From the NCBI GenBank assembly GCA_003221695.1, contig QHSX01000075.1, positions 1 through 32,969 of the forward strand: a stretch of 32,969 nucleotides of DNA, given 5' to 3'. Position numbers and translations under genes: made by a program. This stretch comes from Candidatus Rokuibacteriota bacterium (GTDB lineage Bacteria; Methylomirabilota; Methylomirabilia; Rokubacteriales; CSP1-6). Below, in pieces: positions 1 to 32,969 of the stretch (position 1 is its first letter; each line of letters starts with the position of its first letter). The notes under the pieces are model-generated. The model was not told the origin of the DNA and searched no databases. It saw nothing but the letters and a program-made list of their open reading frames with translations.

Positions 1-20
1 CCCACTCGACCGGAGCCGTG

Positions 21-1046
21 ATGATCTTCTTCGTCCGCGGTGTCTGGATCTTCCTTCGCGCCCTGTGCGTCGACGCGGCCAACGTCAGCTTCGAGAACAT
101 CGCCCTCCGTCAGCAGTTGGCGGTGCTGCAGCGAGCAGTTCCTCGCCCGAAAGTCTACCAACGGGATCGGCTCTTTTGGGTCTGCGTTTCACGCCTCTGG
201 TCGGGCTGGCGGTCCACCTTGCTGATCGTTCAACCCGCCACTGTTCTCGCCTGGCATCGCAAGGGCTTTCAGCTCTACTGGCGCTGGAAATCACGAACTC
301 GGACCCCCGGGCGCCCGCCGATCGATCGCGAGATCCGTGACTTGATTCGCCGCATGGCTCGCGAGAATCCCACCTGGGGCCGTCGCCGCATCCAGGCCGA
401 GCTTCGGTTCCTCGGCTACGATGTGGCTGAGCTCACGATCGCCAAGTACATGCGGCGGCGATCCCCGCGGCCTTCCCCGACCTGGCGCACCTTCCTCGAG
501 ACCCATCTCCGCGAGATCGCCGCCGTCGATTTCTTCGTGGTCCCGACCCTCACCTTCCGCCTGCTCTTTGCCTTCCTCGTCCTCCGCCACGATCGCCGCC
601 ACCTCGTCCATATCAACGTCACCACCCACCCGACCGCCACGTGGACGGCACGTCAGGTGATCGACGCCTTTCCCTATGAGTCGGCTCCGAAATATTTGCT
701 CCGCGACCGGGACGCGATCTATGGTGACGCGTTCACTCGCCGAATCGCGGAGATGGGAATCCGTGAGGTCCTCATCGCCCCCCGCGCCCCCTGGCAGAAT
801 CCCTTCGCCGAACGCCTGATCGGCTCGATCCGCCGCGAATGCTTGGACCACGTCATCGTCCTCAATGAGCGTCATCTCCGCCGCCTACTGCGGGCCTACC
901 TCGCCTATTACAACACCACGCGCCCCCACCAGGCCTTATGCAACGATAGCCCCCTTCCCCGCGACGTCCACCCACCGGCGCTGGGGAACGTCGTCGCGAT
1001 CCCGTTGGTGGCCGGTCTGCATCACCGCTACCACCGCGCCGCCTGA
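21..1046 (+). CDS. DDE integrase-type transposase (rve core)
   Basis: Transposase of the IS3/IS481-like integrase-core superfamily, which would cut and join insertion sequence ends. The N-terminal third is a basic helix-turn-helix region (ALRQQLAVLQR near residue 30, then a GRPPIDREIRDLIRRMARENPTWG stretch with the usual TWGRRRIQAEL motif near 120-130). The RNase H-like core shows the DDE triad: Asp in AAVDFF (about 170), Asp in RDRDAIYG (about 231) and Glu in NPFAERLIG (about 264). The C-terminal YYNTTRPHQAL motif is typical. At about 341 residues it looks full length. ATG at 21 is preferred because GGAG lies five bases upstream; an in-frame GTG at 18 is the alternative. The left end of the element is outside the window, so terminal repeats cannot be checked. 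The gene may be intact, but it sits in a segment of broken genes. Confidence 0.9.
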   Translation: MIFFVRGVWIFLRALCVDAANVSFENIALRQQLAVLQRAVPRPKVYQRDRLFWVCVSRLWSGWRSTLLIVQPATVLAWHRKGFQLYWRWKSRTRTPGRPPIDREIRDLIRRMARENPTWGRRRIQAELRFLGYDVAELTIAKYMRRRSPRPSPTWRTFLETHLREIAAVDFFVVPTLTFRLLFAFLVLRHDRRHLVHINVTTHPTATWTARQVIDAFPYESAPKYLLRDRDAIYGDAFTRRIAEMGIREVLIAPRAPWQNPFAERLIGSIRRECLDHVIVLNERHLRRLLRAYLAYYNTTRPHQALCNDSPLPRDVHPPALGNVVAIPLVAGLHHRYHRAA

Positions 1047-1582
1047 ACCTCGACCGAAGCCGCCGTCGTCTCTCACGGAAGCAACGTCGGCCGCCCGTCG
1101 AGGTGTCCGCGCGGCTGAGTTCTCCTCGCGATCACCCCTAACCCGCCACGACCACAGGCCGCGGTCCCGATGCAGGTCTGTCTGGCGGACGGAAGCCCTG
1201 TCGCGCCGACGGAATTGTTGACCGCGACAGCGCCCAGCGAGAGCTGCGCCTCCGCCTGCAGCGATCCCGGCTTCCTGATACTCTGGCCCATGGCGCATTC
1301 CTCCGGCGGCCGCCCGGGCAGGCGGCCGGTTGGTGGTTAACTTCTCCCACCGGAAGAATGCGCCATTTCTCTTTTCCACACGACTCGGGACACGACCTCG
1401 AAAAGCGCAAGAGAATCACGACGGACGAGTTTTTAGAAGGGACAGGTGAGCTTGCTAGCTCTTTCGGTGGAATCGAGCCCGAGCACATCGCGCAGCGGTG
1501 CTCTGCTTCGTATTCGCACAGCGCGCACCGCCGCTCCTCGATCACGTAGGCTTGGGTCTCTGCGAACGTGTACAGTGGAAGT
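1047..1582. other. Gene-poor stretch after the transposase
   Basis: No convincing protein-coding gene is seen on either strand. Open frames here have atypical low-complexity Arg/Ala-rich translations and run antisense to the transposase or to the HNH remnant. The only distinct structure is the inverted-repeat element at 1291-1365. The right part (1366-1582) is clearly less GC-rich than the backbone operons, as expected of foreign or decayed DNA. Confidence 0.5.
1291..1365. repeat. 75-bp element with 16-bp terminal inverted repeats
   Basis: The arms at 1291-1306 (TGGCGCATTCCTCCGG) and 1350-1365 (CCGGAAGAATGCGCCA) are inverted copies with one mismatch. Inside lies the perfect palindrome GGCGGCCGCC (1305-1314), and GGCGGCCG recurs at 1321-1328. 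No flanking target duplication is obvious. It could be a miniature mobile element, an insertion sequence end or a REP-like hairpin. The structure is directly visible; the identity is not known. Confidence 0.55.
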
Positions 1583-2222
1583 GTGACGCCATCGTCATCC
1601 GATTGTGTCTTTTGCGGACAGGCCGCCACCACGAGGGACCACATCCCGCCGAAGGGCGTCTTTCTCGATCCGCTACCGACTGACCTCGTGACAGCTCCAG
1701 CGTGCGCCGCGTGCAACAAACTCAACGAAGCTCGACGATGAGTATTTCCGTGCTCTGATTGCGACTCAAGGCTACTGGACCGTGGACGGGGCGCGATTGT
1801 GGAAGGAGAAGGTCGTAGGAAGCAGCTTTCGCAAACGTCCTAAGTTTCGGCAAATGCTGGCTCGAAATATTATCGAATTACCCCCCGAACACCGCCACCC
1901 CGACCTCCCGGGCGGGGTAAAAGCGGTTACATTCGACGCACAGCGCATCAATCGTGTCTTGAGGAAGATCGTCTTGGGGCTCTATTGGCAACACGAAAAG
2001 AAGCAACTACCGACCGACATATCCATTGAACCATTCAAGGATCGCCTGGTCGACGACCACGCACGCGCCATCTTTGCGTCGCGGCCGGAATATTCAATAG
2101 GCGGTGGAGCATTTAAGTACCGTTGGGGTGTCGCGTCGGATGATGCTCACGTTTCGATCTGGCACTTGATGTTCTATGAGAAAACCGTATTCGTGGTGTC
2201 TGTCGGGGTGCCTGAACTCTAG
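1583..2222 (+). pseudogene. HNH endonuclease gene broken by a one-base frameshift
   Basis: The first part (GTG at 1583 to a TGA at 1739-1741) carries a zinc-binding HNH signature: CVFCG, then TTRDHIPPKGVF with the DH pair, then the second knuckle ACAACN. The frame is then lost. The next frame continues the same protein as STKLDDEYFRALIA and runs to 2222 through a roughly 160-residue C-terminal region ending in IWHLMFYEKTVF. Removing one A from the AAA at 1718-1720 gives an uninterrupted CNNSTKLDDEYFR, which is how I remember intact members reading. The repaired product would be about 212 residues. An in-frame GTG at 1568 is an alternative start. The shift is either a real inactivation or an assembly error in a short A run. 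HNH proteins of this type are often nucleases of mobile or defence regions; the role is inferred. Confidence 0.75.
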
Positions 2223-2264
2223 AAAGACGGCGCTCAGTTCAACGCCGTCAGCCGCGCGGGCCGC

Positions 2265-2582
2265 TCATTTCACCTTCGGCCCGCGCGGGTCCACGGTGTC
2301 GGGGAGGCAGATGTATTCGCCGAGGCCGATGACCTTGCCGTCGCGACCGGCCGTCCAGAACCTTCCCTTGCCTTCGGTCAAGCCAGTGAGGTCGATTCCT
2401 GGAGTCGAGCCGTCAGCGATTTTCCCGCCACCCCATCGGATCAGATTACGGTCGATCGACCGGATGCAACCGACGCGATCCTCATGGGTCGAGGATACGG
2501 TGTACTGACCGCCTTGCTATGACGACCACAACACCCACGCGCACTCGGCGTAGGCCGTCGCGGCCGAGGTGAGCAGATAGAA
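2265..2582 (-). pseudogene. Remnant of a small secreted protein gene
   Basis: Read on the minus strand, the frame gives the end of a signal peptide (FYLLTSAATAYA), then ECAWVLWSS, a TAG stop at 2517-2519, then QGGQYTVSSTHEDRVGC and about 60 more residues ending in DPRGPKVK and TGA. The pieces belong together: a signal peptide followed by ECAWVLW and a later Cys is the layout of a small exported hypothetical family I associate with Rokubacteria-like genomes. The TAG could come from a single change in GAG or CAG. The 5' end is also lost, because the frame is closed at 2583-2585 by the stop codon of the receiver gene. No function is known. Confidence 0.5.
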
Positions 2583-3128
2583 CTAGGGCTTCGAGTCGTC
2601 GCGCTGAGGGCTCGAACCGAGGGCGAGAACGACGGCACGGTCCAGTTCTTCCAACAAGAACGGCTTGTACAGGTAGCCGACGGCCCCTGCGATCAGCGCC
2701 TCGGCGGTCCAAGCCTCGTTTGCCGAAACCACAGCAGTCATCATCAGGACGGGCGCGGTTACGCCGAGGCCGCGGACGCGCCTTAGCAGTTCGAGGCCCT
2801 GTCTCCCGGGCCAACGCGACGGTCGAAATCTCGGCGCTTGCCATCTCCCCGGCATGCTCGTGTCCAGCAGGATGATATCGAACCGCTCCCGTCGCAGTAT
2901 GTCGAGCGCGTCGGCGACGGCGAGCGCCGTCGTGACCTCGTAGGCGCGTCCTTGCTCGAAGGAGGCGAAGAACTCCCCTTGCTGGAGGGCGGCGAAGAAG
3001 TCCCTCAGCACCGCGACCACGAGCGGCTCGTCGTCGACGATCAGGACCCGCTTCGTCGCGCAGACCAGGTAGTCCTGGACTCTCCCGTCGATGAAGCTCT
3101 TCTCGTCGGGGCGTGAATCGTCGGCCAT
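2583..3128 (-). CDS. CheY-like receiver protein with a 14-residue insertion
   Basis: Stand-alone response-regulator receiver domain of about 181 residues, without an output domain. The acidic pair is in LIVDDEP (D32, D33), the phosphoacceptor in IILLDTSMPG (D89), the conserved Thr in LMMTA (T131) and the Lys in YLYKPF (K155). Between MPG and RQGLELLRRVR, where receivers normally run straight on, 14 extra residues (RWQAPRFRPSRWPG) are inserted in the loop beside the active site. The DNA shows why: see the imperfect repeat at 2802-2853. ATG at 3126-3128 is chosen because the receiver fold begins about 25 residues later and upstream frame translates as junk; no Shine-Dalgarno sequence is seen. 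A TATACT at 3137-3142 (minus strand) could be a -10 box giving a nearly leaderless transcript. The protein may be non-functional. No partner histidine kinase is in the window. Confidence 0.75.
   Translation of the reverse strand: MADDSRPDEKSFIDGRVQDYLVCATKRVLIVDDEPLVVAVLRDFFAALQQGEFFASFEQGRAYEVTTALAVADALDILRRERFDIILLDTSMPGRWQAPRFRPSRWPGRQGLELLRRVRGLGVTAPVLMMTAVVSANEAWTAEALIAGAVGYLYKPFLLEELDRAVVLALGSSPQRDDSKP
2802..2853. repeat. 10-bp imperfect direct repeat bounding the receiver insertion
   Basis: TCTCCCGGGC (2802-2811) and TCTCCCCGGC (2844-2853) match in nine of ten bases with a period of 42. Deleting one period restores the normal receiver sequence MPGRQGLELL in frame. This is the footprint of a short insertion flanked by a target-site-like duplication, or of a slipped duplication that has diverged. 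Confidence 0.6.
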
Positions 3129-3142
3129 GTGAAACCAGTATA

Positions 3143-3181
3143 CTAAAAGGAAAACGGGCCGGGAAGAACGTCCCCGGCCCG
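3143..3181 (-). terminator. Rho-independent terminator, minus strand
   Basis: CGGGCCGGG (3155-3163) pairs perfectly with CCCGGCCCG (3173-3181) over a nine-base loop. Read on the minus strand, the stem is followed by TTTTCCTTTT. It lies just upstream of the receiver start, so it would have stopped a minus-strand gene to the right that is no longer there. The truncated gene now on that side is on the other strand. Confidence 0.65.
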
Positions 3182-3202
3182 TCATCGAGCAGTGGCAGCG
3201 GT

Positions 3203-3646
3203 AGGAGCCTAGATCGCATTCTCGAGCTACTACAAGCGTGCCGCTATTCGTTTCATGATTTGAGCCGCGTTCAACTCTTTGCCCGCGCACCACGATTCAA
3301 TATGCCCTTTGAACTTGGTCTCGCAGTTGCAGCCACTCGAACGCGCCGGCATGAGTGGTTCGTTTTTGAAGCCCGCGCCTACCGTCTCCAGCGATCCCTC
3401 AGTGATCTCAACGGTACCGATCCCTACATCCATCGCGAACGTCCGCAGCGTTTACTAATCCAGCTGAGTAATGCCCTCGTCAGAGTCCAAGAGCAACCGA
3501 CTCTCGAAGACCTGAGCGCCGTTTACCGCTTTGTAAAGGCAAGCGCGGCTCAACTCCGGCGGACATACGGGACTCTCTTCGAGGCGCGCCCGTTCAGGGA
3601 CTTAGTAGTCCTCGCGGCCGACTTCGTTGCAGACGAACTGGCTTAG
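3203..3646 (+). pseudogene. 5'-truncated TIR / deoxyribosyltransferase-like gene
   Basis: The recognisable protein begins abruptly at RSLDRILELLQACRYSFHDLSRV, followed by PRFNMPFELGLAVA, HEWFVFE, SLSDLNGTDPYIH and a helical C-terminal part ending in FEARPFRDLVVLAADF. The FNMPFELGLA motif resembles the N-x-x-FELG-x-A core of TIR-like and nucleoside 2-deoxyribosyltransferase-like folds. In full-length relatives I recall about 60 residues before this point, with a first beta strand and an alpha helix. Here that part is replaced by unrelated sequence that overlaps the terminator and the receiver promoter region, and no good start or ribosome site is visible. The link SRVQLFARAPRFN also looks a few residues short. 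I infer a truncated relic, possibly once part of a defence or NAD-related system; the function is not established. Confidence 0.55.
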
Positions 3647-3800
3647 CGGTGCAGTGCTCCCCAGTTTCGACGGCTCACGGTGCGGACGTAAGCGGCAGCA
3701 CGAGGCCCCCTCGGCAACGCAGACGCAGCGGCGGGTCGCGCCGACCTCAAAAACAGTGTGGTAACCTATAATTCTAAATAATATCTTAAAAAGGATTTAT
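3647..3800. other. AT-rich non-coding spacer at the tRNA 3' side
   Basis: No gene is seen. Bases 3755-3800 are strikingly AT-rich (CCTATAATTCTAAATAATATC) compared with the surrounding DNA. On the minus strand this is the sequence immediately downstream of the tRNA, and CCTTTTT there (complement of 3785-3795) could serve as its terminator. It also marks the boundary between the backbone and the decayed segment. No second copy of the tRNA 3' end is visible in 1-3800. Confidence 0.5.
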
Positions 3801-3876
3801 TGGTGGAGGGTAAGGGATTCGAACCCTCGACCTCGGCGTTGCGAACGCCGCGCTCTCCCAACTGAGCTAACCCCCC
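3801..3876 (-). tRNA. tRNA-Ala (anticodon CGC)
   Basis: A complete cloverleaf can be drawn on the minus strand. The acceptor GGGGGGT pairs with ACCCTCC (one G-U), the D arm is GCTC-AGTTGGGA-GAGC, the anticodon stem CGGCG/CGCCG encloses TTCGCAA with anticodon CGC, and the T arm is GAGGG-TTCGAAT-CCCTT. The discriminator A is followed by an encoded CCA. It reads GCG alanine codons. The gene follows the slipin stop codon by 27 bases, with a TAGAAT -10-like hexamer (complement of 3896-3901) in between, so it may have its own promoter. Its 3' end faces the decayed segment, the usual side for tRNA-targeted integration. Confidence 0.95.
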
Positions 3877-3903
3877 AACGTCACAAACCGAGCGTATTCT
3901 ACC

Positions 3904-4710
3904 TTACGCCCTCGGCGCGTCTCCCCCCTTGTTGAAGGCCTGGAGCAGCGGGCCGAAGAGATCCAGCGGCAGCGGGAAGAATGTCGTCGTGGACCGCTCG
4001 GACGCGATCTCCCGCATGGTCTGCAGATACCGGAGCTGGACGGCGATCGGATGCCGCGTGAGGACCTCGGCCGCCTCGGAGAGCTTCGCCGCCGCCTGGA
4101 ACTCGCCGTCCGCGTTGATGACCTTGGCCCGCCGCTCGCGCTCGGCCTCCGCCTGCTTCGCCATCGCGCGCTGCATGTCTTGCGGCAGATCGATCTGCTT
4201 GACCTCCACGGTCGCGACCTTGATGCCCCAGGGCTCGGTGTGCTCGTCGATGATCCGCTGGAGCTGCTGGTTGATCTTGTCACGCGCCGAGAGGAGGTCG
4301 TCGAGCTCGACCTGGCCGAGGACGCTCCGGAGCGTCGTCTGCGCGATCTGCGAGGTCGCGTAGAGATAGTCCTGCACCGCGATCACCGCCCGCTCCGGGT
4401 CCACGACGCGGAAGTAGATGACCGCGCTGACCTTGAGCGAGACGTTGTCGCGTGTGATCACGTCCTGGGGCGCGACGTCGAGGGCGACGGTCTGGAGGCT
4501 CACTTTGACCATCCGGTCGATGAGCGGCACGAGCAGGACGAGTCCCGGGCCGTTCCCCTGCCCGCCGGGGTTGAGGATCGCCCGCGTGCTGCGCCCGAGC
4601 CGGAAGATGACGGCCCGCTCGTACTCGCGGAGGATCTTCGCGAACGAGCCGATGAAGAAGATGACCGCAAAGACCACCACGAGGATCAGCAGCGAATCGA
4701 CCGAGATCAT
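3904..4710 (-). CDS. Slipin / stomatin-like SPFH membrane protein
   Basis: Membrane-anchored SPFH (band 7) protein of 268 residues that oligomerises in the cytoplasmic membrane and organises membrane domains or partners. One N-terminal membrane segment (about residues 6-24) is followed by [44 protein letters not shown] in the band 7 core, and the coiled [23 protein letters not shown] helix, all typical of slipins. The start ATG overlaps the nfeD stop (ATGA) and is preceded by GGAGGAG at a good distance, so the two are translationally coupled. NfeD and slipin (stomatin operon partner pairs such as PH1510/PH1511) form a known functional pair in which the protease cleaves the slipin C-terminus. 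The last gene of the long minus-strand operon before the tRNA. Confidence 0.93.
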
Positions 4711-6008
4711 GGGGCTCCTCCCTTCGTGTCGGCCTTGGCGACTCTCAGCGTGAGCCCGTCCACCGCGACCACCCGCACGCGTGCGCCGGCGTCGACCGGC
4801 TCCCCCTCGGCCACCGCGCGCCAGATCTCTCCGGAGACCAGCACCTGCCCCTCCGGCGCCAGGCGCTCCTTGACCGTCGCCAGCTGCCCCACGAGGCCGC
4901 TCGGCCCCAGGAGCTGGCGGCGCGCGAGGGCCCGCACCCCGGCGGCGATGACGAAGAGAAAGAGCCCGGCCGTCGCGCCCACCATGGGCACGATCGCCCA
5001 CCACGACACCCGCAGCCCGATCTCGGGAGCGTCGAACAGCATCAGCGAGCCGAGCGCCATGGAGACGATGCCGCCGATCGCGAGGATCCCGTGGCTCACG
5101 ATCTTGATCTCGGCGACCAGCAGCACGATCCCGAACAGGATCAGGAGGAGCCCCGCGTAGTTGATCGGCAGGCTCTGGAAGGCGAAGAACGCGAGGATCA
5201 GCGAGATCCCGCCGATGACCCCGGGCAGGATCGCGCCCGGGTTGGAGAGCTCGAAGAAGAGGCCGAGCATCCCGAGCATCATCAGCACGTACGCGACGTT
5301 CGGGTCGGTGATGACGTTGAGGACCCGGTCGCGGAAGCCGATCTCGATCGGCGTCACCGGAGCGCCCCGCGTCTGGAGCGTCACGGTCCCTCGCGTGGTC
5401 TTGACCGTGCGTCCGTCGACCTTCTCCAGGAGATCCGTCGTCGAGTCGGCGATGAGATCGACGACCCGGAGGCGCACCGCCTCGCGCTCGGTGATCGAGA
5501 CCGCCTGGCGGACCGCCTTCTCGGCCCAGTCGGCGTTGCGCCCGCGCTCGAGCGCGACGGTCCGGATGAACGCCGCGGCGTCGTTCTCGATCTTCTTCAG
5601 CATCGTCTTGTCGGTATTCCCCCCACCGAGCATGACCGGGGACGCCGCGCCGATGTTGGTCGCCGGCGCCATCGCGGCGATGTGGGCGGCCAGCGTGATG
5701 AAGACACCGGCGGAGGCGGCCCGGGCGCCGGTGGGCGCGACGAAGATGATCACGGGCACCTCGGCGTTCAACATCCGCTGGACGATCGCCCGCATGGACC
5801 GCTCGAGCCCGCCCGGGGTGTCGAGCTGGATGATGAGCGCCTGGGCGCGCTCGCTCTGCGCGCGGTCGATCGCGAGTCCGACCAGGCGCAGCGTGACGGG
5901 GCTGATCACGCCCTCGATGTCGATCTTCGCCACGGGCGCTGGCGCAGCGCCGGCCGCCCCGGGCCCGAGCAGCGCCGCGAGCGCCAAGAGCGGGAGCCCG
6001 GCCCTCAT
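4707..6008 (-). CDS. nfeD: NfeD-like membrane-bound ClpP-class serine protease
   Basis: Long-form NfeD (433 residues), the protease partner of slipins. A signal peptide (about residues 1-22) precedes a ClpP/SppA-like domain with [15 protein letters not shown] (oxyanion region) and the nucleophile Ser99 in [14 protein letters not shown]; Lys138 or Lys139 in the [12 protein letters not shown] stretch is the probable catalytic base. Four to five membrane segments follow (about 230-345), then a C-terminal OB-fold NfeD domain ([19 protein letters not shown] to the end). Its start overlaps the stop of the ureohydrolase gene by ATGA and its stop overlaps the slipin start in the same way. The family is well characterised in archaea; the cellular target here is unknown beyond the neighbouring slipin. 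Confidence 0.93.
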
Positions 6009-6943
6009 TTGCCCAGCGCCAGGAGGCTCACGACCTCGAACATGAGATTCGCCGCGAGCAGGGACGTGATCTGGCCGGGGCCGTCGTAGAGCGGCGAGAC
6101 CTCCACGATGTCGGCCCCGACGAGGGCCTGCCCGGCGAGCGCGCGCACGAGCGTGAGCGCCTCGTACGAGGTGAGCCCGCCGACCTCGGGCGTGCCGGTG
6201 GCGGGTGCGTAGGCGGGGTCTACCGCGTCGATGTCGAAGGAGCAGTAGACCGGTCCGCCCCGGAGCCGGCCGAACCGCTCGCCCACCCAGGCGACCCCCT
6301 GCTCCTTCACCACCTCGATGCGGACCACCTCGATCCCGTGCCGCTCGTGGAACGCGAAGTCGTCGGCGCCGTAGAGGGGGCCGCGGATGCCCACCTGGAT
6401 CATGCGGCGCGGGTCCACGAGCCGCTCCTCGACGGCCCGACGGAACGGCGTCCCGTGGAAGAACTTGGAGCCGAAGTACTCGTCCCAGGTGTCCGGATGC
6501 GCGTCGAAGTGGACGAGACCGACGGGCCCGTGCCGGCGCGCGAGCGCTCGCAGGATCGGCAGCGTGATGGAGTGGTCGCCGCCAACCATCACGGGCACCG
6601 CGCCGTGGGCGAGAATCTCGTCCACGCGCCGCTCGATCGCCGCGTACGTGCGCTCGATCGAGATCGGCACCACGTCGACATCGCCGCAGTCGGCGACCCG
6701 CAGCCGCTCGAACGGATGGACCTTCAACACGGGGTGCCACGGCCGGATGAGCGACGACTGCTCGCGCACAGCGCGCGGGCCGAACCGCGCGCCCGTCCGG
6801 TACGACACGCCGCCGTCGTACGGGATCCCGACGAGCGCGACGTCGAGCCGCTCGGCGGTGGCCACGGCGGGCAGGAGCATGAACGTCGCCACTTGACCAA
6901 ACCGGGGAGACACGAAGGCATCGCGCGGCTCCGGGTGACTCAC
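6005..6943 (-). CDS. speB: Agmatinase-family ureohydrolase
   Basis: Binuclear-manganese hydrolase that releases urea from a guanidino compound, most likely agmatine to putrescine. All metal-binding signatures are present: VMVGGDHS (His124), HFDAHPD (Asp147, His149, Asp151) and [14 protein letters not shown] (Asp237, Asp239), with the agmatinase-like [13 protein letters not shown] near the C-terminus. About 312 residues, normal for the family. A GTG start is chosen because the upstream frame is the antisense-like tail of sufS and because GGAGG lies just ahead of it, 17 bases after the sufS stop. Substrate cannot be fixed by sequence alone; guanidinobutyrate or guanidine hydrolases share these motifs. 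It sits between sufS and nfeD in one overlapping operon. Confidence 0.88.
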
Positions 6944-6959
6944 GCCCTTCGACCTCCGC

Positions 6960-8177
6960 CTAGAGCGCCGTCCGCAACTCGGCGACGACGGCGAGGAGGC
7001 GCCCGACCTCGTCGGGCGAGTTGAAGACCGAGAAGCTCGCGCGCGAGGTCCCGACGACCCCGAGCCGTCGCATGAGCGGCATCGCGCAGTGATGGCCGGC
7101 CCGCACCGCGATCCCCTCGGCGTCGAGCAGCGCGGCCACGTCGTGGGGATGGAGCCCCGCCACCGTGAAGGCAACCACCGCTCCCCGGTCCGTGCGCGCG
7201 GGCGGCCCGTAGACGTTCACCCCCGGGACGGCCGCCAGCCCCTCGAGCGCCTGTCGGGTCAGCGCTCGCTCGTGCTCGAGGACGCGCTCCATCCCCAGCT
7301 TCTCGAGGTACTCGATCGCGGCGGTGAGTCCGACCGCTTCGGCGATCGGCGGGGTTCCGGGCTCGAAGCGCCACGGCAGGTCGTTCCATTGAGCCCGGTC
7401 GATCCAGACCTCCTTGATCATCTCGCTTCCGCCGCGTCCGGGCTCCAGGGACTCGAGAACTTCGCGGCGTCCGTAGAGGACACCGATCCCGGTCGGGCCG
7501 AGCATCTTGTGGGCTGAGAACACGTAAAAGTCACAGCCGAGCAGGGATATATCGAGTGGAAGATGAGGCGCGGCTTGAGCTCCATCGACGACCGTGAACG
7601 CCCCGACCTGTCGGGCGCGAGCGCTCATCTCCGCGACGGGGTTGATCGTGCCGAGGACGTTCGAGACGTGCGCGAACGCGACGACGCGCGTGCGCCGGGT
7701 CAGGAGGCGCTCGAACGCCTCGAGGTCGAGCGTGCCGTCATCCCTGAGGGGAACGGCCTTTAGCACGGCGCCCCGGTCCCGCGTCGCCAGTTGCCACGGA
7801 ATGATGTTCGAGTGGTGTTCGAGCTCTGTGATGAGCACCTCGTCGCCCGCCCGCAGGGTGCGACCGAGCGTCTCGGCCAGGAGGCTCAGACCGTCGGTCG
7901 TCCCGCGTGTGAAGACGACCTCCTCGCGGCTCCCGGCGCCGATGAACCGCTGGACCCGGTCGCGGGCAGCCTCGTAGAGCTCGGTGGCCTCCTCGCCGAG
8001 CGTGTGGATCGAGCGGTGGACGTTGGCGTGGCTCCGCGCGTAGTACTGGCCCATCGCCTCGATCACCGTCCGCGGCCTCTGGCTCGACGCGGCCGAGTCG
8101 AGGTAGACGAGGGGGTGGCCGTTGACGACCCGCTCGAGGATCGGGAAGTCCGGGCGCGTCCGCTCGTCGAGTCTCAT
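6960..8177 (-). CDS. sufS: SufS-type cysteine desulfurase
   Basis: PLP-dependent desulfurase (405 residues) that takes sulfur from cysteine as a persulfide. Seen are LDSAASSQRP near the N-terminus, the PLP-stacking His in TELEHHSN (H121), FTVVDGAQAAPH (Asp198), the Schiff-base lysine in FSAHKMLGP (K224), and the catalytic Cys in VRAGHHCAMP (C364), the SufS/type II layout. Its ATG overlaps the stop of sufU. No sufB, sufC or sufD genes are nearby. Because xdhC and molybdenum-enzyme genes lie just upstream in the same operon, I infer that this desulfurase may sulfurate the molybdenum cofactor, as NifS4 does with XdhC in Rhodobacter capsulatus, in addition to or instead of Fe-S assembly. Confidence 0.92.
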   Translation of the reverse strand: MRLDERTRPDFPILERVVNGHPLVYLDSAASSQRPRTVIEAMGQYYARSHANVHRSIHTLGEEATELYEAARDRVQRFIGAGSREEVVFTRGTTDGLSLLAETLGRTLRAGDEVLITELEHHSNIIPWQLATRDRGAVLKAVPLRDDGTLDLEAFERLLTRRTRVVAFAHVSNVLGTINPVAEMSARARQVGAFTVVDGAQAAPHLPLDISLLGCDFYVFSAHKMLGPTGIGVLYGRREVLESLEPGRGGSEMIKEVWIDRAQWNDLPWRFEPGTPPIAEAVGLTAAIEYLEKLGMERVLEHERALTRQALEGLAAVPGVNVYGPPARTDRGAVVAFTVAGLHPHDVAALLDAEGIAVRAGHHCAMPLMRRLGVVGTSRASFSVFNSPDEVGRLLAVVAELRTAL

Positions 8178-8602
8178 CGCTTGCCCTTCAACGCCGCGGC
8201 GAGCACCGAGAGGGGGAGGGTCACGCAGCGCATCCGCGTCGGGCGGATGTCGGCCTGGAGCACCGCGAGCACGTCCGCGGCGTCCACCGTCAGGGCCTCG
8301 ACGCGCGACCGTCCGACGACGAGCTCGGCGACCACGTCGGCCGACGCCGTGCAGATCGCGCACGAGTCGCCCACGAACCGGGCCCCGGCGACGCGATCGT
8401 CCGCGAGCGCCAGCATCAACCGTACGCGATCGCCGCAGAGCGGGTTGACGTCTTCGGCGACCGCGGAGGCACCCGGGAGGTCACCGCGGAAGCGGGGACG
8501 CCGCCACCGCTCACGGATGACGTCGCTATAGAGGAGGGGGCCTCGACGGCTGGTGCTCGAACCAGGGCCGCTCACGGCTCTGGCCATCACCTCGTCCGTC
8601 AT
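8174..8602 (-). CDS. sufU: SufU-like sulfur acceptor / Fe-S scaffold
   Basis: Small zinc-containing sulfur-transfer protein (142 residues) that accepts persulfide sulfur from SufS. The three conserved cysteines are in NPLCGDRV (C56, followed by Asp58), GDSCAICTASAD (C81, with an additional C84) and TRMRCVTLPL (C126). The first 20 residues are not conserved-looking, so an internal ATG (residue 6) is possible. The chosen ATG overlaps the stop of the upstream molybdopterin-binding gene (ATGA), and its own stop overlaps sufS, a typical SufU-SufS coupling. Confidence 0.88.
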   Translation of the reverse strand: MTDEVMARAVSGPGSSTSRRGPLLYSDVIRERWRRPRFRGDLPGASAVAEDVNPLCGDRVRLMLALADDRVAGARFVGDSCAICTASADVVAELVVGRSRVEALTVDAADVLAVLQADIRPTRMRCVTLPLSVLAAALKGKR

Positions 8603-9639
8603 TGGAGCTCCCCCCGCGCCGCGTTCGCCCGATAGGGCGGGAAACGGTAGCTCACGTCGCGCGAGAGCAGGCCGCCGTGTCCGAGCTCGGCGATCGTCCG
8701 GTTGTCCACGTGCTCGCCGGCGAGGACTCGGGGCAGGACCAGGTCAAACGTCGTCGCCTGGGAAAACATCCCGCACGTCGGCATCCCGAGCACGGGCCGG
8801 CCCTCCCATATGGCCAGCCACAGGAGGCTACCGGGATGGGCCGGCGCGCCGTGGCGCTCCATGCGAGCGCCCAGCAGCGTGAGCCCGCCGAACACGGGGT
8901 CGAGTGGATCGAGCGCACTCGCCCCAGCGACGATCAGGACCTCGGCGCCCGCCCGTTGGAGCGCCGTGAGCTCGTCGGCGATCACGCGGGGCGCGCCTCC
9001 CGCGAACCGCACGGGCAGGAGGCGACTGCCGAACCATTCGGCCTTCTGCTGGAGCGCCGTCTCGAAGCGCGCACGTTGCGTGGCGTCGAGGCGCTCCTGG
9101 GCGACGGCGCCGAGCGTCGCCGGACGGAAGCCGCGCACGGTGACGAGCCCGCCCGCGCCGCGCGCCGTCGTCTCGACGGTGCGGATCGTGTTCTCGCCGA
9201 TGACGAGCGGCGTCACCTTGCACTTGGCGACGGTCTCGCCCGACTCCACCGGCTGCCCATCGAACAGGGTGAACACCGACACCCCCTCGAGCGCGTTCGC
9301 GTCCGCCAGCGGACCGCGACGGATCGTGAGGAGCCCGCGGCGCGTCGCCGCGAGCGTCCATTGCCCGCCGCCGTAGCCCTTCACCGTGACGCCATCGCCG
9401 ACGGCCGCTGCCGCGAGCCGCCGGCCGGCCTCTTCCTCGTGGAGGTCGCCGGGCTCCATGGCGAGGAGGTGGATTTCGTCCCAGGGGGTCGCGAGCAGCG
9501 TCGCGGCGGTCTTCGCCGTGAGGCGCGCGCCCTTCTCGACGGCGACCTTGCCGGCCCCGTCGCGCACGTCGTGACAGAGCACGCGGTCGACGAGGGTCTC
9601 GGGCGTCGCCGTCTCCCGTCGCTGCGCGATCGCCTTCAT
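8599..9639 (-). CDS. Molybdopterin-binding (MoaB/MoeA-like domain) protein
   Basis: A 346-residue protein of the molybdopterin-binding superfamily found next to CO dehydrogenase or xanthine dehydrogenase maturation genes. The N-terminal part resembles a MoeA/glp leader (LVDRVLCHDVRDGAGKVAVEKGARL and EPGDLHEEEAGRRLA), and the C-terminal half has the molybdopterin-binding fold features IVAGASALDPLDPVFGGL, AHPGSLLWLAIWEGRPVLGMPTCGM. It lacks the plain GGTS-type motif of housekeeping MogA/MoeA in this reading, so a specialised role in handling or inserting Moco for the hydroxylase is inferred. It overlaps xdhC upstream and sufU downstream by ATGA, so it is expressed with them. Confidence 0.75.
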   Translation of the reverse strand: MKAIAQRRETATPETLVDRVLCHDVRDGAGKVAVEKGARLTAKTAATLLATPWDEIHLLAMEPGDLHEEEAGRRLAAAAVGDGVTVKGYGGGQWTLAATRRGLLTIRRGPLADANALEGVSVFTLFDGQPVESGETVAKCKVTPLVIGENTIRTVETTARGAGGLVTVRGFRPATLGAVAQERLDATQRARFETALQQKAEWFGSRLLPVRFAGGAPRVIADELTALQRAGAEVLIVAGASALDPLDPVFGGLTLLGARMERHGAPAHPGSLLWLAIWEGRPVLGMPTCGMFSQATTFDLVLPRVLAGEHVDNRTIAELGHGGLLSRDVSYRFPPYRANAARGELQ

Positions 9640-10715
9640 GCCGTTCGGGGCCCGGCCGAGAGCGGCTGGCCCGTGCCGCCGCCGCGCGCGGCCTGGATCT
9701 CGGCCAGGATCGCGAGGGCGATCTCGGGCGCCGAGCGCGCCCCCAGGTCGAGGCCGATCGGAACGCGGATCCGCTTGAGCTGGGCGTCGCTCACGCCGTC
9801 CTCCCTGAGGAACGTGAGGATCGCGGCGCCCCGGCGGGACGACCCGAGCATCCCGATATAGCCCACGTCGGTTCCGAGCGCTCGGCGCAGCACGGGCAGG
9901 TCGTACTTGTAGTCGTGGGCGACGAGGACGAGCGCGGTCGACGCGATCAGCGGATACTCGGCGACGAGCTCCGACGGAATGCCGACGCGCAGCTCGTCCA
10001 CGTCGGGGAATCGCTCGCGCGTCGCGAACCGCGGGCGGCCGTCGAGCACCACGGTCCAGTAACCCAGCACCTTGGCGAGGGTGACGAGCGGCATCGCCAC
10101 GTGGCTCGCGCCGATGACGAGGAGGCGCGCGGGCGGCGCCACGACCTCCACGAACGCGCGCGTCCCCTCCAGAAACAGCGTCCGCGAGGCGCCCGTCGCC
10201 ATCGCCTCGCGCGCCTCACGGGCGAACCGCTCGTCGAGAAAGGCGTCCCCCAGCGTGCCCTCGACGGCGCCGTCGTCCAGCACGAGGAGCTTCCGGCCGA
10301 CCTCGCCGTCGAGCCGCGTCACGATGGCGGCGGTGTGACCGGCCGCGGCGTGCCGGCGCGCGCGCGCGTAGAGCCGCGCGGCCGCGTCGTCCGCGCGGTC
10401 GAGCGCGAGGGGCTCAACGAACACCTCGATCGTGCCGCCGCACGTGAGACCGATCTCCCACGCCTCCTCGTCGCCCAGGTTGAGCTCGAGGAGCCGGGGC
10501 CGCATCGTCGCGAGGACGTCCTCGGACTCCTGGAGAACCTGGGCGTCCACGCAGCCACCGATCGTCACGGAGCCCAGGATCGCTCCGCCTTCGCCCACGA
10601 CCATCTTGGCGCCTTCCTTGCGCGGCGTCGTGCCACGGGTATTCACGAGCGTGGCGACGGCCACTTTGCGGGAGGAGCCGCGCAATTCGTCGAGGTGATC
10701 GAAGAGCTCGCTCAT
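9636..10715 (-). CDS. xdhC: XdhC/CoxF-family Moco-binding maturation factor
   Basis: XdhC-family protein (359 residues) that binds molybdenum cofactor, assists its sulfuration and hands it to a xanthine-oxidase-family apoenzyme. The N-terminal XdhC/CoxI domain has VNTRGTTPRKEGAKMVV, GSVTIGGCVDAQV with its Cys, and LTCGGTIEVFVEP. The second, Rossmann-like domain begins at PARLLVIGASHVAMPLVTLAKVLGYWTVVLDGRPRF and contains YIGMLGSSRR and VPIGLDLGARSAPEIALAILAEI. It lies 43 bases after the coxE gene and overlaps the next gene. In cox clusters its counterpart is named CoxF. Sulfuration partners probably are the sufSU products encoded two genes later. Confidence 0.92.
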   Translation of the reverse strand: MSELFDHLDELRGSSRKVAVATLVNTRGTTPRKEGAKMVVGEGGAILGSVTIGGCVDAQVLQESEDVLATMRPRLLELNLGDEEAWEIGLTCGGTIEVFVEPLALDRADDAAARLYARARRHAAAGHTAAIVTRLDGEVGRKLLVLDDGAVEGTLGDAFLDERFAREAREAMATGASRTLFLEGTRAFVEVVAPPARLLVIGASHVAMPLVTLAKVLGYWTVVLDGRPRFATRERFPDVDELRVGIPSELVAEYPLIASTALVLVAHDYKYDLPVLRRALGTDVGYIGMLGSSRRGAAILTFLREDGVSDAQLKRIRVPIGLDLGARSAPEIALAILAEIQAARGGGTGQPLSAGPRTA

Positions 10716-10758
10716 GGGAACCCAATGATACGCCGACCGACGCCGCGCGCCAAACGGC

Positions 10759-11904
10759 CTACAGGGTCAGCTTGCTCGCCAGATCCCTGAGCGCGGCGAG
10801 GCTGTGGCCGGGAGCGAAGACGTCGACGAGCGGCAGCGCCGCCGCCATCCCGCGCGTCAGCGGCTCGTAGGACGGGTTGCCGAGGAGCGGGTTGAGCCAG
10901 ATGACGCGGCCGGCGCGGCGTTTGATGCGGAGGAGCTCCCCGGCCAGGAGCTCGGGCTCGCCCGTGTCCCAGCCGTCGGACAGGACGATCACGATCGTGC
11001 GCCGGTCCACGAGTCGCGACCATTCCCGGTTGACCTGGGCGAGCGACTCGCCGATTTTCGTCCCGCCCGACCAGTCGCGCACCTCGGTGAGCCGACGGAG
11101 GACTTGCCGGTAGGAGCGCCCGCGCAGATGGTCGGTGATACGTGTGAGGCGCGTCGAGAAGGTGAACGTCTCGACCCGGCCGAAGACGTTCTGGAGCGCG
11201 AAGAGAAACTGGAGCAGGAAGCGGCTGTACAGGTCCATCGAGCCGGACACGTCGCAGAGCAGGACGAGCCGGACCTTCTTGCGCTTCCGCTCGCGGTAGC
11301 GCAGCTCGATCAGGTCCCCGCGCGTGAGGTTGGCCCGGAGCGTCCGCCGGAGGTCGACGCGCCCGCGCCGCCTCACGGGCCGTCGACGGCGCGTGAGGCG
11401 ATGCGCGAGCCTCCGCGCGATCTTGATCGTAAGCCGGAGGATCTCGTCGAGCTGGTCGGCGCCGAAGGTCGAAAAGTCCTGGCCGACGAGCGCCTCGCTG
11501 TCGGACGCCGCCGGCACGCTGAGCGGCTCGCCCGTGTCCCCTGCCTCCTGCCCCTCGCCCCACGTCTCCAGCGCGAGGCCCTCGCGCTTCTGGCTCGACG
11601 ACTCGAGGAGCGCGTCACTCTCCCGGCCGTCGGCGGGTGGGGCCTGGGTCAGTCCCGGAATCCCCTCCGCGGCCGACTCGGCCCGCCAGAAGGCGTCGAA
11701 GCAACGGTCGAAGGCCGGGACCTCCTCGGGGCGACCCACGAAGATCGCCTTGAAGGCGAGGTAGAGCTCGCCGCGGTCGCCGATGTCGAGGTGATCGAGC
11801 GCACGCACGGCGTCCGTCGTGTGGATCAGGGTGACCGGGAGGCCGTGCTGGCGGAGCAGCGTCGCGAACCGCGCGACGGCCGTCGGCAGCTCGCGCGGGC
11901 GCAC
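10759..11904 (-). CDS. coxE: CoxE-type von Willebrand factor A protein
   Basis: VWA-domain protein (381 residues) that works with the MoxR ATPase CoxD to build the [CuSMoO2]-type site of CO dehydrogenase in Oligotropha; in form II clusters the exact remodelling step is unknown. A helical N-terminal region with the FVGRPEEVPAFDRCFDAFW motif is followed by a very basic linker (TRRRRPVRRRGR, near 171-182) and the VWA domain. The MIDAS residues are visible: DVSGSM (D218, S220, S222), the Thr in WSGGTKIGESL, and the Asp in LSDGWDTGEP. A GTG start is used, located one base beyond the coxD stop region; the two genes are coupled. Confidence 0.92.
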   Translation of the reverse strand: MRPRELPTAVARFATLLRQHGLPVTLIHTTDAVRALDHLDIGDRGELYLAFKAIFVGRPEEVPAFDRCFDAFWRAESAAEGIPGLTQAPPADGRESDALLESSSQKREGLALETWGEGQEAGDTGEPLSVPAASDSEALVGQDFSTFGADQLDEILRLTIKIARRLAHRLTRRRRPVRRRGRVDLRRTLRANLTRGDLIELRYRERKRKKVRLVLLCDVSGSMDLYSRFLLQFLFALQNVFGRVETFTFSTRLTRITDHLRGRSYRQVLRRLTEVRDWSGGTKIGESLAQVNREWSRLVDRRTIVIVLSDGWDTGEPELLAGELLRIKRRAGRVIWLNPLLGNPSYEPLTRGMAAALPLVDVFAPGHSLAALRDLASKLTL

Positions 11905-11905
11905 G

Positions 11906-12808
11906 TCAGGTCCGGGCGGGGATGAAGGACCCGAGCCCGGCCTTGGCGACCTCCGCGCGGAACCGCTTCATGTCGTCGGCATCTTTGAGCAGGCAGCCGA
12001 GCGTCTCGGTGAGGACGGGCTCGTCGAGATGGTCGGCGTGGAGCGCGGCGAGCGCCTGGGCCCAGTCGAGCGTCTCCGCAACCCCGGGCACCTTCGCGAG
12101 GCGCACCTGGCGTAGCGTCTCCATGAACTTCGCGATCTCGCGCGACAGGCGGGCGTTGATCCCGGGCACCTTGCGCGCGATGATCCGCGTCTCCTTCTCC
12201 GCCGACGGGTAGTCGATCCACAGGTAGAGACAGCGCCGCCGGAGCGCGTCCGACAGCTCGCGCGTCCGGTTCGAGGTCAGGATCACGTGGGGCGGATGCG
12301 TGGCCTTGATCGTGCCGATCTCGGGGATCGTCACCTGCCAGTCCGAGAACACCTCGAGCATGAACGCCTCGAACTCTTCGTCACTCCGGTCGCATTCGTC
12401 CACGAGCAGCACCGGCGACTGCGACTCCTGCGTGATCGCCTGGAGCAGCGGGCGCCGCAGCAGGAAGGGCTCGGAAAAGATCTCGTGCTCCTTCTCGTCC
12501 ATCGGGCGGCTGTTGTGCCCGGCCTCCTCGAGCTTGATGTGCAGGAGCTGCTTCTGATAGTTCCACTCGTAGAGGGCGGTCGAGGCGTCGAGCCCCTCGT
12601 AGCACTGGAGCCGGATCAGGTTCGTCCCGAGCATCCGCGCCACGACCTTCGCGACCTCGGTCTTCCCGACGCCCGCGGGCCCCTCGATCAGGAGCGGCTT
12701 GCGCAGGCGCATCGCCAGGTGCACCGACGTCGCAATGGGCGCGTCCGTCACATAGTCGGCCGCCTCCATCAGCTCCTGGAGTTTTCGAATCTCGTCACGC
12801 ATGTCCAT
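11906..12808 (-). CDS. coxD: CoxD-type MoxR AAA+ ATPase
   Basis: MoxR-family AAA+ ATPase (300 residues), the chaperone partner of CoxE in maturation of molybdenum hydroxylases. Walker A is GPAGVGKT (43-50); Walker B is LLVDECDRSD (Asp137, Glu138); sensor 1 is ILTSNRTRELSDALRRRCLYLWIDYPS, which includes the arginine-finger region. LQCYEGLDASTALYEWNYQKQLL is the distinctive CoxD insert I associate with this subfamily. The ATG directly follows the TGA of the nucleotidyltransferase gene (TGAATG), so the two are coupled. Confidence 0.95.
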   Translation of the reverse strand: MDMRDEIRKLQELMEAADYVTDAPIATSVHLAMRLRKPLLIEGPAGVGKTEVAKVVARMLGTNLIRLQCYEGLDASTALYEWNYQKQLLHIKLEEAGHNSRPMDEKEHEIFSEPFLLRRPLLQAITQESQSPVLLVDECDRSDEEFEAFMLEVFSDWQVTIPEIGTIKATHPPHVILTSNRTRELSDALRRRCLYLWIDYPSAEKETRIIARKVPGINARLSREIAKFMETLRQVRLAKVPGVAETLDWAQALAALHADHLDEPVLTETLGCLLKDADDMKRFRAEVAKAGLGSFIPART

Positions 12809-13393
12809 TCATTGTACATGAAGCCTCGCGTAGTCCTCGGGCGTGTCCACGTCGAGGGGCATCGGGAGGTCGAAGGCGACGCGCTCGACGCGCTCGACGC
12901 GCTGCGGCCGCGCGTTCACGACGGAGCGCGCCCCGGCGTCGCCGGTGAGCTGGGAGAGCTCCGGGAAGACCTCTCGCGCGAAGACGACGGGCGTCCCCTG
13001 CGTCCCCTGGAAGACCGGCACGACGATCGGCTTTCCCCCGCGGCCGAAGGCGGCGAGCAGCGCCGGCACGACCGGGTCGGGCGTCTTCGGCTGATCGCCG
13101 AGCGCGATCAGCGTGGCACGCGTCCACGGCTTGAGCGCCGCGATGCCGACGGCGATCGAGCTCCCCTGGCCCTCCTGGGGCCGCGGGTTCACGGCGAAGC
13201 GCACCCCGAGCCCGGTCAGCGCGTCGCGGACCGCGGAGTCGTCCTGGCCCGTGACGACGACAACGTCCTCGACGTGTGGCAGCAGACGTTCGACGGCCCA
13301 GCGGACGACCGGCTTGCCCTCGAGCTGAAGGAGGAGCTTCTGCCGCCCCATGCGGCGGGCGAATCCGGCGGCCAGCACGATGCCCGCGATCAT
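12809..13393 (-). CDS. MobA/MocA-like molybdopterin nucleotidyltransferase
   Basis: NTP transferase-3 family protein (194 residues), most like MocA, which joins CMP to molybdopterin to make the cytosine dinucleotide cofactor used by xanthine-oxidase-family enzymes. The N-terminal signature IVLAAGFARRMGRQKLLL (5-22) binds the nucleotide and phosphate, VVVTGQDDSAV and NPRPQEGQGSSIAVGI follow, LIALGDQPKT carries the metal-binding Asp, and FDLPMPLDVDTPEDYARL is the usual C-terminal motif. The start ATG is placed at MIAGIVLAAG; longer upstream frame is low-complexity. It is separated from coxM by about 190 bases holding a strong palindrome. Confidence 0.88.
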   Translation of the reverse strand: MIAGIVLAAGFARRMGRQKLLLQLEGKPVVRWAVERLLPHVEDVVVVTGQDDSAVRDALTGLGVRFAVNPRPQEGQGSSIAVGIAALKPWTRATLIALGDQPKTPDPVVPALLAAFGRGGKPIVVPVFQGTQGTPVVFAREVFPELSQLTGDAGARSVVNARPQRVERVERVAFDLPMPLDVDTPEDYARLHVQ

Positions 13394-13500
13394 GCGCGAA
13401 GCGGTGAAGCGCGCCGGCGGAGTCGGCGGGCCGGGGGAGCGTTCGGCCGGGGGTGGACGAGACCCGTTCCGGCCGCGTCGCATGCGGACCTAACGCACCC

Positions 13501-13556
13501 GGGTGGAGCCCAGCCGCCACGGGGCATGCGCGCGCATGCCGCGTGGTCGAGCCACC
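13501..13556. repeat. Nested palindrome between coxM and the mocA-like gene
   Basis: GGCATGCG/CGCATGCC (13523-13538) is a perfect 16-bp palindrome. Outside it CCACG (13517-13521) pairs with CGTGG (13540-13544) with one mismatch between, and GGGTGG (13501-13506) pairs with CCACCC (13551-13556). It lies in the only sizeable gap (13394-13587) after coxM in the minus-strand operon. There is no T run on either side, so it is not a simple terminator; a processing, RNA-stability or protein-binding site is possible. Nothing else coding is seen in that gap. Confidence 0.6.
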
Positions 13557-13587
13557 CCCCGGCCGGGCGCGCCCCCGCCCCGGCGGA

Positions 13588-14457
13588 CTACGCGCCGGCC
13601 CGCTTCACGGCCTCCGTGATCGCGCGTTTCGCGAAGACGCGGCAGAGGTGCGACTTGTACTCGACCGAGCCTTGCAGGTCCGCCTGGACGTCGACGCCGT
13701 CCGCGGCCTTCTGCGCGGCGGCCTCGATCGCCGCCGGGTCGAGTCGCTTGCCGACCAACGCGGCCTCGACGCCCTTGGCGCGCACCGCCTTCGTGCCCGC
13801 GCCGGTGACGCCGACCCCGGCCTTGGTGCAGACGCCCTGCTTGTCGAGCGTCACCGCCGCGCAGACGCCGACGACGGCGAAGCGCGACGCGGGATGGGGA
13901 AACTTCATGTAGGCGGCGCCCGAGCCCGCCGGGAGCAGCGGCACGCGGACCTGGGCGAGCAGCTCTCGCTCCTTGAGCGCCGTCGCCATGAGCCCGAGGA
14001 ACCATTGGTCCACCCCGACCTTGCGCTTGCCCTTCGGCCCCTCGCAGACCATCTCGGCGCCGAGCGCGATCATCGCCGCCGGCCAGTCGGCGGCGGGGTC
14101 GGCGTGAGCCAGCGAGCCACCGATCGTCCCCTTGTTCCGCACCGCGGGGTCACCGATGACGCTCGCGACCTCCGCGAGCACCGGGAGCTTCGACTTCACC
14201 GCGGACGACGACTCGATCTCCCAGTGGGTCGTCATGGCGCCGATCGCGAGCGCCTTGCCGTCCGCCTTGATGCCCGAAAGCCCCGGCACCTTCCCGAGGT
14301 CGATCAGGTGCTTCGGCTGGGCGAGCCGGAGCTTCATCATCGGGATCAGGCTGTGGCCGCCCGCCAGGATCTTGGCGTCGTCCTTCAGCTTGCCGAGGAG
14401 CCCCAGCGCTTCCTTGACGTTCTTCGGCGCGTGGTAGTCGAACGCTGCGGGATACAT
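13588..14457 (-). CDS. coxM: CO dehydrogenase-like FAD subunit (medium)
   Basis: FAD-binding subunit (289 residues) of a molybdenum hydroxylase, passing electrons from the Fe-S subunit to FAD and on to an acceptor. The PCMH-type FAD motifs are AGGHSLIP (32-39) and TIGGSLAHADPAADWP (111-126). The C-terminal half (PAGSGAAYMKFPHPASRFAVVGVCAAV onward) is the CO_deh_flav_C domain. The start ATG has AGGAGG six bases upstream, which overlaps the coxL stop codon. Subunit order S-L-M matches form II clusters. Cytoplasmic or membrane-peripheral enzyme; no signal sequence. Confidence 0.95.
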   Translation of the reverse strand: MYPAAFDYHAPKNVKEALGLLGKLKDDAKILAGGHSLIPMMKLRLAQPKHLIDLGKVPGLSGIKADGKALAIGAMTTHWEIESSSAVKSKLPVLAEVASVIGDPAVRNKGTIGGSLAHADPAADWPAAMIALGAEMVCEGPKGKRKVGVDQWFLGLMATALKERELLAQVRVPLLPAGSGAAYMKFPHPASRFAVVGVCAAVTLDKQGVCTKAGVGVTGAGTKAVRAKGVEAALVGKRLDPAAIEAAAQKAADGVDVQADLQGSVEYKSHLCRVFAKRAITEAVKRAGA

Positions 14458-14466
14458 GCGCGCCTC

Positions 14467-16866
14467 CTATCGCTTGGCCTTGGCGGCCTGGATCGCTTTC
14501 CACACCCGCTCGGACGTCAGCGGCATCGCCTCGATGTGGTCGACGCCGAGCGGCGCCAGCGCATCGATCACGGCGTTCACCACGGTCGGCGTCGCCGCGA
14601 TGGTGCCCGTCTCGCCGGCCCCCTTGATGCCCATGGGATTCACGGGCGTCGGTGTGACGGTGCGGTCGGTCTCGTACAGCGGCAGCATGTCAGCCTTGGG
14701 CAGCGCGTAGTCCATCATGCTGCCCGTCACGAGCTGGCCGGAGCCCTCGTCGTACACGGCTCCCTCGCAGAGGGCCTGCCCCACACCCTGGGCGATGCCG
14801 CCGTGCACCATCCCGTCGACGATCATGGGGTTGATGACCTTGCCGACGTCGTCGACGGCGAGGTAGCGCTGGATCTGCACCGCGCCCGTGTCCCGGTCCA
14901 CCTCGACCACGCAGGCATGAGCCCCGAACGGGAAACAGAAGTTCGACGGGTCGTAGAAGCTCGTCTCCTCGAGGCCGGGCTCGAGGTTGTCGGGGTACTT
15001 GTGGGGAACGTACGCGGTGAGCGAGACGGCGCCGAACGGCACGGCCTTGCTCGGCACGCCCTTGACCTGGAACTGGCCGTTGACGTACTCGATGTCGTTC
15101 GCCGACGCCTCGAGCAGGTGCGCGGCGATCCTCTTGCCCTTCTCCTTGATCTTGTTCAGCGACATTAAGATGGCGGTGCCACCGACCGAAGCGGAGCGGC
15201 TCCCGTACGTCCCCATGCCGAAGGGAATTGCGCCGGTGTCGCCGTGGACGATCTCGACCTGCTCGATGGGGATCTGGAGCTCGTCGGCGACGAGCTGGGC
15301 GAACGTCGTCTCGTGCCCCTGACCGTGTGAGTGGGAGCCGGTGTAGACCGTGACCCCTCCGGTCGGGTGCACGCGGACCTTGGCCGACTCGTAGAGGCCG
15401 GCGCCGGCGCCGAGCGCGCCCACCAGCTTGGAGGGCGCGATCGAGCACGCCTCGATGTAGGTCGAGAAGCCGATGCCGAGCAGTCGGCCCTGCTTGCGGG
15501 CGGCCTCCTGCTCGGCGCGGAACTTCCGGTAGTTGAGCATCTGAAGCAGGCGGTCGAAGGCCGCGGCATAGTCGCCGCTGTCGTAGGAGACCGCGACCAG
15601 CGTCTGGAACGCCCCGGAGAACTTCGGGATGAAGTTCTTCTTCCGGAGCTCGGCCACGTCCATCCCGAGGGCACGGGCCCCGGCCTCGACGATACGCTCG
15701 AGGACGTAGCAGGCTTCGGGGCGGCCGGCGCCGCGATAGGCGTCGACCGCCGTGGTATTGGTGAAGACGCCGGTCACCTCGCAGTGGATGGCCCCGATCG
15801 TGTAGACGCCGTTGAGGAGCGTTCCGTAGAGGAACGTCGGAATCGCCGGCGCGAACGTCGACAGATAGGCGCCCAGGTTCGCCGTCGTCTTCACACGAAG
15901 CCCCAGGATCTTGCCGTCCCTGCCGAGCGCGAGCTCGGCGTCGGTGACGTGGTCGCGGCCGTGGGCGTCGGTCAGGTAGGCCTCGCGACGGGTCGCCGTC
16001 CACCGGACCGGCCGCTTGAGCTGGCGGGCCACCCAGGAGCAGACGACCTCCTCGTTGTAGAGGAAGATTTTCGAGCCGAAGCCGCCACCCACGTCGGGAG
16101 CGATCACGCGCACCTTGTGCTCGGGAATCCCGAGCACGAAGGCGCACATGAGCAGCCGGTGCACGTGCGGGTTCTGCGAGGTCACCCAGAGGGTCAGCTC
16201 GCCGGTCGCCGTGTCGAAGCGCGCGATGCAGGCCCGCGGTTCCATCGCGTTGGCGACGAGCCGCTGATTGAGGATCCGCTTCTTCACCGTCGTCGCGGCG
16301 CCCTTGAAGGCCGCGTCGGTCGCGCTACGGTCGCCGATCTCCCACTTGAAGGCGACGTTGCCGGGCGCGCCCGTGTGGATCTGCGGAGCGCCAGAACGTG
16401 CGGCCCTGTCGGTCACGGTGACCGAGGGCAAGGGCTCCCAGTCCACTTTGACCCTGTCCACCGCGTCCACGGCCGCCGCCTGACTCTCCGCGATCACCAC
16501 CGCCACCGGGTCGCCGACGTGCCGCGCCACGTCCGCCGTGAGTGGCATGTGCGGCACCATCGCGAGGTCCTGGACGACGCCGGGGATGTTCTTCTCCTTC
16601 CGGAGGTCCCATCCGCACGGCAGCGAGTTCACGCCGGCCATGTCCTTGCCGGTGAAGACCGCGACGACGCCCGGGTGCTTCAGCGCCCCACTCGTATCGA
16701 TCCTCCGGATCCGCGCGTGGGCGTGCGGGCTCCGCACGAACGCGGCGTACGTCATGCCGGGGAGCTTGACGTCGTCGACGTACTGGCCGCGACCCGTGAT
16801 GAAGCGCGGATCCTCACGGCGCTTGATCGCCTTGCCGAACAATCGTTCTTGAACGACGGTAGCCAT
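14467..16866 (-). CDS. coxL: Form II CoxL-like molybdopterin subunit
   Basis: Catalytic subunit (799 residues) of a xanthine-oxidase-family hydroxylase. Moco-binding features seen include DVGGGFGSK (258-266), [27 protein letters not shown] and the C-terminal [11 protein letters not shown] with the catalytic Glu. The active-site loop reads AYRGAGR (376-382). True CO dehydrogenases (form I) have AYRCSFR there, where the Cys holds copper; here the Cys position is Gly379. This is the form II (BMS) signature. CO oxidation by form II enzymes is disputed, so the substrate may be CO, an aldehyde, or an aromatic or purine-like compound. The ATG follows the coxS stop by nine bases. Full length for the family (about 770-810). 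Confidence 0.95.
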
Positions 16867-16875
16867 GGCGTGCCC

Positions 16876-17352
16876 TCACTTCTTTCCGGCCATGTGTTCG
16901 GCGGCCCACTGGATCGCCTTCACGATGTTGTGGTAACCCGTGCAGCGACACAGGTTGCCCTCGAGCTGGTGCCGGATCTGGTCTTCCGTCGGCTTCGGGT
17001 AGCGTTCGAGCATCTGGTAGGCGGCCAGGATCATGCCGGGCGTGCAGAAGCCGCACTGGAGGCCGTGTTTTTCCCAGAACCCCTGCTGGATCGGGTGCAA
17101 CTCGCCGTTCTTCGCGAGGCCCTCGATCGTCGTGATGGTGGCGCCGTCGGCCTGGACGGCGAACAGCGTACACGCCTTCACCGCCTGACCGTCTATGAGG
17201 ATCGTGCACGCCCCACACTGGCTCGTGTCGCAACCGACGTGCGTTCCGGTGAGCCCGACCACCTCCCGGATGTAGTGGACCAGCAGGAGGCGGGGCTCCA
17301 CCTCGTGACTGACTTTCTGGCCGTTGATCGTCATCTTCACTGGCAGTTTCAC
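16876..17352 (-). CDS. coxS: CO dehydrogenase-like [2Fe-2S] subunit (small)
   Basis: Electron-transfer subunit (158 residues) with two [2Fe-2S] clusters. The ferredoxin-type ligands are [10 protein letters not shown] (C41, C46, C49) and C61; the distal cluster uses CGFC (C100, C103) and NLCRCTGY (C135, C137). A GTG start is chosen because GGAGG (complement of 17360-17364) stands seven bases upstream and the family normally begins just before the beta-grasp strand MTINGQ; the longer open frame upstream would add non-conserved residues. First gene of the 13-gene minus-strand operon, about 50 bases downstream of a candidate promoter. Confidence 0.95.
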
Positions 17353-17410
17353 GACTGTTCCTCCGGGATCCGGACGGTTTGCGCGCAGACCTTGTTGGCT
17401 CGCGGTGCAG

Positions 17411-17439
17411 AGACTAAGACTTCCCCCCCAGGCTGTCAA
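17411..17439 (-). promoter_or_regulatory. Candidate sigma-70 promoter of the cox operon
   Basis: On the minus strand a perfect -35 box TTGACA (complement of 17434-17439) is followed 17 bases later by TAGTCT (complement of 17411-17416), which keeps the T1, A2 and T6 of the -10 consensus. Transcription would start near 17404, leaving a leader of roughly 50 bases before coxS. A run of seven G lies in the spacer. The -10 match is only moderate. Confidence 0.5.
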
Positions 17440-17532
17440 CGACCGATCGTCTCGAGCAGAGCAGGGCGTGGCAGGCCAATCGGCCAACTGGGGAAGGCTT
17501 GGCAACGGGGCGCGAGGTCGGCGTCGCGCCAG

Positions 17533-17748
17533 TTACTGCTTCAGCGTGGGCGTTCGCTCACCCAACGACCGTCGCTCGGTCCGCTTGCACAGGCCGACGA
17601 CCGGGTTGGGACGCTCCTCCTGGCCGATCTCCAGGACGGCCTGCCGCGCCGCCTCGCAGGCCTCGAGGGTCGGGTAATAGAGGGTCTGCTGAGGGTGCCC
17701 GGCGGCCACCATGAGGTAGCTGAACACCGCGAGTTCCCACAGGGCCAT
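17533..17748 (-). CDS. Small hypothetical protein, possible exported
   Basis: A 71-residue frame with strongly GC-ending codons like the real neighbours, so I take it as a gene. It begins with a hydrophobic stretch (LAVFSYLMVAAG, about residues 6-17), then QTLYYPTLEACEAARQAVLEIGQ and VVGLCKRTERRS with two cysteines. The YPTLEACEAAR / CKR layout resembles the small exported proteins common in Rokubacteria-like genomes and, loosely, the remnant near 2265-2582. A start 57 bases further upstream is open, but its codons are less biased. No clear ribosome site is seen for either. It lies between the two divergent operons. Function unknown. Confidence 0.5.
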   Translation of the reverse strand: MALWELAVFSYLMVAAGHPQQTLYYPTLEACEAARQAVLEIGQEERPNPVVGLCKRTERRSLGERTPTLKQ

Positions 17749-17860
17749 GCCCTGGCGAGGCAGCAAAAGGCAGGCCAAACGGGTGCTTCCGTCGGGTCGC
17801 GACATGTCCTGGGTTCGGCCCCAACGTCCCGGAATACGGAGGCTTTTGGCCCAGTGTGCC

Positions 17861-17890
17861 TTGACAACGCCGAATCTTTTCTCCTAGGAT
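17861..17890 (+). promoter_or_regulatory. Candidate sigma-70 promoter of the xoxF operon
   Basis: TTGACA (17861-17866), a perfect -35 box, is followed after 18 bases by TAGGAT (17885-17890), matching the -10 consensus at four of six positions including T1, A2, A5 and T6. The start point would be near 17897, which puts the 21-codon ORF and the xoxF ribosome site in a leader of about 155 bases. Confidence 0.65.
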
Positions 17891-17933
17891 GCGCGCGCTG
17901 GTTTCCGGAAATATTGCGAGAGGAGGTGACACC

Positions 17934-17999
17934 ATGACATGGGAAGCGCCCCCGCTTCACGTCCAGGGCGCGCTGTCACCATTGCGCTTGATCTCCTGA
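17934..17999 (+). CDS. 21-codon leader ORF before xoxF (PqqA-like N-terminus)
   Basis: ATG at 17934 has a near-ideal Shine-Dalgarno sequence, AGGAGG at 17921-17926 with a seven-base spacer, better than that of xoxF itself. The peptide starts MTWEAPP and ends at TGA 52 bases before the xoxF ATG. Met1-x-Trp3-x-x-Pro6 matches the start of PqqA, the peptide precursor of the PQQ cofactor that XoxF needs, but the Glu-x3-Tyr pair that is cross-linked to make PQQ is absent, and shifting the frame does not bring it back. It may be a regulatory leader peptide, a pqqA relic, or a chance ORF behind a strong ribosome site. Confidence 0.45.
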
Positions 18000-18051
18000 T
18001 GGTAGGGCTCCGGGCTCGGAGTGGGGCGAATTCGGGAAAGGAGCGGAACAG

Positions 18052-19830
18052 ATGCAGCGCAGCGTCTCGATCGCTTGCTTCGTTCTCGTGGTGACCTCGG
18101 CGGTGGCGTACGCGAACCCCGAGCTCATTCGGTTGCAAACCGATGACAAGCAGTGGGTGATGCCGGGGAAGGATTATTCGGCCTCCCGGTTCAGCACGTT
18201 GACCCAGATCACCAAGGACAACGTGAAGAATTTGCGGCCGGCGTGGACGTTCTCGACCGGTACGTTGCGGGGCCACGAAGGGGCGCCGCTGGTCGTCGGC
18301 GCGACGATGTACGTGCATACGTCGTTTCCCAACAACGTCTACGCTCTAGACTTGAACGGACCCGACGTCGGACGCATCAAGTGGAAGTACCTGCCGAAGC
18401 AGGACCCCAGTGTTCAAGCCGTCGCGTGCTGCGACAACGTGAATCGCGGACTGTCCTACGCCGACGGCAAGATCTTCCTGAGCCAGCTCGACGGCCATCT
18501 GGTCGCACTCGACGCCGCGACGGGCCGCGAGGCGTGGAAGGTCGAGAATGCGGATCCGAAGGTCGGGGCCACCATGACCAGTGCACCTCACGTCATGAAG
18601 GACAAGGTCATCGTCGGCGTGAGCGGCGGGGAGTTCGGCGTGCGCGGTCATGTGACGGCCTATGACATCAAGACCGGCCAGCAGGCGTGGCGCGCGTACA
18701 GCATGGGACCGGATGAGGAGGTCCTCCTCGCCGACGACTTCAACGCCGCCAACCCGCACTTCGGCCGGCAGAACCAGGGCGTGGCGACCTGGCAGGGCGA
18801 TCAGTGGAAAACGGGCGGCGGCACGACGTGGGGTTGGTACGCGTTCGATCCGTCGCTGAACCTCATGTACTACGGCACCGGGAATCCGTCGACCTGGAAC
18901 CCCACGCAGCGGCCCGGCGACAACAAGTGGTCGATGACGATCTTCGCGCGGGACGTCGACACGGGGAAAGCCAAGTGGGCCTATCAGATGACGCCGTGGG
19001 ACGCGTGGGACTACGACGGCGTCAACGAGATGATCCTCGCGGATCTCACGATCAAGGGTAAACTCGTCAAGGCTGTCGTCCACTTCGATCGCAACGGCTT
19101 CGCCTATACGCTGGACCGAACCAACGGCACCCTGCTCGTCGCCGAGAAGTTCGATCCGGACGTCAACTGGGCGACGCACATCGACAAGGGGACGGGTCGT
19201 CCGGTCGAGGTGCCCGCCATGCGGACCCAGGCCGGCACGAACAGCCAGGGCATCTGTCCGGCTGCGCTCGGCACCAAGGATCAGCAGCCCGCCGCCTACT
19301 CGCCTCGGACAAAGCTCTTCTACGTTCCGACCAACCACGTGTGCATGGATTACGAGCCCTTCGAAGTGAAGTACACCGCGGGCCAGCCGTACGTCGGCGC
19401 GACCCTCAGGATGTTCCCGGGCCCGGGCGGCCACATGGGCGCCTTCATCGCCTGGGACGCCGCCAACGGCAAGATCGTGTGGAGCAACAAGGAGCAATTC
19501 TCCGCCTGGAGCGGGGCGCTCGTGACGGTAAGTGACGTCGCATTCTACGGGACGTTGGAAGGTTACCTGAAAGCCGTCGATGCGAGGACGGGGAAGGAAC
19601 TGTGGAAGTTCAAGACCCCGTCCGGCATCATCGGCAACCCGATGACGTACGTCGGCCCCGACGGCAAGCAGTACGTCGCCGTCCTGTCCGGCATCGGAGG
19701 CTGGGCTGGAATCGGGCTGGCCGCCGGTCTCGAGGGCGACACCGAGGGGCTCGGCGCGGTCGGCGCGTACAAGAAGCTCGCCGAGTACACGAACCTGGGT
19801 GGCGTGTTGACCGTGTTCTCTCTTCCCTGA
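18052..19830 (+). CDS. xoxF: XoxF-type lanthanide-dependent methanol dehydrogenase
   Basis: Periplasmic PQQ-dependent alcohol dehydrogenase (592 residues) oxidising methanol and passing electrons to a cytochrome c. A signal peptide (about 1-21) precedes an eight-bladed propeller. The vicinal disulfide is [11 protein letters not shown] (C126-C127). Metal ligands are Glu194 (GGEFGVRGH), Asn278 (GTGNPS) and Asp320 in [11 protein letters not shown]; the extra Asp322 two residues on is the XoxF hallmark that coordinates a lanthanide, where calcium-type MxaF has Ala. RNGF supplies the active-site Arg. AAAGGAG lies eight bases before the ATG. Soil Rokubacteria are reported to carry XoxF genes. No pqq biosynthesis genes or formaldehyde-oxidation genes are in the window. 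Confidence 0.96.
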
Positions 19831-19837
19831 GTGACGC

Positions 19838-19880
19838 TCGCGCGCGGCGCCGGCTGTCTTGTCGCCGGCGCCGCGCGCGA
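19838..19880 (+). promoter_or_regulatory. Perfect 17-bp hairpin between xoxF and xoxJ
   Basis: TCGCGCGCGGCGCCGGC (19838-19854) is the exact reverse complement of 19864-19880, with the nine-base loop TGTCTTGTC. It starts eight bases after the xoxF stop. No T run follows, so it should slow rather than fully end transcription, or protect the 3' end of an xoxF mRNA from exonucleases. This would give much more XoxF than XoxJ and XoxG. Confidence 0.75.
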
Positions 19881-19921
19881 TCCTCGGCTGGCCGTCGGTC
19901 GGTCATCCCACGGAGGAAGCG

Positions 19922-20797
19922 GTGTCGTTCCCGCGTGCAAGGCTACGAAGTCGCCGGCTCGTCCTGGCCCTGACGCTGCTTGCCGCGTCGGGGGCCGTGC
20001 TCGCAGGAGGCGCGTCGGCCCAGGGGCGGGCGAATCAGTTTCGCGTCTGCGCCGATCCCAACAATCTGCCGTATTCGAACGAACAGCTGGAAGGGTTTGA
20101 GAACAAGCTCGCCGAGCTGATCGCGAAGGAACTCGGCGCGCGTCCGACCTATACGTGGTGGCCGGACCGCCGCGGCTTCATCCGGAACACGCTCAGGGCC
20201 AATCTCTGTGACGTCGTCATGGGCGTCCCCAACGGCTACGACCAGGTCCGCTGGACCCGACCGTACTACCGCTCGACCTACGTCTTCGTCTACGCGCGGA
20301 GCGGGGAATTTCGAGTCCGTTCCTGGGACGATCCGGTGCTTCGCAAGGCCAGGATCGGCGTCGTGGCGGCGACGCCACCGGCCGACGCGATGATCCGGAA
20401 GGGCCTCATCCAGAATGTCGTCTCCTACCGGCTGACCATCGACCTGACGACCGAGTATCCAGGCGAGATCGTCGATCACGTCGCCGCGGGCAAGATCGAC
20501 GTCGCCGCCATCTGGGGTCCGGTCGCGGGCTACTTCGCCAAGAAGCACTCGGTCCCTCTCGAGGTGGTTCCGGTTTCGGAGATTCCGGGTCTCGGGGTCC
20601 CCTTCAGCTACGAGATCTCGATGGGGGTGCGGAGGGGGGACCGCGAGCGTCAGGCACAGCTCGACGAGATCCTCGTCAGGAAGGAACCCGAGATCCGGAG
20701 GATCCTCGAAGACTATGGCGTGCCGCTGGTGGAGGGCCCGCTGGCGCGCAAGCCCGACGAGGTCAAGCGCGGCGTCGTGGGAGAGCGGTACCAGTAG
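19922..20797 (+). CDS. xoxJ: XoxJ periplasmic binding-protein-like factor
   Basis: Periplasmic solute-binding-protein family 3 fold (291 residues) of the MxaJ/XoxJ type, thought to help activate or assemble the methanol dehydrogenase. A twin-basic signal region (RARLRSRRLVLALTLLAASGAVLAGGASAQ) precedes FRVCADPNNLPYSNEQLEGFENKLAELIAKELGA, the typical opening of this family, then YTWWPDRRGFIRNTL, CDVVMGVPNGYDQV and RPYYRSTYVFVY. A GTG start is preferred over the upstream frame because GGAGG stands five bases before it and the signal peptide then begins properly. It lies 91 bases after xoxF, beyond the hairpin. Confidence 0.92.
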   Translation: MSFPRARLRSRRLVLALTLLAASGAVLAGGASAQGRANQFRVCADPNNLPYSNEQLEGFENKLAELIAKELGARPTYTWWPDRRGFIRNTLRANLCDVVMGVPNGYDQVRWTRPYYRSTYVFVYARSGEFRVRSWDDPVLRKARIGVVAATPPADAMIRKGLIQNVVSYRLTIDLTTEYPGEIVDHVAAGKIDVAAIWGPVAGYFAKKHSVPLEVVPVSEIPGLGVPFSYEISMGVRRGDRERQAQLDEILVRKEPEIRRILEDYGVPLVEGPLARKPDEVKRGVVGERYQ

Positions 20798-20813
20798 CGC
20801 GATCGTAAAACAG

Positions 20814-21290
20814 ATGGGCGGCAGCGTCGGTCGGCTTTCCCTCACGCTTGTGATCCTGGCGGGTATCGGCCTCGCGTCCCAGCCTGTCTGGCCGGCGGAT
20901 CCGGGCGACGACGAGATCGGGCAGGTCTTGACGCCCAAGGAGGACGACACCCCTGCCCTCAGGCAGTTCAAGGAGACGGGGAAGAACCCCTACAACAAGG
21001 AGCCGCACGCGATCGAGGCAGGGTTCAAGCTTGCCCGCGCCGTCGCCTGTACGCACTGTCACGCGGGCGATCTGTCGGGTCTGATCGGCCCGAGCCTGAC
21101 CACGGGGAGCTGGCGCTATCAGAAGAACGGCACGGACAAGGGGATGTTTCAGACCCTCTACTTCGGCACCAGCGCCGGGATGGCGGCCTGGGGCAAGCTG
21201 GGCAGCCTGACCCCCGACGAGATCCTCAAGATCATCGCGTTCGTTCGCAGCAAATACCGGGGTGATCCCAGAAATGCCACCTGGGAATGA
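20814..21290 (+). CDS. xoxG: XoxG-type cytochrome c, electron acceptor of XoxF
   Basis: Exported monoheme cytochrome c (158 residues). A signal peptide (about 1-28, ending QPVWPA) is followed by an acidic segment, the heme-binding CTHCH (C79, C82, H83), LIGPSLTTGSWRY, and the probable axial Met123 in SAGMAAWGKLGSLT. The arrangement matches cytochrome cL / XoxG, which takes electrons from the dehydrogenase. The start is taken 16 bases after the xoxJ stop at the ATG that opens the signal peptide; no strong ribosome site is seen, so coupling to xoxJ is likely. Confidence 0.92.
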   Translation: MGGSVGRLSLTLVILAGIGLASQPVWPADPGDDEIGQVLTPKEDDTPALRQFKETGKNPYNKEPHAIEAGFKLARAVACTHCHAGDLSGLIGPSLTTGSWRYQKNGTDKGMFQTLYFGTSAGMAAWGKLGSLTPDEILKIIAFVRSKYRGDPRNATWE

Positions 21291-22035
21291 CGTGTCGCGC
21301 CTCTGTGTTGGTCTGCTGGTCTTGGGCGTGTTCGTGCAAGGCGCCGCGGCGGCGGACATGACGACCGAAGCGGTCGTCGATCTCCTCCGTGGGGCGAGTG
21401 AGAAAAATCCGCCTGACTTCTCCGGCAAGGACCTCTCACGGCTCGACCTCGCCGGAGCCGACTTCAAGCGCGCCAACCTCGCGGGCGCCAATCTCGCGGG
21501 CGCGAACCTGGCCGGCGCCAATCTGTTCGGCGCCAACATGACGGGCGCCAATCTGACCGGCGCCGACCTGCGCCGCGCGAATCTCGACATCACCCTTCTC
21601 GGGAGCGCGGATCTGACGCGCGCCGATCTCCGCCAGGCCAGCTTGTTCGGCGTCCTTCTCACGAAGGCCACCCTCGTTGAAGCCAACCTGTCCGGAGCGC
21701 GGATCATCGCCAACCTCAGCAATGCCAACCTCAGCCGGGCGAATCTTGCCGACGCCGACATGGCGGCCGACATGCGAAACCAGCCGATGGGGCTCATGCG
21801 CGTCTTTCTGACGAGCGCCAACCTGACCGGGGCGAACCTGACCGGGGCAAACCTCGCCCGCGGCGATCTCTCCTTCGCGAACCTGGCGAACGCGAACCTC
21901 ACGGGCGCCAACATGCTCGGCGCCGATCTGAGCGGCGCGAATCTGGAGGGGGCGATCCTTCGATCGATCCGTGGGCGGGAGGCCATGAAGGGTCTGGAGA
22001 CGGCGAAGAACGTGGACAAGGCGATCTTCGACTGA
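21274..22035 (+). CDS. Exported pentapeptide-repeat protein
   Basis: A protein of about 253 residues with a signal peptide (RLCVGLLVLGVFVQGAAA), a short helical segment (TTEAVVDLLRGASEKNPPDFSGKDLS), and then many A(N/D)L-x-x repeats (such as ANLAGANLAGANL and ADLSGANLEGA), which fold as a right-handed square beta-helix. The repeat block is interrupted once near ADMAADMRNQPMGLMRV. Its start overlaps the end of xoxG, so it belongs to the xoxF transcript. A GTG at 21262 and a GTG at 21292 are alternative starts. Pentapeptide-repeat proteins are not standard methanol dehydrogenase subunits; a structural or binding role in the periplasm is inferred. Confidence 0.85.
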   Translation: MPPGNDVSRLCVGLLVLGVFVQGAAAADMTTEAVVDLLRGASEKNPPDFSGKDLSRLDLAGADFKRANLAGANLAGANLAGANLFGANMTGANLTGADLRRANLDITLLGSADLTRADLRQASLFGVLLTKATLVEANLSGARIIANLSNANLSRANLADADMAADMRNQPMGLMRVFLTSANLTGANLTGANLARGDLSFANLANANLTGANMLGADLSGANLEGAILRSIRGREAMKGLETAKNVDKAIFD

Positions 22036-22066
22036 GCCGGGAGATCGACTCGGGATCGCTCAGTCG
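22029..22066. terminator. Bidirectional inverted repeat holding both stop codons
   Basis: CGACTGAGC (22029-22037) and GCTCAGTCG (22058-22066) form a perfect 9-bp stem over 20 bases. The TGA of the pentapeptide gene is in the left arm and the TGA of larC, on the other strand, is in the right arm. There is no T run, so termination strength is uncertain; the position between convergent operons suggests it serves both. Confidence 0.55.
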
Positions 22067-23244
22067 TGGAGGAGTCGGCGACCGTCGGCGCGCGCCTGGT
22101 CCAGGACCTCGCGCACCGGCAGGGTCTTCTCGCGCGCGATGCGCGCGACGTCGGCGAACTCCGGCGTCACGGTGACGACGCGGTCGCCGAGGCGCGACAC
22201 CTTGAAGGCAATCGCGCCGTACGCGGTCGTGAGCGTGACGATCTCACGCGCGAGTCGGCTCCGCCGCCACTCCGACCACCGGACACCGATCGTGCTCGTC
22301 TCCTCGAAGAGCGCACGCGTGAGGTCGTCGATCCGTTCCGGCGCGCACAGCGACGTCACGACGACACCGGGGCGGCCCCGCTTCATGACGACGGACTGGA
22401 GGAACACGTCGAGCGCGCCCGCCTCGAAGAGACGCTCGACGAGCGGCTCGTAAAGCTGCGGTGACATGTCGTCGATCGTCGTCTCGACCTGGAGGACCGT
22501 CTCGTCGCCGCGGGCGACCTCGGCCGTGTCGCCGATGAAGCAGCGCAGCACGTTCGGAGCGCCCGGCAGGTCGCGCGTGCCCGCGCCGTAGCCGACCGCC
22601 GACACGGTCATCGACGGCATCCGCCCGGCCGACGCGGCGAGTGTCGTCAGGATCGCCGCGCCCGTCGGCGTCACCAGCTCGGCCTGCACCCCCGTGTCGA
22701 CCACCGGGAAGCCGCGGAGGAGCTCCGCGGTGCCGGGCGCCGGCACGGGGATCTTTCCGTGCGGCCCGTCGACGAACCCGCCCCCGAGCGGGAGCGCAGA
22801 GGCGTGGACCGCCTGGACCCCGAGCAACTCGAGCCCGATGATCGCGCCCGTCACATCGACGATCGCGTCCACGGCGCCGATGTCGTGGAAGTGGACCTCA
22901 TCGCGCGTCGCGCCGTGGGCGCGCGCCTCGGCGTCGGCCAGTCGCGTGAAGATCCGCGCCGCCGTCTCTCGGACCGTGGCGCCGAGCGCGCTCCGCTCGA
23001 CGATCGCCAGAACGTCGCCGAGCGTGCGGTGGCGCGGGTGCGTGCGGTGGTCGATCTCCACGTCCACCTTGGTCGCGCGGAACGTTCCCTTCCGCACCTC
23101 GCGCGCCACGAGCTCCCACCCCTCGAGGGGGAGCTTCTGGAGCTCACGCCTGAGGGCGTCGAGCGGCGCACCCGCATCGACCAGCGCGCCGAGAACCATG
23201 TCCCCCGCCGCCCCGCTCGGACAATCAAAATACGCGATCCTCAT
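22060..23244 (-). CDS. larC: LarC nickel insertion protein (nickel-pincer cofactor)
   Basis: CTP-dependent nickel insertase (394 residues), last step of nickel-pincer nucleotide (NPN) synthesis. The N-terminus MRIAYFDCPSGAAGDMVLGALVDAG is the family signature; HFHDIGAVDAIVDVTGAI follows (near 125-140), then ASALPLGGGFVDGPHGKIPVPAPGTAELLRG and ELVTPTGAAIL. The C-terminal domain, LQVETTIDDMSPQLYEPLVERLFEAGALDVFLQSVVMKRGRPGV, is the CTP-binding part; here both parts are in one frame, whereas in Lactobacillus plantarum they arise by a programmed frameshift. The ATG at MRIAYF is preferred; an earlier GTG would add seven residues. Separated from larB by about 210 bases. Confidence 0.94.
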   Translation of the reverse strand: MRIAYFDCPSGAAGDMVLGALVDAGAPLDALRRELQKLPLEGWELVAREVRKGTFRATKVDVEIDHRTHPRHRTLGDVLAIVERSALGATVRETAARIFTRLADAEARAHGATRDEVHFHDIGAVDAIVDVTGAIIGLELLGVQAVHASALPLGGGFVDGPHGKIPVPAPGTAELLRGFPVVDTGVQAELVTPTGAAILTTLAASAGRMPSMTVSAVGYGAGTRDLPGAPNVLRCFIGDTAEVARGDETVLQVETTIDDMSPQLYEPLVERLFEAGALDVFLQSVVMKRGRPGVVVTSLCAPERIDDLTRALFEETSTIGVRWSEWRRSRLAREIVTLTTAYGAIAFKVSRLGDRVVTVTPEFADVARIAREKTLPVREVLDQARADGRRLLHD

Positions 23245-23353
23245 ACGCGAGAGCTCCAACGCCACGCCAGGCCCGCGGGATCGGGAGGCCTTCCGAGAGC
23301 GGGGTTGATCCTGCCGCGGGTTGGGGCGGCCCTGCGAGACCCGTAGCTTCTGC

Positions 23354-23372
23354 GCGTTGCCGGGCGCAACGC
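23354..23372. other. Small hairpin in the larB-larC gap
   Basis: The 208-base gap between larB and larC has no gene. It holds GCGTTGC-CGGGC-GCAACGC, a 7-bp stem with a five-base loop and no T run. The gap is long compared with the overlaps elsewhere in this operon, so larC may be separately controlled. Confidence 0.35.
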
Positions 23373-23452
23373 CGACGAAACGCCCGCCCAGGGTCGGTTG
23401 CTAGCGTGGTCGAGCAGGGCCACCCCGGCCCGCGGCGGGGATAAACAACGCA

Positions 23453-24211
23453 TCACCGGATCTTCGCGACGAGGTGGTTGATCTGGCTCGCCTGATGCGC
23501 GGCGCCGTAGCCGTTGTCGATGTTCACGACCGACACGCCGGGTGCGCAGGAGTTGAGCATCGCGAGGAGCGCCGCGATGCCGCCGAAGGACGCCCCGTAC
23601 CCGACGCTCGTCGGGACCGCGATCACCGGGCGGTCGACGAGCCCGCCGATCACGCTCGGCAGGGCGCCCTCCATGCCGGCGACGGCGACGATCGCGTTGG
23701 CGTCGGCCAGGAGGTCGTAGTGCCCGAGCAGACGGTGGAGCCCGGCGACCCCGCAGTCGTAAACGCGCTCCACCCGGTTGCCGAGCGCCTCGGCCACGAG
23801 CGCCGCCTCCTCGGCGACCGGCAGGTCCGCGGTCCCCGCGGCCGCGATCACGATCAGCCCCACCGCCTCCACGCGCTCCGGCCGCACGATCACGAGCCGC
23901 GCGTCGGCGTGGTACGCGTGCGGCAAGCCCGCCGCGGTGACCGCCGCGGCCACGTCGGCGCCCGCGCGCGTGGCGATCACGTTCGGGTGATCGCGGGCGA
24001 GCCGCGCGAGGATCGCGACCACCTGCTCCGGCGTCTTCCCCGGGCAGAACACCGCCTCGGCGGCGCCGGTCCGCACCGCCCGGTGATGGTCGATCTTGGC
24101 GAACCCGAGGTCCTCGTAGGGCAGGCGCCGCAGGTGGTTCAGCGCGGTGTCCACGTCGATTCGCCCCGCGGCGAGGTCCGCGAGGAGCTTCCGGACGGCC
24201 TCCCTATCCAC
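23453..24211 (-). CDS. larB: LarB pyridinium carboxylase/hydrolase
   Basis: First enzyme of NPN synthesis (252 residues): it carboxylates C5 of the pyridinium ring of nicotinic acid adenine dinucleotide and hydrolyses the phosphoanhydride, giving P2CMN. It is related to PurE. The N-terminal LLADLAAGRIDVDTALNHLRRLPYEDLGFAKIDHHRAVRTGAAEAVFCPGKTPEQ is typical, and the C-terminal PurE-like part contains VAVAGMEGALPSVIGGLVDRPVIAVPTSVGYGASFGG and NSCAPGVSVVNIDNGYGAAHQA. The GTG start lies inside the 3' end of larE (overlap of eight bases). Confidence 0.95.
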   Translation of the reverse strand: MDREAVRKLLADLAAGRIDVDTALNHLRRLPYEDLGFAKIDHHRAVRTGAAEAVFCPGKTPEQVVAILARLARDHPNVIATRAGADVAAAVTAAGLPHAYHADARLVIVRPERVEAVGLIVIAAAGTADLPVAEEAALVAEALGNRVERVYDCGVAGLHRLLGHYDLLADANAIVAVAGMEGALPSVIGGLVDRPVIAVPTSVGYGASFGGIAALLAMLNSCAPGVSVVNIDNGYGAAHQASQINHLVAKIR

Positions 24212-25037
24212 CCGACGCCTTCCGCTGGAGCGGTAGCAGCAGGTTGGCGCTCCCCGAGCGGAATCCCGCGAGGTCCACCGTCACGTAGACATAGCCGATC
24301 GCTCGGAAGCGCTCGACGATCGCCGCGTGGCGCCCCTCCTCCCACACCCGCGCCATCTCCTCGCGCGCGATCTCCAGGCGCGCGAGGCGGTCGTGGTGGC
24401 GGACGCGGAACTGGCGGAAGCCGAGCGAGCGTATGAACTCCTCGGCCGCATCCACCTGGCGCAGCTTCTCGGGCGTGATCCGATCGCCGTACTGGAAGCG
24501 GGAGGACAAACACGCGAACGACGGCTTGTCCCAGGTGGGGAGACCCAGCTCGCGGCTCAACGCACGGATCTCCGCCTTCCACAACTCGGCCTCGATCATC
24601 GGCGCACGGACGCCGTGCGCCTCGGCGGCCTTCATTCCCGGCCGGTGATCGCCGAGGTCGTCCATGTTGGCGCCGTAGACGAGCGTGCGGCAGCCCTCCC
24701 GCTCCGCGAGGGGCGCGAGCTTGGTGAAGAGCTCCTCTTTGCAGAAGAAGCAGCGGTTCGCCGGGTTCTTGGCGTACTCGGGGTTCTGGAGCTCCTCGGT
24801 CCTCACCACGAGGTGGCGCGCGCCCAGAAGCTCGGCGAGGCGCTTCGCCTCCTCCAGTTCTCGCGCCGGATACGTCTCGGAGTCCGCCGTGACGAGGAGC
24901 GCGCGCGCGCCGAGCGCGTCTTTCGCCGCCCGCGCGAGGAGGGTCGAATCCACGCCCCCCGAGAAGGCGACGACGACGCTCTCCATCTCGCGGAGGAGCT
25001 CGACCAGCCGTCGATACTTGGCGCCGCAGGCGCTCAC
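24204..25037 (-). CDS. larE: LarE sulfur transferase, three-cysteine type
   Basis: ATP-dependent sulfur insertase of NPN synthesis (277 residues), which converts the two carboxylates to thiocarboxylates. PP-loop SGGVDS (26-31), then NPANRCFFCKEELF (C96, C99), YGANMDDLGDHRPGM, and FACLSSRF with Cys176. In Lactobacillus LarE that single Cys is sacrificed in each turnover; enzymes that also carry the C-x-x-C pair are thought to hold a [4Fe-4S] cluster and to act catalytically. The present protein has all three, so the cluster type is likely. The GTG start overlaps the stop of the kinase gene (GTGA); the protein length fits the family. Confidence 0.94.
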   Translation of the reverse strand: MSACGAKYRRLVELLREMESVVVAFSGGVDSTLLARAAKDALGARALLVTADSETYPARELEEAKRLAELLGARHLVVRTEELQNPEYAKNPANRCFFCKEELFTKLAPLAEREGCRTLVYGANMDDLGDHRPGMKAAEAHGVRAPMIEAELWKAEIRALSRELGLPTWDKPSFACLSSRFQYGDRITPEKLRQVDAAEEFIRSLGFRQFRVRHHDRLARLEIAREEMARVWEEGRHAAIVERFRAIGYVYVTVDLAGFRSGSANLLLPLQRKASGG

Positions 25038-25945
25038 TGCTCCAATCTTATCAGGTCGTGGAACGCCGCGTAGCGCTCGGCGATGTCCGCCGGCCCGAGG
25101 CGCGTCAGTCGTTTGAGCGAAAAGTCCTCGACGGTGAACGACGCCATGACCGAGCCATAGACGAGCGCGCGCCGCATCGCGGCCCCGTCGGTCCGCTCCT
25201 GCGCCGCGAGGTAGCCCATGAACCCGCCGGCGAACGTGTCGCCCGCGCCGGTCGGGTCGTAGACGGACTCGAGCGGATACGCCGGCACGAAGAAGAACGC
25301 GCCGTCCGTCATCATGAGGGCGCCGTACTCGCCGCGCTTGACAACGACCGTCCGCGGGCCGAGCGCGGCGATCGCCCGCGCCGCCCGGACCAGGTTGGGC
25401 TCGCTCGCGAGCTGACGCGCCTCGCCGTCGTTGATCGTGACCACGTCCGCCTCGGCGAGGACGCGCCGGAGCGCCTCCTGCTTCCCCTGGATCCAGAAGT
25501 TCATGGTGTCGAGCGCCACGAGACGGGGGCGGGCCTGCATCTGGCGGAGGACGTCGAGCTGAAGCTCGGGATCGATGTTGGCGAGGAAGACGAAGGGCGC
25601 ACGCCGCAGCCCATCGCCGAGCGAGGGGCGGAAGTCGGCGAACACGTTGAGCTGCGTGTCGAGGGTCTTCGCCTCGTTCAGGTCGTAGCTGTACTGCCCC
25701 ACCCACCGGAAGGTCCGCCCCCTCGACGTCGTGAGGCCGTCGAGATCGACGCCGCGATTCTGGAGGAGCCGGAGGTGCGCCTCCGGGAAGTCCTCGCCCA
25801 CGGTCGCGACGAGGCGGACCTGGGTGAAGAAGCTCGCGGCGTACGCGAAGTAGGTCGCCGACCCGCCGAGGGCGTCGTGGACCTTGCCGAAGGGCGTCTC
25901 GACGCTATCGAGGGCCACCGAGCCGACGACGAGGAGGTCAGCCAC
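25034..25945 (-). CDS. PfkB-family (ribokinase-like) sugar kinase
   Basis: ATP-dependent kinase of the ribokinase superfamily (303 residues). The N-terminus VADLLVVGSVALDSVETPFGKVHDALGGSATYFA shows the first PfkB signature with the GG pair; the second is DPTGAGDTFAGGF (230-242) with catalytic Asp236. VVVKRGEYGALM binds the nucleotide. It starts with GTG inside the end of mtnP (eight-base overlap) and its stop overlaps larE. Placement with mtnP suggests action on a purine- or methylthioribose-related product of methylthioadenosine breakdown, but the substrate cannot be read from the sequence; adenosine kinase-like or sugar kinases are equally possible. Confidence 0.85.
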   Translation of the reverse strand: MADLLVVGSVALDSVETPFGKVHDALGGSATYFAYAASFFTQVRLVATVGEDFPEAHLRLLQNRGVDLDGLTTSRGRTFRWVGQYSYDLNEAKTLDTQLNVFADFRPSLGDGLRRAPFVFLANIDPELQLDVLRQMQARPRLVALDTMNFWIQGKQEALRRVLAEADVVTINDGEARQLASEPNLVRAARAIAALGPRTVVVKRGEYGALMMTDGAFFFVPAYPLESVYDPTGAGDTFAGGFMGYLAAQERTDGAAMRRALVYGSVMASFTVEDFSLKRLTRLGPADIAERYAAFHDLIRLEQ

Positions 25946-26825
25946 GCCGGCGCCCTGGCGCGGGGAAGTAACGGTCGAGCAGGAGCGCAAGCCGCTTCCG
26001 GGTCTTCGGCGCGAACGCCTTGGGGCTCGTGATCACGGCGTTCGCGAGAGCGTGCCCACACGCGCACGTCCGAGGCGGCGCGATCGTCGGGAGCGCGCCG
26101 CGGAGGACGTCCTTCGCCGTCCGGACGTTCTTCAAGAGATTTTGCACCACGGCTTCGACGGAGACCGCCTCGTGCGTCTCGTGCCACACGTCGTAGTCGG
26201 TCGCGAGCGCCAGCGTCGCGTAGCAGAGCTCCGCCTCCCGCGCGAGCTTCGCCTCCGGCAGGTTCGTCATGCCGATGACGTCCACCCCCCAACCCCGGTA
26301 GATCCGCGACTCCGCCTTGGTCGAGAACTGCGGTCCCTCGATGCAGAGATAGGTGCCCCCGCGGTGGACCGTCGCTCCGGTCTGGCGCGCGGCCTTCTCG
26401 AGGACCGTCGCGAGGTCGGGGCAGACGGGCTCCGCCATCCCCACGTGGGCGACGACGCCGTCGCCGAAGAACGACGAGACGCGGCGGCGGGTCGCGTCGA
26501 AGAACTGATCGGGAATGACGAGGTCGAGGGGGCGGATCGCCTCCTTCATGCTGCCGACGGCCGAGATCGAGATCACCCACTCGGCGCCGAGCGCCTTGAG
26601 GCCCCAGATGTTGGCGCGGAAGTTCAGCTCTGTGGGCATGATCCGGTGGCCCCGGCCGTGGCGCGGTAAGAAGATCACGCGCCGCCCCGCGAACCGCCCG
26701 ACGCAGTAGGCGTCGGACGGGGCGCCGAAGGGTGTGCGTACGCGGCGCCAGCGGACGTCCGTCAGTCCCTCGAGCTCATAGAGCCCGCTGCCACCGATGA
26801 TCCCGACCGCCGGTGTCTCGTTCAT
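25938..26825 (-). CDS. mtnP: S-methyl-5'-thioadenosine phosphorylase
   Basis: Phosphorylase (295 residues) splitting methylthioadenosine to adenine and methylthioribose 1-phosphate in methionine salvage. Seen are IIGGSGLYELEGL, PRHGRGHRIMPTELNFRANIWGLKALGAEWVISISAVGSM, the phosphate and purine-binding YLCIEGPQFSTKAESRIY, and the substrate-binding VIGMTNLPEAKLAREAELCYATLALATDYD. Later residues include CACGHALANAV, a Cys cluster. Some relatives act on inosine or guanosine. Its ATG overlaps the mtaB stop (ATGA). No mtnA, mtnB or mtnC gene is in the window, so the later steps lie elsewhere or a shunt is used. Confidence 0.94.
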   Translation of the reverse strand: MNETPAVGIIGGSGLYELEGLTDVRWRRVRTPFGAPSDAYCVGRFAGRRVIFLPRHGRGHRIMPTELNFRANIWGLKALGAEWVISISAVGSMKEAIRPLDLVIPDQFFDATRRRVSSFFGDGVVAHVGMAEPVCPDLATVLEKAARQTGATVHRGGTYLCIEGPQFSTKAESRIYRGWGVDVIGMTNLPEAKLAREAELCYATLALATDYDVWHETHEAVSVEAVVQNLLKNVRTAKDVLRGALPTIAPPRTCACGHALANAVITSPKAFAPKTRKRLALLLDRYFPAPGRRRG

Positions 26826-28129
26826 TCGGCCGTGAGCTCTCCGAGCGTGCGATCGCGCTCCGCGGCCGTCACCCGCACGCGAGCGAGGCGGCCCGGCAGC
26901 CCGCCGGGTCCGTCGAACCGGACCTCGACGTAGTTGCCCGTGAGGCCGGTGAGCCCTCCGGTCGCGCGGTCCCGCGTCTCGAGCACCAGCGTCTCCTCGA
27001 CGTGCCCAACCATCCGGCGGCGGAACTCGAGATTTTTCTCCCGGGCGAGCTCACGGAGCACGCGCGCCCGACGGGTAACCGTCCGCGCGTCCGCCGTCGC
27101 GGCGAAACGCGCGGCCTCGGTCCCCTTCCGGGCCGAGTACGGGAACACGTGGAGATAGGAGAACGGCAGCGTCTGGACCAGGCGGACGGTCTCCCGGAAG
27201 TCCGCGTCGCTCTCACCGGGGAATCCCGTGATCAGGTCGGCGCCGAGGCCGAGGCGCGGGATCGCCGCGGCGAGGCGCTCGACGACCCTGCGATACATCG
27301 CCACGTTGTACGGCCGCCGCATGGCTCTCAGAATTCGGTCGCTCCCGCTCTGGAGCGGGATGTGGAAGTGCGGCGCGACGACCGGCGAGTCCGTCACGAC
27401 GTCGATGAACTCGGGGGTGAAGTAGGCGGGCAACACCGACGACAGTCGGACCCAGCGGAGCCCCGGAACGTCTTCGAGCTGGCGGAGGAGCGCCGCCAGC
27501 GTCGTCCGCGGCGCGAGGTCCGCGCCGTAGTGGCCCGTGTCGACCCCGGTGAGCACGATCTCGGGATGGCCGGCCCCGACGAGAAGGCGCGCCTGGTCGA
27601 GCACCACCTTCGGCTCGAGGCTCCGGCTGGTACCACGGGCGAAGGGCACGATACAGAAGGCGCAGCGGTGCTGGCAGCCGTCCTGGATCTTCAGGAACGC
27701 CCGCGACCGGCCATGGACCCGCGCGAGGGGCGCGACGTCGAGCGTTCGCGCGCGGGCGACGTCCCCGACGTGGACCCGCTCGGCGACGCGGCCCTCGAGC
27801 AGCTCGGCCAGGCGATGCTTATCCGTGTTGCCGACGATCAGATCTACCTCGCCGAACCGGGCAACGTCGTCCGGGCGCGTCTGCGCCCAGCAGCCGGTCA
27901 CGACGAGCCGCGCGCGTGGGTTCACCCGGGCCGCGCGCCGGATCGCCTGGCGGTCGGAGAGCTCGGCACGTGCAGTGACCGCGCAGGTGTTCACCACGAC
28001 CACGTCCGCCGGCTCGCCGAAGGGCACCGTCCGGAAGCCGCGCGACTCGAGCACGGTCTGGAGCTGCTGGGTGTCCACCTGGTTGAGCCGGCAGCCGAGC
28101 GTCGCGAACGAGACGGTCCGGGCGGTCAT
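26822..28129 (-). CDS. mtaB: MtaB-like tRNA t6A methylthiotransferase
   Basis: Radical-SAM methylthiotransferase (435 residues) that turns N6-threonylcarbamoyladenosine into its 2-methylthio form at tRNA position 37. The N-terminal UPF0004 domain has Cys13 (TLGCRLNQVD), Cys49 (VVNTCAVT) and Cys80 (VTGCWAQ), the auxiliary cluster; radical-SAM cysteines are in DGCQHRCAFC (C152, C156, C159). A C-terminal TRAM domain covers the last 65 residues. TLGCRLNQ rather than the MiaB/RimO pattern supports MtaB (YqeV). ATG is placed at MTARTVSF, seven bases after the rlmN stop. SAM is the sulfur-methyl donor, whose by-product is cleared by the neighbouring mtnP. Confidence 0.92.
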   Translation of the reverse strand: MTARTVSFATLGCRLNQVDTQQLQTVLESRGFRTVPFGEPADVVVVNTCAVTARAELSDRQAIRRAARVNPRARLVVTGCWAQTRPDDVARFGEVDLIVGNTDKHRLAELLEGRVAERVHVGDVARARTLDVAPLARVHGRSRAFLKIQDGCQHRCAFCIVPFARGTSRSLEPKVVLDQARLLVGAGHPEIVLTGVDTGHYGADLAPRTTLAALLRQLEDVPGLRWVRLSSVLPAYFTPEFIDVVTDSPVVAPHFHIPLQSGSDRILRAMRRPYNVAMYRRVVERLAAAIPRLGLGADLITGFPGESDADFRETVRLVQTLPFSYLHVFPYSARKGTEAARFAATADARTVTRRARVLRELAREKNLEFRRRMVGHVEETLVLETRDRATGGLTGLTGNYVEVRFDGPGGLPGRLARVRVTAAERDRTLGELTAE

Positions 28130-28136
28130 GCCGAGA

Positions 28137-29183
28137 TCATGCTGGAACCGGCTCGCGCAGCTGGCCGCACGCGGCACCGATATCCTCGCCCTTGCTCCAC
28201 CGGACCGTCGTCGTCAGCTCGGTGTCGAGCAGAATCGACTGGAACGCGAGGATCCGCGCCAGCGGCGGCCGGCGGAACGTCGCGCCGTCCCAGTCGTTGA
28301 ACGGAATCAGGTTGACCTTCGCCCGAACGCCGCGCAGGAGCCGTGCCAGGCGCCGGGCGTCCTCGGGCGAGTCGTTGATCCCGTCGAGCATGACGTACTC
28401 GAAGAAGACGCGCTGGCGTGGCGCGAGCGGGTATTTCTTCACCGCCGCGATGAGCGTCGCGAGGTTCCACGCGCGGTTGACCGGCATAAGCTGCGAGCGG
28501 ACCTCGTCGGACGCGGCGTGGAGCGAGATCGCCAGGTTCACCTTGAGGTTCTCGCGACCGAGCTTCTCGATCCCGGGCACGAGCCCCACGGTCGAGACGG
28601 TGATCCGCCGAGGCGAGTAGCCGAGGCCGAGCTTGGCGTCGGTCAGAATCCGGAGCGTCTTCACGAGCGGCGCGAAATTGGCGAGGGGCTCGCCCATTCC
28701 CATGAAGACGATGTGCGTCACCCGCTGGCCACCGTCGAGGAGCCCGTTGGCGGCGAGGACCTGGCCCAGGATCTCGGCGGCGGTCAGGTTCCGCTCGAGC
28801 CCCATCACGCCGGTCAGGCAGAATCGGCACTCGAACCCGCAACCAACCTGTGTCGAGACACAGAGGGTGACGCGGTCGTCGTCGGGCATGAGCACCGAGC
28901 TGATCCGACTCCCGTCGCCCAGACGGAAGACGAGCTTCCGGCTGCCGTCCTGCGAGGCCGTGACGCGCTCGGGCTCCGCGACCTCGATGGCCGCCCGCTC
29001 GGCGAGCCGGGCGCGGAAGTCCTTCGGAAGATCGCTCATCGTGTCGATGTCGAACACGCCCTTCCGGTAGATCCACGTCGCGAGCTGGCGCCCGCGGTAC
29101 CGCGACGCGCCCAGCTCGACCGCGAAATCTTCGAGCTCGCTCGGTAGGAAACCGACCAGATTGTTCACAGACTCGCCTCGCAT
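28137..29183 (-). CDS. rlmN: RlmN dual-specificity RNA methyltransferase
   Basis: Radical-SAM enzyme (348 residues) methylating C2 of A2503 in 23S rRNA and A37 in some tRNAs. The cluster motif is GCGFECRFCLTG (C115, C119, C122), followed by MGLERNLTAAEILGQV, VFMGMGEPLANF and LAISLHAASDEVRSQLMPVNR. The second catalytic Cys is C339 in IGAACGQL; together with Cys108 near LCVSTQVGC these make up the resting-state thiols. The open frame begins with ATG at 29183; a GTG five codons later has AGGCGAG three bases upstream and may be the real start. A 121-base gap containing DnaA-box-like sites precedes it. Confidence 0.95.
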   Translation of the reverse strand: MRGESVNNLVGFLPSELEDFAVELGASRYRGRQLATWIYRKGVFDIDTMSDLPKDFRARLAERAAIEVAEPERVTASQDGSRKLVFRLGDGSRISSVLMPDDDRVTLCVSTQVGCGFECRFCLTGVMGLERNLTAAEILGQVLAANGLLDGGQRVTHIVFMGMGEPLANFAPLVKTLRILTDAKLGLGYSPRRITVSTVGLVPGIEKLGRENLKVNLAISLHAASDEVRSQLMPVNRAWNLATLIAAVKKYPLAPRQRVFFEYVMLDGINDSPEDARRLARLLRGVRAKVNLIPFNDWDGATFRRPPLARILAFQSILLDTELTTTVRWSKGEDIGAACGQLREPVPA

Positions 29184-29249
29184 GACATCGCTGGAAGAAT
29201 AACACTGTGAAAGTTTTTTCCACAGGGCCTGCGACGGACCCGTGGATAA
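29161..29249. promoter_or_regulatory. Three DnaA-box-like 9-mers upstream of rlmN
   Basis: TTGTTCACA (29161-29169, plus strand), TTTTCCACA (29216-29224, plus strand) and TTATCCACG (complement of 29241-29249) each differ from the DnaA box TTATNCACA at one position. Such AT-containing sites are rare in this GC-rich DNA. No typical origin genes (dnaA, dnaN, gidA) are near and no AT-rich unwinding region is present, so a DnaA-controlled promoter, a titration site or coincidence is more likely than an origin. The rest of the gap 29184-29304 has no gene. Confidence 0.35.
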
Positions 29250-29304
29250 GCAGGTGCGTAAGGGGAAATCGCGGATGGTTTATCAGCCCGTTAGAGCGTC
29301 TCGC

Positions 29305-31251
29305 TCATTCGCTGAGCACGTCGGATCCTACCAGGAGCGCCTCGATTTGCTGGGGCAGGCCGAAGAGCCGCAACCTGTCGCCCGCGCGCAGGACCGTGCC
29401 CGCGGTCGGATGAAGCACTGTTTCTCCGCTGACGCGTGTCAGCGCTACGACGGTGACCCCGTGACGCTCGCGGACCCTGGCTTCGCGCAGCGACTGGTCC
29501 ACGAGGTCTCCGCCACGGAGCGTGACCTCGTGGAGGCGCGGCAGCCCAGTGCCGTGGATTTCGCCGCCGGCGTCCAGAATCTCCATGGCGCCGCGATACC
29601 GGTTCAGGTACGCGAGGACGTGGTCGCGAGGCAGCGACAGGCGCTCGAGGGCGTGGCGGATCAGCGTGGCCGCCGCCTCGAGCTCCGGCTGGATCACCTC
29701 GGCGACGCCCTCCTCCGCCAGCTGGTCTCGCCCTGCGAGGTCGTACGCACGCGCCAGGATCGGGACTCCGGGGTTGAGCGCGCGCAGGCGGCGCACCGCG
29801 AGCCGGGCCCGACCAGTCTCGGGGACCGTCAGGATCACGAGCGCGGCCCGTTCGGCCTGAGCCGCCGCGAGGATGATCCGCTGGGCGGCGTCACCAAAGA
29901 CGGCCGGCACCCCACGCGCCCGGAGGCTTTTGACGATGTCGGGGTCGGTCTCGATCGCGACGTACCCCACGCCGAAGGTCTCCAGCGCTTCGCCGATGGC
30001 GCTTCCGACACGCCCGAACCCACAGACCACGACATGGCCCTCGAGCGCGCCCGACGATCGCAAGCCCGGCGCCGGCGCGTGAGCCAGACGCGCCCGGCCA
30101 ATCCACATCGGGACGAGCTTGACCAGCGCGGCGTTGATCAGGATCGTCACCAGCGACGCGGCGAGCGTCGCGTTGTAGACGTCGGCGCCGACATGCCCCG
30201 CCTGCCGAGCCACCTGGACCAGGATGAAGGAGAACTCCCCGATCTGAGTGAGCCCGACGCCCACCAGGACCGCGGTCCACAGCGGCTGGCCGAAGACGAG
30301 AGTCACAGTGGTCCAGATCGCGAACTTGCCGACGATGATGAGCCCGACCAGGGCCCCGAGCAAAGGCAAGTTCGTGGCGATCGTTCTCAGATCGATGAGG
30401 GCGCCGACGGTGACGAAGAAGAGCGCGACGAACGCGTCCCGAAGCGGGAGGAGGCGCGCGAGCGTCTCATGGGCGTAGTCCGACTCGTTGATGAGGAGGC
30501 CCGCCAGGAACGCCCCGAGCGCGAGCGATAGCCCCGCCGCCTGGGTGAGCGCCGCGGCGCCGAGGGCGATCGCGAGCGCGACCAGCAGGAAGAGCTCGTC
30601 GTTGCGCGTCTTGGCCACGCGGGTGAGGAGCCCCGGCAGGATGCGACCGGCGAGCAGAAAGAACGGCAGCAGGATCGCCGCGGCCGTCGCGAGGGCCTTC
30701 CCCACCGCAAGGATGTCGCCGCCGTGCAGGCCGCCGAGGACCGGGATGAGCACGATCAGGACCACGACGGCCAGGTCCTCGACCAGCGTGATCCCGATCA
30801 TCACCCGCCCGTGGCGCGAGCGGAGCTCGCCGCGGTCGAGTAGTAGCCGGGCCAGGACCATCGTGCTAGCCACGGACACGACCATCCCCACGATCGCCCC
30901 CTCCAGCAGGCTCCAGCCGAGGGCGGCGGCGGTGGCGAGCCCGAGCGCGATGGACAGAACGATGCCGAGCGGACCCCCGAGGACGGCGACCCACTTCACG
31001 CGCAGGAGGTCCTTCAGCGAGAACTCGATCCCGAGCGAGAACATCAGGAGCACGACACCGATCTCGGCAAAGAGCTCGAAGGTGTGAACGTCGGAGATGG
31101 AAGGTCCGGGGGTGAGCGGGCTCACCAGGAGCCCGCCGGCCACGTAGCCCAGGATCAGGGGCTGACGCGCGAGCCAGGCGAGCCCCCCGCCCAGCACCGC
31201 GGCGGCGAACACATACGCGAGGTCACGGAACAGGACCGGGTCGGCGACCAT
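29305..31251 (-). CDS. KefB-type cation:proton antiporter with TrkA domains
   Basis: CPA2-family membrane antiporter (648 residues), probably K+/H+ or Na+/H+. Twelve to thirteen membrane segments fill about residues 5-390, including LILGYVAGGLLVSPLTPG, the acidic IGITLVEDLAVVVLIV pair that carries the transported ion, and GLTQIGEFSFILVQVA. A TrkA-N nucleotide-binding domain starts at HVVVCGFGRVGSAIGEALE (G-x-G-x-x-G), and a TrkA-C domain covers VTLRGGDLVDQSLREARVRERHGVTVVALTR to the end. The ATG is eight bases after the glycerate kinase stop. Glutathione gating, typical of Escherichia coli KefB/KefC, cannot be judged. An adjacent function in pH or potassium homeostasis is inferred. Confidence 0.92.
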   Translation of the reverse strand: MVADPVLFRDLAYVFAAAVLGGGLAWLARQPLILGYVAGGLLVSPLTPGPSISDVHTFELFAEIGVVLLMFSLGIEFSLKDLLRVKWVAVLGGPLGIVLSIALGLATAAALGWSLLEGAIVGMVVSVASTMVLARLLLDRGELRSRHGRVMIGITLVEDLAVVVLIVLIPVLGGLHGGDILAVGKALATAAAILLPFFLLAGRILPGLLTRVAKTRNDELFLLVALAIALGAAALTQAAGLSLALGAFLAGLLINESDYAHETLARLLPLRDAFVALFFVTVGALIDLRTIATNLPLLGALVGLIIVGKFAIWTTVTLVFGQPLWTAVLVGVGLTQIGEFSFILVQVARQAGHVGADVYNATLAASLVTILINAALVKLVPMWIGRARLAHAPAPGLRSSGALEGHVVVCGFGRVGSAIGEALETFGVGYVAIETDPDIVKSLRARGVPAVFGDAAQRIILAAAQAERAALVILTVPETGRARLAVRRLRALNPGVPILARAYDLAGRDQLAEEGVAEVIQPELEAAATLIRHALERLSLPRDHVLAYLNRYRGAMEILDAGGEIHGTGLPRLHEVTLRGGDLVDQSLREARVRERHGVTVVALTRVSGETVLHPTAGTVLRAGDRLRLFGLPQQIEALLVGSDVLSE

Positions 31252-31258
31252 GAATATC

Positions 31259-32518
31259 TTATGAGCGCAGCAGGAGGTAGAGGTCGAGCAGATTCGTATT
31301 CGTCGGCCCGGAGACCAGCAGGTCGCCGCTCGTCTGGAGGAACCGGTGGGCGTCGTTGTCTTCGAGCGCTCTCGCCGGATCGACTCCCGCCCCGCGGCCG
31401 CGCTCCAGGCTCTCGCCGTCCACGATCGCCCCGGCGGCCTCTGTCGGGCCGTCGGTGCCGTCGGTCCCCGCGGCGAGCGCCGTGACGCGATCGCCGGGCC
31501 GCATCGCGAGGGCGGCCGCCAGGGCAAACTCCTGGCATCGCCCGCCCGCTCCCCGGCCCTTCACGGTCACCGTCGTCTCGCCGCCGGCGATCAGGCACGC
31601 AGGCGGCTCGAGCCGTCGCGCCCGAGCGACCAGCTCCTGCGCGACCTCGCGCGCCTCGCCCTGGATCTCCCGGCCCAGGAAGTGCGTCCGGTAGCCGAGC
31701 CGCTCCGCCGTCCCCATCGCCGCGTCGGTGATCAGCGCGTTGTTCCCGATGACCAGGTTCCTCACCCGGCCAAAGATCCGGTCTCCGGGCTTCGGCGTCT
31801 CCTCGATCTCGCCGCGAACGCCCGCGTCGAGGAGGGCGCGGACCGAGGCCGGCACCCGGTCCCGCACGCCGCGGCGTTCGAGGACCTCGATCGCGGTCGC
31901 GAACGTCGTCGGGTCGGGCGCGGTCGGTCCCGAGGCGATGACGTCGAGGGGGTCGCCGATGACGTCGGAGAGGGCGAGGGTGACCACCGTCGCGGGCCAC
32001 GCCGCGCGCGCGAGGCGCCCGCCCTTGAAGCGCGAGAGGTGTTTGCGGACCGCGTTCAGCTCGGTGATCGGGGCGCCCGCCGCGAGGAGGAGGCGCGTCA
32101 CCCGCTGCTTCTCCTCGAGCGTGACGGGCGGCGTCGGCGCGGGCGCGAGCGCCGAGCCGCCGCCGGAGACGAGGAAGAGCACGAGGTCGTCCTCGTGCGC
32201 CCGGGCGGCCAGCTCGAGCAGTCGCGCGGACGCCGCGAGGCCGCGGACGTCGGGCACCGGGTGGCCGGCTTCGGCGAGCCGGATCCGCCGAAGCGGCGCC
32301 GTGTAGCCGTCCTTGACGACAACGAAGCCGTCGCCGATGCGGTCGCCCAGGACGTCCTCCGCCGCCCGCGCCATCGCGCCGCTCGCCTTGCCGCAACCAA
32401 GGACCACGACGCGCCGGTGACCCGACGCAACGTGGAGGTGGCTCCGGACGAGCGGAGTCACATCGCCGGCGGCGAGGGCGGCCTGCCAGATCGCGCGCGC
32501 GTGCTCGCGCGCGCTCAC
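31259..32518 (-). CDS. gckA: Glycerate 2-kinase (MOFRL family)
   Basis: Type II glycerate kinase (419 residues) that phosphorylates D-glycerate to 2-phosphoglycerate, the entry of the serine cycle and of photorespiration-like carbon salvage. The N-terminal DUF4147 domain has VVVLGCGKASGAMARAAEDVLG, LFLVSGGGSALAPAP, TLEEKQRVTRLLLAAGAPITELNAVRKHLSRFKGGRLA and SDVIGDPLDVIASGPTAPDPTTF. The C-terminal MOFRL domain has AGGETTVTVKGRGAGGRCQEFALAAAL and AAGTDGTDGPTEAAGA. A GTG start is used because the residues upstream are atypical; TTG at 32620 is the longer option. Its presence in a methanol-oxidising genome is notable because glycerate kinase closes the serine cycle. Confidence 0.93.
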   Translation of the reverse strand: MSAREHARAIWQAALAAGDVTPLVRSHLHVASGHRRVVVLGCGKASGAMARAAEDVLGDRIGDGFVVVKDGYTAPLRRIRLAEAGHPVPDVRGLAASARLLELAARAHEDDLVLFLVSGGGSALAPAPTPPVTLEEKQRVTRLLLAAGAPITELNAVRKHLSRFKGGRLARAAWPATVVTLALSDVIGDPLDVIASGPTAPDPTTFATAIEVLERRGVRDRVPASVRALLDAGVRGEIEETPKPGDRIFGRVRNLVIGNNALITDAAMGTAERLGYRTHFLGREIQGEAREVAQELVARARRLEPPACLIAGGETTVTVKGRGAGGRCQEFALAAALAMRPGDRVTALAAGTDGTDGPTEAAGAIVDGESLERGRGAGVDPARALEDNDAHRFLQTSGDLLVSGPTNTNLLDLYLLLRS

Positions 32519-32751
32519 GACCTGAGCTTGCGGAGGCGCTCTCCCGTGTCCCGAAGCACGTCCACCTCCCGTTCGGAGTGTGCCGGATTCGTTCCGGATT
32601 CGTTCCGGCTCGCCCTCCAAGAATTCCTGATCACATTGGGGAACAGGGGTACTAATCTAACGCTGCTTCGGCGTGCAGTCTCATTCAGCGCCACCGGCTC
32701 GTGTGGCCAGAGACTGGGGCACGTGGGGTTCTCGACACCGCGGAGACAGTT
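32519..32751. other. Divergent intergenic region with an 11-bp tandem repeat
   Basis: This region separates the glycerate kinase operon from the exported-protein gene on the other strand, so it should hold promoters for both. The only clear structure is GGATTCGTTCC repeated directly twice (32585-32606). No hexamer pair is convincing enough to call as a promoter. Confidence 0.4.
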
Positions 32752-32969
32752 ATGAAGATTCGCGTCGTGGCGGCTCTCCTTCTATCGGCAATGGCCGCGG
32801 TCCCCGGGACGGTACGAGCGGGGGAAAGTCACGAGCCCCAGTTTCGCGTCAGGATCGAGACGTCGGATCCAGTGGCCCTCCGGGCGCAGCTCGAGAGGGC
32901 CGGATACGACGTGGTGGAGGCTCCGCCAGACTCCCCGGTGGAGGTCGTCGTCTCGCGGGCCGAGTTACA
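32752..32969 (+). CDS. Exported protein, N-terminal part (possible M14 peptidase)
   Basis: The gene runs off the right edge; 72 codons are visible. A signal peptide (MKIRVVAALLLSAMAAVPGTVRA) is followed by QFRVRIETSDPVALRAQLERAGYDVVEAPPDSPVEVVVSRAEL, which resembles the small pro-domain (a residue-pair alpha/beta unit ending in a VEVVVS-x-AEL strand) seen ahead of secreted M14 zinc carboxypeptidases. The catalytic domain would lie beyond the window. GGAG stands six bases before the ATG. The peptidase assignment is an inference from the pro-domain-like pattern only. Confidence 0.6.
   Translation, partial: MKIRVVAALLLSAMAAVPGTVRAGESHEPQFRVRIETSDPVALRAQLERAGYDVVEAPPDSPVEVVVSRAEL

Follow-up and report, generated by a model that had tools for sequence, protein, structure and literature searches.

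A gene cluster of soil Rokubacteria that probably adds the sulfur needed by the molybdenum cofactor

Introduction

In Rhodobacter capsulatus, NifS4 is described as sulfurating the molybdenum cofactor (Moco) bound to XdhC (PMC2997495). The locus analyzed here resembles this system in that a chaperone of the XdhC family is paired with a cysteine desulfurase, the likely sulfur donor of the sulfido ligand in a xanthine-oxidase-family enzyme. NifS4, however, acts directly, whereas the present locus additionally encodes a SufU-type carrier and a MoeA-like protein, and its desulfurase is of the SufS type and linked to cox genes. A dedicated go-between that works with a desulfurase in sulfurating a molybdenum cofactor is also described for FdhD/FdsC with IscS (PMC12140954). 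These belong to another protein family and serve the bis-MGD cofactor of formate dehydrogenase; furthermore, FdhD binds the cofactor, whereas the short SufU of the present locus (SufU-M) is a predicted zinc-type carrier.

The SufS-SufU pairs of Bacillus subtilis and Mycobacterium tuberculosis (PMC10216065) share with the present pair the zinc-swapping His of SufS as well as the zinc ligands and docking residues of SufU, but are described as serving SufBCD. The CO dehydrogenase cluster of Oligotropha, with the maturation proteins CoxD, CoxE and CoxF, is similar in that homologs of CoxD and CoxE are encoded beside coxSLM; the CO dehydrogenase there contains copper and belongs to form I, and the sulfur source of CoxD-dependent maturation of cox-type enzymes is stated to be unknown (PMC4240915). 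A search of the open-licence literature returned no paper joining SufU with XdhC or CO dehydrogenase, or SufS with form II coxL, and none on a gene cluster of desulfurase, XdhC and NifU with xanthine dehydrogenase.

Results

Gene order

The window, i.e. the whole analyzed stretch of 32,969 nucleotides, contains a ten-gene run on the minus strand, which opens with coxS-coxL-coxM and ends with xdhC-MBP-sufU-sufS (6960-10715). MBP denotes the MoeA-like protein. The features are, in the order of the run:

16876..17505, minus strand: coxS-like [2Fe-2S] subunit (PF01799, PF00111, NCBIfam small-subunit families)
14467..16866, minus strand: coxL-like molybdenum subunit (PF20256, PF02738, PF01315; AYRGAGR motif)
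13588..14457, minus strand: coxM-like FAD subunit (PF00941, PF03450)
12809..13483, minus strand: MocA-like nucleotidyltransferase (PF12804; TIGR03310 144.9 bits, below the cut-off of 186.45)
11906..12808, minus strand: CoxD-like AAA ATPase (AAA families; MadB-like, below cut-off; named by position)
10759..11904, minus strand: CoxE, von Willebrand A domain protein (PF05762, 213.2 bits)
9636..10715, minus strand: XdhC-family Moco chaperone (PF13478, PF02625)
9636..9639, minus strand: ATGA overlap of xdhC and MBP
8599..9639, minus strand: MBP, MoeA-like protein with Cys289 in GMPTCG (predicted fold)
8599..8602, minus strand: ATGA overlap of MBP and sufU
8174..8602, minus strand: SufU-M, short SufU (PF01592, NifU_N; alignments)
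8174..8177, minus strand: ATGA overlap of sufU and sufS
6960..8177, minus strand: SufS-type cysteine desulfurase (TIGR01979, motifs)

The coxS start given is TTG, and the true start may lie further downstream. The first-pass annotation had described the last four genes as one run, joined by ATGA overlaps and lacking SufBCD; the overlaps were confirmed at all three junctions and no SufB or SufD gene was found nearby. XdhC has both the XdhC_CoxI (PF02625) and the XdhC Rossmann (PF13478) domain and was the only XdhC_C match found in a search of the genome.

Form I CO dehydrogenases have the active-site motif AYxCSFR. The CoxL of the window lacks this motif and has AYRGAGR, which we take to indicate the form II type. 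Among 18 CoxL sequences, AYRCSFR was present in locus L075 only (L060, one of the 18, is a fragment without the motif).

Conservation of the linkage

Among 95 genomes of Methylomirabilota, SufU-M was found in 53, MBP in 56 and both in 52; the two genes were adjacent in 49 of the latter. The order XdhC-MBP-SufU was present in 27/30 Rokubacterial loci and XdhC-MBP-SufU-SufS in 25/30, whereas sufS was missing beside sufU in two (L068, L070). Since dozens of genomes repeat the same gene order, the run is not due to chance. In Gemmatimonadota, the best 14 SufU-M matches (at least 120 bits; the next match had 96 bits) were all located in xdhC-(MBP)-sufU-mocA runs, and sufS was not found near any of these 14 sufU loci. 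The pairing of SufS and SufU is therefore not obligatory, and the conserved core consists of the short SufU with XdhC, MocA and, in many cases, MBP, to which Rokubacteria add SufS. In the seven Gemmatimonadota runs without MBP, no match to coxS, coxL or coxM was present in the stretch examined, and SufU-M is therefore tied to cofactor maturation.

Thus, of the linkage proposed from the window, the part joining sufU to xdhC is kept in two phyla, but SufS is an addition observed in Rokubacteria. The first-pass annotation gave too little weight to MBP, which is linked as tightly as SufU. MBP is also encoded directly in front of an AFOR gene in settings that lack XdhC, SufU and SufS, and XdhC-MBP occurs without SufU in three loci (L127, L165, L224). 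In a single case (L129), SufU and MocA are fused in one frame of 333 residues; this could come from a frameshift, because sufU and mocA use different frames in related loci, and the fusion was left out of the main evidence.

The MoeA-like protein

Neither Pfam (E ≤ 1) nor NCBIfam (E ≤ 0.001) gave a match for MBP. Since a sequence search of solved structures was also empty at E ≤ 10, its identity was taken from the fold. MBP is predicted to have a MoeA-like fold: among the matches listed for the AlphaFold (AF2) model (pLDDT 85.9) are gephyrin E and Cnx1E, with Z of about 12-13, as well as MoeA and MoaB, and residues 173-330 superimpose on 4tk3_B with Z 12.9 and an rmsd of 2.4 over 133 residues. 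The PG and GxP motifs are common to MBP and the Mo-insertases of the MoeA type, at an identity of about 8-17%. MBP differs from MoeA, Cnx1E and gephyrin E in its Cys289, which is located at the LPGNP position where MoeA has Asn and which is conserved in 51/51 sequences. In Cnx1E, molybdate is bound by K294, K297 and S328 (PMC13262936); these lysines appear to be replaced in MBP, with motifs lined up by eye and a weak hhalign alignment (probability 0.6, E 0.093).

SufU-M and iron-sulfur assembly

SufU-M passes the Pfam threshold for NifU_N (PF01592, 67.5 bits) and scores 76.6 bits with TIGR01994 (SufU), which is under the curated cut-off of 92.5. The zinc-ligand residues C56, D58, C81 and C126 are invariant in the alignments, and the residues by which SufU binds zinc and docks on SufS in B. 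subtilis and M. tuberculosis are retained. R123 is present as well. An insertion of about 20 (21-23) residues between the second and third Cys, described as typical of SufU and present in these two proteins (PMC10216065), is missing in SufU-M: the spacing is 42-45 in 30/30 Rokubacterial and 45 in 7/7 Gemmatimonadota sequences, compared to 61-66 in 7/7 SUF-linked SufU. The window protein has an additional Cys, C84, in a CAxC motif, which was also considered as a defining signature. The motif is present in 27/30 Rokubacterial, 7/7 MBP-linked and 4/7 MBP-free Gemmatimonadota sequences and absent in the distant L223; missing in 7/45 sequences, it was rejected.

SufS and SufU-M might instead form a private Fe-S assembly unit building the two [2Fe-2S] clusters of CoxS, which is encoded in the same run. 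In this direction point the sub-threshold SufU score, the structural model, which among the matches listed is nearest to IscU chains (Z 20.9, versus 17.4 for B. subtilis SufU), i.e. to scaffolds, and the former proposal of B. subtilis SufU as a scaffold, as given in PMC6006206. However, the His ligand described for IscU/NifU scaffolds (PMC10216065) is replaced in SufU-M; the position preceding the third Cys is occupied by R, K, T, G, Q, N or A in 37/37 sequences (R125 in the window) and never by His. An LPPVK-like motif was not found in the SufU-M alignment either. The IscU of the host does carry this His, within LPPVKIHC, and an IscS-like enzyme is also present for Fe-S work, so the genome already has such a pair. 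With the seven Gemmatimonadota xdhC-sufU-mocA runs lacking a nearby CoxS or CoxL match, we regard a private Fe-S unit as unlikely.

A role of the pair in SUF-type Fe-S assembly was dropped, as SufB/SufD (PF01458) was not found in the 4.6 Mb assembly (completeness 100% by the tool's figure); the same search gave matches in 14/14 control genomes. SufB/SufD was also not found in 25/29 genomes of the same family with SufU-M. The window sufS is not the sole desulfurase of the genome, an outcome in favor of the first-pass annotation: an IscS-like gene is located beside IscU (C35:97891) and NifS-like genes at C35:91850 and C15:143732.

Other sulfur acceptors near the locus

Upstream of the run, larB, larC and a PP-loop gene are located on the same strand, and coxS is directly preceded by larB-larC in several relatives. 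SufU could feed several acceptors, and the sulfur might be meant for the molybdopterin dithiolene (MoaD thiocarboxylate step) or another nearby thio-cofactor such as the lar nickel-pincer cofactor, instead of Mo=S. Against this, the neighbors of SufU, namely XdhC, MBP and MocA, act after dithiolene synthesis, the Gemmatimonadota runs had no larB or larC match, and L226 has larB-larC-MBP without sufU or sufS. Such an alternative acceptor is considered quite improbable.

SufS

The window SufS scores 557.9 bits with TIGR01979 (curated cut-off 475.1), and the closest solved chains are those of B. subtilis SufS. The PLP lysine K224, His343/His345/Asp346 and the catalytic C364 are present, H345 being the SufU-specific, zinc-swapping His. 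HxHD and RxGHHC were found in 27/28 cox-type SufS rows; the remaining row (L080) ends with its contig. In the SufS tree, a branch with 100/100 support has the cox-type rows on one side and six SUF-linked rows on the other. This split was taken from the drawn tree, which was not rebuilt, and an IscS-like row (L087, branch of about 10) was disregarded.

That sufS and sufU are chance remnants of a former SUF operon beside cox would agree with the genome lacking a SufB/SufD match, but is already contradicted by the conserved linkage, with order and translational overlaps kept in dozens of genomes, and given the fully supported branch, an identity of 44-52% to the six SUF-linked SufS and the intact catalytic residues, we consider it extremely improbable.

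Discussion

SufS and SufU-M likely pass cysteine sulfur to Moco on XdhC and/or MBP, as part of a kit for sulfido-ligand maturation of xanthine-oxidase-family molybdenum enzymes. The dedicated Moco sulfuration module suggested by the first-pass annotation is favored by the genome-level tests; the sulfuration itself we infer. The gene order and its conservation, the MoeA-like fold predicted for MBP, and the retention of catalytic, ligand and docking residues are consistent with the following route, whose chemical steps and cofactor holder are predicted. SufS would move the sulfur of L-cysteine onto its catalytic Cys364. SufU-M would dock on SufS, whose His345 takes over one zinc ligand, and the freed Cys56 of SufU-M could then accept the persulfide. 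From there, the sulfur would be handed to Moco held by XdhC and/or MBP, whereupon the oxo ligand is swapped for sulfur. The cytidine form of the cofactor would be supplied by MocA, and the sulfurated cofactor may be inserted into CoxL by XdhC with the help of CoxD and CoxE.

In a more specific and rather doubtful version, MBP might be a Mo-insertase paralog turned sulfur-insertase. The persulfide of SufU-M would be passed to Cys289, the oxo ligand exchanged for sulfur, and the cofactor then carried to the enzyme by XdhC. SufU-M would, in that case, represent an undescribed class of Moco sulfur carriers and the missing sulfur source of cox-type enzymes.

Soil Rokubacteria thus probably possess a linked kit which adds the sulfur that the molybdenum cofactor needs, and the cluster names candidates for the sulfur route to the molybdenum of cox-type enzymes. 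If true, SufU would no longer be purely an Fe-S protein, and a rule for annotation would follow: short sufU genes neighboring xdhC and mocA should probably not be annotated as Fe-S genes.

Gene order around the window locus

The genes under study form a compact minus-strand run:
9636-10715, minus, xdhC
8599-9639, minus, gene for a MoeA-like molybdopterin-binding protein (MBP)
8174-8602, minus, sufU (short type, here SufU-M)
6960-8177, minus, sufS

The first-pass annotation had described these genes as fused by ATGA overlaps, and such an overlap was confirmed at every junction. They are the end of a ten-gene run (coxS, coxL, coxM, mocA-like, coxD, coxE, xdhC, MBP, sufU, sufS), in which the intergenic gaps above xdhC are 0-104 bases. 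CoxL reads AYRGAGR, which we take to be the mark of a form II enzyme. Genes of the larC-like, larB-like and PP-loop types (22060-25706) are located upstream of coxS on the same strand, and several relatives have larB-larC immediately before coxS. NfeD and Band 7 genes (3904-6740) follow sufS on the same strand, a position kept in most relatives, and a tRNA-Ala (CGC) is encoded at 3801-3876, minus.

Conservation in Methylomirabilota

Among 30 Rokubacterial loci (the window and L052-L080), SufS follows SufU in 28, XdhC-MBP-SufU is found in 27 and the complete order XdhC-MBP-SufU-SufS in 25. SufS is absent at L068 and L070, the stretches of L071 and L077 contain no XdhC-MBP, and L073 runs into a contig end. 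Genes that overlap or touch are recurrent: those of XdhC and MBP overlap in 21/27 loci and those of SufU and SufS in 20/28, counts which are approximate as they are based on aligned starts. Named genomes were also scanned and yielded 45 loci with MBP, of which 34 have the complete order; this set has contigs in common with the 30 loci and is not independent of them. Of 95 Methylomirabilota genomes, 53 encode SufU-M, 56 MBP and 52 both, the two genes being adjacent on the same strand in 49 of the latter. SufU-M was counted at ≥ 133 bits, plus one 120-bit fragment in G383; six matches of 121-130 bits (family f8) and one 21-bit MBP match (G367) were excluded. The four f8 matches inspected (L081-L084) adjoin a SUF-type SufS-SufU pair. 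The linkage described in the first-pass annotation is conserved.

At L081-L084, the gene beside the canonical pair is a second, short SufU (CAIS, KCGLL), and L081 has a PF01883 gene between the two. At L075:7098-18981, the same kit is found beside a CoxL with AYRCSFR, presumably the form I CO dehydrogenase motif, plus a second, distant XdhC-like gene.

Gene order in Gemmatimonadota

MBP was found in 25/298 Gemmatimonadota genomes. A SufU-M profile search gave 14 matches of ≥ 120 bits, the next best having 96. Seven are part of XdhC-MBP-SufU-MocA runs (L129, L166, L167, L169-L172), MocA being a nucleotidyltransferase, and seven of XdhC-SufU-MocA runs without MBP (L216-L222); L127, L165 and L168 have MBP without SufU. 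No SufS was found around the 14 genes in the stretches covered, some of these stretches being short. The phylum name is taken from the named loci L127, L129 and L132, and the remaining genomes were drawn from the phylum to which the L129 genome belongs. Taking the gene orders of both phyla together, SufU-M therefore accompanies XdhC and MocA, with or without adjacent MBP, SufS or cox structural genes; SufS is an addition seen in Rokubacteria. At L129:11031-12032, a single 333-residue frame unites SufU-M and a MocA-like domain. This one case may be a frameshift, since relatives have the genes separate and in other frames.

Desulfurases and SUF genes

The window is the entire contig C94 of a 4.6 Mb genome (109 contigs, completeness given as 100%). 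The first-pass annotation had considered that its sufS might be the sole desulfurase of the genome, which is not so: an IscS-like (C35:97891) and a NifS-like enzyme (C35:91850) are present, each adjoined by a NifU_N gene. The NifU_N protein at C35:97387 scores above the IscU cut-off and reads LPPVKIHC. Only the window SufS passed TIGR01979 among the Aminotran_5 matches scored (the window one and eight others; five weaker matches were left out). No SufB/SufD was found in the window genome: SUFBD_core gave no match here and matched 14/14 control genomes in the same search.

In the family of the window genome (36 genomes, G000-G035), SufU-M is present in 29. SufB/SufD was found only in G010, G014, G021 and G030, all with SufU-M, and not in the other 25 SufU-M genomes, although draft genomes can miss genes. 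G021 and G030 have a separate SUF-linked SufU/SufS pair (L085, L088) besides the cox-linked pair (L072, L055).

XdhC_C matched the window genome once, at the window locus, versus 24 places for MoCoBD_1; this lone XdhC may therefore be a chaperone for many molybdenum enzymes (molybdenum hydroxylases).

SufS and SufU-M proteins

Among solved structures, the window SufS is closest to chains of B. subtilis SufS. Of 28 cox-type SufS rows, 27 contain both HxHD, with the zinc-swapping His, and the catalytic RxGHHC, L080 being truncated by the contig end. Passages of PMC10216065 report a Tyr at the His position in E. coli SufS, which cannot use M. tuberculosis SufU. Since the His is kept here, the pairing of SufS with SufU looks functional.

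SufU-M retains C56, D58, C81, C126, Tyr25 and Arg123, which by motif spacing appear to correspond to residues coordinating zinc or contacting SufS in M. tuberculosis SufU, as described in the same passages (PMC10216065). The second and third Cys are 42-45 residues apart, versus 61-66 in SUF-linked SufU, an insertion being missing from SufU-M. Four short copies in f8 SUF operons also have 45; therefore, shortness alone is not diagnostic. CAxC is present in 27/30 Rokubacterial, 7/7 MBP-linked and 4/7 MBP-free Gemmatimonadota SufU; it is absent in L223 and, among sequences covering the site, in 7/7 SUF-linked, 4/4 f8 and 3/3 other Gemmatimonadota ones. The AlphaFold model (pLDDT 90.8) has the IscU/SufU fold, with Z of 20.9 to A. 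fulgidus IscU and 17.4 to B. subtilis SufU.

MBP

MBP gave no Pfam match and no match to solved chains in a sequence search. Its model (pLDDT 85.9) matched gephyrin E, Cnx1E, MoeA and MoaB/MogA chains, residues 173-330 giving Z 12.9 against 4tk3_B, with 133 residues superposed at an rmsd of 2.4. Cys289 (GMPTCG) is invariant in 51/51 homologues from both phyla, as are Gly239, Asp244, Pro269, Gly270, Gly285 and Pro287. Aligned to E. coli MoeA, which it matches weakly (E 0.093, probability 0.6), MBP has PAHPGS opposite IKPGKP and GMP opposite GLP; we read Cys289, by motif, as probably opposite the Asn of LPGNP.

In two Rokubacterial loci, L111 and L226 (the latter on the contig of L117), MBP without XdhC, SufU or SufS immediately precedes a gene for aldehyde ferredoxin oxidoreductase (AFOR; PF01314, PF02730). 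This fits a general pterin-cofactor role of MBP, in which the addition of sulfur would be confined to loci that have SufU. At L121, AFOR is located after xdhC-MBP-sufU-sufS.

Proposed sulfur route

Most likely, sulfur would pass from SufS to SufU-M and on to the molybdenum cofactor (Moco) on XdhC and/or MBP, whereupon XdhC would insert Moco. Conserved residues and the solved structures of SufS-SufU pairs support the first transfer. The second is based on gene linkage and on the action of NifS4 on XdhC-bound Moco, as described in passages of PMC2997495. Because SufS is missing at some loci, another desulfurase would have to feed SufU-M there. In another system used for comparison, sulfuration is placed on the folded enzyme, and the SufU-M kit may differ in this. 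Kits that combine a desulfurase with XdhC have been described before; the open-licence literature searched gave no example in which such a kit also includes a SufU-type carrier and a MoeA-like Cys protein.
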